Below are positions 1 through 64,000 of a DNA stretch of 64,000 bases, in pieces. Position numbers and translations under genes: made by a program. Position 1 is the stretch's first letter, and each line of letters begins with the position of its first letter. The stretch is from Axinella damicornis (taxonomy: Eukaryota; Porifera; Demospongiae; Axinellida; Axinellidae): the NCBI GenBank assembly GCA_963931865.1, contig OZ007513.1, positions 1,512,560 through 1,576,559 of the forward strand, written 5' to 3'. The notes beneath the pieces are model-generated. The model ran no database searches and was not told the origin of the DNA. It saw nothing but the letters and a program-made list of their open reading frames with translations.

Positions 1-192
1 GTTACACAAGGAACAATCATTCTCCAGAGAGATGACAAACAAAAGACGGGTAAGACAAGGAGCTTATGAGTGCCATGAAGCAGCGTCAAAATTTAATAGT
101 ATAACTTTGGACTGCCGTTCTTGGTTACTCTAGTTGGACACCCCTTCATCCCGCTCGTGGCTCGTGGTGAGGCCAAGGCTACACAGGTCCAC

Positions 193-462
193 TCATCATT
201 ACCCTGTGTCTGTGTGCTACACACACCACACACAGCAGGTCTGCTCACCTTTACCCTGTGTCTGTGTGCTACACACACCACACACAGCATGTCTGCTCAT
301 CATTACCCTGTGTCTGTGTGCTACACACACCACACACAGCATGTCCGCTCACCTTTACCCTGTGTCTGTGTGCTACACACACCACACACAGCATGTCCGC
401 TCACCTTTACCCTGTGTCTGTGTGCTACACACATAACATGTCCGCTCACCTTTACCCTGTGT
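193..462. repeat. 52-bp minisatellite spanning the HLCS exon 2 end and splice donor
   Basis: The unit start ACCCTGTG recurs at 201, 253, 305, 357 and 409 (period exactly 52) and at 454 after a shortened 45-bp unit. On the minus strand each unit contains the end of HLCS exon 2 (codons for QTQGK) followed by the donor. Units at 253, 357, 409 and 454 keep CTCACCTTTACC (AAAG|GTGAGC in sense). Units at 201 and 305 have CTCATCATTACC and lose that donor. Because 52 is not a multiple of three, reading through the array shifts frame. Confidence 0.9.
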
Positions 463-2639
463 CTGCTGTGCAGCTACACACACCACTCCCAGCCGTGGAG
501 TCAGAGCGTTGCAGAATGTCATATTTCCTGTGAAGACGGTTTGAGTGGATGAGATGACAGGGGTGTACAGCACCGTCCTACCCAATTGGGCCGTCATCAA
601 GTGCTCAAAATAGAGGTCGGGGTTGAAGGGGAGGCTATGGAGTTGCCATCTTGCTGGTCGTGCCACCACAGTGAGGTTCTTGGCGGAGGGTTCGGGCAAG
701 GGGTCGACTGGGGTGCCCAATTTTGAGAAGTCAAGTGGAATCAGTTGGATGTCCATCTCGGTGCCTTTGATGATTCCCTCAGTTGTTTGTAGCGGGATCA
801 TCGTTGAGAGGTACTGTGAGTGATTCTGTTGTCATGGTGATTGAGAGAATGAAGACACACCTAAGATAGGGAATGCATCAAAGACTGGCCTAACAGTGAA
901 GTTACAGTATACATCACGTGAAACCAACACCGGTACCGACTAAGAATGAATCCGTTACAACAGCTACTGCAGACTGTACGCATACAAAGGTAGTTTCAGT
1001 ACAGGTAAAACGTCTGAAGTGTGATGATAAATGGCAGTATCTGAACAATCAGGTAGCGTACCAGTACCAACACAGCTTTTGTACACTGGTTCAGATTATG
1101 TAACCACAAACTCCAGCCTGACCCTGCCCATTTCAAGATCTTGATGCAAGCCGCCTTTGAAGATGCTGCTGTAAGCAATCAGTGTAGGCCTAGGAACGAG
1201 GCTAATCCTACCCTAATATTTCCACCTACATACCCAGTAGGTAGTACTTCACATCATACCTACATGTATGTTCACATCCAACTCTGTATGTACTGCCTCA
1301 TTCCCAGAACATCCTCAGATCGTGGAATGGAACTGGTCCAGTTCACATACCAACAGAACTATTGCACTAAATGGGGTGACACTCCCATTGATGGTATTAG
1401 ATGCCATAGTCACAGCTGCAACCGGGGTCAAGAAATCTTGACCATCATTTTTGCCAATTGACCGCATGACTAAATGACTCTTGACCGTTTGACTGTGCTG
1501 TATTTCAGCCGTTGACCGCTTGACCGCACGCAGTTTTCGTCCTTGACCCGGAAGAATGCGTAGCGACTCCACCCCTTCCTTCGTATACAGGGTCAAAATG
1601 CGCCGATATGCTGGTCGCAGCTGTAACTACGGGAGTGTCACCCCCTTGTACGTCATATTCTCACCTCTTCGGAACAAAAGAGGTAGGTGTGCGAGAGTTT
1701 GGGAACCTCTTCAACACTACATTCCAGCCCTATGCCACTCAAAACGCTCTTCAGGAACTTGGCGCGATCCTCCGCACCCTTCTTCACCTGCACCAGAGCT
1801 CCAACGTCCAAGTTCTCATGAATTTCAGGAAGAAGTTCGATGTAAGACAGTATTGCCCGTCCTCCTCCTTCAAACTTCATCTTCCGAACACATGACAATT
1901 GTTGAGAATTGTAATCAGACTTGATAACCATATCTGCAGTTGCATTATCAATCGTATCGACACTGGAATTCAATGCCTGCGGCCAAGAGCTTGAAGGTAG
2001 TGAGGTTTCAGAGCTGTCTGACACTATAAACGCAACATCGTCCACAGATAATGGTGGACGTGTTTCGTTCTCAATCAAATCACTGCCACAGTTAACAGGT
2101 GAAATCGTTAAAGTACGAAACTGGATGTTATCTCCGCTTGACGTTGACTTCAATTGCGTTGTCACCAAGGACAGGCGATTCTGGACAAGCAGGTCTGGCG
2201 GCTTGAAACCCAGCAGTGCATTGAGTGCACTCTGCATACTGAGCAATACTCCACCACTATGGACGTAGAAAGCAATCTCTCTTAAAACTTTGGGCCAGTT
2301 GGAATCTGATGATTCACCCTCCTCAGTCGGCGACCTTGCAACCATCACACTGGACGGCACAACGAGGAGAGTGCAGTTCTCTCTCCAGGGAGTGTGCAAG
2401 ACATCTTCCACACCGAGGTTATAGAGCACGTACCTCTCCTGGTTGAGGCACAATGCGAGTCCTTCCTTCAGGGAGGAAACCCGACCCTCCTTCTCCTTCG
2501 CCTTGGAGGGGGAAGGCTGTAGCACCAGTACATTGGGCGGCTTCACTGGAACTGCTGGAGATTGAGACATTAGTCGGGTCAGAGGTTTCGGTTGTAAACG
2601 CTGGCAACGGCGAAGAAAGGAAGAGAAAACTGCTAGCAT
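450..2639 (-). CDS. HLCS: Holocarboxylase synthetase (biotin-protein ligase), 5' part, partial
   Basis: The enzyme attaches biotin to carboxylases in mitochondria and cytosol. Two coding exons are visible: 2639-1665 (325 codons, phase 0, donor GTGAGA) and 813-450 (121 codons plus one base, acceptor ACAG at 817-814, donor GTGAGC at 449). Residues 1-23 are Arg-rich and hydrophobic without acidic residues, like a mitochondrial presequence. Met24 could start a cytosolic form. Residues about 36-290 match the N-terminal amidotransferase-like region of animal HLCS (GGVLLSMQSALNALLGF at 129-145, GGGRAILSYIELLPE at 258-272). Exon 2 carries the start of the ligase domain (QLGRTVLY, then VAAQQTQGKG), which is the biotinyl-AMP loop. 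The loop is interrupted after the Lys codon, as expected for an intron there. The remaining catalytic exons lie off the left end: nothing in 1-180 resembles them. Identity rests on motif recognition without alignment. Confidence 0.85.
814..1370. other. Remainder of HLCS intron 1, no gene seen
   Basis: This is intronic sequence of HLCS (intron 1664-814). It contains two partial matches to the dispersed repeat end GCCTCRTTCCCAGG, at about 1189-1207 (inverted orientation) and 1299-1312. No conserved exon was recognised. Confidence 0.6.
1371..1650. mobile_element. MITE-like inverted-repeat element in HLCS intron 1
   Basis: The left end GGGGTGACACTCCC (about 1373) and right end GGGAGTGTCACCCCC (about 1631-1645) are inverted repeats. 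Inner arms also match: CACAGCTGCAACCGG on the left against GGTCGCAGCTGTAAC on the right. The interior has repeated GACCGNNTGAC motifs. A related element lies at 46153-46430. The right end stops only about 15 bp from the HLCS exon 1 donor at 1664. No clear target-site duplication was seen. Confidence 0.6.
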
Positions 2640-3010
2640 GCTGCGCGAGACCTTCAGAAGGGAAAACCCCTCCTTCGAAGTTCAAAGTTCGTGTAAACAG
2701 ACCGCAGTGCTAGAGGATGAGAAATCTCAGTGTGACACGCTTCCACATCCGCTTGCTACACTAACGTTACGTAAACTGTTGCGTTTTTCTTAAACGTCTG
2801 GTAGGTGAAGAATTGTGCAGCTAGCTGCCTAGACTCTCTATTTACCATGCCTGGTGGATGCAATCAGAGTCTGCCCAGGTAGGTATCAGAGTCCTGGGCC
2901 ATGATTCACTGGCTACCAGGAGTGCGGTTTCCACTTGAGCAAACAAACACGTTGAGCCCCGCCCACCAATACGCAGAGGTCGAGGTACGTACGCATACCA
3001 AACTCACCAG

Positions 3011-3087
3011 CTCCTCCCACTCATGCACACTCCAACTGTCCGGCTCCTCCCACTCTTGCACACTCCAACTGTCCGGCTCTCCCACTC
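3011..3087. repeat. 33-bp tandem repeat, about 2.3 copies
   Basis: CTCCTCCCACTC recurs at 3011 and 3044, with a truncated third start at 3077. The period is 33 bp. Confidence 0.8.
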
Positions 3088-3540
3088 ACCCACCTATAGG
3101 TAACTAGGTCCTGCGTGCTGAACCATAGCCTCACCCTCCAACTGAAGCAGAAGCTCAAGATCAGGGACAGAAGCTGAAGGTTCAGACTTCCCCATGTTTA
3201 ATTTTAGTTCCTGTGTATTTGTAGATTGCCAAAGGGAAGTTTGCAAAGGCCAAGGAAAACACTCTGTCACCGGGATAGACCTGAATAACTTTTCGCCAGG
3301 AATTCCAGTATTCCTAAAGACAGAGGAGACCTTCCTACAATCCTTTTCAAAATTTCTTACCATCTTCAAACCCAATGACCTACTATGCCTTGGCCCTCTT
3401 CTTCCCTGCTGTTCTCAAGAAGCAACTGGGTATCGTAAGCCATTTTTCACATTGTTAGTAGGATTTCTGGGGCAGATATATACCAGGAATCTTACTAGTG
3501 GCCGTAATCATCATTGAGTGGACTTGAGTATAGTAGGACT

Positions 3541-3575
3541 TAGCCTCATTCCCAGGCCGCGTGGGAATGAGGCTA
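3541..3575. mobile_element. 35-bp micro-hairpin insertion with 10-bp direct repeats
   Basis: The sequence begins TAGCCTCATTCCCA and ends with its reverse complement TGGGAATGAGGCTA around a short GC-rich loop. It is flanked on both sides by the direct repeat TAGTAGGACT (3531-3540 and 3576-3585), which looks like a target-site duplication. It belongs to the same family as 10699-10827 and 18690-18729. Confidence 0.8.
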
Positions 3576-4063
3576 TAGTAGGACTCAACTCCTTCAGATT
3601 CTTCAACCTCTTGATCATCGTTTCATTCTTGCTCCTTGCATTTGTGTAGACTGCTGTTAGCTACGATACCTGTATTCATGATTCTAATTCATTTCAGCTT
3701 GGTCCCAATCACTGAATGAAAACACATCCAACAGCTGCTGAGCTCATAGATTTGCTCTCAGTTTCTTCAATGGCCTGTCAGCAGCAGGCGGCAGGATGTG
3801 GGTCAGGACCTCCTTCTCTTCACCAGATTTTCAACTCAGCTAAGTGTCAGCAGTGTCAGTGAATGCCTGGCCTTGGGAGCCAGGGATGGACTTTAGAGGA
3901 TCCTTGAACGAATTCAAGGATCCTCCCCTCAGTACTCATCCACTTCAACTGCTAATTCCCCAAAGTAAGGAAATAAAACAGCCTTTAGTGGATGTGAGGG
4001 AATCATGCAGGGCCTAGCTACGATAAACCTTGCCTATAGCAGCTTTACGATTATCTTCTCTTA

Positions 4064-4165
4064 TCTGTACCGAGCCACTCACCAAGCTCATTCCATAGAT
4101 CTAGTATCTGTACCGAGCCACTCACCGAAGCTCATCCCATAGATATACAAGCCACTCACCAAAGC
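4064..4165. repeat. About 42-bp repeat, 2-3 copies
   Basis: The phrase CCGAGCCACTCACC followed by AAGCTCAT and CCATAGAT occurs twice, then a shortened third copy (CAAGCCACTCACCAAAGCT). Confidence 0.7.
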
Positions 4166-4198
4166 TTATAAGATTATGCACAATGCAATAGCTATATG

Positions 4199-5560
4199 TC
4201 ATGCAAATGTCATCGTAGCAAATGTCAATGCAGTCAATGTCAATGCACCCAATGTCAATGCGCCCAATGTCAAAGCAGTCAATGTCAATGCAGCCAAAGT
4301 CAATGCAGTCAATGTCAATGCAGTCAATGTCAATGTACCCAATGTCAATGCAGTCAATGTCAATGACGCCAATGTCAATGCGCCCAATGTCAAAGCAGTC
4401 AATGTCAATGCAGCCAAAGTCAATGCAGTCAATGTCAATGCAGTCAATGTCAATGTACCCAATGTCAATGCAGTCAATGTCAATGACGCCAATGTCAATG
4501 CACCCAATGTCAATGCAGTCAATGTCAATGTAGCCAATGTCAATGCAGCCAATGTCAATGCAGCCAAGTTCAATGCAGCCAATGTCAATGCAGCCAATGT
4601 CAATGCCAATGTCAATGCAGCCAATGTCAATGTCAATGCAGCCAATGTCAATGCAGCCAATGTCAGTGCAACCAATGTCAATGCAGCCAATGTCAATGCA
4701 GCCAATGTCAATGCAACCAAGTCAGTGCAGCCAATGTCAATGCGGCCAATGTCAATGCAGCCAATGTCAATGCACCCAATGTCAATGCAGTCAATGTCAA
4801 TGCAGCCAATGTCAATGCACCCAATGTCAAACCCTCAATGTCAATGCAGCCAATGCCAATGTCAATGCAGCCAATGTCAGTGCAACCAATGTCAATGCAG
4901 CCAATGTCAATGCAGCCAATGTCAATGCAACCAATGTCAGTGCAGCCAATGCCAATGCAGCCAATGTCAATGCAGCCAATGTCAATGTAGCCATGCAATG
5001 TCAGTGCACCCAATGTCATTGCAGCCAATGTGAAATAGCTAGCCAATGTCAATGCGCCCAATGTCATGCAATGTAGCTAGCCAATGTCAATGCAGCCAAT
5101 GTGAATGTAGCCAATCTCCAATGTGAATGCAGCCAATGTCAATGCACCCAATGTCATTGCAGCCAATGTCATTGCGCCCAATGTCAATGTAGCCCATGTC
5201 AATGCAGCCAATGTGAAATGTAGTCAATCTCCAATGTCAATGAGCCCAATATTGTCAATGCAGCCAATGTCAATGCACCCAATGTGATGCACCCAATGTC
5301 AATGTAGCCAACGTCATGCAATGCACCCAATGTCAATGTAACCAATGTCGATGCACCCAAAGTCAATGATAATGTAGCTAGCCGATGTCAAGGCAGCCAA
5401 TGTCAATGTCAATGTAGCTAGAATGCACCCAATGTCATTTTAACCAATGTCAATGCACCTGTAGCCAGTGTCAATGCAGCCAATGTCAATGCACCCAATG
5501 TCAATGCTCCTGAAGTCAATGTCAATGTAGCCAATGTCAATGTAGCCAAACCAAGCTGCA
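4199..5560. repeat. 15-bp satellite, block 1 (CAATGTCAATGCAGC family)
   Basis: Nearly pure tandem array of a 15-bp unit made of three related pentamers (AATGT-CAATG-CAGCC), with variants (CAGTC, CACCC, TAGCC). Because 15 is divisible by three, several frames on both strands stay open and give fake pentapeptide proteins (NVNAA, MSMQP, QCQCS, LAALT). Homogeneity falls off after about 5000. Confidence 0.95.
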
Positions 5561-5562
5561 GA

Positions 5563-6017
5563 GTCAAGACAAGCCAAGTCAACCCGGAGAGCAAAGCCAA
5601 GCTAAACCAGGGAGCCAAACAAAACCGGCAAACCAGGCCAAGCCAACCGAGCTGGAAGCCGGGAGTCAAGCCAAACCAATCCAAGTCAAGCCAAGCCAAG
5701 TCAAGCCAAGCCAAGCCAGGGTGCCAAGCTAGCCAAGCCAAGCCAAAAAGCCAAGCCGGAGAACCAAGCCAAGCCAAGCCAAGCCAAGCCAAGCCAAGCC
5801 AAGCCAAACCAGAAGCCAAGCCAAGCCGGAGAACCAAGCCAAGCCAAGCCGGAGAACCAAGCCAAGCCGGAGAACCAAGCCAAGCCAAGCCAAGCCAATG
5901 CAAGCCAAGCCAAGCCAAACCAGGGACCCAAGGGGACCCAAGCCAGACCAAGCCAGAGGACCAAGCCAAGCCATGGAAGTCAATGGCCAGCCAATTAGCT
6001 AAGCCAAGCCAAGTGGG
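5563..6017. repeat. 5-bp AAGCC satellite
   Basis: Array of AAGCC pentamers, purest at 5690-5920, interrupted by GGAGAACC or GGGAGCC variants. It directly abuts the 15-bp satellite, whose unit also contains a GCC-AA pentamer phase. Confidence 0.9.
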
Positions 6018-6018
6018 G

Positions 6019-7137
6019 GAGTCTTCAGTTGGCTCTGCTGGAGTACTGGGTTTGCTAGCTGTCTTTACAGATGTGTCTGGATACCTGTTACAAGATCCAT
6101 GACTTCTCTGAGGTGTTCTTCTCCTGTTACCATGGTCACACCCTGAACGACAATTTGCGCCTGTGAAAGGGCGCCTCTTTCACAGGGCGCAAACTGTCAT
6201 TCAGAGTGTGACCATGATAACAGGGAAGAACACATCAGGGAAGTCATGGAAGGTAACAGGTGTCCAGACAACTAGTGTGTCTGGATACCTGTTACATTCC
6301 ATGAGTTCTCTGAGGTGTTCTTCTCCTGTTACCATGGTCACTCCCTGAACGACAATTTGCGCCTGTGAAAGGGCGCCTCTTTCACAGGGCGCAAACTGTC
6401 GTTCAGAGTGTGACCATGATAACAGGAGAAGAACACATCAGAGAAGTCGTGGAAGGTAACAGGTGTCCAGACAACTAGTGTGTTTGGATACCTGTTACAT
6501 TCCATGACTTCTCTGATGTGTTCTTCTCCTGTTACCATGGTCACACCCTGAACGACAATTTGTGCCTGTGAAAGGGCACCTCTTTCACAGGGCACAAACT
6601 GTCGTTCAGAGTGTGACCATGATAACAGGAGAAGAACACATCAGAGAAGTCATGGAAGGTAACAAGTGTCCAGACAACTAGTGTGTCCGGATACCTGTTA
6701 CATTCCATGACTTCTCTGATGTGTTCTTCTCCTGTTACCATGATCACACCCTGAACGACAATTTGCACCTGTGAAAGGGGCGCCTCTTTCACAGGGCGCA
6801 AACTGTCGTTCAGAGTGTGACCATGATAACAGGGAAGAACACATCAGGGAAGTCATGGAAGGTAACAGGTGTCCAGACAACTATTGTGTCTGGATACCTG
6901 TTACATTCCATGAGTTCTCGGAGGTGTTCTTCTCCTGTTACCATGGTCACACCCTGAACGACAATTTGCGCCTGTGAAAGGGCGCCTCTTTCACAGGGCA
7001 CAAATTGTCGTTCAGAGTGTGATCATGATAACAGGAGGAGAACACATCAGAGAAGTCATGGAAGGCAACAGGTGTCCAGACACATTTGTAAAGACAGCTA
7101 GCAATCCCAGTACTCCAGCAGAACCAACTTAAGACTC
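6019..7137. mobile_element. 1.1-kb inverted-repeat element with about five tandem 203-bp palindromes
   Basis: The outer ends are inverted repeats: GAGTCTTCAGTTGGCTCTGC at 6019-6038 against its near-complement ending in AAGACTC at 7131-7137. The inverted match continues inward through CTGGAGTACTGGG and TTGCTAGCTGTCTTTACA, about 60 bp in all. Inside, the phrase GGATACCTGTTAC recurs near 6079, 6284, 6487, 6689 and 6893. Each unit is itself an imperfect palindrome centred on a GTGAAAGG/CCTCTTTCAC turn. There is no coding capacity. The short open frames are palindrome reads. Confidence 0.8.
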
Positions 7138-7461
7138 TGAAGCAAAGAGCATTTGTTCCCTTACGTCGCACAACTGATGAGGACATGGGACAGGTGCGCA
7201 GATGATACAACATCAAGACTGTCTTGCAATCAGCATCCACACCCTGCAGGCAGCTGATGCTAGCTAGCTACAGATCAAGATCCACTCAGGAAGAAGTTAG
7301 GAAACTTTAGTTGCCGAAAGTCTGGCTGATATTTTATTTAACTAGCCAACCAAAAAGTTCCGAATGCTAGCACTTGCTTCCAATGCTATAGCTAATGCCA
7401 TCTACTGTCAATAACTATTCTGCAGATGCCAATGCTTTTGATACGTGCCAATGCCAATACA
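7138..7461. other. Unique spacer between element and satellite
   Basis: No gene, repeat or obvious signal was seen in this stretch. Confidence 0.5.
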
Positions 7462-9215
7462 CGCAATAACAATGTCAATGCCCCAATGTCAATGCACCCA
7501 ATGTCAAGGCAGCCAATGTCAATGCAGCCAATGTCAATGCAGCCAATGTCAATGCAGCCAATGTCAATGTAGCCAATGTCAATGCAGCCAATGTCAATGC
7601 AGCCAATGTCAATGCAGCCAATGTCAATGTAGCCAATGTCAATGCAGCCAATGTCAATGCAGCCAATGTCAATGCAGCCAATGTCAATGCAGCCAATGTC
7701 AATGCAGCCAATGTCAATGTAGCCAATGTCAATGCAGCCAATGTCAATGTAGCCAATGTCAATGTAGCCAATGTCAATGTGCCCAATGTCAATGCAGCTA
7801 ATGTCAATGTAGCTAGCCATGTCAATGCAGCCAATGTCAATGCAGCCAATGTCAATGCACCCAATGTCAATGTAGCCAATGTCAATGCACCCAATGTCAG
7901 TGTAGCCCCAATGTCAATGCAGCCAATGTCAATGCACCCACCGTGATGTCAAGGTAGCCAATGTCAATGCCCCAATATCAATGTAGCCAATGACAAATGC
8001 ACCCAATGTCAATGCCCCAATGTCAATGTAGCCAATGTCAAATGCACCCAATGTCAATGCCCCAATGTCAATGTAGCTAATGTCAAATGCACCCAATGTC
8101 AATGCCCCAATGTCAATGTAGCCAATGTCAAATGCAGCCAATGTCAATGCAGCCAATGTCAATGCGCCAAATGTCAATGCAGCCAATGTCAATACACCCA
8201 ATGTCAATGTAGCCAATGTCAATGCAGCCAATGTCAATGTAGCCAATGTCAATGCACCCAATGTCGATGTAGCCAATGTCAATGCAGCCAATGTCAATGT
8301 AGCCAATGTCAATGCACCCAAAGTCGATGTAGCCAATGTCAATGTAGCCAATGTCAATGCAGCCAATGTCAATGTAGCCAATGTCAATGCACCCAATGTC
8401 GATGTAGCCAATGTCAATGCAGCCAATGTCAATGTAGCCAATGTCAATGCACCCAGAGTCGATGTAGCCAATGTCAATGCAGCCAATGTCAATGCGCCAA
8501 ATGTCAATGCAGCCAATGTCAATACACCCAATGTCGATGTACAGTAGCCAATGTCAATGCAGCCAATGTCAATGTAGCCAATGTCAATGCAGCCAATGTC
8601 AATGTAGCCAATGTCAATGCAGCCAATGTCAATGTAGCCAATGTCAATGCAGCCAATGTCAATCAGCCAATGTCAATGCAGCCAATTCAATGTAGCCAAT
8701 GTCAATGCACCCAATGTCAATGCACCCAATGTCAATGTAGCCAATGTCAATGTAGCCAATGTCAATGCACCCAAAGTCGATGTAGCCAATGTCAATGCAG
8801 CCAATGTCAATGTAGCCAATGTCAATGCACCCAAAGTCGATGTAGCCAATGTCAATGCAGCCAATGTCAATGCAGCCAATGTCAATGCGTCAAATGTCAA
8901 TGCAGCCAATGTCAATACACCCAATGTCAATGTAGCCAATGTCAATGCAGCCAATGTCAATCAGCCAATGTCAATGCACCCAATGTCAATGTAGCCAATG
9001 TCAATGCACCCAATGTCAATGTAGCCAATGTCAATGTAGCCAATGTCAATGCACCCAATGTCAATGCACCCAATGTCGATGTAGTCAATGTCAATGCAGC
9101 CAATGTCAATGCAGCCAATGTCAATGCTCCCAATGTCAATGCAGTCGATAGTGTATAGCTAATGTCAATGTATAGTCAATGTTAATGCAGCCAATGTCAA
9201 TGTCAATGCTGGCAA
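7462..9215. repeat. 15-bp satellite, block 2
   Basis: Same 15-bp family as 4199-5560. It is very regular from 7500 to 7800 and shows higher-order periodicity at 8120-9120, where variants such as CACCCAATGTCGATGTAGCC and CAAATGTC recur in order. The array decays after 9150. Confidence 0.95.
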
Positions 9216-9230
9216 TGTACATGCAGTCTA

Positions 9231-9687
9231 TATCAACGCAACACATAATGATTGATGTACTGTACTTTGTGAGCTTACCTTTACTCAGCTGTGAATATCA
9301 TTACCTAACTACCTATTGTCTAAGGTGTTGGGAAATTTCCATGGAAATATCATAGTACTAATAAAATGATACTTCATGGTTGAAAAGTATTTACAAGTTG
9401 ATACAAGGTTTCTTGTGCCAACAAGTTAAATACCTGTATTATCCATGAATTTCAAAATCCGTAGATTCTGAAATCATGTGTATAGGTCTTAATGGAATAG
9501 TGTGGGGTAGCTTCGTTCCCAGACCATTGCCCCTAGTTATTTGGCTAACATGCAGTTATGCGGTTTGTTGCATGCGCGTGGGATAGCCTGGGCATCCGAC
9601 GCTAGCCAACAGGTATGGTACCAAGGATTTAATCATCCACCCCCCCTTCTCAGGCTCACCATTTCCCCTTATGAAGCAAACTTGCTG
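9231..9687. other. Spacer, nothing recognised
   Basis: No exon or repeat was recognised between the satellite and the 44-bp minisatellite. Confidence 0.5.
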
Positions 9688-10010
9688 TCCATGGTTGTCT
9701 GTTCGAGGGGAGGTGTGTGGTCACTGCATGCAGTTTCTGCTGGTCTGTTCGAGGGGAGGTGCATGCAGGTCACTGTCGGTTCTGCTGGTGTCTGTTCGAG
9801 GGGAGGTGCGTGGTCACTGCAGGTTCTGCTGGTGTCGGTTCGAGGGGAGGTGCGTGGTCACTGCAGGTTCTGCTGGTGTCGGTTCGAGGGGAGGTGCGTG
9901 GTCACTGCAGGTTCTGCTGGTGTCGGTTCGAGGGGAGGTGCGTGGTCACTGCAGGTTCTGCCGGTGTCTGTACGAGGGGAGGTGCGTGGTCACTGCTGGT
10001 TCTGCTGGTG
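9688..10010. repeat. 44-bp minisatellite, about 7 copies
   Basis: GTTCGAGGGGAGGTGCGTGG recurs at 9794, 9838 and 9882 with an exact 44-bp period. More divergent copies lie on both sides. Open frames across it change with each unit and are artefacts. Confidence 0.9.
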
Positions 10011-10689
10011 TTCGAAGAGCTTGCTTTCCAAATGCCCCTATAGTGTGTGTTTGAACATGGGTCAGGTGGGGGACAACCTCATGAACTTTACCTACCAAGT
10101 TCTCCACACAGTTACTTTGCTAGAATTGCTTCCATCCTCCAGTGGGAGGGTTAGTTTCCAGCTACGAAAATTAAACGTACACTACATTTTAGCTACCTCC
10201 TTCAGTATTCAGTAAAAACGCAACTGACTCAGTATAGTATACTGCCTGCACACATGGAGCTGGAAAACTTCACCTTGTGCAGCCGAACACATACAGAGTA
10301 TTTGAATTCAAGGTCACAAGTTGCTAGCTACACTGCATGCAACTATCTTTCAGAACCATGCATTCATGCCTGACAAACAACATTCCATTATAGAGCAAAT
10401 GCTTTTGAATAGCTACCATTACGTTGCTTCTCACACTCACCATTGCAGACTCGCTTGAGACAATTAGACGCCAGAATGAATTTGGCAAGACCGCGCACAA
10501 GTTCAAATTCAAGTTCAAACTCAGGTGGTGCATTGCAGTGTGGCGCGCGAAAAAAAGGAGGGAAAAATGATTGAGTGGAGAATCCGGCGCCCCTGCCAAT
10601 CATGCTGCAAAGGTGGATATGTCAGTATCCGGCTGCTAATGACGTCGCTGCTGCTGTCAAGACAACTGCCCGGGTGTGAAAAGCAAGCT
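10011..10689. other. Spacer, nothing recognised
   Basis: No conserved coding sequence, tRNA or repeat was recognised. Confidence 0.5.
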
Positions 10690-10698
10690 AATGCTCAC

Positions 10699-10827
10699 TA
10701 GCCTCGTTGTTCCCAGGACTACTCCGTTTTACTGCTCTTCGGCGTTGACAACAATACACGGATGCGGAAGGGCGGCAACGCAAACCGAAGAACAGAAAAA
10801 AACGGGGTAGGCCTGGGAACGAGGCTA
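10699..10827. mobile_element. 129-bp MITE with TAGCCTCGTT termini and 9-bp target duplication
   Basis: The left end TAGCCTCGTTGTTCCCAGG and right end CCTGGGAACGAGGCTA are inverted repeats. AATGCTCAC lies directly before (10690-10698) and after (10828-10836), a clean 9-bp target-site duplication. This is the longest copy of the family whose 35-40-bp deletion forms occur at 3541 and 18690. Confidence 0.85.
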
Positions 10828-10836
10828 AATGCTCAC

Positions 10837-11974
10837 TACTTCTTGAAATGATGCAAAATAATTTCTTCCAGTCTGTCAGTTCTAGTTCAAGTGTTTTGCT
10901 CTGTTCCTGTGCTTTTGGAGAATTTCTGCATCCTGCATGCCAGGCAATGTCTGGTAACCTCAGACATTGGTGTTTGACAATGAACTCTAGGTATCTAGCA
11001 TGCATTGGAATATTATTATTAATTCCTAAAATCCTTATCCAGGATCTGTCTCACAGTACACAATGCAGATATTGGAAAATTATTTACATGCTGCCAGCAT
11101 ATATACTGTGCTGTTGTCAGTGCTATACTCTCAATGCTGCTGCTATAGTCATATAGCTAGACATCGATCATGCATATTGTACAAAATTAATGTATACTCA
11201 TCAATGTCTACGCATGCATGCCAGTTGTAGACTAATCATGGCAACTGCATGTTGGTGGTCCTCGTCATGCAGTTGCAGCTATACAGGGGTAACTCAAGAG
11301 TCGACATTCTTCTGTGCAGCCGATTTTGAGATAAGAAGCAATTCAATTTCATTGTTACTTCATATCCTGTACTGTAGGTACTATATCAAGAAGATAACCC
11401 AGCCATGCATGCAGATTGACTGATGGAGGTCCACAGAAAGAGGAGAGCAGTAAGTACATCTGGCGGCCAGTCCAGTGGACAGCCATCAATCTGCAGCATT
11501 ATTACGTAATCTGCTTGCAGTTAGTGTACGAGGCCCATGCATGCAGAAGGATATTGTGTGAGAGAGGAGCAGCTGGGAAGGCAGCATTATATTGCATGCA
11601 GTGACCTCCTTGTGAGCTTGATCGTGCTATGCCTGAGATATGCATGGATGCCTATATAACTGAAACTGTTGCATGACTTCACTCAAACACCTACTATGCT
11701 ATACATGCATGTACGTATGTATACATCTCAAATGACCAGGGTCATTTGCATGTTATTATAGTTCTTGGGTGCGACAACGCACCACATGCACATTATCACA
11801 TTGTGGAGTATGTTCTATGAACACTTGAATAACAATGATTCTCATAAAAATCAAGTAAAAATTGAGTTTCATCTAGAGCACATATATAGTTACATGTAGC
11901 TAGCTATGAAGTCTAACACATTAATATAGGTGACAAGTTTCAGTGGGAGATGGTTGTTTGAGAGATCAAACAAC
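10837..11974. other. 3' flank of gene B, nothing recognised
   Basis: This should contain the 3'UTR of gene B (minus strand). No AATAAA was seen on the minus strand near the stop. TGCATGCA runs are common. No other gene was recognised. Confidence 0.5.
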
Positions 11975-14900
11975 TTACAGAAAGTTTTGTTGTGTATAAT
12001 CTAAAGGGTTCTCAATGTTTGTAAGGCTTCCCCTTTTGTCACGACCATACGCTATAATCACCATCTTCTTGTATGACATTGAATCGATGATGTTGTGCTG
12101 GTAAAACTGCAGGAGGGTTGTGGAGTTGATCAAGTTCAACACACCAGCTGCCTCTTCATTGTAGTCAAACTGCAGCTGACCTGAGGAAGTAGGAGTACAG
12201 TTACAGCAGTTCACTGGTGTTTGTAGTCCCTGTACTTACCATTGCTGATCTGTTCCCAGAGGCGGGTGCTCTTGTCAGCAAGAGTGAGGTCCTTCCTCTG
12301 CAGTGCAGCCCTGTACACCTCCACCTGCCTCTCCCACTCCTCCCCTGTCACACTCCCACTCAGGTAGTCCTCAAAGGACTCCAGGAAGCTATCGATGCGC
12401 CTTAGCACCTCTCCGGGTTCATACTCCTGGCTCTGTACCACCACCTACAGTAGAGTTGCCATACTGAATACAGTATGCTGCATATACATTAGTATGCTGG
12501 TCAGTGGGCTCGATCATCATCTGCCTAAGAAGTTGTATGCTATTCAATGCCTACATCCAAAGCTCACCTCGAATGACCCCACACCCTCATTGACTCTGTT
12601 GCGACAGAATGCAACATAGCCAAGCTGCTGTATCGTCCGTAACTGGTAGAAACACTGATCCTGTACGGAATAAACAAACAAGTTGAACTGAATCTAGACC
12701 AGTTTTATATAGGAAGTAGCAAATCTAGAGATGTGGGTAGTCTCTCCTTACCCCCATTACTTGACCCAGTAGTCCCAGGAGGACAGACGTCCTCAGAGAG
12801 TCCAGGGAGCATGCTTGAGTGCCAGGTTCATCTGATGGGACCAAATGACACACACTGCCAACCTGGAAGAGCAATACACAAACTGAGACTCACTCAATAG
12901 CTACATACACACCCAATGTTCATACTTGCATGTGTGGCACTAAATCTTGTTCTTCCTTTCCTTCGATGCCCAATACATGATTGCATACAACACACCTGAA
13001 ACAGCACGTTGACAACCGAGTTCACATCTGCAGGATTCAGAGCAGGGATAATGATGCTGTAGTTGGCTCCAGGGGACAGGCTGACACGCCTCCTCATGAA
13101 GTGACCCACTGGGTGACTAAAAGTGAGTTTGGAAGCGAGGGGTGAAGCAAGGGTGCGAGTGTAGTTTACAGCCTGGAGCATGGGGGGAAGATTACAGTGT
13201 GGTGAAGATTGCACATTACCTAAACAAGTGGGATGTGTAAGACATGTATTGTAGTGACAGTAAACTCAGACCTGCGAGTGATTGAGGTTGCCATGTGCAA
13301 AGCAGAGCAGAGTGATATCGGACAGCAGGTGGTCACCAAACTGGACAATTTGATCCAGATCAAGTCCCTCCATCTCTGACAGCAGCTCCCAGTGTCTCCA
13401 GTAGGGCTGCTCGAGAACAACCCTGTGGAGAGGAGAACATCATTGTGCTGAACACTGGAGATTACATTGTTAGATGTATATTGAATGGTTGACTTACGAC
13501 TGTATGTATCGGTAGTAGTGGTATGGTAGGGTAGTGAGGTTGTAGTTTCTCAGGTACTCTGCTACAGCATCATTTGCCAGGTGGTAAAAGTTGTAACTCC
13601 CTTGTAGGGTAGCTCTGTCAGTGAGGGCTGTAGGAGCACATGCATGTATCTGAATTCATTACTATACCCACAACGCAATAAAAGAAACCATAAACTTATT
13701 TTTATTACTGGATACCTGCCTTGAGAATCATGAATGGTAGGTTAAAAACTTTGATGGCGTGCATACTGCACAAGAATATTGGAGAGGAGATGGTCCTCAT
13801 GATCTTGTTCATATAGAGTGGAACCTGTTTATAGTGGTCACCTTGGGACCAGTATTTTTGGCAACCATAGACAGGTGGCTGCTTTAAGCAGGTCATTTTG
13901 TATACTGGATTGGAACCAGCAGCAGTGACCATAATGAGAGAGGTGGCTGCCTTAAACAGTGACCACTATAGGCAGGTTCCACTGTACGTAGACAGATCAG
14001 ACAGACGCTCACCACCAGCCACCATGCTAATGAACTTCCTGAAGATGGCTGGGTCACTGAGTCCACTAAAACTGAGGGTGAGTCCGTTGGGAGAGGGGGA
14101 GAGAGAGTAGGAGTAGCCGACTTCCTTCGCAGCATACACTTTAGACTGTAGCACCGCATTCACCAGGGAGACAAACAGTACGGACTTTGCTGCACAAAGA
14201 GACAGATACAAATATGACATTATAAACCCCACACATGAAAGCAGCATATATCCCGCATTCTTGAACCTTAGGTTTGCTATGATACTAAGAAACCTTTTGC
14301 TGCCTCACATGGGATTCAAACCAATGTACGACCACTGGCTTTCAAGGCCAAAGTACTACCAACTGAGCTACTGAAGCAGTACAGATGGATATGAAATGTC
14401 AACCCTGATAAACAAGGTCTAGACCTCAGAACCATAAAGACACACAAATCATGGAACTGGACGTATAAGCATGCATATTTAGCTAAGAAGAAAGAAAAGA
14501 AACATTCGACCTCGGTGAATTTGTTTCCTACCACTCCATTCTGCAGTGGTCTCAGCATGTGATGTGTTGAGGTTACAGTGGAGGTAGACATGAGGCTCAT
14601 GGAACTCTGTGTCCTGCAACCACCACAGAGAAACACCTGCCAGGTCTGGGGAGGGAGAGAGGATGAATGAAGTCAAACTATACCTCAAAAGCCTAACTAT
14701 ATTTAAATTTTACTTACCATCAATGGGAACTTCCACGGGAGTGTTTGAGGCGTTCACTGGTGGTTCCAATACCCACATATCCTCAGGAATGAATTGGTTA
14801 GCTCCAGGAAGGTGCAGGTCACCGGAGACACTGTCAATCCGCCAGTAGTCAACCAGAGTAGTGGAGAGGTTGGTTTCTTGGTAAGGGGTGCCATAAATGG

Positions 14901-17460
14901 GCTCGTACTACGTAGGTAAAAATAATACAGAAACAAATGAATGCAAACAAAATTAATGCACAGCAAATCTCTGCCTTCTGAAAGCAGAAAAATAGCTATC
15001 ATATTATGTATCTACACTACCCATTAACATTTCACTCACAAACACCATAACAAATCCATGTAGTATACAAGTATATATCAGACCAAACCTGAACCCATGC
15101 AACTCCTGTGTTTGCCAGGAGGTAGCATGAGACCAGTTTTCCCCGAGCTCCCAGACGCCCGAGGACACAGTTCTTCCGCCCCTGAGCTTGGGGGACACTG
15201 CTGGGAGCCTAGATACTTACCCTGAAGGCTGCCCAGCATCCCGCCACAGGAAGGAGGTCCTATAACCTCCTTCCTCCCAGTTTAACCCTGCGTGTTAAAC
15301 TGCATTATAACAAACCTGTGTCAGGACAGGCCATGGCACAGGCACATCACCCTCTTGCGTCACAGTGGGACGGCTGCTGCCATTGAAATTGAGTTTCTGT
15401 GTCCCAATGAACACCACACTGTTGTCTGGAGTGAGGTAGCTCAGAGTGTCAGTCACCAGAGTGGAATTGAAGAGGAAGCGATATGGAGAGGCTAGGAAAT
15501 CAGCTGGGTCCGTAACAAGACGCATTGCTTCTGAGATAGTTCTATGGGGAGGTGTGTGTGAAGGAGGTGGACATGAGGGCAATGAAGGGGAGAGAGGTAC
15601 AAATGAGAACCAGGATAGCTTGCTGATAACACATAGCATAACCTATGCAACTTACACAGCGTAGTCACTGGGTTTGTCTCTCTCAGCATAGTCAAACTTC
15701 AGCAGGTTGACTCTCACGAAGTCATCCCACTGCTGCATCCCAAGATTACCCTGGAGCAACCTCATGTACTCAAATACGATTGCAACAACTTCACTGATGT
15801 GAAGCAGACCATCATTGGTGACGTCGATTGAAACAAATAGCAGTGAATAAGAATCCGTACCAATTTCTGTACCCGCAGACAGACTGGTGGCATAGCGCTC
15901 GTTTCGTAACTTGGATAGAATGCTCCCCTCGCCTTCGTGACCTATGTACCTAGTCAGGAACTGAGACATGGCATTCCTATACTTGTACTGCAAGGGAGGG
16001 GTCTGCCAGTAGATGTGAAGTGTGTTCTTATCAGCCACAGTGTAGTAGTGCACAATCGTCCCATTGTACCCGGGAGGGAAGGAGGTTGTGTTGAATGTGG
16101 GAGCACTGACACCATGATTGATGATAGGGGAAAAGGACTTATTAGCTACCAACGTCATGTTCTCAATGGGGTCCCTGCCATATATCACCAGCTGCATCTG
16201 AGGAGAGTATGGAGAGAGATATAGAGGAGGAACACATGGGGAGGAATGTGAAGTTGAAGGAGGGTTGAAAAGGAGGGGATCCAGAGAGAGAAAAAGAAGC
16301 TAGGAGGTTTCTACTAGCTTCTTCCCAGCCTCTCCCACATGAAGCTGGGCGGGGCCTGGAAATGAGGCTAGGATTCTACATTGAGGGATACAAAGGAGTT
16401 TATAGTGGTATACCATTATGGGTTAGTGTTGTTATTGTTTAGTACCACAACGTTAGTTTGGCAAAGTGGAATTTGCCTTAAGTTTAGAGTTGACAAAATT
16501 ACTTGTGTACTTATCCTGATACTGAACCCTACAATTGTATACGTGGAGCCTATACAAAACCAAAGGCATTTGATCAGTATACATGCAATGTGTATCCATA
16601 ATATGTGGGAATAGAAGGAAACAAACATACCTGGTTTGCTGAGTAGTGAGTGCTGTAGTAATTGTGAAGGTATTCCAGGATATTAGAGTTGTCGAGAGAT
16701 TGTAAATTTCCTGTTGCAAATTGAGAAAATGGGTGGGCAGGATTTGACACGTGCTTTAGAAGCTGCCACAATCTCCATTCGTCAGACTGCAAGTTCTTTT
16801 CATGCTCTGCATTAACGGCATGTGATTCATTGCTGACAGCCCCAGGAGTGAATAGAGGAGCAATGAAGAACTGAGCAAACATGTCCAGTGCATGCTCAAG
16901 GTAATCTGCCTCCACTGAAAAGTAGTAATCTGTTTCCTGTGTTGAGGTGAACGCATTATCATACCCCCCATGGGTTGAGAGGAAGTTTGAATAAATGTGT
17001 TCATTGGAATACTTTTGTGTCCCCAGGAACAGCATGTGCTCGCAGAAGTGGGCCAGTCCCTGCACCTCTGGTCGGTCACTGAAGGACCCCACTGCTACAT
17101 CCATTGCCGCAGCAGAGATGTTTGAATCTGGGTCAGAGATGAGCAGAACGCGAAGCTGGTTGTCCAGACACAGTACCTGATAGGTACGGTCATCCATTGC
17201 AGATTTATTAACCATGCCACTTTCACAAGCTGCTTGGGGTGGTAGTGGCTGCAGTGCAGTTCGGTTCAGTTGTGTATAGTCCAGAGGATTCTCAATGTTG
17301 ATAATGCTTCCATTCTTGTCGTGACCATACGCTATAATCACAATCTTCTTGTATGTAGTTGAATCAATGATGTTGTGGTGGTAGAATTGCAGGAGGGTTG
17401 CAGAGTTGATGGAGTCCAACACACCAGCTGCCTCTTCATTGTAGTCAAACTGCAGCTGAC
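11975..17460 (-). CDS. Unit B3: terminal insulysin-like M16 unit of gene B
   Basis: It begins in fusion exon 17460-16631 (HFCEH and EHEKN intact). Further exons: 16197-15656, 15541-15316, 14907-14718, 14645-14532, 14189-14013, 13627-13498, 13422-13272, 13172-12996, 12862-12752, 12660-12568, 12444-12240, 12180-11975. The last exon ends IENPLDYTQQNFL then TAA, replacing the linker found at internal junctions. The TAA is inside CTGTAAGTTG, which also looks like a splice donor. The 15541 exon begins with A where the other copies mostly have G, a silent change in a split Val codon. Confidence 0.85.
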
Positions 17461-18032
17461 CTGAGGAAGCAACAGTATGAGTTGACGGCACTGTGGATAC
17501 CACAAGACATACTTCCCCTCAGAGCATCAGTGAATCAAACTTATCCTGATATGACACTGAGACAACCCCATTGCATGCAGGCTGCCCTACACAGCTCCAT
17601 GCAGCAGGTCACATCTACTGCCTGTTCATGTTGTGCTCTTTCAAAGAGCGCTAGCAAAAATGACTGCTATTGGTTCTCGTGATCCACCTGATGCTCATGT
17701 ATGAATCTGTATTTTCCATTCTAGTCACTGTTTTCATCACTTACCATTGCTGATCTGTTCCCAGAGGCGGCTGCTCTTGTCAGCAAGAGTGAGGTCCCTC
17801 CTCTGCAGTGCAGCCCTGTACACCTCCACCTGCCTCTCCCACTCCTCCCCCGTCACACTCCCACTCAGGTAGTCCTCAAAGGACTCCAGGAAGCTATCGA
17901 TGCGCCTCAAAACCTCTCCTGGTTCATACTCCTGGCTCTGTACCACCACCTATAGTATAAAGACCAAGCACATTGATGGAGCAAGGTACATTTATAGCGA
18001 ATTTGGTATCTAGTATAGTACAACGTATGCTG

Positions 18033-18064
<32 letters not shown>

Positions 18065-21000
18065 TAACAGCCTTACAGACATTAAATTTAATTACAGTAC
18101 CTATGCATATACACTTGCTCAAATTTCCATCGCAAACTACATGCTTAGTTCCTGCTCAGCAATAGCTTACCTCGAATGACCCGATACCCTCGTTGACTCT
18201 GTTGTGACAGAATGCAACGTAGCCGAGCTGCTGTATCGTCCGTAACTGGTAGAAACACTGATCCTGCCAGTTAATGGAACAGTAAATAGATTAGGTTTTG
18301 TAACATAAGATCCAAATTACCATTACCTATACTATGCTGGGAATCATTATAGAACTGTCCTTACCCCCATTACTTGACTCAGTAGCCCCAGGAGGACAGA
18401 CGTCCTCAGAGAGTCAAGGGAGCATGCGTGAGTGCTAGGTTCATCTGACGGGACCAGATGACACACACTGCCAACCTGATGAAGAACACAGGCATAACAA
18501 GTTAAATGCAGGGCACTGTGAGGTGACCATAGAGTCATTGTGATCTACATAGGTTTAGGGAACTGCAAGTGCTCTAAATAAAGGGATTGAAGTTGGGAAC
18601 ACGTGATTGACCTTAGCGCAATCTCAGACTACATTCTCACACAGAGTTCAAACACATGCACAACACAGGAACTGTGGGTCAGGCTGAAGTAGCCTCGTTC
18701 CCAGGCCACGCGGCCTGGGAACGAGGCTAAGGCTGAAGTAGCTATAGGCACCTGAAACAGCACGTTGACAACCGAGTTCACATCCTCAGGATTCAGAGCA
18801 GGAATAACGATGCTGTAGTTGGCCCCAGGAGACAGTTCGACACGCCTCCTCATGAAGTGACCCACTGGATGGCTTGCAGTCAGTGTAGAGGAGAGGGGTG
18901 AGGCCAGGGTGCGAGTGTAGCTCACAGCCTGGAGGGGGGTGGACCGTGCAGTAAAGTACTGTGATGTGAGGGAGCTGGTTTGAGAAACAAACTGTTAAGT
19001 GTGTTGTCCACTAGCTGGTGTGCACGCAGTACCACGTCCTTAAGCTGACCTGTGACTGGTTCAGGTTGCCATGTGCAAAGCAGAGTAGGGTAATATCGGA
19101 CAGCAGGTTGTCAGCAAACGGGGCAATATCATTCAGTCCAAGTCCCTCCATCTCTGACAGTAACTCCCAGTGTCTCCAGTAGGGCTGCTCAAGAACAACC
19201 CTGTTGAGAAGAGAAACATCAGCATCTGAACACTGGAGATTTCTTACATTGACTGGTTGACTTACGACTGTATGTATCGGTAGTAGTGGTATGGTAGGGT
19301 AGTGAGGTTGTAGTTTCTCAGGTACTCCGCTACAGTGTCGTTTGCCAGGTCGTAAAATTTGTAACTCCCTTGTAGGGTAGCTCTGTCAGTGAGGGCTGCA
19401 GGAGCACATGAGTGTATGCATAAGTAGGGAGAGTGGAGAGGACAGAAAGGGACTAACATTCACAATCCCATTGGAAGCATATGTGAATGGACACTCACCA
19501 CCAGCCACTGTGCTAATGAACTTCCTGAAGATGACTGGGTCACTGAGTCCACTAAAACTGAGGGTGAGTCCGTTGGGGGAGGGGGAGAGAGAGTAGGAGT
19601 AGCCAACTTCCTTTGCTGCATACACTTTAGACTGCAGCACCGCATTCACCAGAGAGGCAAACAGCACGGACTTTGCTGAAAGATAGAAAAATCACGCACT
19701 GTTGCACACAGCTACAGTTAACAAATCCACTACAATACTAGTATATATATGAGATACGAGTCGAGTACGTAGCTCATGATGGATTCAACTCATATACTGA
19801 CAAACCAAAACTTTTACATTCCCTTCAAGATGTAGATACACTTATATGACATGCTTGTCTGAACAATTGCACTTCAGTACTGGATATTCTGTCACTTGCA
19901 GCCTGGGTGGAGCCTCACATAAAGTCAAGCATGAAAGCTGCACAGGCACTCTGCAAACACTAGCAGTGCTGATGGCAATGTCCGTTATGACACTATACAT
20001 GCATCAGATGCGTGAGTGACATGCACTGTACTGTTTGTTTCCTACCACTCCATTCTGCAGTAGTCTCAGCATGTGATGTGTTGAGGTTACAGTGGAGGTA
20101 GACATGAGGCTCATGGAACTCTGTGTCCTGCAACCACCACAGAGAAACACCTGGCAGGTCTGGGGTGGGAGGGGGAGAGAATTATTGGAAGACGAACTAT
20201 ATACCTCAAAGCACTATATGACCATATATACTTACCATCGATGGGAACTTCGACGGGAGTGTTTGAGGCATTGACCGGTGGTTCCAATACCTCCAAATCC
20301 TCAGGAATGAATTGGTTGGTTCCAGGAAGATGCAGGTCTGTGGAAATATCTCTGTCTTCCGACCAGTAGTTAACCAGAGCAGTGGAGAGGTTGGTTTCTT
20401 GGTAAGGGGTGTCATAAATGGGCTCGTACTAGGTCAACAGAGAGAAACAGGCCATAATGTCAAGTTGTCAATGACATTACATACCAATCCTCATCAATTG
20501 CAGAACCATTCTCTGCCTTTAAAGCAGAAAGACAGAAACTATATTTTCTGGATTCTCCGTACTATGTATATAGCAGCAAACCTGTGTCAGTACTGGCCAC
20601 GGCACATTCACAGGGCTCTCTTGTCTCACAATGGGACGGCTGCTGCCATTGAAATTGAGTTTCTGTGTCCCAATGAACACCACACTGTTGTCTGGAGTGA
20701 GGTAGCTCAGAGTGTCAGCCACCAGAGTGGAGTTGAAGAGGAAGCGATATGGAGAGGCTAGGAAATCAGCTGGGTCCGTAGCAAGACGCATTGCCTCTGA
20801 GATGGTCCTGTGGGTAGAGGTGTGTGTTAAGGAGGTGGAGATGTGGAGAAGGAAGGAGAGAGAGAAGTATAAATGGGAGCCAGGATAATTCACCAATCAC
20901 ATGTAGCATAACTCATGCACACCTTATAGATCAGCAAACTAATGTACAAAACACCTTGCACGAGGAAAGGCATCTGAATCTTTAGTGTTTCTGTCCATCT

Positions 21001-24000
21001 ACCATACCCACAGTACCGTAAGCGCTCTAAATTATACAAGCATGAGAAGCAACTTACACAGTGTAGTCACTGGGTTTGTCTCTCTCAGCATAGTCAAATT
21101 TCAGCTTGTTGACCCTCACAAAGTCATTCCATTCCTCCACCCCAAGATTACCCTGGAGCAACCTTATGTACTGAAACACAGTGGCAATAATTTCACTGAT
21201 GTGAGGTAGGCCATCGTCAGGGACGTCGATTGAAACAAACAGCAGTGAATAAGAATCCGTGTTAACTTCCATACCAGCAGACAGACTGGTGGCCAAGCGC
21301 TCATTTATCAGATGTGACAAAATGCTCCCCTCACCTTCGTGACCTATGTACCTAGTCAGGAACTGAGACATGGCATTCCTATACTTGTACTGCAAGGGAG
21401 GAGTCTGCCAGTAGATGTGAAGTGTGTTCTTATCCGCCACAGTGTAGTAGTGCACAATCTTCCCATTGTATCCGGGAGGGAAAGAGGTTGTGTTGAATGT
21501 GGGAGCACTGACACCACGATCGGTGATAGGGGAGAAGTACTCGCTAGCCCACAGTACCAGGTTCGCAATGGGGTCCCTGCCATATATCACCAGCTGCATC
21601 TAGGGACAGTATTATGGAATAGGAGGAACGTGAAGTTGATGGAATGAGAAGAATAGGGCTGAAAAGGTGCGCATGGGGAAGAGAAGCAAGGAGGTTTTAC
21701 TAGCTTTCTTCCCAGCCTCTCCCACATGAAGATGGGTGGGGGCCCGGGAACGAGGCTAGGTTTCCACAATGCAGGATACAAAGGAGCTTATAGTTGGACT
21801 ACCATTAAGGCAACTGGAATAATAGTTTAAAGTTGACAAGTTTACTTGTGCCGATACATACTGCATCCAGTATTGTATTGATTCTGAACCACAGGATTGT
21901 ATTACGATTGTATAAGTGGAGCCTACACATGCAACCGAAGTATCAAGTGCATACGATCAAGTATTGGTATGTGTCGTGAAATGAGAAACGGGTGGGAATC
22001 AAAACATAATTCACTAATTCCAATTCATGTAGCTAGTAAGTGCTCACAAATTTATAGGAATGGAAGGACACAAGACATGACTACTTCACGAAGAGGGTAC
22101 CTGGTTTGCTGAGTAGTGAGTGCTGTAGTAATCGTGAAGGTCCTCCAGGATATTAGGGTTGTTGAGAGTTTGCAAGTTTCCAGTTGCAAATTGAGAAAAT
22201 GGGTGGGCAGGATTTGACACGTGCTTTAGAAGCTGCCACAATCGCCATTCGTCAGACTGCAAGTTCTTTTCGTGCTCTGCATTAACAGCGTGTGATTCAT
22301 TGCTGACAGCCCCAGGAGTGAACAGAGGAGCTATGAAGAACTGAGCAAACATGTCCAGTGCATGCTCAAGGTAATCTTTCTCCACTGAAAAGTAGTAATC
22401 TGTTTCCTGTGTTGAGGTGAACGCATTATCGTACCCCCCATGGGTTGAGAGGAAGTTTGAATAAATGTGTTCATTGGGATACTTTTGTGTTCCCAGGAAC
22501 AGCATGTGCTCGCAGAAGTGGGCCAGTCCCTGCACCTCTGGTGGGTCACTGAAGGACCCCACCGCTACATCCATTGCTGCAGCAGAGATGTTTGAATCCG
22601 GGTCAGAGATGAGTAGAACGCGAAGCTCGTTGTCCAGACACAGTACCTGATAGGTACGATCATCCATTGCGGATTTATTAACCATGCCACTTTGACAAGC
22701 TGCTTGGGGTGGTAGTGGCTGCAGTGCAGTTCGGTTCAGTTGTGTATAGTCCAGAGGATTCTCAATGTTGACAATGTCCCCATTTTTGTCATGACCGTAA
22801 GCTACAAACACAATCTTCTTATATGAAGTAGTATCGACAATGTTGTGCTGGTAGAACTGCGAGAGGGTTGCAGAGTTGATGGAGTCCAACACACCAGCTG
22901 CCTCTTCATTGTAGTCAAACTGCAGCTGACCTGAGGAAGTAACAGTATGAACTGACAGCACTGTGGATACCACAAGACAATTCCTTTCAGAAGGTATTGG
23001 TTGTAATTTTATTCAGGGTTTCACTCTATTGTAAGGTAGATCTTGCTTGTTGCCAATGTTCTTTATAATATGTCATTTCTCTTGTTCAGCTATTCTGCTC
23101 TCACAGTCCACACATATTTCACTGCCCAATTGTATTAGTCAGTGCCCCCAACCTCTCTTCATTTACCATTGCTGATTTGTTTCCAGAGGCGGCTGCTCTT
23201 GTCAGCAAGAGTGAGGTCCCTCCTCTGCAGTGCAGCCCTGTACACCTCCACCTGCCTCTCCCACTCCTCCCCCGTCACACTCCCACTCAGGTAGTCCTCA
23301 AAGGACTCCAGGAAGCTATCGATGCGCCTCAACAGCTCTCCTGGTTCATACTCCTGGCTCTGTACCACCACCTACAGTAGAAAGTGACGGGACCAGTACA
23401 TTCATAATGAATGAGTAGTGAATATGTGACTTACATAGCCTCGTTCCCAGTCTCACGCCCAGCTTTCCGTCGCTTGCAGTACATTAAATACCAGGCTCAG
23501 AGGCTTGCGGGAAGCAGAAGTATTAGCTACGTTAGGACGGACGTTTGAACTCAGCATGTGCAAGATGCTGTCTCAGATGTTGGGAGCAATGTGTGCTCTT
23601 GGTAGTAAAGCGTTAATCCAGCGGCTGTATGTGTTTTACCGGTATAGACTGATGTTGCTATATGTACCATTTTGCTAGCCACCTTGCACAGTGTACCTCC
23701 GACTCAACTTCAGTTTCCACATTGTTCACTACTTTGGGCTTACACATAGTCTACATGCATGCACTGGACCATACTAAACGTACTAGGTGCATGGAGCTGG
23801 GGGGAGTATTTGCTTCTTTGCAACAGACATTTACCATTCACATTACTATTTAAACCTGCATACCCACAGGAACATACTAAACATAATTATGGGGGAATTG
23901 CTTTACTTTATATGCTGGCTAAAACCTCATACTGTGCACAACTGCATAGTTGCCTCACTTCCTGCTCAGCAATAGCTCACCTCAAATGACCCTACACCCT

Positions 24001-27000
24001 CGTTGACTCTGTTACAACAGAATGCAACATAGCCGAGCTGCTGAATTGTTCGCAAATGGTAGAAACACTGCTCCTGTCAGTTAGAGAGAAATTAGATTAC
24101 ATTTTGTAACACATATCTACCACTACCATTGGAGAGCAAAATTTAAGCATAATATCTTACATGGCTAGCTATCTCTTCATTGATCCTCTGAATGTTCAAA
24201 TCTTAGAACTGGATCTCTTACCCCTATGATTTGGTTCAGTAGTCCCAGGTGCACAGACTTCCTCAGAGAGTCAAGGGAGCATGCTTGAGTGCCAGGTTCA
24301 TCCGATGGGACCAGATGACACACACTACCAATCTGAAGAACACACAGGCATTGTGAGGTGAGCCGGAGCAAGTACACAGCTATGCATAACATAGAGTCAT
24401 TGCAAGCACATGACCTGCATGCAGTTCTGAAGTTAGTGCTCCACATGACTGACTATACCACAGTCTTAGACTACAGTCACACAAAGTACATACAAACACA
24501 TGCACAACACAGGAACTGTGGATCAGGCTGAAGTAGGCACCTGAAACAGTATGTTGACAACCGAGTTCACATCCTCAGGATTCAGAGCAGGAATCACGAT
24601 GCTGTAGTTGGCTCCAGGAGACAGTTCGACACGCCTCCTCATGAAGTGACCCACTGGATGGCTTGCAGATAGTTTGGAGGAGAGGGGTGAGGCAAGGGTC
24701 TGAGTGTAGGTTATAGCCTGGAGGGGGGTGGACCGTGCAGTTTGTGATGGGTGCCTCAAAAAAGCTGTACACAAGTGTGTTCTACACAATAAATTATGGT
24801 ATACATGCAGCACTAATAACTTAAGAGCAGCTGACCTGTGACTCATTGAGATTGCCGTGCGCAAAGCAGAGCAGAGTGATATCGGACAGCAGGTGGTCAC
24901 CAAACTGGACAATTTGATCCAGATCAAGTCCAGCTCCCTCCATCTCTGACAGCAGCTCCCAGTGTCTCCAGTACGGCTGCTCAAGAACAACCCTGTGGAG
25001 AGGAGAAACATCAGCATCTGAACACCGGAGATTTCTTACATTGAATGGTTGACTTACGATTGTATGTATCGGTAGTAGAGGTATGGTAGGGTAGTGAGGT
25101 TGTAGTTTCTCAGGTACTCTGTTACAGCATAATTTGCCAGGTGGTAAAAGTTGTAACTCCCTTGTAGGGTAGCTCTGTCAGTGAGGGCTGTAGGAACAAA
25201 TATGTGTTTATGAACAAGCACATTGGAGCACAATCATGTATTCACAAGTAGTGGGAGAGGGTAGAAGAGGGTACTCATGATCACATCCACAGAGGAGCAT
25301 ATGGACAGACAGACGCTCACCGCCAGCCACTGTGCTAATGAACTTCCTGAAGATGGCTGGGTCACTGAGTCCACTAAAACTGAGGGTGAGTCCATTGGGG
25401 GAGGGGGAGAGAGAGTAGGAGTAGCCGACTTCCTTCGCTGCATAAACTTTAGACTGTAGCACCGCATTCACCAGAGAGACAAACAGCAGGGACTTTGCTG
25501 GAAGATACAAAATACATGTGCATCACACACTACAAAGGTTGCACAGCTAACAAATGCATTACAGATGCAAGTCCATGCAGCCGGAAGGATACAACTCGGC
25601 GCATATACTTATTCACACACTCAACAAGGGTAATGAAGCACAATACGCCTACGACATTCTTGTAGCTACAGTTTTGCTTGAATATTGCCTAGGCAAACAA
25701 CTTAGTGTTACACTAAGCTAGCACTACAGCACTGTCACGAAACATACAATATTCATGAACACAGCTGAAATTAACTACATATGCAGAGTTGTAGGTGGCA
25801 ATTATGACATGCATGCACTGCAGTTGTTTCCTACCACTCCATTCTGCAGTGGTCTCAGCATGTGATGTGTTGAGGTTACAGTGGAGGTAGACATGAGGCA
25901 CATGGAACTCTGTGTCCTGCAACCACCACAGAGAAACACCTGGCAGGTCTGGGGTGGGAGAGAGAGATGGTGGAAGACAAAATGAACATGTACCTCAAAC
26001 GTTACTTTTAGTATGAGCTGGCCAGGTGGACACAATCCAAGTCCAGTAAAGAAGTATCCACGAGGCCAGAGTATAATGCAAGTCATGACACATCACTCCA
26101 AGAAAAGCTGGCCCCACTAGTTACCCAAACCAAGAGTGTCCTTGCAAATTGATTGTAACATGTCAAGAGCCAATTTAGGCATATACATACGTATGGTCAC
26201 ACTTACCATCAATGGGAACTACCACAGGAGTATCTGAGGCATTAACTGGTGGTTCCAATACCTCCAAATCCTCAGGAATGAATTGGTTGGTTCCAGGAAG
26301 GTGCAGGTCACCAGAGACACTGATGTGCTGCCAGTATTCAACCAGGGGAGTGGAGAGGTTGGTTTCTTGGTAAGGGGTGCCATAAATTGGCTCATACTAG
26401 GAGAAATGGAGAAAGAGATGAATGTCAGCAGCAGTACATAATATGGGGAACCATTCTCAGACTTTTGAAAGCAGAAAGATAATTATATATTATACCTCCA
26501 TGTAAAACAAACCTGTGTCAGTACTGGCCATGGCACATTCACAGGGCTATCTTGTCTCACGGTGGGACGGCTGCTGCCATTGAAATTGAGTTTCTGTGTC
26601 CCAATGAACACCACACTGTTGTCTGGAGTGAGGTAGCTCAGGGTGTCAGCCACCAGAGTGGAGTTGAAGAGGAAGCGATATGGAGAGGCCAGGAAATCAG
26701 CTGGGTCTGTAGCAAGACGCATTGCCTCTGAGATGGTCCTGTTGGGAGGTGTGTGTGAAGGAGGTGGAGATGTGGGCAATGAAGGGGAGAGAGGTACAAA
26801 TGCGAACCAGGATAGCTTGCCGACAACATGTAGCATAATGCAACTTACACAGCGTAGTCACTGGGTTTGTCTCTCTCAGCATAGTCAAACTTCAACTTGT
26901 TGACTCTCACAAAGTCATTCCATTCCTGCATCCCAAGATTACCCTGGAGCAACCTTATGTACTGAAACATGATTGCAATAATTTCACTGATGTGAGGCAG

Positions 27001-30000
27001 GCCATCGTTAGTGACGTCGATTGAAACAAACAGCAGTGTATAAGAATCCGTGTTAAGTTCCACGCCAGCAGACAGACTCGTGGCATAGCGCTCGTTTCGT
27101 AACTTGGATAGAATGCTCCCCTCACCTTTGTGACCTATGTACCTAGTCAGGAACTGAGACATGGCATTCCTATACTTGTACTGCAAGGGAGGGGTCTGCC
27201 AGTAGATGTGAAGTGTGTTCTTATCAGCCACAGTGTAGTAGTGCACAATCTTCCCATTGTACCCGGGAGGGAAGGAGGTTGTGTTGAATGTGGGAGCACC
27301 GACACCATGATTGGTGATAGGGGAGAAGGATTCATTAGCCCACAGCATCAGGTTCGCAATGGGGTCCCTGCCATATATTATCAGTTGCATCTGAGGAGAC
27401 ATATAGTGGAGGAGGAATGCATATAGAGTTGAAGGAGTGGGAGAAACGGAGGACAAAAGGAAGGGGATCCGGAAAAGGGAAAAGAAGCAAGGAGGTGCTT
27501 ATACACTGAAAGAAACAAAGGGACAAATGAATATTTATGGCCTGGTGTTGTTGTTCTAGTACCACACTGTTAGTTGGGATACAGTTTTGGCAATCTATTA
27601 GTTCTCGTAACTCAAACTTTATTTATGGTTGCTAGATCACTATCTGTAGCTAGTCTTATTAACAACAAAATGCTTGTTTTGTCTACAGCCAGTGAGATAT
27701 ATATATTACAAGTAATAAAAAACATTTAAAATGTAACAGGATGTAGCTAGGGATACCAGAACGGCAAAAAGTAAGGAAACAAGGTAGGGATGATCACACA
27801 AAACAGTGAAGTATACAACCCCCCTACAGAGATCTTTTTCCATAATACGTGTATAATGAAAAAAGATATGTAGGGGGATTGTATACTTCACTGTTTTGTG
27901 TGATCATCCCTACCTTGTTTCCTTACTTTTTGCCGTTCTGGTATCCCTACATCCTGTTACATTTTAAATGTTTTTTATTACTTGTTTATGTCATGTTTTT
28001 AGCAGCAGGCGCATACATACTGAACTCTGGCATTTACACTGCGAGCAATGGCTGAAGAATTTACTTATGGTTCCACAACAGCGCAAGGCACTTCTAATTC
28101 AGCGATCTTGAATAATAATTACGTATTGTTGCTAAGTGATCGTTTAAGTGCGCATGCGTACAAACATGAAAATGGCGTGACAAATGAAGCCATAGTTATT
28201 GAGTGGGCAGCTGCAGCCGCCTGGTGAAGACTTGGAGTTTGCGAAAAAGCGATGGGCTGGTGCACTGCTCGGTGTAAAATGCTGCTGTTTCGTGCGAAAA
28301 CCATCATGAGGGATTGAGGCGACGTTGAGCTAGCCCGTCTGAAAGAAGAAAGAAGAAAGAAGAAGAAGAAGAAGAAGAAAGAAAAACAATTTGCTCGTTT
28401 TGCGAGTACCTGGTGTGGTACTTTCGCGACGGTTTTTCGCGATGTGAGGAGTCTTGTTGGTCATGAAAACACTCGAAGATGAACGGTATGTTGTTATAAA
28501 GGCTTATAAGTGTACCGTTTCTGAGATTTGGAGAGATTTTTTTGTATTAGCATATATTGCGTGTACGTCGTATCCCTACATACAGAGTCTACCGACTCTG
28601 TGATATATACAGGCTTCAGTGAGTCCCCAGAGAGAAATGTACCTGCCACATTCAGTATTGTACTGATTCTGAATCCATATACGGTTGAATAAGAATTGCA
28701 AGTGTAGTCTACATAACTGAAATACCCCCAGTGCATATGGCATGCATGTGCATACATTACCGATAGATGCGGGCATGGATGGGCACCATCCATCATCACT
28801 GTGCATTCAGTATCGCAATTGCAAATGGAGTCTACATGTCTGAAATAGCACTATGCTGGTATATTGGCATACATGTGCACACACTACCCACTGATGTGGG
28901 CAAAGATGGGCACCATCCATCATCAAAGCTTTCCACATTCACGCTACGACGTATTAGCCCATATGAATCTGGGAAAATGGTGCTTCAAAAATGGCCATTT
29001 GGAGGTTCCTTCTGTGTGAAAAGGAGTGCTAATGTGCATGTGTGGACCAGCTACACAGGAAGGCAAGCAGCTTTTCCTGTGCTAAGTGTGCATACAAAAT
29101 TGAAGGACACAGACATAAATACTTCTCATGAAGAGGATAGATACCTGGTTTGCTGAGTAGTGAGTGCTGTAGTAATCAAGAAGGTCCTCCAGGATATTAG
29201 GGTTGTCGAGAGTTTGTAAGTTTCCTGTTGCAAATTGAGAAAATGGGTGGGCAGGATTTGATACATGCTTTAGAAGCTGCCACAATCTCCATTCGTCAGA
29301 CTGCAAGTTCTTTTCATGTTCTGCATTAACGGCATGTGATTCATTGCTGACAGCCCCAGGAGTGAATAGAGGAGCAATGAAGAACTGAGCAAACATGTCC
29401 AGGGCCTGCTCAAGGTAATCTGCCTCCACTGAAAAGTAGTAATCTGTTTCCTGTGTTGAGGTGAACGCATTATCGTACCCCCCATGGGTGGAGAGGAAGT
29501 TTGAATAAACATGTTCATTGGGATACTTTTGTGTCCCCAGGAACAGCATGTGCTCGCAGAAGTGGGCCAGTCCCTGCACCTCTGGTGGGTCACTGAAGGA
29601 CCCCACCGCTACATCCATTGCCGCAGCAGAGATGTTTGAATCTGGGTCAGAGATGAGCAAGACTCGAAGCTGGTTTTCTAGACACAGCACCTGATAGGTT
29701 CGGTTATCCCTTGCCGATTTTTCAACCTCAGTATTTGGTTGGGGTAGTGGTGTCACAGCTGGTGTGGCAGTGGGGGACGGCACATGGGATGAAACAGAAG
29801 TCACGTACCCCGATTGCTGAGAGGGACTAGGAGACAGCATTGTAGTGGGAGGTATCTGTTCATGGGATGCTACAGACGCTGAGGTTGGAGCAAGACTGGT
29901 CATAACTGATACTGGGTAATATGAAGAAGCTACTGATATTGAAGACATTGTTTGTTGAAATGATAAAGCGGTTGTTATTTGAGGAAGCATTGTGGACAAA

Positions 30001-30872
30001 GAGGGTGTAGCTTGAAGCCGAGGGGTGATCATGGTGGTGAGATGAGAAGATGTGGACAGTGAGGGGGTAGCTTGAACCAGAGAGATCACTGTAGGGAGAT
30101 GAGACATTGGTATTTGTGTGGAAACTTGAGAAGCTAGTGGCGATATTGTCTTGGGCGTGTGAGACATGGAGCTTGAATGGTCAGCCGTGGAAGCAGATGA
30201 ACTGGGGTTGGTTGTCGTAGCAACAGACCAGGTGGATTGGGTTGGGGTAGGACCAAATGAGCTGAACTGGGTTACTGATGAAGCCATGGGAACTGATGGA
30301 GTCATCATAGGAGTTGAAGAACCAGATTTTGCAGTCGTAGAAGCTGATGAAGTATGCAGGGTTGGTATGGCAGCTGAAGAGCTGGGTACTATCATACCTT
30401 GCGATTGCAAACTTGCCTGCGTTCGGCTGGTAAACATAACCACTGGTGAGATCACTGAGTGCGATGAAGCTGCGTTAGAAGGGGTTGGTACAGGCGTTGA
30501 TAGGTTTACTTCGGATGTTGTATTGCTCTCCACGACTGAGCTTGAAGTGTGGGCCATCGACGTTCCAGTCTGTGTTCCAGCTCCGCCCTCATGGCCACCT
30601 GTACCAGTACTAGAGCTACCGAACTCTACTAAAACGACAAACATAGCCACTCCCATCAGCAACGCCACAAGAAGAATCAGAGCACAAATAAGAACTATTC
30701 CAAAGCAACAATGTCTTGGTTTACTGCTCCGTGCACGTACTGGTGTAGGATTATGCAGTTTCACCTCCTCCTCTTCTTCAAATGGGTTGTCACTATCACT
30801 GTCATCTGATTGGTCACCCTCCCCAAACACCTGCATTAGAGGTATACCTTCTTCGTTTCGAAATTGTGACAT
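11975..30872 (-). CDS. Gene B: membrane-anchored protein with three tandem insulysin-like M16 units
   Basis: This is a predicted type II membrane zinc metallopeptidase of family M16 (insulysin/nardilysin type), about 3316 residues from 37 exons. Layout: acidic cytoplasmic tail, one membrane helix, Ser/Thr-rich stalk, then units B1, B2 and B3. Each unit has the N-half zinc site HFCEH plus EHEKN, and in the C-half the RTIQQLGY segment carrying the Arg and Tyr that bind substrate in insulysin. Every splice site follows GT-AG and phases add up to one continuous frame through all 37 exons. Many NxS/T sequons (NESH, NTTS, NLTT, NQSQ) fit an extracellular location. The stop TAA (11977-11975) lies in B3. 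I know of no described enzyme with three full M16 units. An alternative is separate transcripts per unit, but the units inside lack start exons or anchors. Transcript evidence is lacking. Confidence 0.8.
14300..14379 (-). pseudogene. tRNA-like sequence in a B3 intron (tRNA pseudogene or SINE head)
   Basis: On the minus strand the ends CTGCTTC and GAGGCAG pair (one G-T). A-box-like TAGCTCAGTTGGTAGT and B-box-like GGTTTGAATCC are spaced as in a tRNA, and TGGC-CTTGAAA-GCCA forms an anticodon arm with a TGA triplet. The D stem is mismatched and the long variable arm of true Ser tRNAs is not evident. A more decayed tRNA-like insert lies in the equivalent intron of C2. Confidence 0.45.
16306..16375. 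mobile_element. Short inverted-repeat insert in the B3 intron, shared with B2 and D2
   Basis: CTAGCTTCTTCCCAGCC on the left and GGCCTGGAAATGAGGCTAG on the right form a rough inverted pair related to the TAGCCTCGTT family. Equivalent copies lie at 21701-21763 (B2) and 60148-60215 (D2) in the same intron, so it predates the unit duplications. Confidence 0.55.
16631..22930 (-). CDS. Unit B2: insulysin-like M16 unit 2 of gene B
   Basis: It begins inside the fusion exon 22930-22101, after the B1 end, and carries HFCEHMLFLGTQKYPNEH and EHEKN. Further exons: 21599-21058, 20807-20582, 20428-20236, 20159-20046, 19675-19499, 19395-19266, 19200-19050, 18928-18752, 18475-18365, 18263-18171, 17949-17745, and fusion exon 17460-16631. 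Exon lengths (542, 226, 193, 114, 177, 130, 151, 177, 111, 93, 205, 830) equal those of D1 and D2. There is no anchor, stalk or signal peptide before it, so it can only be made as part of a longer chain. All catalytic and substrate-binding residues I can locate are intact. Confidence 0.85.
18032..18061. repeat. Poly(G) tract, 30 nt, in the last-but-one intron of B2
   Basis: Uninterrupted G run in intron 18170-17950 (poly-C in the sense of gene B). The flank GCACTAACAGCCTTACAGAC also occurs, inverted, next to the poly-C at the right end of the window in D2. Confidence 0.95.
18690..18729. mobile_element. 40-bp micro-hairpin insertion with 9-bp target duplication, in B2
   Basis: Two perfect 18-bp arms (TAGCCTCGTTCCCAGGCC and its complement) surround ACGC. 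AGGCTGAAG precedes (18681-18689) and follows (18730-18738). The matching intron of B1 (around 24530) has the empty site. D2 carries the same insertion at 63297-63333. Confidence 0.85.
22101..27390 (-). CDS. Unit B1: insulysin-like M16 unit 1 of gene B (exons after the anchor)
   Basis: Exons: 27390-26849, 26738-26513, 26396-26207, 25948-25835, 25497-25321, 25187-25058, 24992-24836, 24717-24541, 24332-24222, 24073-23981, 23371-23167, and the fusion exon 22930-22101. Intron phases run 0, 2, 0, 1, 1, 1, 2, 0, 0, 0, 0, 1. The first three exons hold the rest of the catalytic half and the hinge, the others the C-terminal half. Compared with B2, the 24992 exon has two extra codons and the 26396 exon one fewer, both in frame. 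The Arg of LRTIQQLGY is present. The catalytic HFCEH of this unit is in the anchor exon. Confidence 0.85.
23372..23980. other. Long B1 intron with one repeat end
   Basis: This 609-bp intron precedes the 23371-23167 exon. TAGCCTCGTTCCCAG occurs at 23436-23450 without a visible partner end. No other feature was seen. Confidence 0.5.
27391..29144. other. First intron of gene B
   Basis: This 1754-bp intron holds a 278-bp hairpin (27708-27985), a GAA-rich run (about 28336-28385), and a diverged duplication of about 140 bp sharing GATGGGCACCATCCATCATC (28650-28790 and 28800-28925). Parts of the duplicated sequence match the equivalent introns of B2 and D2 (CAGTATTG, GATTCTGAA), so it is old intron sequence. 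Confidence 0.6.
27708..27985. mobile_element. 278-bp near-perfect hairpin (foldback MITE)
   Basis: Left arm from ACAAGTAATAAAAAACATTT and right arm ending in its complement match over about 130 bp, apart from a 4-base GCTA insertion in the left arm and scattered changes near the loop (about 27837-27857). No gene. No clear target duplication. Confidence 0.75.
29145..30872 (-). CDS. Gene B exon 1: tail, membrane anchor, stalk and start of unit B1
   Basis: Single exon of 576 codons, donor GTATCT at 29144. Met at 30872 is chosen because genes C and D begin with the same kind of tail (EGIPLM followed by an acidic cluster). Residues 20-36 are rich in Asp, Glu and Ser. Residues about 56-82 form one hydrophobic helix flanked by basic residues, so the N-terminus should be cytoplasmic. 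Residues about 84-385 are Ser/Thr/Pro-rich and probably O-glycosylated. The peptidase fold starts near 390, with the zinc site HFCEH at 437-441 and EHEKN downstream. No signal peptide is seen. Confidence 0.85.
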
Positions 30873-31486
30873 TTTAAAAGTTCCTTAATATTATGGTGTT
30901 GTATGACAGAGAAGTGCAGGTTAAGTCAGTTTGTAGGGTTGACTTTCACATTCTGAAATATAATGACAGAACAAACAAAGATAAATAATTATATATTACA
31001 GGCTTTAAATAACTAGGAAGGACCTTAGCATGTGGGGGAGCAGAATGGTGGGGATTGAAGGGTATACAGAGCATTACAGTGGTGTGTGGATGTGTGCTAT
31101 TTGATGCCTTTGAGGACCAGGATCAGCAAACAAGAGTAATCTAGGTCTCAATCCAACCCATAAGTTGGGTTGCCTCTGCTGGAGTTTAGCCTCATCCTAG
31201 CTGTATCCCACCTCCTGCCATTGGTCACTTAAAATCAAACTCGACATCCAATAATACAATTATGAATAATGTTTATTTCCACTAGGGAGTAGCTGGTATA
31301 TGAATATTATATGGCCAAGTTGCAATTGTACACAAGGATGTTTTGGAATGAGCAATTGCTTGAGCCAGCACCAATGTGCGAAATCATGAACTGAAGCCTA
31401 TAGTCCAAGTTACTTTGTACGGTAAGGACACTGTGGTAGAAGTATTATGAGAGAAGGGAATTGAAAAACATCAACCTTCACTAGCT

Positions 31487-31624
31487 TCACTGCAGATCGA
31501 TGCAGTTACTGTTCACACAGCTTCACTGATGCAACAAGTGCATATTGGAAGTGAAGTTCACTTCATTATGCACTTGTTGCATCAGTGAAGCTGTGTGAAC
31601 AGTAACTGCATCGATCTGCAGTGA
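31487..31624. repeat. Near-perfect hairpin, 57-bp arms
   Basis: TCACTGCAGATCGATGCAGT begins the left arm (31487-31543), and the right arm (31568-31624) is its complement. The 24-base loop contains a smaller palindrome (GAAGTGAAGTTCACTTC). Probably a foldback element. Confidence 0.85.
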
Positions 31625-33136
31625 CTAATCCTAGAGTTGAAGTAATCAAATTTAACTTTAATTGGGCCACCCAGCAATATACTGCTATTCTTATACAGTG
31701 ACGGATTTGCCATGATTGCCAGTGTTTTGTTACTATGTTGCGTCAGTGTTACTATGTTTTCATACAGTATTAATCATCAGTGTTCTGGCAGTTTATCCTT
31801 ACCTCTATTGCTTATATCTGCTGTTTGTGCTGTTTGTTCATAAATTGTACTGCTTGTTTCAATTCACTTGTAATCAGCAGTCAATGATTGTTCCTTTCTC
31901 CGTATGTATATTCAGTATCTGGTGTGCCCCAGCAGAAATGGAAACGTCCAACCCAGACCAGCCACCCCCCTCTCCCCTCCCCCCTCCCCCACCCTCTCCC
32001 CTCTCTCCCCCTTCCCTCTCCTCCCTCCCCCCCCTCTCCCCTCATCCAACCTCCTCCAGCTCACCAGATGGTAATCGCAAACACTGAGCATGAGAGTAGT
32101 CGTACATGACAAGTTCGTGAGTGAAGCAATAGCTGTGTCAGTGTTAAACAGCTCAAAGGTAAGCTAAACTGGACCCGGATGGTATCCACACCAGCGTCCA
32201 TAAAAAAAAATTGCGAATGATTGCAGAGGACCGTCAAGGTATATAAGCAGCAATTCTAAGCATGGACACACACACACATGATATAGTATGGGTGCTGATT
32301 TTTTCCCCCTGGATCACCTTTTCCTTTATAATCGATCTATAAGCATTCACTCACTACTATAACCTAATCATCATGCTTTGCTAATGCCCTTTAACGATTG
32401 CACAAAGAAATGGACATGTTAAGACAGTCCCTCACTCTCAGTTGTTCTTGTAAACCCAGAGTGAGTGATTTTGATCACCGCACACAATGCGTCGGAAAAC
32501 TCACCACAACAGAGGTACACCAAGATATCTGAATGTGAACTAAAATTTGTGTCATAAAATAATGATAAAGTTTGTGTCATAATGAACATACTAGCCTTGT
32601 TCACAGTTGCAGGCTATCAATGTAGGCCTAGCTACCAAGAATGTCTCTGCTATTGTGTGTAACAATGGTTGATGTAGAGATATGTAGATCAACATATCAG
32701 ATGGTATTCCATCCAGTGCACATGGCAGTATGTTACGCTTGTGCACTTACATTAGTCAGCAAAGAGACACTGACTACAATACTCTGAGTTATATCCATGG
32801 ATTGACCGTCCTAGTCCAGACCTCCGTCACCTCCCTCATCTCTAGGCGAAGCCAGACCCTCAGACGCCCTACGCAAGGGCTTCAGTCTAGACTAATGCCC
32901 CTCCTAATTTTATCCTACGTCACAGTAGAGTAGCTACACATTTATGCCTACCTTATAGCTTAAGGACAGAAGAGGAATTTGCTGGCGAAACGTAACTGGA
33001 TAGCAGCTTCACGAACTCAATCAAGGGGGGTCAACTTTAACAACTGTTCGTCCCCATTCCCAAACGAGCCCCGCCTGGTCTAAACAAAATAATTAATAAC
33101 AACAACTTCACGTGACCTAAACGTCATAATCTCAAT

Positions 33137-33195
33137 TCCGGCCGGAGGCGTGTCTCTCAATCTCGCGGCGCGGGCCGCGGGCGGGCCGGCCATGC
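33137..33195. promoter_or_regulatory. CpG-rich patch, possible promoter element
   Basis: About 60 bp of almost pure G+C with many CpG (GGCCGGAGGCG, CGCGGCGCGGGCCGCGGGC), unlike the surrounding DNA. It lies 2.3 kb upstream of gene B on the minus strand and downstream of gene C. A promoter role is inference only. Confidence 0.3.
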
Positions 33196-33728
33196 GCCAC
33201 ATTCCATTCCGCACTCGCTTTCACAGCACAATCCACGGTGACTCGATATAGCTATGTACAGTGTACTTGCAAACGAGTTAACGCGCCTCACTGAGCAATC
33301 CACTTCCTTTCGGTTGCTGTGAATTCAATACTCAAGCAAACAACAGTTACTGGTTTGCAGTGGAGCTGAAACAGTCTTGAATCTCTGTCCATGCACCCCT
33401 GGTCTGGCGGTTCACTGCTAGGAGGGATTTCTACCAGACTATCCTGCCACTACCCTATTCGAGGTGTTGTATGACAGTCCATCAAAAGATTATTAAACCC
33501 TTTGTCCAGCAGATATATTTTCTATATTACTGTTGTGGGAGAACATCTTTTTTGATTCATGAAAAAAAATTTAAGGTGCAAAGAAATGGCTTCTTTCAAC
33601 TTAAAGAAGATAGAACTGCAACACATCCCTTAACATAGCTACATGTATCAAGGGTAGTAAACAATTATGTTTACCAATTTAGGTGCTCGTTTCACTGTGA
33701 GATAGTTAGTTGTTTGAGGTCAAACAAC

Positions 33729-36700
33729 TTACAGAAGGTTTTGTTGGGTATAGTCTAGAGGGTTCTCAATGTTGGTAAGGTTCCCGCTTTTGTCACGACC
33801 ATACGCTATAATCACCATCTTCTTGTATGAAGTTGAATCGATGATGTTGTGCTGGTAAAACTCTAGGAGGGTTGTAGAGGTGATTGAGTCCAACACACTG
33901 GCTGCCTCTTCATTGTAGTCAAACTGCAGCTGACCTGAGGAAGTAGGAACACAGTTACAGCAGTTCACTGGTGTTTGTAGTCCCTAGCTGTACACACCAT
34001 TGCTGATCTGTTCCCAGAGACGGTGATTCTTATCAGCTTGAGTGAGGTCCTTCCTCTGCAGTGCAGCCTTGTACACCTTCATTTGCCTCTCCCATCCCTC
34101 CTTCCCCCACTCCTCCCCCGTCACACTCCCACTCAGGTAGTCCCCAAAGGACTCCAGGAAGCTATCGATGCGCCTCAACACCTCTCTTGGCTCATACTCC
34201 TGGCTCTGTACCACCACCTACAGTAATAGAGAGAGCATTGGACCATCCACTAACTACCAAGGGGATGTTTATTTCATGGTAGATTAGCAATCTTTTAGCC
34301 ACAACAAGGGATGGCATTAGTTGCTGTGCAGTGAATTTCACTAGCAATCCATAAGTGAAATTAGGACAAGCTCACCTCGAATGACCCCACACCCTCATTT
34401 ACTATGTTGTGACAGAATGCAACATAGCCGAGCTGCTGTATTGTCCGTAACTGGTAGAAACACTGTTCCTGTACGGAATGAAATGGAAGTACAAAGGGAT
34501 TTACCACGCCATTCTTGTTATTTATGGCTGGTCTCTCCTTACCGCCATTATTTGGTCCAGCAGTGCCAGGTGCACAGCTGTCCTCAGAGATTGAACAGAG
34601 CATGCTTGAGTGCCAGGTTCATCTGATGGGACAATATGACACACACTGCCAACCTGGAAGAAGAGCAATACACAGCTGACACTCACTCCACATGGACTTA
34701 CCACACTGCAGTAACAACACAGTCAAATGCTTAGCAATCATACACCTCCTTTCGTATATACTTGAGTCCATACACGATACACAAATATATACACTCACCT
34801 GAAACAGCACATTGACAACCGAGTTCACATCCTCGGGATTCAGAGCAGGAATAACGACGCTGTAGTTGGCTCCAGGAGACAGTTCGACACGCCTCCTCAT
34901 GAAATGACCCACTGGATGGCTTGCAGATAATTTGGAGGAGAGGGGTGAGGCAAGGGTGTGGGTGTAGTTCACAGCCTGGAGGAAAGAGAGTTTCATAAGA
35001 TTGCACAATTAGGAGTCAGCTGTATTGACAGCACCACACCCAATTGAACTGCAACAAATGGGATATGGCTCCATGCGCTCCTGGTAAGCTATATATATTG
35101 ACAGTAAACTCAGACCTGTGACTGGTTCAGGTTGCCATGTGCAAAGCAGAGTAGGGTAATATTGGACAGCAGGTTGTCAGAAAACTGGACAATTTGATCA
35201 AGATCAAGTCCCTCCATCTCTGACAGCAGTACCCAGAGTCTCCAGTAGGGCCGCTCAAGAACAACACTGCAGTGGGGAGAACACCATACAGATATAGGAA
35301 ATTTACAATCTCATGTTAAATGCTGAATGGTTGACTTACGACTGTATGTATCGGTAGTAGTGGTATGGTAGGGTAGTGAGGTTGTAGTTTCTCAGGTACT
35401 CCGTTATACTATCATTTGCCAGGCGATAAAAGTTGTATTTCCCTTGAAAGGCAGCTCCGTCCATGAGGTCTGCAGGAACATATAAGTGTATGAACAAGTA
35501 GGGAGAGTGGAGAGGAGAGAATGGGACTCATACATACAACACAGAGAGAAACTCACCACCAGCCACTGTGCTAATGAACTTTGTGAAGATGACTGGGTCA
35601 CTGAGTCCACTAAAACTGAGGGTGAGTCCGTTGGGGGAGGGGAAGAGAGCGAAGGAATAGCCAACTTCATTTGCTGCATACAGTTTAGAGTGCAGCACCT
35701 CCTTCACCAGGGAGGCGAACAGTACGGACTTGGCTGCACAAAGAGAAGGATACAAGTAGAATCACGTACCCGATCTTGTGTTCTTTACCCTGGGTATACT
35801 GAAGCTATTTGCATGACTGCCAGCTTAAAAAGCCAATGTTATACCAACTGAGCAACTGAACTTATGAACAATCAATGATTCAAAGAAGCTTGTTTCTTAC
35901 CACTCCATTCTGCAGTGGTCTCAGCATGTGATGTGTTGAGGTTACAGTGGAGGTAGACATGAGGCTCATGGAACTCTGTGTCCTGCAACCACCACAGAGA
36001 AACACCTGGCAGGTCTGGGGTGGGCGGGATGTTTCATTGGAGAGATTTTATGGTGCCACAAAGCCAATCGAAGGATAATCCTTGCAGGTGGTCATTTCAT
36101 ACATTGGTGTCCAGTGCAGCTGTGAGATCAAGTTACTAATTTAGGCATGTGAGAGAGTTACAATCAGCACTCCTATGCGATGCCCTATACTTACGGGGTG
36201 AGAGAGGGACGATGGAATATACTTACCATCAATGGCAATTTCAACAGGAGTATCAGAGGCATTCACTGGTGGTTCCAATACCCCCATATCCTCAGGAATG
36301 AATTCGTTGGTTCCAGGAAGGTGCAGGTCACCAGACAATTCACTATCATTTTGCCAGTAGTCAACCAGAGCAGTGGAGAGGTTGGTCTCTTGGTAAGGGG
36401 TGCCATAAATAGACTCATACTAGAGAAATTAGAAGAACAGCAATCTAAAGCATTACCTAATGCATAGTCTTTCTTTATCCTTGGATGGCAGGAAAATTAA
36501 ACAAACCTGTGTCAGTACTGGCCACGGCACATTCACAGGGCTATCTTGTGTCATGGTGGGATGGCTGCTGCCGTTGAAATTGAGTTTCTGGGTCCCAATG
36601 AACACCACACTGTTGTCTGGAGTGAGGTAGCTCAGAGTGTCAGCCACCAGAGTGGAGTTGAAGAGGAAGCGATATGGAGAGGCTAGGAAATCAGCTGGGT

Positions 36701-38589
36701 CTGTAGCAACACGCATTGCCTCTGAGATTGCACTGTAGGGATGTACGTATGTGATGTGGAGAAGGAGAACAAACCCATGCAGGACAACTCATTGATAACA
36801 TGAATCGTATAACAATTCACATACCTTAAGACCTGTAACACATGAACAAGGCATTTTCAGTCTTTCTGTCCAGCTATATACCTTCCCCCCAGTATAAATA
36901 CACAAGCCCGAGTAGAAACTTACACCACATAGCCACCAGGTTCCCCTCTCTCTTCATAGTCAAAGGTCAGTTTGTTGACTCTCACAAAGTCATCCCATTC
37001 CTGCATCCCAAGATTACGCTGTAGCAGCAACCTTATGTACTCAAACACGATTGCAATAATTTCACTGATGTGAGGCAGACCATCGTCAGTGACGTCGATT
37101 GAAACAGACAGTAGTGAATAAGAATCAGTATCGATATCTGTACCAGCAGACAGACTGGTGGCCCAGCCCTGATTCTTCAACATCCACAAAATGCTCCCCA
37201 CACCTTCGTGACCTATGTACCTATTCAGGAACTGAGACACGGCATTCCTATACTTGTACTGCAAGGGAGGGGTCTGCCAGTAGATGTGAAGTGTGTTCTT
37301 ATCAGCCACAGTGTAGTAGTGCACAATCTTCCCATTGTACCCGGGAGGGAAGGAGGTTGTGTTGAATGTGGGAGCACTGACACCATGATTGATGATAGGG
37401 GAGAAGTATTCATAAGCCCACAGTACCAGGTACTCAATGGGGTCCCTGCCATATATCACCAGCTGCATCTGAGGACAGTATGGAGGAGAGGATTGATTGT
37501 GAATTCATTGAAGGAGTGAGAAGATTAGGGATATACATATTGTATACTTTACAGCAATAGCCACTGAGATATTAGCTATATACATGCAGGCTTCAGAGAA
37601 AGAAATTCCCCAGAAAATTCCGAAAACCAGCCTGCTTGTGCACCTACTGCATACTAAAGTACCAAGTGTGTAGCTATGTTCAAGTGCTGGTATGCATGCA
37701 ATCATTGCACTGTGCATACCTAATTGAAGGACTCAGACAAAACTACTTCATGAAGAGGATACCTGGTTTGCTGAGTAGTGAGTGCTGTAGTAATTGTGAA
37801 GGTAATCCAGGATGTTAGATTTGTTGAGAGTTTGTAAGTTTCCTGTTATAAACCTACAAAACGGGTGGGCGGGATTTGACAAATGTTGTAGAAGCTGTTG
37901 CAATCTCCATCTGTCAGACTGCAAGTTCTTTTCGTGCTCTGCATTAACAGCATGTGATTCATTGCTGACAGCCCCAGGAGTGAATAGAGGAGCAATGAAG
38001 AACTGAGCAAACATGTCCAGGGCATGCTCAAGGTAATCTGCCTCCACTGAAAAGAAATAATCTGTTTCTTGTGTTGAGGTGAACGCATTGTCATGTCCAC
38101 CACGTATTGAGAGGAACTTTGAAAAAACATGTTTGGGATACTTTTGTGTCCCCAGGAACAGCATGTGTTCGCAGAAGTGGGCCAGTCCCTGCACCTCTGG
38201 TGGGTCACTGAAGGATCCCACTGCTATGTTCATTGCTGCAGCAGAGATGTTTGAATCCGGGTCAGAGATGAGCAAGACTCGAAGCTGGTTGTCCAGACAC
38301 AGTACCTGATAGGTGCGATCATCCATTGCAGATTTATTAACCATGCCACTTTGACAAGCTGCTTGGGGTGGTAGTGGCTGCAGTGCAGTTCGGTTCAGTT
38401 GTGTATAGTCCAGAGGGTTCTCAATGTTGACAACGTCCCCATTTTTGTCATGAGCATAAGCTACAAACACTATCTTCCTATATGAAGTCATATCAACAAT
38501 GTTGTGCTGGTAGAATTCCAAGAGGGTTGCAGACTTTATTGAGTCCAACACACTGGCTGCCTCTTCATTGTAGTCAAACTGCAGCTGAC
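33729..38589 (-). CDS. Unit C2: complete insulysin-like M16 unit of gene C
   Basis: It starts in fusion exon 38589-37763 (827 bp, one codon shorter: QKYPKHVF instead of QKYPNEH) with HFCEH and EHEKN intact. Further exons: 37468-36924 (one extra codon), 36732-36507, 36419-36227, 36014-35901, 35733-35557, 35469-35340, 35266-35116, 34975-34799, 34653-34543, 34468-34376, 34217-33998 (five extra codons), 33934-33729. It ends IENPLDYTQQNLL then TAA, as B3 does. It is the most diverged complete unit: the segment LSIRGGHDNAF differs from LSTHGGYDNAF elsewhere. LRTIQQLGY is kept. Confidence 0.85.
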
Positions 38590-39109
38590 CTGAGAAGTAA
38601 CAGTATATGTACCATGATCACATCAGTTTGCATATTATCACATGAACTTCCGTTCAGAGTATCAGATCAAAATTTTTATCTGGATGTTCCTATTCCAAAT
38701 CCAGTCATATAGCAACAGCCTAGTCACTGCGTCCTCTCTTTTCATCACTTACCATTGCTGATCTGTTCCCAGAGGCGGCTGCTCTTGTCAGCAAGAGTGA
38801 GGTCCCTCCTCTGCAGTGCAGCCCTGTACACCTCCACCTGCCTCTCCCACTCCTCCCCCGTCACACTCCCACTCAGGTACTCCTCAAAGGACTCCAGGAA
38901 GCTATCGATGCGCTTCAGCACCTCTCCTGGTTCATACTCCTGGCTCTGTACGACCACCTACAGTACAGAGCATGAACATTGATGGGACCAGGCACATTCA
39001 TAGCAAAATTAATTCGGTATAACAATTAGTGACTATACAGCAGGAAGGTAATTAGCATGCTATATTTTCTCTCTCTCTCTCTCCCCCCCCCCCCCCCCCC
39101 CCCCCCCCC

Positions 39110-39145
<36 letters not shown>

Positions 39146-42100
39146 CCAAAGTGTGCATTTTTATTTCATTGTCAGAAATAGAGCTCTGAGATTAAACTTC
39201 TTAAGCTCATGCACAACGGCATGAGTCTCAAGACTTTGTCATGTGCTATATTAACAGCCCTTGCGCAATATTTTCCACAGTACATATGCTGTGGGTACGT
39301 ATGTACTCGCTCAGACTTCCACCCCACACTGCACGAAGAGCTGCATGCCTCACTTCCTGCTCACACCCCACACTGCATGAAGAGTTGCATGCCTCACTTC
39401 CTGCTCACACCCCACACTGCGTGAAGAGTTGCATGCCTCACTTCCTGCTCACACCCCACACTGCATGAAGAGCTGCATGCCTCACTTCCTGCTCACACCC
39501 CACACTGCATGAAGAGTTGCATGCCTCACTTCCTGCTCACACCCCACACTGCGTGAAGAGTTGCATGCCTCACTTCCTGCTCACACCCCACACTGCATGA
39601 AGAGTTGCCTGCCTCACTTCCTGCTCACACCCCACACTGCGTGAAGAGTTGCCTGCCTCACTTCCTGCTCACACCCCACACTGCGTGAAGAGTTGCATGC
39701 CTCACTTCCTGCTCACACCCCACACTGCATGAAGAGCTGCATGCCTCACTTCCTGCTCACACCCCACACTGCGTGAAGAGCTGCATGCCTCACTTCCTGC
39801 TCACACCCCACACTGCGTGAAGAGCTGCATGCCTCACTTCCTGCTCACACCCCACACTGCACGAAGAGTTGCATGCCTCACTTCCTGCTCACACCCCACA
39901 CTGCATGAAGAGTTGCATGCCTCACTTCCTGCTCACACCCCACACTGCACGAAGAGTTGCCTGCCTCACTTCCTGCTCACACCCCACACTGCGTGAAGAG
40001 TTGCATGCCTCACTTCCTGCTCACACCCCACACTGCATGAAGAGCTGCATGCCTCACTTCCTGCTCACACCCCACACTGCGTGAAGAGCTGCATGCCTCA
40101 CTTCCTGCTCACACCCCACACTGCGTGAAGAGCTGCATGCCTCACTTCCTGCTCACACCCCACACTGCACGAAGAGTTGCATGCCTCACTTCCTGCTCAC
40201 ACCCCACACTGCATGAAGAGTTGCATGCCTCACTTCCTGCTCACACCCCACACTGCACGAAGAGTTGCATGCCTCACTTCCTGCTCACACCCCACGCTGC
40301 ATGAAGAGTTGCCTGCCTCACTTCCTGCTCACACCCCACACTGCACGAAGAGTTGCATGCCTCACTACCTGCTCAGCAATAGCTGACGTACCTCAAGTGA
40401 CCCCACACCTTCGTTGACTCTGCTCTGACAGAATGTGACGTAGCCTAGCTTCTGTATTGTTTGCAAATGGTAGGAACACTGATCCTGCCAGACAGAGAGA
40501 AATGATAAGTAAAAGCAGTTACATGCAACAATCATACTACACGTTTCAAGGTTTTCTTTTCAATAATGCTCTTGATGCTCAAAATTGAGTTAGCACTGGA
40601 CCCCTTACCCCTATGATTTGGTTCAGTAGTCCCAGGAGGACAGACGTCCTCAGAGAGTCAAGGGAACATGCTTGAGTGCCAGGTTCATCTGACGGGACCA
40701 GATGACACACACTGCCAACCTGATGAATAACACAGGCATAGCAAGTTAGCAAAATGTAGCACACGACCTACAAGTGGTTCCAGCACTACAAGTAGCTTTG
40801 CGCTCTAACTAAAATCGGAATGGGGAATAATGTGTGACCGATTATAGCACAATCTCAGAATAAACACAAATTATACAAATGCATGTAAAACACAGGAACT
40901 GAGCTGAAAGAGGCACCTGAAACAGCACGTTGATAACCGAGTTTACATCCTTAGGTTTGAGAGCAGGAATAACGATGCTGTAGTTAGCTCCAGGGGACAG
41001 TTTGACACGACTCCTCATGAAGTGACCAACCGGGTGACTCGGAGTTAGTTTGGAGGCGAGGGGTGAGGCAAGGGTGCGAGTGTAGTTCACAGCCTGGATA
41101 GTGTATTAAAGACTGCACATGATGTGAGAGAGCTGTTAGGGCGTGGCACAACAGCTGACCTGTGACTGGTTCAGGTTGCCATGTGCAAAGCAGAGTAGAG
41201 TGATATTGGACAGCAGGTTGTCACCAAACTGGACAATTTGATCCAGATCAAGTCCCTCCATCTCTGACAGCAGCTCCCAGTGTCTCCAGTAGGGCTGCTC
41301 AAGAACAACCCTGCATGTGGAGAGGAGAACATCAGTGTGCTGAACACTGGAGATTACATTGTTAGATGTATACTGAATGGTTGACTTACGACTGTATGTA
41401 TTGGTAGTAGTGGTATGGTAGGGTAGTGAGGTTGTAGTTTCTCAGGTAGTCTGTTATAGTACCATTTGCCAGGTGGTAAAAGTTGTAACTCCCTTGTAGG
41501 GTAGCTCTGTCAGTGAGGGCTGTAGGAGCAAATGTGTGCATGGACAAGTAGGTATAGTGGAGAGGAGAGAGAGACTCATACATACAATCTCATTTGAAGC
41601 ATAAATGAATGGACACTCACCACCAGCCATTGTGCTAATGAACTTCCTGAAGATGGCTGGGTCACTGAGTCCACTAAAACTGAGGGTGAGTCCGTTGGGG
41701 GAGGGGGAGAGAGAGTAGGAGTAGCCAACTTCCTTCGCTGCATACACTTTAGACTGTAGCACCTCCTTCACCAGGGAGACAAACAGTTGGGACTTTGCTG
41801 AAAGAGAACATGTACAAAATATACTTTGTGCATAACTTTCTTTAGTGTACGTAATACTAAATCCCTTATAGGTCTAATCACAGACCACTCTATAGTAACT
41901 TCTTAGCAAACGTGTGGTCCGAACGCTATATATGGAAGCTATTCATTCCCTAACCCTATTCACCAGTTGTGCTTGTGGTGGTATCTGAGGGACTCATGTA
42001 GTAACTTCCTATACCAGACATTATGGTTCAGGTACTATTGATGTGCCCTATTGACCAGTTGTGTTTATCATTAGCTGAGGGAGCAAGTAACTTCCTATAG

Positions 42101-43659
42101 CAGACATTGTGGTTCAGGCACTATAGATGTTCCCTATTCACCAGAGATCTTAACCATCATACAATGAACTTACGTACCACAACATTTGAATGCATGCAAT
42201 ATAGTGTCTCAATTCCTCACATCCATTGCTATTGCTTCTATACAATCTCTCTAACTGCATGCACGGACTGGTCACCAGGAGTCGTGCATTAGCTTATTAG
42301 ACGGTTGCACCGGTGTTTGCGTGAGTGCGTATGAGAGTCGTGCATATAGCATATGCACTGCAATACCACCCTAATGTCATGAGATGCTATGCTGTGTTCG
42401 GCCAGCTGGCCAGCTGGTTGCCGTGTACAGTATAGCATAAACTCAAATATAGTATGCGTGTATTTGAGAATAGGGCGACTTCACTCATATAGTTAGATGC
42501 CCAAACATGATGCAGCTGAAGTAACCACCAAACACTCAAATCTTTGTTGGTTGCAGCATGGGCGTAGCTAGCATTGAGGCAGAGGAGGCAGTTGCCCCCT
42601 CGCTTTTCTGAATAATGACGCGCGTGTCCGGAGTCCTAGATCCTCGCACACGCCGTGTATGATGTGCATTCAATCTGATGACAGAGACTGGAGCTAGGCT
42701 GACCATGAGCCGGCATATATACTCTTAACGCGGATAGTGTTGCAAGTCTGGGACAGTCAGAGCACCGGCATATTGCTGTAACATTTCGAGAGCAACTGTT
42801 TGCGCTCACTGCGCTGTGAACTCCCAGTCTCCAAATCCTAGCTACGCCCCTGTTGCAGTGTGCATATACATATCAAGTCCTTGTCATGTACAGTCAAGTA
42901 CAGTAACTGTTGTGCTTGAATATTGAACCTTCCTTCTCATGCCAACTGCCTTCATACTTCAGGCTTTCTGTGAGGCTCACTCCCATAGGAAGTTGTTGCT
43001 GCTAACACAAACAGTGCTGTATAGCTACATGTCGCGGAACACGGAGTGGTACTTGGCATGACATACACTGTAGGGTTTTGTATACTGCACTCTATTACCT
43101 ACCACTCCATTCTGCAGTGGTCTCAGCATGTGATGTGTTGAGGTTACAGTGGAGGTAGACACGAGGCTCATGGAACTCTGTGTCCTGCAACCACCACAGA
43201 GAAACACCTGCCAGGTCTGGGGTGGGAGAGAGGGAGAGATGATGGAAGGAGAAGTGTATCCCTCAAAGCCATGTATACCCTGGTATTACCATCCATGGAA
43301 ACCTCCACAGGAGTGTCTGAGGGTGGAGCAAGACTTGATACGGGGGAATTCGAGGGAGCTGCTGATGATGAAGTTGTTGCGTCTTGTGATTGTATACTCG
43401 ACAGTGTTTGGCTGATACTACCAAACTCTTCTGCAATGACAAACATCCCCACTCCCATAACCAATGCCACAAAAAGGATTCCAGCACAAACAAGTACGGT
43501 TCCAAAGAGAAGATGCTTTCGGTTACTGTTCTGTGTGTCTGCAGGTGTGGGACGCTGAGGTTTTGATTCCTCTTCTTCAGATGGGTTGTCGCTGTCATCT
43601 AGTTGGTCACCCTTCCCGTACACATCCATCAAAGGTACACCTTCTTCTCCTTGTGACAT
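33729..43659 (-). CDS. Gene C: membrane-anchored M16 protein with one half unit and one full unit
   Basis: About 1565 residues from 22 exons, in a continuous frame. It has the same acidic tail and helix as gene B (tail 1-49, helix about 50-76) and a short Ser-rich stalk. A C-terminal half-unit without zinc site (C1) follows, then a complete insulysin-like unit (C2). C1 is joined to the anchor exactly at the hinge between the two insulysin halves: exon 1 ends SDTPVEVSMDG, matching the last codons of the hinge exon in other units. The predicted product is therefore a surface protein with one active and one inactive module. It is transcribed in the same direction as gene B. The distance from its stop to the B start is 2.9 kb. 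Gene D diverges from it 6.0 kb upstream. Confidence 0.8.
35792..35872 (-). pseudogene. Decayed tRNA-like sequence in a C2 intron
   Basis: On the minus strand GCTCAGTTGGTATAAC resembles an A box and GGCTTTTTAAGC an anticodon arm, but the 3' half is degenerate. It lies in the same intron position as the tRNA-like sequence of B3 (14300-14379). Confidence 0.3.
37763..43216 (-). CDS. Half unit C1: C-terminal insulysin half, no zinc site
   Basis: Exons: 43216-43103, 41797-41621, 41519-41390, 41310-41160, 41093-40917, 40719-40609, 40484-40392, 38957-38753, then fusion exon 38589-37763. Lengths match the C-half exons of other units. In insulysins this half is catalytically inactive but forms the chamber and binds substrate. 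The exon at 40484 encodes LQTIQKLGY where the other units have LRTIQQLGY, so the Arg corresponding to the insulysin substrate-binding Arg is replaced by Gln. This suggests relaxed constraint or a scaffold role. The frame is intact. Confidence 0.8.
39068..39142. repeat. (CT)n followed by a poly(C) tract
   Basis: A CT dinucleotide run (39068-39083), then about 59 nt of C with one A interruption. It lies in intron 40391-38958 of gene C, where it is poly-G in the sense strand. Confidence 0.95.
39315..40372. repeat. 44-bp minisatellite, about 24 copies, in the gene C intron
   Basis: The unit begins CACTTCCTGCTCACACCCCA and continues CACTGCATGAAGAGTTGCATGCCT with few variants (GCGTG, GCACG, TGCCTGCC). 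The last unit runs into CTACCTGCTCAGCAATAGCT, which is the ordinary intron sequence just inside the donor of the exon 40484-40392. The same phrase CTTCCTGCTCAGCAATAGCT occurs once at that place in B1 (about 23958) and B2 (about 18148). The array therefore grew from donor-proximal intron sequence. Confidence 0.9.
41798..43102. other. Long gene C intron
   Basis: This 1305-bp intron contains a diverged tandem duplication of about 110 bp (about 41955-42135, shared phrases AGTAACTTCCTATA and ACATT.TGGTTCAGG) and a hAT-like element at 42557-42852. No exon was recognised. Confidence 0.6.
42557..42852. mobile_element. Non-autonomous hAT-like element, 296 bp
   Basis: The termini are CATGGGCGTAGCTAG and CTAGCTACGCCCCTG, inverted repeats of the CAGGGGCGTAGC type common in hAT-derived elements. 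TTGCAG is repeated at both flanks (42551-42556 and 42853-42858), possibly a worn 8-bp duplication. No transposase frame. Confidence 0.65.
43290..43659 (-). CDS. Gene C exon 1: tail, helix, short stalk fused to the hinge end
   Basis: 370 bp, donor GTAATA at 43289, ending in phase 1 like the hinge exon of complete units. An in-frame upstream Met at 43728 exists, but 43659 is preferred because MSQGEEGVPLM aligns with the start of gene B (MSQFRNEEGIPLM). The stalk is about 40 residues, against about 300 in genes B and D. Its last residues PSDTPVEVSMDG are the remains of a hinge exon, so a deletion removed the catalytic half of the first unit. Confidence 0.8.
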
Positions 43660-45071
43660 TTTTGACAGCTGCTGAATTTTATGGTGCTGTATCAAAGACA
43701 GAGAGATGCAGGTGAAGTGAATATGCAAGTGTTATAACATTTGTGCAAATGACATGCAGTAGAATGGCATGATCAGGACATTGTACCAGTAGTCAGGCTG
43801 TCTGTCTTGTGATGTTCATTGCATTTTTTGTCTCAGTAATCAGGCTGTCTGTCTTGTGATGTTCATTGTATTCTTTGTCCATCTACGTAGTTGTATTGCC
43901 AGTCATTCCTCATGCCGCTATATAAAGCCCCTATTGCATGGTGAATTGTGCTGCTGTTACGACCATCAATATTGCCAACGGTGAAACTCTGCGCGTGCGA
44001 GAACGGGAACTGAGCTACATAAGGATGACTTATGCCAGAGCAACAATTCTTACTACTAACAGCTAGGGATCAGCATAGCTACAGTATCAGTAGGTATAGC
44101 ATGCAGAATTTTAGCTTGGAAAGATGATATTCTATTTCTGGAGATGATGGAGCTCTGAGTTTAACCTGAAGAGGGAAGATCATCACGTATCCATGAATTT
44201 TTGTAGCACAAATCGTGTGCCCGTTCCAGATTGAACATACATTGACCACTTGCAATTCAAATTGCTGCATGATCGTTGGGCAACTCAGCAATATGGCTAC
44301 TATCGTTGATGGGAGGTGGTCACCCTTGTGTTTTGATACTATTGTTTTACAGACTGTTAATTATTTTTGTTTGGTTTTTGTTTACTTTCATTGCTTGTAC
44401 CTACTGTCGGTCTTTACTTTTGCTCACTGCTGGTTTCAAAGTCACTGCTTAGTGGACACGCATGGGGTTTGTCCACTGTGGCAGTGTCTTTCAAACGTGC
44501 ACACACCATGGTACAAGTTCCATTGCCTGTCGTATCTAGGAGACCTCAATGTAATTGCTACAGCATTCTGAAACCGTTCAACCAAGTACACGTATAATAT
44601 AATATTCAGGTGTTTTGTCCTTTCAGAGAGGTTGTCCTCTTCTCGGAGGTTCAAAATGTATTAGGGAAACTAATTATTTTGGACCTTGAAAATCGTACTT
44701 TGTAGAGAGGTCTATCGTCTATTATAGATAGGATTGCATAGCTATAGTGCATTTGAAGGTGTATCTTGCTTCCTATGGTAGCAAAAACTGGCCAATTTGC
44801 ACGAGCTAGCTAGGTTGAAAAGCCAAGAGCAGTCTGGAGGACATGGCACTCCATCTTGTTGGGCTTCATACAACGTGTCTGCTTGTTAGCGAAGTGTATC
44901 TTAAAAGCCTCACAACCAGAGGCCACTTGAACGCTTGTCACTAAGTGTCACGTATAACAGCTCCACAAACAAGGTAACGTGTCATATGTTATCAGCAATG
45001 TATACGTACTTATAACCAGACATGTACATTGAATCCACAAAAAGAGTGTTGAGGCGTACGTACATACTTGT

Positions 45072-45330
45072 CTTGAACTGCTTTCCAATTGCAACTGAGA
45101 TTGTATCTGTTCTTTTTTCAGTGCAGGCCTCCCCTACATTGTATTACATTAACGAGGCTTGAATGCATTGCGATTTTGATAGCTGCACAAATGCCTCAAA
45201 TCGTCTTGAACTGCTTTCCAATTGCAACTGAGATTGTATCTGCTCTTTTTTCAGTGCAGGCCTTGCATTCCCTACATTGTAGGCTCGAATGCATTGTGAT
45301 TTTGATAGCTGCACAAATGGCTCAAATCGT
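45072..45330. repeat. Tandem duplication, 133 and 126 bp
   Basis: CTTGAACTGCTTTCCAATTG begins copies at 45072 and 45205. Both continue through TTTTTTCAGTGCAGGCC and end ATTTTGATAGCTGCACAAATG.CTCAAATCGT. Confidence 0.9.
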
Positions 45331-46152
45331 GGGGAAATTCACCACACCAGACGTATCTGATCAACATGAACTGGCTACTTTAGCCAGATGCAAGCCTATA
45401 TAAGTTAGGAGGCTTTTTGTTGCAACTTCCTTTTATAGGACCTGTTTTGCACCAATGCACAGTGCAGCATGTTGGCAAAGAGCTGTGATAAGAGTTGAGC
45501 ATACGTTCAGAGGATTATTTAGCTAGACAGACCCTCGCGCGGCGGATGCCACGCGTGCGAGGCTAGAGCTAGCAGTAGCGATGCCTCCTCCTGAACTCCC
45601 AATTCTATCATCCTTTCTTCTAGCCAGAGGTTATGCGTTATACGCAATTACAGTACCATAGATAATATTACAGTACGAACTTACCCTTGGGAGGATCGTT
45701 GATCGTAACTTTCGGGCGAGGAAAAATAAAATTGGTTTGTCCCCCATTCCGGACCAGCCCAGCCGGGTGCAAGAGCCGGGGATTTCCCTGTCTAGGTCCC
45801 GATCCCATACCATTATAGATGACGTAAGTCTCTGTCTGTTGTTGATCGCGTATCGACGGGTAGCCTAGTCTTCGGCGGAGTCCAGAGCATAGGTGAGTCC
45901 TTGATGTGGTCTGTACCAAGGAGGTGTGAGTATAGATGGTCAATATGGCAAATACCGTACCAAATGAAGTGTTCGGTGGCACTCATTGAGGGAAGTATCC
46001 GTACCACCCCCCACCACTGAAAAACCAAAGGAAGGGGGAAGGGTCTGGCCACTTATTGTGTAGGGCTCACATGGATCTTATTATCTGTTCCTACTGTAAA
46101 ATCTAAGCACAGCTTTGAAGACAAATGAAACATGGTGCTATTGACAGCATAG

Positions 46153-46430
46153 ATCAAGGGGTGGTCACTCCAAATTATATGCGCCGTACTTAGAGCTGCG
46201 ACCGGGGTCACAATCTGTGACCGTCTAAAAACTGCCACTGACCGCGTGACCGCGCTGCTAAACTGCCGGTGACCCTGTGACCGTCGCAAAAATCCACCGT
46301 GACTGCGGGTAGTATACGGAGTAATACGGTAAGCCACACCTACATCCGCCGTATATGGGGTCACAATCGCCGGTCACAATCGCCGGTCGCAGCTCTAAGT
46401 ACGGCGCTTATTGGCGTGACCACCCCTTGT
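46153..46430. mobile_element. MITE-like element, same family as in HLCS intron 1
   Basis: The left end CAAGGGGTGGTCACTCC and right end GCGTGACCACCCCTTG are inverted repeats. The inner arms GCGCCGTACTTAGAGCTGCG also match in inverse. The interior has repeated GTGACCG motifs like the element at 1371-1650. Confidence 0.75.
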
Positions 46431-47157
46431 AGATAGTGGCTATTGGCCTGAAGACTGGACTGTGCACCCAGGGCTAAGAGATCTGGCTTCAGAAAAGGTT
46501 ATAGGCTGCCTGTTACTAGCCACTTCCTTCCCTATGTTAAAGTGCTGGACCAATAGCCACCTCCCTCATTGTGCCTGTGTGAGTTGCCTCACAGGGCCGC
46601 TCTCTGTTCAAAGGTCTGGCCAGCTCATGCTTCTCCCACTTTAGTGCGACACATGACACTTCTCTTCAGAGGTCTTGCCTCTCCCTCACTGTTTCCTGTG
46701 TCACAACCCCCCCTCCCCCATGCCTAGTCTCGCAGGGCCAGACCCCGTATGGCAAACAGTCAGCTCAGCATCATGCTTCAGATCTGCTCTCACTTAATCT
46801 CGTGGATAACTCTGCATATAGACCCGTTGCAGCTGACGTCATCAATTTGAGAATACCGAAAAGGACACCAACATGGCGGCTATTTAGCATTTTTGGAGAT
46901 AGCAGCTTCTATGGCGATCTCGGTAAACACAATCATGCACCAACAATGCTTCTAGTATGTGTTGAATCGGACGAAATGTGATAGCTACGTAGGCTATTAA
47001 AGCTATCTAAATGCTTACCAGTGACGCAGGACTCATTTTGATCGATATTGCATATAAAGCCAGTGTATTTCGGTACACCAAGATGGCGGCTTCCGGATAG
47101 TATACGGAAATTCCACGGAAAATGTGACGTAACTGCTGATGGCATCCACAAGCTTGT

Positions 47158-47757
47158 AGGTACAGCTAGCGTCATTCCCAGGTCGCCTCTGATGGCATCC
47201 ACAAGCTCGTACGTATAGCTAGCCTCATTCCCAGGTCGCCTCTGATTGCATCCACAAGCTCGTACGTACAGCTAGCATCATTCCCAGGTCGCCTCTGATG
47301 GCATCCACAAGCTCGTAAATACTCATTCCCAGGTCGCCTCTGATTGCATCCACAAGCTCGTAAATACTCATTCCCAGGTCGCCTCTGATTGCATCCACAA
47401 GCTCATACGTACAGCTACCCTCATTCCCAGGTCGCCTCTGATTGCATCCACAAGCTTGTAAGAACAGCTACCCTCATTCCCAGGTCGCCTCTGATTGCTC
47501 CACAAGCTCGTAAGTACAGCTACCCTCATTCCCAGGTCGCCTCTGATTGCATCCACAAGCTTGTAAGAACAGCTACCCTCATTCCCAGGTCGCCTCTGAT
47601 GGCATCCACAAGCTCGTAAGTACAGCTACCCTCATTCCCAGGTCGCCTCTGATTGCATCCACAAGCTCGTAAGTACAGCTACCCTCATTCCCAGGTCGCC
47701 TCTGATTGCATCCACAAGCTCCTACGTACAGCTACCCTCATTCCCAGGTCGCCCGTA
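47158..47757. repeat. 53-bp minisatellite, 12 copies
   Basis: CATTCCCAGGTCGCCTCTGA occurs in most of 12 units, with a regular period of 53 bp (two units near 47290-47380 are shorter). Each unit contains CTCATTCCCAGGTCGC, very close to the end of the TAGCCTCRTTCCCAGGCC micro-hairpin family. Confidence 0.9.
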
Positions 47758-48757
47758 CATGGCTAAGCTTAAATATGGCTTGCCTGAGTTAATGCACACA
47801 TTACAAGAGGTCAACAGCAATCCACAGAATAAGAGAGTACTCATATCTCCTCCACCAAGGTGAATGAATTTCAGCACTATTATTATTCGTACGTTAGTCG
47901 GTGCTGACAGTGATCACGACACACTGTTAAAATCCTGAGTTGTTTGCACACCAAGGTGGGTCTCATACTCCAGTTCTGGTTGCAAACTAATTGATCTGGG
48001 GTATATGCTGTAGCTCTGCATGTAACATTTATTGGATATCCATCATCAGACTGTCGTAGTGCACGTTATTGCACGTTGGTGCCAACGTACTGGTTGGGGT
48101 TCAGTATGTATTCACATGATGATACCGTTGTGTAGAGTTTTGGTAAATATTCATGATGTTATTGAAACTTCAATATTCATAATTATGTCAGGTATTACGT
48201 AGCTATGCTATGTGAGGCAAATGGATAAGCATATTCAGAATTATGTTATCAGAAAGACAAGGGGATTTTTAAGCACCAAATGGCAGGAGGTGAGTTTAAG
48301 GCCTGTGGACGAGGCTACACTGTAACTCAGGCAGAGCAGTGTAGTCAGAACCTTCCTACCTACTACACTTTGCTGTGAGGTTTGATTAAATTACGTAGAA
48401 CACGGTACATCTTCTGCCAGTGCTTGCCTATTCAGGCTGGGTGTACTTTCAAGTGATAAATGACCAACTTGTCATGAAAATGGGGGGTGGGTATATTTTG
48501 AGGGTGGGCATATTATTGGGAGATTACGGTACCAGGAGAGATAATTATAATAGCAAAAATCCACGCTGATTCCACTACAAATGCAGATCACGGTTGGATC
48601 ATGGCTACCTGGTTGCATGGACCCACAATGGTTGGATATCTAGCTGGTCATGTCACAAGACGTAATCTCTAGCATACTCTCATGAGTCAGCCTCTACTCG
48701 TCTCATTTTCACACATGCTGTGCAGATGTCAATCTGACACACGTTTTTCTGGAGGGG

Positions 48758-49181
48758 CATGCAATTGCTCCCCAGTAATCTATAGTAATCCCCAGTAATC
48801 TATAGTAGTCCCCAGTAATCTATAGTAATCCCCAGTAATCTCCATTACTATTGCTTGAGGTGCTGGTATAGCTATGTCTGCTGTGAATAGTGGTTGTGAC
48901 CTTTTCAGTTGCTGGCAATACAAACGTGACAGTGCAATGTAAACACATTGGTATTACCTTGTGATGGGAGCATGCAATTGCTCCCCAGTAATCTATAGTA
49001 ATCCCCAGTAATCTATAGTAATCCCCAGTAATCTATAGTAATCCCCAGTAATCTCCATTACTATTGCTTGAGGTGCTGGTATAGCTATGTCTGCTGTGAA
49101 TAGTGGTTGTGACCTTTTCAGTTGCTGGCAATACAAACGTGACAGTGCAATGTAAACACATTGGTATTACCTTGTGATGGG
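48758..49181. repeat. Tandem pair of 212-bp blocks with inner 20-bp repeats
   Basis: GCATGCAATTGCTCCCCAGT starts blocks at 48758 and 48970. Each block begins with about four copies of a 20-bp unit (CCCCAGTAATCTATAGTAAT) followed by about 130 bp of unique sequence. Confidence 0.9.
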
Positions 49182-49665
49182 AGCATGTGATGATACGTAC
49201 TAACAAAGTACATACCTGTCTACACGTGCAGGTACTACCAGGCTGTCTGTTAACGCTTATGTGGCTAGAAAACGATTATTTTTGTTCTGCCGTGTACCCA
49301 CAAGTCACACAATAGCTCCAAACATCCTGTAGGGGTGGGGCCAAATTCCTTGTAGGGGTGGGGCTCAAACGTAAAGCATAGTTCAAATGCTGTGACCTGA
49401 GCCCCACCCCTACTGGAAGATCAGGTGCACTGCACTTTGAACACTGACGTGCAAGTGAAATATGGAATGGAATAGCGTCATGCATGTAGCAGTACGTGTA
49501 TTGGTAATTTATTATTGTTCCACTGCTTTTGCTATAGGTACTAACTTCGAAACCACACCCCTTCCTTCCAGTTGCACGCTCCCTACGTGCAATCCCTGAT
49601 TGTTGACTTAGCCAGGTGCCTTCAAAGGGGACCCGGACCCACCTTAGCTCTTCTTGACTTCAAAA

Positions 49666-51522
49666 ATGTCGTACAAAGACGGTATCCCGCTGCTACATCC
49701 GTTTGAAGATGGGGATGATGACGATGATGACGATGTTCTTGTTGAAACGAGCACACGACGTGGGCGCTGTCGGAAGAAACATATATGCTTTGGAGTGGTG
49801 CTTGGACTAGCTGTGCTGATCATCATTGGGATAGCAGCAGGGGTGACCGTGCCCCTGGTCTTCCTGCAGCATTCTGGCGGAACAACAGGTGGAGTCCAGG
49901 GAGTCAACCAAACAGAATCCACCTCCCGTATGACTGTGGAGCTCACGTCAATGCCTATGGCTACATCCCCAACTACCGGCCCTACACAGTCACAGTTAAC
50001 ACCTACCAGCCATACACAGACTCGTTCATCCACTCAGTCGCAAGGTGTGATAGTGCCTACCACTTCAGCTGCTGTACCTACACAGCCCAGTCCTTCAGTG
50101 ACCATGGCAACCCAACCTAGTTCTTCAATCACCATGGCAACCCAACTTAGTTCTTCAGTCACCATGGCAACCCAACCCAGTTCTTCAGTCACCATGGCAG
50201 CACAAACTAGTTCTTTAGTCACCATGGCAACCCAGCCTAGTTCTTCAGTCACCATGGCAACCCAGCCTAGATCTTCAGTCACCAAGGCAACCCAAACTAG
50301 TTCTGTTCCTGCAGTGGCTCAGTCCAGTTTACCAGCACAACCTACATTGCCATCTTCTGTGATAACCCAACATAGTTCTTCACCTCCCGCAATGGCCCTC
50401 ACCAGTTTGCCATCACTGTCACCTTCCATGGCTACTCCAGCTGGTTCTTCAGCTCGTGTGATGGCTCAGTCCAGGTCTTCAGTTCCCATGACAAACCAAT
50501 TTTCTATGACATTCCATCCCAGTTCATCTGTTGCCATGGCGAATCATTCAGCGTCCAGTTTGGCCATGTCTCACATGACCACATCAGTGATGTCACCACT
50601 TCATTCTCCCACTCCTTCCAGCTCTTCTCCACTCCCTACACAAATGCCATCCACTCAGCTCATGACAGCTCAGCTTCGAGGAACACCCTCATTGTCTGCG
50701 ACCGTTCCTGAAACGACTCTTCACTATTCCTCAGTCGCTTCTTCATATTCCCCAGTATTGGTTATGGCAAGTCTTACTCCAACCTCAGCGTCAGTAACAT
50801 CCCTTGAGCAGATACCTCCCACTGCAATGCTGTCTCCTAGTCCCTCTCAACAATTGGTGTACATAAAGTCTGTTTCCTCCCATGTGCTGTCCCCCACTCC
50901 CACACCAACTGTGACACCGCTACCCCAACCAAATACTGAGGTTGAAAAATCTGCAAGGGATAACCGAACCTATCAGGTACTGTGTCTAGAAAACGACCTT
51001 CGCGTTTTGCTGATCTCTGACCCGGATTCAAACATCTCTGCTGCGGCAATGGAGGTAGCAGTGGGATCCTTCAGTGACCCACCAGAGGTGCAGGGACTGG
51101 CCCACTTCTGCGAACACATGCTGTTCCTGGGAACACAAAAGTATCCCAATGAACATGTTTATTCAAACTTCCTCTCAACCCATGGGGGGTACGATAACGC
51201 ATTCACGTTTATGCAGGAAACTCATTATTTCTTTTCAGTGGAGGCAGATTACCTTGAGCATGCCCTGGACATGTTTGCTCAGTTCTTCATTGCTCCTCTA
51301 TTCACTCCTGGGGCTGTTAGCAATGAATCACATGCCGTTAACGCAGAGCATGAAAAGAACTTGCAGTCTGACGAATGGAGATTGTGGCAGCTTCTAAAGT
51401 ACGTATCAAATCCCGCCCACCCATTTTCTCAATTTGCAACAGGAAACTTGCAAACTCTCAGCAAATCTAACATCCTGGATTACCTTCACCGTTACTACAG
51501 CACTCACTACTCAGCAAACCAG
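49666..51522 (+). CDS. Gene D exon 1: tail, membrane anchor, stalk and start of unit D1
   Basis: 619 codons, donor GTATCA at 51523. Residues 17-23 are seven Asp in a row, followed by a basic stretch. Residues about 40-67 form the membrane helix. The stalk (about 70-430) is Ser/Thr/Pro-rich and includes a run of 10-residue repeats of the type SSSVTMATQP (residues about 145-210, encoded at 50100-50290 by a 30-bp repeat) that gene B lacks. Zinc site HFCEH is at 480-484, then EHEKN. Two small differences from other units are seen near the site: FMQETHYFF replaces STQETDYYF. Confidence 0.85.
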
Positions 51523-54500
51523 GTATCACCTTCATGAAGTAGTTATTGTCTGGGTCCTTCTATTGCTGTACACCTACTACTGTAACATTGCACACATACC
51601 TCAGGAAATCCTGCCCATAGGCGGGCCTGGATGGGCATTGTCCGTGTATAGGATCTACTACGTCGAAGCGGAGGTTATGCGATTTATCCTCCGTGGGGAA
51701 GTTTGGCCGAGGCGAAGCTGAGGCTAAACCTTCCCAAGAAGGATAAACTGCATAACCTCCGAGTCGACGTAGTAGATCCAGCTTCTACCACAGACATAAC
51801 CTGGCAATTAAGTCAAGTTAGTAGCTGGATCGGGCTGCTAGACAGCTACAACCTCTGATTCTCAAGCACAGCGTGGTTCGATTACGTCATAGCGGAGGAT
51901 AACCGATTTATCCTCCACGGTACATCAAAGGATCGCCCACGCACTGTGGTAGAATATCGAATTGCTCCACGTTTGTGTTATCCATTTACCCAGTCGAGTC
52001 TGTTGTGGGAACATTACTTTTGACTAGCTCCTGCACAGACCATACATATTGGCTCTCCTCGATCTGTACAGGAAACTGGTCAACGTCATATTCAAATCTT
52101 CCCACAGCAAACTTGAATGGGCAAGCTAGCAGACAGCACGAATGTGGCGAACTTTAACGATGGGTGGTGTTCATCCCGGCCCCACATCTGGGTATATTTC
52201 ACCAGTGTAGGCACAAACATGCCTTTACTTGAACAGATATGTCTTGATGTTTAGTACGTAGATTCTTTATTATTCAACTCTATGGGCTCAGAATCAGTGC
52301 AATACTAAATGTTATAGGTACCCAAACAAACTGGTTTGTGGCTTCTCTGGGGAATTTGAAGCCCAAATATCTCATTGGCTATAGACGCAACTAGTGTTGC
52401 TTCCTCACTGCTCAGATGGCAAGCATGTGTGGTTAATGGCATACATAGTGGTGTGGCAAACATCTTTGCACAGATTGGTGTGCACACTGCAGAGTGCTTA
52501 TTCCTATATACGTGTACCGTAGTGTACGTATCAAGCACCCACCACGTATCAAGCGCCCACCCCCCTCTTCACGCGAAAGTTACTGCACAGGGTCCAAAAG
52601 CAGTGTAGTAAGGGCCCACCCATCACAAAAGTTTCATTTCTTAACCTCTGGGCGAGGTTGTGCATTCAAAAAGGCCGATTTACCGTCAACTACGGCGAGC
52701 TTAAAGACGCGCGATCAATTTCTACATGTATGCGTGAAATTTCAAAAAATGGACTTAGGTATTCATAGCAGGTCATTGATATTCACAGCTTACCACAGCG
52801 CTTACAGTGCTGAATGGGTGGGCGGATACTACATGCCTAAGTAGTCTGAGTAGGCATCTAGCGCCCACCCCCCTGTTCAGCGGCGTTCTAATGTCCCCAA
52901 ACCCTGGGCGCTTAATACGTACTCTAGGTACACTAAAGTTAAGTTTGAGTCAGCAACAAATCTAAAACTGTACAACAACGTACAATAAAACAACAGCACT
53001 GTAGTCCCAGTGTAATATATGCTCTTTGTGTTGTAAACACTTCCTTGCTTCCTTTCCCTTGTCCGGATCCTCCTCTTTTTCTCCTCTTTTTCTCCTCCCA
53101 TCCTCTCATTCCTTCAAATTCCATACTCTCCTCAGATGCAACTGGTGATATATGGTAGGGACCCCATTGAGAACCTGACGCTGTGGGCTAATGACTCCTT
53201 CTCCCCTATCACTGATCATGGTGTCAGTGCTCCCACATTCAACACAACCTCCTTCCCTCCCGGGTACAATGGGAAGATTGTGCACTACTACACTGTGGCT
53301 GATAAGAACACACTTCACATCTACTGGCAGACCCCTCCCTTGCAGTACAAGTATAGGAATGCCATGTCTCAGTTCCTGACTAGGTACATAGGTCACGAAG
53401 GTGAGGGGAGCATTCTATCAAAGTTGCGAAATGAGCGCTATGCCACCAGTCTGTCTACTGGCGTGGAACTCAACACGGATTCATATACACTGCTGTTTGT
53501 TTCAATCGACGTCACCAACGATGGTCTACCTCACATCAGTGAAGTTATTGCAATTGTGTTTGAGTACGTAAGGTTGCTCCAAGGTAATCTTGGGATGCAG
53601 CAGTGGGATGAGTTTGTGAGAGTCAACCAGCTGAAGTTTGACTATGCTGAGAGAGACAAACCCAGTGACTACGCTGTGTAAGTATGCTACATGTTATTGG
53701 CATTTATACCACTTCATTACCCACATCTCCACCTCCTTCACACACACCTCCCACAGGACCATCTCAGAGGCAATGCGTCTTGCTACAGACCCAGCTGATT
53801 TCCTAGCCTCTCCATATCGCTTCCTCTTCAACTCCACTCTGGTGGCTGACACTCTGAGCTACCTCACTCCAGACAACAGTGTGGTGTTCATTGGGACACA
53901 GAAACTCAATTTCAACGGCAGCAGCCATCCCACTGTGAGACCAGAGGGTGATGCACCTGTGCCGTGGCCAGTACTGACACAGGTTTGTGTAGAGGATACA
54001 TGACACATGTAGATAGCTATTTTTCTGCTTTCAAAGGACAGAGAATCACTGTGCATTAGATATGTAATTTTGTTGGCATTCATTTGTTTCTCATTCCTTT
54101 ATCCTAGTATGAGCCAATTTATGGCACCCCTTACCAAGAAACAAACCTCTCCACGACTGTGCTTGACTACTGGCAGAATGACAGAGAGTTTTCTGGTGAC
54201 CTGCACCTTCCTGGAACCAACCAGTTCATTCCTGAGGATTTGGAGGTATTGGAACCACCAGTGAATGCCTCAAACACTCCCATGGAAGTTCCCATTGATG
54301 GTAAGTATGGCTATGCATGTAGACAATGATATTACAGGCAACCACACTCCTGGCCAGGATAACTGGTATAGGGCAAGCTCTCTATTCTCAGAATGATTCG
54401 TTGTGCCTTGCCCTTCTCTCATCTTGTGCAGATACTTTACATACATTACATCCACTGGCTCACAGGCTTTGAGGTATATATTCATTTGTCTTCCACCATC

Positions 54501-57500
54501 CCCCTCTCCTCCAGACCTGCCAGGTGTTTCTCTGTGGTGGTTGCAGGACACAGAGTTCCATGAGCCTCGTGTCTACCTCCACTGTAACCTCAACACATCA
54601 CATGCTGAGACCACTGCAGAATGGAGTGGTAGGGAAGTAAAGCAGTGTATTTTATACAGTATATGTCATAGTATCAAGCATAGTTAAGTTTGGGCTATGT
54701 TGAGTGTTCCGTGAAAGTGCTATTATGTGCACTACACAGCTTGAAGTATGAATGCTGCATAGGCACAAGGCAATAGTCAAGCACAACTAATTGACTGTAG
54801 ATACAATAATGTACCTTAACTCTTTAGGGGCCAAATTCTTTCTCTAGGTCATTTTCAGTCTATAGAACACTTAAACATACCCTAATTTCTGTTCCCTGGC
54901 ATTGCTGGGCTCGAAACTGCTCACACAGGTAATTTCAGCTATACTGATCATATACGTGACTTAACCACACCCACCAATTAACGAGCTTGCAATCAAGCCT
55001 CCCGAGAAATGCCAACCTGCCGTAGCTGAAAAACGGGCGATGTATGCTGGAAATGGAGGCCCTACAAGGCAAGACAGCTACTTTCTAAGTCCATTTATGC
55101 CAAAAACGGCGGAAATGGCCCTCCCAGTGCCGACCAAGACCTTTCTATCGCGGAGCCCAGACACGGCCATGCTGTTTGCACCCTTCGGGTGCACCCACCC
55201 ACCTCCCCCTGCCCCGCCCTCTCTGCTGGCGCAGAGCCTATCTCTCAAGGACATTGCCGGATGTGACATCATGAAGCTGAAAGTCTCATGACACCTTAAG
55301 GCGTCATTAGCTGGTAAACGGTTAAGGTCACTATTATTTGCAGGTACTAATTTTAGCGAATTGGGCATGCAGCGGATTTGGCGAGTATTAATTTTAGCGT
55401 TTTAGCTAACTCACCTCCATTCAAGAGGCAACCGCGCTGCTCAGCATGGCTCAGTCTGCTGGTAAAGGCTAGTGCAACAGGTAGGACAAGCTCACTTTTC
55501 CGAATGATGTCTCAGGTCTTGCTCTCGCCTTGTAGATAGCCACTATACAGCTAACTACCTTAGCAGATCACTGTGACTCGCTCTCCAATTAATGCACATG
55601 TATGTGACGTCACATGCTGCTAATACTATTGTTTGTGGGTTCAAAATTTTGCGATTTTTTTCAAAATTCACCGAATTTAATTCCCACAAATGATAGTGAC
55701 CGCAAATAATAGTGTCTGTTTATCTAGCTGAGCTACCCTTGACTTCGATACTTGTATGTAATGCATGCAACCTTAGTTTGATTGTATTTTTTCTTTCTTT
55801 CAGCAAAGTCCCTACTGTTTGTCTCCCTGGTGAAGGAGGTGCTACAGTCTAAAGTGTATGCAGCAAAGGAAGTTGGCTACTCCTACTCTCTCTCCCCCTC
55901 CCCCAACGGACTCACCCTCACTTTTAGTGGACTCAGTGACCCAGCCATCTTCAGGAAGTTCATCAGCACAGTGGCTGGTGGTGAGTGTCTGTCTGTCCGT
56001 GTTTCTATGTGAATGTAAGATTCCCTCTCCATTCTCCCTACCTGTGCGTACACACGTGCTCCTGCAGCCCTCACTGACAGAGCTGCCCTACAAGGGAGTT
56101 ACAACTTTTACCATCTGGCAAATGATGCTGTAACAGAGTACCTGAGAAACTACAACCTCACTACCCTACCATACCACTACTACCGATACATACAGTCGTA
56201 AGTCAACCATTCAGCATTTAACATGAGATTGTAAATTTAACATGATAAGATATCTGCATGGGGTTCTCCCCACTGCAGTGTTGTTCTTGAGCGGCCCTAC
56301 TGGAGGCACTGGGAGATTCTGTCAGAGATGGAGGGACTTTATGTGGATCAAATTGTCCAGTTTGGTGACAACCTGCTGTCCAATATCACTCTACTCTGCT
56401 TTGCACATGGCAACCTGAACCAGTCACAGGTCAGCTGCTCTTAAGTTATTAGTGCTGCATGCATGTATACCAGTTTGTGTGCAACACACTTGTATACAGC
56501 TTTTGTGAGGCACCCTTTGAAGGGGCTCATTGCTATACTACATTGTCTATCCTCCTCCAGGCTATGAACTACACTCAGACCCTTGCCTCACCCCTCTCCT
56601 CCAAACTAACTCCGAGCCATCCAGTGGGTCACTTCATGAGGAGGCGTGTCAGCCTGTCTCCTGGAGCCAACTACAGCATCGTTATTCCTGCTCTGAATCC
56701 TGAGGATAAGAACTCGGTTGTCAACGTTCTGTTTCAGGTGCCTACTTCAGCAGGCCTGACCCACGGTTCCTGCGTTGTGCATTTGAATGTAGTGTAAGAT
56801 TGTGATATGGTCAGTCGCATGGTGATCCCTATTCCATGTTTCTCGTTAGGAGTACTTGCAGTTCAAACATCAGAACCGCATGTCATGTGCTTATAAGGCT
56901 ATGTTATGCATATGTACTTGCTCTGGCTCACCTAACAATGCTGTGTTCTGACTGTGTTCTTCATCATGCAGATTGGCAGTGTGTGTCATTTGGTCCCATC
57001 AGATGAACCTGGCACTCATGCATGCTCCCTTGACTCTCTGAGGAGGTCTGTGCACCTGGGACTACTGAACCAAATCATAGGGGTAAGAGATCCAGTTCTA
57101 AGATTTAATATTCATAGGATCAATGAAGGGACAACCATGAACGATAATTATTATGCTTAAATTTTGCTCTCCAATGGTCGTGGTAGATTTATGTTACAGA
57201 ACGTAATTTCTCTTACTGACAGGAACAGTGTTTCTACCATTTGCGAACAATTCAGCAGCTTGGTTATATCGCATTCTGTCGCAACAGAGTCAACGAGGGT
57301 GTGGGGTCATTCGAGGTAAGCTATTGCCAAGCAGGAAGTGAGGTAACTAGCTGTGCAGTGTGAGGTCTGAGCCATATGCAGAGGTCAAAATAACATGTGG
57401 TCATCGGTCAATTTCCGTGCATTTAGCTAAAATGACAGCACACTAATGCACTTGTTCGGTAGGCGTGACCGATCAACATGCATGAATACAATCACCTAAG

Positions 57501-60500
57501 TGCATGACCCATAATGACTGTACCTGGTTCAAATCAGCCAATTTATTTTTCTCTCTTTCTTTATGCATGAGTTCTAGTCAACAAAATTCTTTTTTTTCCC
57601 CAATACACTATGCACACAACTAACATGGATTTGAATCTAGCTTGGAGAACACACATTCATGCTCTTGTGATTTATTTTTGGTGACGGGCGCGGGCATGAC
57701 CTAACATATTAATGTCCAATCAAAATCTAAAGTGCTAGGACATTTGACCGCTCAACATGTAATCCTTATTTCGACCTCTGATATGTAAATCAAGATTTTA
57801 ACGTGTGTGTGTGACGTAAGTGGGGGGGGGGGGGGGGAGGGGGGGGGGAGGGGGGACTAGACTAGTGATGCGCGACCTTCGTAGTTGAACCTCGAACTCT
57901 GTGAAGAATGTTTGAGAACATTGGGCCCTTGCATGGGCTGGAATCTTCCAGAACTGCTGGGGCAACAAGTGGATACAATCAGGGAGGGGGGGAGACTAGT
58001 CTGCTTCAACCTCGAACTCTGTGAAGAATGTTTGATAACATTGGGCCCGGGCATGGGCTGGAATTTTCCAGAACTGCTGGGGCTACAAGTGGATACAATC
58101 GGGGAGCAGTAGTCAAAGCAGACGCAATCGGGGAGCAGCAGTTGAAGCGGTCGCAATCGGGGAGCAGCAGCCGAAGCTGACGCAATCGGGAGCAGTTGAA
58201 GCGGATGCAGTCAGGGAGCAGCAGCTGAAGCGGATGCAAGCGGTGAGCAGCAGCTGAAGCAGACACAATCAGAGAGCAGCATCTGAACCGGATGCAATCG
58301 GGGAGCAGCAGCTGAAAGTAGCAGTTGAAGCAGATCGATGCAATTGGGGAGCAGCAGCAGAAGCGGACCCAATCGGGGAGCAGCAGCTCTGCACAGAGAG
58401 CTGTCTGGCGCCGGATTACTCGCGTAGCCGAATGAGGGGGAAGTAACTGAGCGAGCGAAGCGAGCGAGGCTACTTGTATGTGAAATGTTGGTAAAGCAGT
58501 TCCTCCCAGTGCCATGTATATTCTAGAAGTACAGACAACAGGAGAAAGCTTGACCATCAGCAAGACACACTGCTCCCAACAATATGGCACCTCTACTGTA
58601 GGTGGTGGTACAGAGCCAGGAGTATGAACCAGGAGAGGTGTTGAGGCGTATCGATAGCTTCCTGGAGTCCTTTGAGGACTACCTGAGTGGGAGTGTGACG
58701 GGGGAGGAGTGGGAGAGGCAGGTGGAGGTGTACATGGCTGCACTGCAGAGGAGGGACCTCACTCTTGCTGACAAGAGCAGCCGCCTCTGGAAACAGATCA
58801 GCAATGGTAAGTGGATTGGTTGGGGGCAGTGAATAATGCAATTGGGCAGTATAAGATTGGATTCAAGATTCATTGCTGCCTGTAAAAGTTACAACCAATA
58901 CCCTGTAGAGAATCATAGTTGTCTTATACTGATCACACTGCTGTCAGTTGATATTCCTACTTCCTCAGGTCAGCTGCAGTTTGACTACAATGAAGAGGCA
59001 GCTGGTGTGTTGGACTCCATCAACTCTGTAACCCTCTCACAGTTCTACGAGCACAACATTGTCGATACTACTTCATACAGGAAGATTGTGTTTGTAGCTT
59101 ATGGTCATGACAAGAATGGAAGCATTGTCAACATTGAGAACCCTCTGGACTATACACAACTGAACCGAACTGCACTGCAGCCACTACCACCCCAAGCAGC
59201 TTGTGAAAGTGGCATGGTTAATAAATCCACAAAGGATGATCGTACCTATCAGGTTATGTGTCTGGACAACCAGCTTCGAGTCTTGCTCATCTCTGACCCA
59301 GATTCAAACATCTCTGCTGCGGCAATGGATGTAGCAGTGGGATCCTTCAGTGACCCACCAGAGGTGCAAGGACTGGCCCACTTCTGCGAGCACATGCTGT
59401 TCCTGGGGACACAAAAGTACCCCAATGAACACATTTATTCAAACTTCCTCTCAACCCATGGGGGGTATGATAATGCATTCACCTCAACACAGGAAACAGA
59501 TTACTACTTTTCAGTGGAGGCAGATTACCTTGAGCATGCACTGGACATGTTTGCTCAGTTCTTCATTGCTCCTCTATTCACTCCTGGGGCTGTTAGCAAT
59601 GAATCACATGCTGTTAATGCAGAGCACGAAAAGAACTTGCAGTCTGACGAATGGCGATTGTGGCAGCTTCTAAAGCACGTGTCAAATCCTGCCCACCCAT
59701 TTTTTCAATTTGCAACTGGAAACTTGCAATCTCTCAACAACCCTGATATCCTGGAGGACCTTCTTGATTACTACAGCACTCACTACTCAGCAAACCAGGT
59801 ATCCTCTTTATGAAGTAGTCATGTCTGGGTCCTTCCATTCCAAAACAATTCACTAATTCTAATTCATGTAGTAGGTGCTCACCTACTACATGAATTAGAA
59901 TTAGTGAATTTGATTCCCCCCCATTTCTCATTTCACGACACATACCAATACTTGATCATATGCGCTTGATACTTCGGTTGCATGTGTAGGCTCCACTTAT
60001 ACAATTGTAATACAATCCTGTGGTTCAGAATCAATACAATACTGAATGCAGTATGTATCGGCACAAGTAAACTTGTCAACTTTAAACATATTCCAGTTGC
60101 CATAATGGGGTAGTCCAACTGTAAGCTCCTTGCAATGTGGAAACCTAGCCTCGTTCTCGGGCCCCCACCCATCTTCTTGTGGGAGAGGCTGGGAAGAAAG
60201 CTAGTGAAACCTCCTTGCTTCTCTTCCCTCCTTTTCAGCCCTATTCTTCTCATTCCATCAACTTCGTGTTCCTCCTATTTCATCTCTCTCCATAATACTG
60301 TCCCCAGATGCAACTGGTGATATATGGCAGGGACCCCATTGCGAACCTGACACTGTGGGCTAGCGAGTACTTCTCCCCTATCATCAATCATGGTGTCAGT
60401 GCTCCCACATTCAACACAACCTCCTTCCCTCCCGGGTACAATGGGAAGATTGTGCACTACTACACTGTGGCTGATAAGAACACACTTCACATCTACTGGC

Positions 60501-63500
60501 AGACCCCTCCCTTGCAGTACAAGTATAGGAATGCCATGTCTCAGTTCCTGACTAGGTACATAGGTCACGAAGGTGAGGGGAGCATTTTGTCGCATCTGAT
60601 AAATGAGCGCTTGGCCACCAGTCTGTCTGCTGGTATGGAAGTTAACACGGATTCTTATTCACTGCTGTTTGTTTCAATCGACGTCCCTAACAATGGCCTA
60701 CCTCACATCAGTGAAGTTATTGCCACTGTGTTTCAGTACATAAGGTTGCTCCAGGGTAATCTTGGGATGCAGGAATGGGATGACTTTGTGAGAGTCAACA
60801 AGCTGAAGTTTGACTATGCTGAGAGAGACAAACCCAGTGACTACACTGTGTAAGTTGCTTCTCAGGCTTGTATAATTTAGAGCGCTTGCGGTACTGTGGG
60901 TATGGTAGATGGACAGAAACACTAAAGATTCAGATGCCTTTCCTCATGCAAGGTGTTCTGTACATTAGATTGCCAACGTTCTGAAAGTTTGGTGATCTAT
61001 AAGGTGTGCATGAGTTATGTATGCTACATGTGATTGGTGAATTATCCTGGCTCCCATTTATACTTCTCTCCTTCCTTCTCCACATCTCCACCTCCTTCAC
61101 ACACACACCTCCCACAGGACCATCTCGGAGGCAATGCGTCTTGCTACAGACCCAGCTGATTTCCTAGCCTCTCCATATCGCTTCCTCTTCAACTCCACTC
61201 TGGTGGCTGACACTCTGAGCTACCTCACTCCAGACAACAGTGTGGTGTTCATTGGGACACAGAAACTCAATTTCAACGGCAGCAGCCATCCCACTGTGAG
61301 ACAAGAGAGCCCTGTGAATGTGCCGTGGCCAGTACTGACACAGGTTTGCTGTTATACATAGTATGGAGAATCCAGAAAATATAGTTTCTGTCTTTCTGCT
61401 TTAAAGGCAGAGAATGGTTCTGCAATTGATGTGGATTGGTATGTAATGTCATTGACAACTTGACATTATAGCCTGTTTCTCTCTGTTTACTTAGTACGAG
61501 CCCATTTATGGCACCCCTTACCAAGAAAACAACCTCTCCACTGCTCTGGTTACCTACTGGTCGGATGACAGAGATGTATCCACAGACCTGCATCTTCCTG
61601 GAGCCAACCAATTCATCCCTGAGGGTTTGGAGGTATTGGAACCACCGGTCAATGCCTCAAACACTCCCGTTGAAGTTCGCATCGATGGTAAGTATATATG
61701 GTCATATAGTGCTTCGAGGTATATAGTTTGTCTTCCAATAATTCTCTACCCCCCCCCCCCCCCCCCCCCCCCCCACCCCAGAGCTGCCAGGTGTTTCTCT
61801 GTGGTGGTTGCAGGACACAGAGTTCCATGAGCCTCATGTCTACCTCCACTGTAACCTCAACACATCACATGCTGAGACCACTGCAGAATGGAGTGGTAGG
61901 GAACAAACTGCAGTGCATGTCACTCAAGTATCTGTTGTGATGCCACCGACAAGTGCAACTCTATATGCATACTCAGTACTGTATAGTTAATTTTAAGAAG
62001 TGTGTTCCATATCGTGCTAACTTAGCATCCCTTGCCTGTGGGTGGAGCCTCACATAAAGTACAGAACTTGGAATACACTCGAGCATGATAGCTGCACAGG
62101 CACTTTGCGTGGGATGGAATATACAAATTGAGACACACCTATAATTGACTGTTCAGACAAGAATGTATAGACATCTTGAAAGGGAATTTACAAGAATTTT
62201 GTTACTCTTTTGCGTGAATCAGGCAATGGAACTTACCTAGTTGAATCCATCCTAAGCTTCGTAACCCCTTGACTCACGTCTCATACATGTATGTATTGTA
62301 CTGTAGTGTATATGTTAGCTGCGTGCAACAGTGTGTTATATGTATTTTTGTACCTTTCAGCAAAGTCCGTGCTGTTTGTCTCCCTGGTGAATGCGGTGCT
62401 ACAGTCTAAAGTGTATGCAGCAAAGGAAGTCGGCTACTCCTACTCTCTCTCCCCCTCCCCCAACGGACTCACCCTCAGTTTTAGTGGACTCAGTGACCCA
62501 GCCATCTTCAGGAAGTTCATTAGCACAGTGGCTAGTGGTGAGTGTCTGTCTATGTTTCTGTGTGATTATGATAGTGGGTATGAGTCCCTCTTCACTCTCC
62601 CTACTTGTGCATACACACGTGCTCCTACAGCCCTCACTGACAGAGCTACCCTACAAGGGAGTTACAAATTTTACGACCTGGCAAACGACACTGTAACGGA
62701 GTATCTGAGAAACTACAACCTCACTACCCTACCATACCACTACTACCGATACATACAGTCGTAAGTCAACCATTCAATGTAAGAAATCTCCAGTGTTCAG
62801 ATGCTGATGTTTCTCTTCTCAACAGGGTTGTTCTTGAGCAGCCCTACTGGAGACACTGGGAGCTACTGTCAGAGATGGAGGGACTTGAACTGAATGATAT
62901 TGCCCCGTTTGCTGACAACCTGCTGTCCGATATTACCCTACTCTGCTTTGCACATGGCAACCTGAACCAGTCACAGGTCAGCTTAAGGACGTGGTACTGC
63001 GTGCACACCAGCTAGTGGAGAACGCACTTAACAGTTTGTTTCTCAACCAACTCCCTCACATCGCAGTACTTTACTGCACGGTCCACCCCCCTCCAGGCTG
63101 TGAGCTACACTCGCACCCTGGCCTCACCCCTCTCCTCTACACTGACTGCAAGTCACCCAGTGGGTCACTTCAAGAGGAGGCATGTCAAACTGTCTCCTGG
63201 AGCCAACTACAGCATCGTTATTCCTGCTCTGAATCCTGAGGATATGAACTCGGTTGTCAACGTGCTGTTTCAGGTGCCTATAGCTACTTCATGCTTAGCC
63301 TCGTTCCCAGGCCGCGTGGCCTGGGAACAAGACCACTTCAGCCTGACCCACAGTTCCTGTTGTTGTGCATGTGTTTGAACTCTGTGTAAGAATGTAGTCT
63401 GAGATTGAGCTAAGGTCAATCACGTGTTCCCAATTTCAATCCCTTTATTTAGAGCACTTGCAGTTCCCTAACCAATGTAGATCATGTGCATACAATGACT

Positions 63501-64000
63501 CTATGGTCACCTCACGGTGCCCTGCATTCAGCTTGTTATGCCTGTGTTCTTCATCAGGTTGGCAGTGTGTGTCATCTGGTCCCGTCAGATCAACCTGGCA
63601 CTCACGCATGTTCCCTTGACTCTCTGAGGACGTCTGTGCTCTTGGGACTACTAAGTCAAGTAATGGGGGTAAGGACAGTTCTATAACGATTCCCAGCGTA
63701 GTATAGGTGATGGTAATTTGGATACAATCTCGCTTTAGTTACGAAACCTAATCTATGTACTGTTCCTCTCGCTGGCAGGAGCAGTGTTTCTACCAGTTAC
63801 GGACGATACAGCAGCTCGGCTATGTTGCATACTGTCGTAACAGAGTCAACGAGGGTATCGGGTCATTCGAGGTAAGCTATTGTTGAGCAGGAAGTGTGGC
63901 CACTAAGCATGTAGTTTGGGATGGAAATTTGAGCAAGTGTATATGCATAGGTACTGTAATTAAATTTAATGTCTGTAAGGCTGTTAGTGCCCCCCCCCCC
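49666..64000 (+). CDS. Gene D: membrane-anchored protein with at least two tandem M16 units, 3' partial
   Basis: Plus-strand counterpart of gene B: acidic tail, helix, stalk, unit D1 and most of unit D2. There are 23 coding exons and about 2240 residues before the window ends in an intron after 63871. It is predicted to be a type II zinc metallopeptidase (M16, insulysin/nardilysin type) facing the outside. The two units are joined by fusion exon 58969-59798. All exon phases agree. D1 resembles B1 and D2 resembles B2 in intron content, so genes B and D are inverted paralogues. A third unit to the right is likely by analogy but cannot be seen. ATG at 49666 is preferred because it aligns with the other tails (DGIPLL). 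Confidence 0.8.
51523..53135. other. First intron of gene D
   Basis: This 1613-bp intron contains a 129-bp foldback at 51651-51779 and a partial copy of its end near 51884-51920 (AGCGGAGG and TTTATCCTCC). Phrases GCGCCCACCCCCCT recur at about 52551 and 52860. No exon was recognised. Confidence 0.5.
51651..51779. repeat. 129-bp foldback element
   Basis: GGATCTACTACGTCGA on the left is the inverse of TCGACGTAGTAGATCC on the right. Inner matches include GGAGGTTATGC against GCATAACCTCC and GGCGAAGCTGAGGCT at the turn. Confidence 0.8.
53136..59798 (+). CDS. Unit D1: first insulysin-like M16 unit of gene D (exons after the anchor)
   Basis: Exons: 53136-53677, 53757-53982, 54108-54300, 54515-54628, 55804-55980, 56068-56197, 56279-56429, 56561-56737, 56972-57082, 57223-57315, 58602-58806, and fusion exon 58969-59798. 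All have GT-AG borders. The exon at 57223 carries LRTIQQLGY with Arg and Tyr intact. Introns 51523-53135, 54629-55803 and 57316-58601 are long because of repeat insertions. Intron sequence after the 56561-56737 exon resembles B1. Confidence 0.85.
54629..55803. other. Long D1 intron, nothing coding recognised
   Basis: 1175 bp. No exon, tRNA or clear terminal repeat was recognised. The open frames around 55040-55370 do not resemble known proteins. Confidence 0.45.
57822..57856. repeat. Poly(G) tract in the D1 intron
   Basis: About 35 nt of G with two A interruptions, in intron 57316-58601 (poly-G in the sense strand). Confidence 0.95.
57881..58395. repeat. Duplicated 100-bp block plus 29-bp minisatellite
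   Basis: AACCTCGAACTCTGTGAAGA starts two copies (about 57886 and 58006) of a block ending GTGGATACAATC.GGGAG. From 58098 a 29-30-bp repeat follows (GCAATCGGGGAGCAGCAG then TGAAGCGG), about ten diverged copies. It lies inside a D1 intron. Open frames on the minus strand here are artefacts. Confidence 0.85.
58969..63871 (+). CDS. Unit D2: second insulysin-like M16 unit of gene D, 3' end outside window
   Basis: It begins in fusion exon 58969-59798 (HFCEHMLFLGTQKYPNEH, EHEKN). Further exons: 60308-60849, 61118-61343, 61495-61687, 61782-61895, 62361-62537, 62631-62760, 62826-62976, 63097-63273, 63558-63668, 63779-63871. Lengths equal those of B2 exactly. The last two exons of the unit (about 205 and 206-830 bp in other units) lie beyond 64000. 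Introns share a hairpin insertion and homopolymer tract with B2. Confidence 0.85.
61751..61779. repeat. Poly(C) tract next to a splice acceptor in D2
   Basis: C run interrupted by one A, ending a few bases before the acceptor CAG at 61779-61781. It replaces the usual pyrimidine tract (B2 has a mixed C/T tract there). Confidence 0.9.
63297..63333. mobile_element. Micro-hairpin insertion in D2, orthologous to the B2 copy
   Basis: TTAGCCTCGTTCCCAGGCC, a short loop, then GGCCTGGGAAC followed by a decayed end (AAGAC instead of GAGGCTA). It lies in the intron after exon 63097-63273, the position of the 40-bp insertion in B2. One flanking CTTCA copy is retained on each side. Confidence 0.75.
63991..64000. 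repeat. Start of a poly(C) tract at the window edge
   Basis: The last 10 bases are C, preceded by GTCTGTAAGGCTGTTAGTG, the inverse of the sequence next to the poly-G at 18032-18061 in B2. The tract is cut by the window end. Confidence 0.8.

What the first reader, a model, noticed from the sequence alone, without database searches (positions are those of the whole stretch)
11975..30872. One gene encoding three complete insulysin-like peptidase units behind a single membrane anchor
Seen: 37 exons with compatible phases give one open chain of about 3316 residues containing three HFCEH...EHEKN zinc sites and three RTIQQLGY segments, with one anchor and stalk at the start. Known: insulysin and nardilysin have one such unit of about 1000 residues (two halves) and no anchor of this type, and insulysin works as a dimer or tetramer. 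Inference: this is a tethered trimer on the cell surface, which might give allosteric coupling or high local activity. I am not aware of a described M16 enzyme with this architecture.
Basis: partly seen in the sequence, partly recalled or inferred. Interest (0 to 1): 0.92.

Follow-up and report, generated by a model that had tools for sequence, protein, structure and literature searches.

The report
Membrane-anchored triple insulin-degrading enzyme gene
A gene in a likely animal genome carries open exons for three complete insulin-degrading-enzyme-like units in a row after one predicted membrane anchor, a second gene beside it repeats the layout, and the predicted product would likely work as a three-bladed peptide shredder at the cell surface or in endosomes, an arrangement that our database searches did not find elsewhere.

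Summary
A spliced alignment made here gives 37 exons (30872..11978, then TAA), 36 GT-AG introns and one 3316-residue chain: acidic tail, predicted transmembrane helix, Ser/Thr-rich stalk, then three complete M16A (insulysin) units, each with HFCEH, EHEKN and RTIQQLGY. Both junction exons run from one unit into the next without a stop. The strongest support lies outside the finding: gene B (49666 to 71320, other strand) has the same 37 exons, three units and its own anchor; gene C (43659-33729) is a shortened version with 1.5 units. dN/dS is 0.22-0.40 in 28 of 28 unit pairs; introns have mostly decayed while coding stays 91-96% alike, which speaks against assembly duplication and decay. The anchor exon matches three places in the genome, against seven zinc halves in the cluster. 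Of 26 long M16 proteins found, four have two units, none three. Single-unit relatives with the same anchor exist in environmental data; the clade is separate from canonical IDE, which this genome also has. N-glycosylation sequons are three to four times denser than in other homologues, as expected of an ectodomain. No transcript or protein was seen; chain integrity, location and allostery remain inference. New variant of a known kind.

The parts
11975..30872 (-). Gene A, 37 exons, 3316 aa, CDS with TAA stop
   Evidence: spliced alignment, GT-AG introns, no internal stop
29145..30872 (-). Exon 1: cytosolic tail, transmembrane helix, Ser/Thr-rich stalk and the zinc half of unit 1
   Evidence: PF00675 at residues 403-540; hydropathy 3.17 at residue 59; stalk 40% Ser+Thr
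30834..30851 (-). EGIPLM, acidic dileucine-type sorting motif (predicted) in the cytosolic tail
   Evidence: [DE]G[IV]PL[LM] in 6 of 6 anchored proteins looked at (genes A, B, C, P0001, P0002, P0005)
30621..30698 (-). predicted transmembrane helix, about residues 59-84, type II by the positive-inside rule (my reading)
   Evidence: sequence
22740..29717 (-). Unit 1 (exon 1 end to exon 13 start)
   Evidence: HFCEH 29564, EHEKN 29321, RTIQQLGY 24052
22101..22930 (-). Junction exon 13: end of unit 1, linker 22739-22674, zinc half of unit 2, uninterrupted
17270..22673 (-). Unit 2
   Evidence: HFCEH 22520, EHEKN 22277, RTIQQLGY 18242
16631..17460 (-). Junction exon 25: end of unit 2, linker 17269-17204, zinc half of unit 3, uninterrupted
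11990..17203 (-). Unit 3
   Evidence: HFCEH 17050, EHEKN 16807, RTIQQLGY 12639
49666..64000 (+). Gene B, same 37-exon three-unit architecture with its own anchor and stalk; continues past the window to window coordinate 71320 with its stop (L010)
   Evidence: 3356 aa to the last aligned codon; then three codons STV and a stop
58969..59798 (+). Gene B junction exon 13 (unit 1/unit 2)
33729..43659 (-). Gene C, 22 exons, 1567 aa: anchor, half unit without the zinc lobe, one complete unit
   Evidence: half unit has no HxxEH and QTIQKLGY for RTIQQLGY
43290..43659 (-). Gene C exon 1: anchor and short stalk whose end resembles, by eye, the end of unit exon 4 (SDTPVEVSMD), probably a deletion scar

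Best explanation
The exons form one open 3316-codon reading frame that is predicted to make a single type II membrane protein whose three complete insulysin units would likely act as independent peptide-degrading chambers on one stalk, at the cell surface and in endosomes. Shown by sequence: the open frame, the splice sites, the three intact sets of catalytic residues, one anchor per gene, the second gene with the same layout, and purifying selection on every unit. Predicted: the transmembrane helix, the outward orientation (dense sequons in every unit), endosomal cycling through the acidic dileucine-type motif, and the IDE-like fold of each unit (model of a single-unit relative). Inferred: each closed chamber cuts peptides small enough to enter it, the chain stays uncleaved, and the gain is more active sites and higher local concentration per anchor, so that a product leaving one chamber is caught by the next, as in carboxypeptidase D or ACE rather than as an obligate allosteric trimer. 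Likely origin: unequal crossing-over between tandem copies of a single-unit anchored gene, joining the last exon of one unit to the end of the stalk of the next, before the gene was duplicated to A and B.
Against: No transcript, protein or activity was seen. The linker codes AATAAA inside VNKSA in both junctions of gene A (22679, 17209), and no AATAAA or ATTAAA was found between the stop codon and window position 11000, so premature 3' ends cannot be excluded, though they would leave no stop codon. The linkers show no clear selection of their own (0-3 changed codons that alter a residue, 0-2 silent, of 26). Introns of A1 and B1 are only 56.5% alike, no better than non-corresponding units. Genes A and C have EGIPLM and EGVPLM, not the strict [DE]XXXL[LI]. 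Cleavage by a protease other than furin is not excluded. Gene C shows that units can be lost. P0004 and P0005 have lower sequon density (1.04, 0.96).
Confidence: 0.62

Rival explanations
1. A polyprotein: the long chain is made and then cut between units, giving free or separately held insulysins, as in polyserase-1.
For: [quoted passage not shown]
Against: No furin-type RX[KR]R in any of the five linkers; the only such site in genes A, B and C is RDKR at residue 3295 of gene A, in the tail of unit 3. The spacer between unit cores is short, about 16 residues.
Confidence: 0.2
2. One reading: the three units pack against each other and are allosterically coupled.
For: IDE works mainly as a dimer whose interface uses its C-terminal domains and a terminal strand, and homotropic effects between subunits are described (PMC10604886, passages). 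In the model of P0001 the tail aligns to the end of IDE (1067 to 1009), and the gene A linker resembles that tail by eye, so only about 16 residues separate neighbouring cores, which would keep units close.
Against: Nothing here shows an interface. Single-unit anchored relatives exist and need no tether. No unit of A or B has become a dedicated regulatory unit: all keep the catalytic residues.
Confidence: 0.2
3. Three overlapping genes or alternative transcripts, each unit expressed alone.
For: AATAAA in both linkers and none found after the gene A stop down to 11000.
Against: No stop codon at the end of units 1 and 2, no anchor exon before units 2 and 3 (three matches in the genome), junction exon intact in two genes and in gene C.
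Confidence: 0.05
4. Assembly expansion of one gene.
For: Complete units are 83-94% identical in protein, and another contig holds a bacterial stretch, so the assembly may not be free of faults.
Against: No gap letter in the window or gene B; synonymous distance 0.10-0.28 between units; introns of different units mostly near the shuffled control.
Confidence: 0.02
5. A decaying or untranslated array.
For: Gene C has one and a half units fewer than A and B.
Against: No stop in the 96 exons of genes A, B and C (37, 37 and 22; the aligner cannot show frameshifts, but exon lengths agree between units or differ by whole codons when the 6/7 pair is summed); dN/dS well below 1 in all pairs.
Confidence: 0.03

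Closest known systems
Insulin-degrading enzyme (insulysin, M16A)
   Same: Each unit: same Pfam make-up, zinc and catalytic residues, about 30% identity, same fold in the model of a relative
   Different: IDE has one unit and no anchor, and was mostly cytosolic in microglia; 1.7% of eukaryotic M16A proteins studied had a predicted signal peptide (PMC8774118, passages). This genome has a separate canonical IDE on C5
Unnamed anchored single-unit insulysins P0001, P0002, P0005 (JGI and lgn sets)
   Same: P0001 and P0002 49% and P0005 52% identical over the part aligned, same tail motif and anchor, same clade
   Different: one unit (P0005 partial); organism not named
P0004 (JGI, 22 member sequences)
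   Same: end of one unit followed without a break by a whole second unit; base of the same clade
   Different: 37% identity, fragment, anchor not seen
Carboxypeptidase D (M14)
   Same: three tandem metallopeptidase units on one membrane anchor, cycling to the surface (PMC5683605, abstract; PMC11266112, passages)
   Different: unrelated fold (recalled), anchor at the C-terminus, third unit inactive
Polyserase-1
   Same: type II anchor followed by three protease units (PMC1435904, passages)
   Different: serine proteases, cleaved apart
Two-unit M16 gene models in Leersia, Oryza rufipogon, Rhododendron and Aphanomyces (P0003, P0121-P0123)
   Same: two M16A units in one predicted chain
   Different: no transmembrane-like segment in the first 200 residues; 26-30% identity; may be fused neighbouring genes in annotation (inference)

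Membership tests
M16A peptidase (insulysin subfamily), each unit | PF00675, two PF05193, PF16187 and PF22456, about 1000 residues | tested here: met
   3, 6, 3 and 3 stretches in the three-unit chain
M16A peptidase (insulysin subfamily), each unit | HxxEH zinc motif with distal Glu | tested here: met
   HFCEH and EHEKN in 7 of 7 complete units; roles of His108, His112, Glu189, Glu111 in IDE from PMC10604886 (passages)
M16A peptidase (insulysin subfamily), each unit | RTxxQLGY segment of the C-half (its role in catalysis is recalled, from no call) | tested here: met
   RTIQQLGY in 7 of 7 complete units; QTIQKLGY in the gene C half unit
M16A peptidase (insulysin subfamily), each unit | fold of IDE | tested here: met
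M16A peptidase (insulysin subfamily), each unit | peptidase activity | not testable with these tools
   no experiment
IDE orthologue | groups with animal IDE | tested here: not met
   the 7 complete units and P0001, P0002, P0004, P0005 form their own clade (SH-aLRT 100); the C5 copy (26% of columns filled) falls among animal IDEs
IDE orthologue | single unit without anchor | tested here: not met
Multi-unit membrane ectopeptidase (carboxypeptidase D / polyserase-1 type, a functional analogy) | several catalytic units in one chain with a membrane anchor | tested here: met
   as a gene model:
Multi-unit membrane ectopeptidase (carboxypeptidase D / polyserase-1 type, a functional analogy) | units face outward | tested here: inconclusive
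   basic residues on the N-terminal side of the helix; sequon density 1.35-1.77 per 100 residues against 0.40 median in 206 homologues; no experiment
IDE-type dimer | C-terminal strand and domains form the interface | tested here: inconclusive
   tail of P0001 model aligns to the IDE end; no interface was modelled

The most novel reading that the evidence does not exclude
A covalent M16 machine: three insulysin chambers fused end to end, held close by a spacer of about 16 residues, that pass partly cut peptides from one chamber to the next at the membrane and signal their state to each other, so that evolution has fixed in one chain the oligomer that IDE forms only by equilibrium.
Probability: 0.25. 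Interest if true: 0.87.

Novelty: new variant of a known kind. Interest (0 to 1): 0.74.

Why it matters
Eukaryotic insulysins are known as single-unit enzymes, mostly without export signals, whose release from cells is debated. This locus shows a likely animal lineage that gave them a membrane anchor, a probable endocytic signal and, in two genes, three catalytic units per chain. It offers a natural fixed-stoichiometry oligomer in which each unit can be switched off separately, which makes the question of cross-talk between insulysin subunits directly testable, and it adds M16 to the peptidase families (those of ACE, carboxypeptidase D and the polyserases) that have built multi-unit enzymes.

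Tried and rejected
Assembly artefact, decay and separate genes were considered and set aside. A frame in the exon 8/9 intron of unit 2 that looked like missing coding sequence is present in A2 and B2 but not in four of the six units compared, and was rejected. An early reading that the linker lacks the end of IDE was dropped when the P0001 model aligned to IDE up to residue 1009. Papers: (listings, except the six papers opened) showed no three-unit or anchored M16 enzyme; one search returned none. Weak or contrary results: unit 1 orthology rests on 4 of 12 introns and the A1/B1 introns are 56.5% alike overall; A3+B3 has bootstrap 63 and is unresolved in the protein tree, because conversion between units has probably made the genes mosaic. 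A transmembrane-like segment before the zinc half is not unique to this clade: 13 of 241 fetched proteins have one by hydropathy, among them P0001, P0002, P0005 and the window's own P0079, four with it at residues 15-20 (signal-peptide-like), four Trichinella chains and P0143. The proteins came from a two-row alignment whose second row is one unit long, so its length window was wide (best 120 of 2948 listed); one search is the proper search of long chains (26 matches of 5827 candidates, words from the first 500 residues only). Pfam also gave one TIP120 match below its cut-off, ignored. The metagenome collection has a cap of zero and was not scanned, so the contig of P0004 was not read; viral and prokaryotic genome collections were not scanned.
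Full report
Check of the observation. I rebuilt the gene with a small spliced protein-to-DNA aligner and templates taken from the window's own open frames. The aligner admits only GT-AG and GC-AG introns and no frameshifts. In each of the two junction exons, 830 bases long, the end of one unit, a linker of 22 residues and the zinc half of the next unit are read in one frame.

What the chain is made of. The first 384 residues hold an acidic tail, a hydrophobic helix (hydropathy 3.17 over 19 residues at residue 59) and a stalk with 40% Ser+Thr. The rest is three complete M16A units: 3 stretches of PF00675, 6 of PF05193, 3 of PF16187, 3 of PF22456. The best solved relatives are insulin-degrading enzymes (E about 1e-130). 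The 7 complete units of genes A, B and C carry 1.35-1.77 N-glycosylation sequons per 100 residues; P0001, P0002, P0004 and P0005 0.96-1.58; 206 other homologues of 900-1250 residues have a median of 0.40 and a maximum of 1.02. This fits an outward position.

The surroundings decide the question of one gene. Gene B on the plus strand, from 49666 and running past the window end, has the same 37 exons in the same order, three units, its own anchor and stalk, and 3356 residues to the last aligned codon, then three more codons and a stop at 71320. Gene C, 43659 to 33729, has 22 exons and 1567 residues: anchor, a half unit that lacks the zinc lobe, and one complete unit. The end of its first exon resembles by eye the end of unit exon 4 in DNA and protein, so it is probably a deletion derivative. 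In the whole genome the first 95 residues of gene A match three places, one per gene, at E up to 10, while 7 of the 16 PF00675 matches of the genome lie in this cluster. Units 2 and 3 therefore have no such anchor exon of their own.

Selection and age. Among 8 units (7 complete, one half) dN/dS is 0.22-0.40 in all 28 pairs; for the 7 pairs bootstrapped the upper 95% bounds are 0.29-0.62. Coding identity is 91-96% in the 9 unit pairs compared within and between A and B. Introns of non-corresponding units are 56-61% alike over the parts that align (12 comparisons), near the shuffled control of 43-57% (11 introns); the introns of A2 and B2 are 86%, of A3 and B3 73%, but of A1 and B1 only 56.5% alike. 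The codon tree joins A2 with B2 (100) and A1 with B1 (99), and A3 with B3 weakly (63); of 36 introns of gene A, 23 are closest to the intron at the same place in gene B, 12 expected (4, 11 and 8 of 12 for units 1, 2 and 3). So the three-unit layout is probably older than the A/B duplication and has been kept in both copies; blocks of 95-98% identity between different units suggest later conversion. There is no gap letter in the window or in gene B. Assembly expansion would be expected to give neither pattern.

Relatives. The first protein search (2948 matches among 7994 scored candidates, 120 listed) has on top P0001 and P0002, 49% identical. Their sequences are single insulysin units behind a tail and transmembrane helix like ours. 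P0005 is a partial one, and P0004, with 22 member sequences, is the end of one unit followed without a break by a whole second unit. A search restricted by length to chains of about 1600-5100 residues gave 26 matches of 5827 candidates; scanned with an M16 profile, 4 of the 26 have two units (Leersia, Oryza rufipogon, Rhododendron, Aphanomyces), none has three, and none of those four has a transmembrane-like segment in its first 200 residues. The search uses words from the first 500 residues, so distant chains could be missed. Hydrophobic segments before the zinc half occur in 13 of 241 fetched proteins, four of them signal-peptide-like and four Trichinella fusions, so export of M16 proteins is not unique to this clade. 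In a tree of 35 rows the 7 complete units of the window, P0001, P0002, P0005 and the second unit of P0004 form one clade (SH-aLRT 100), while the genome's canonical IDE on contig C5, of which only a part was aligned, falls among animal IDEs. M16 genes that look nardilysin-like (C13) and mitochondrial-type (C1, C4, C6) are also present (these labels are my reading of the sequences). The anchored clade may be a third animal M16A lineage beside IDE and nardilysin (inference).

How it likely works. The P0001 model (mean pLDDT 84.9) superposes on IDE over 932 residues at 1.8 A, so each unit should be a chamber that takes in peptides, as IDE does. Its tail matches the end of IDE, and the linker of gene A resembles such a tail (LDYTQLNRTALQPLP against LDYWTLDRNRTVLP in P0002; by eye), so the spacer between cores is only about 16 residues. 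All six anchored proteins looked at, three of them from this one genome, carry [DE]G[IV]PL[LM] near the start of the tail. In four this is the [D/E]XXXL[L/I] endocytic motif with a proline before the leucines, which is reported to help binding (PMC2882754, passages); genes A and C have Met in the last place. I therefore expect a type II ectopeptidase that cycles between surface and endosomes and destroys peptides, either food peptides or peptide signals. Units with the same residues and no inactive member in A and B argue for independent chambers and avidity, more like the two active units of carboxypeptidase D (PMC5683605, abstract) than a design with a regulatory subunit. In IDE, subunits of the dimer can influence each other (PMC10604886, passages), so coupling is possible and testable, not shown.

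Origin. The second half of the linker (PLPPQAACQSGMVNKSAMD) can be laid against the end of the stalk (PLPQPNTEVEKSARD), with a shared CCACTACC in the DNA. The simplest history is crossing-over between neighbouring single-unit anchored genes, from the tail of one to the end of the stalk of the next. This is inference from a short match.

Limits. No RNA or protein data were available. Both gene A linkers contain AATAAA as part of VNKSA, and no such hexamer was found between the stop codon and 11000; this leaves room for unusual 3' ends. The papers seen name no three-unit or anchored M16 enzyme, but most papers of subscription journals are not in the library.

Verdict. Allosteric coupling is the bold part and is untested.

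Noticed in passing
L014 about 1066-10000 (C4:14862065-14870999): Dense intronless bacterial-type genes (by eye: acyl-CoA synthetase-like, thiolase-like and an M16 peptidase of 928 aa that groups with proteobacterial ones) at 56-61% GC, next to a 37% GC stretch, inside a chromosome-scale eukaryotic contig: bacterial DNA by scaffolding fault, symbiont or transfer.
   Followed up: partly
window 4206-5549 and 7470-9202: Two arrays of a 15-base repeat (AATGTCAATGCAGCC), about 88 and 115 copies, open in several frames.
   Followed up: no
window 1656-2681, minus strand: Open frame with a sub-threshold biotin-protein ligase N-terminal match, possibly holocarboxylase synthetase.
   Followed up: partly
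window 39320-40375: 44-base tandem repeat, 24 copies, 96% matches, inside intron 8 of gene C.
   Followed up: no
window 43216-38399: Half unit of gene C without zinc lobe and with QTIQKLGY: a natural pseudo-unit ahead of a complete one.
   Followed up: partly
window 50089-50304: The stalk of gene B contains a 30-base tandem repeat (7.2 copies) coding SSSVTMATQP-like repeats, so stalk length may vary.
   Followed up: no
window 22679 and 17209: AATAAA hexamer inside the coding linker of both gene A junctions.
   Followed up: partly
P0004: A multi-unit M16 fragment with 22 member sequences in JGI data, at the base of the anchored clade; source organism unknown.
   Followed up: partly
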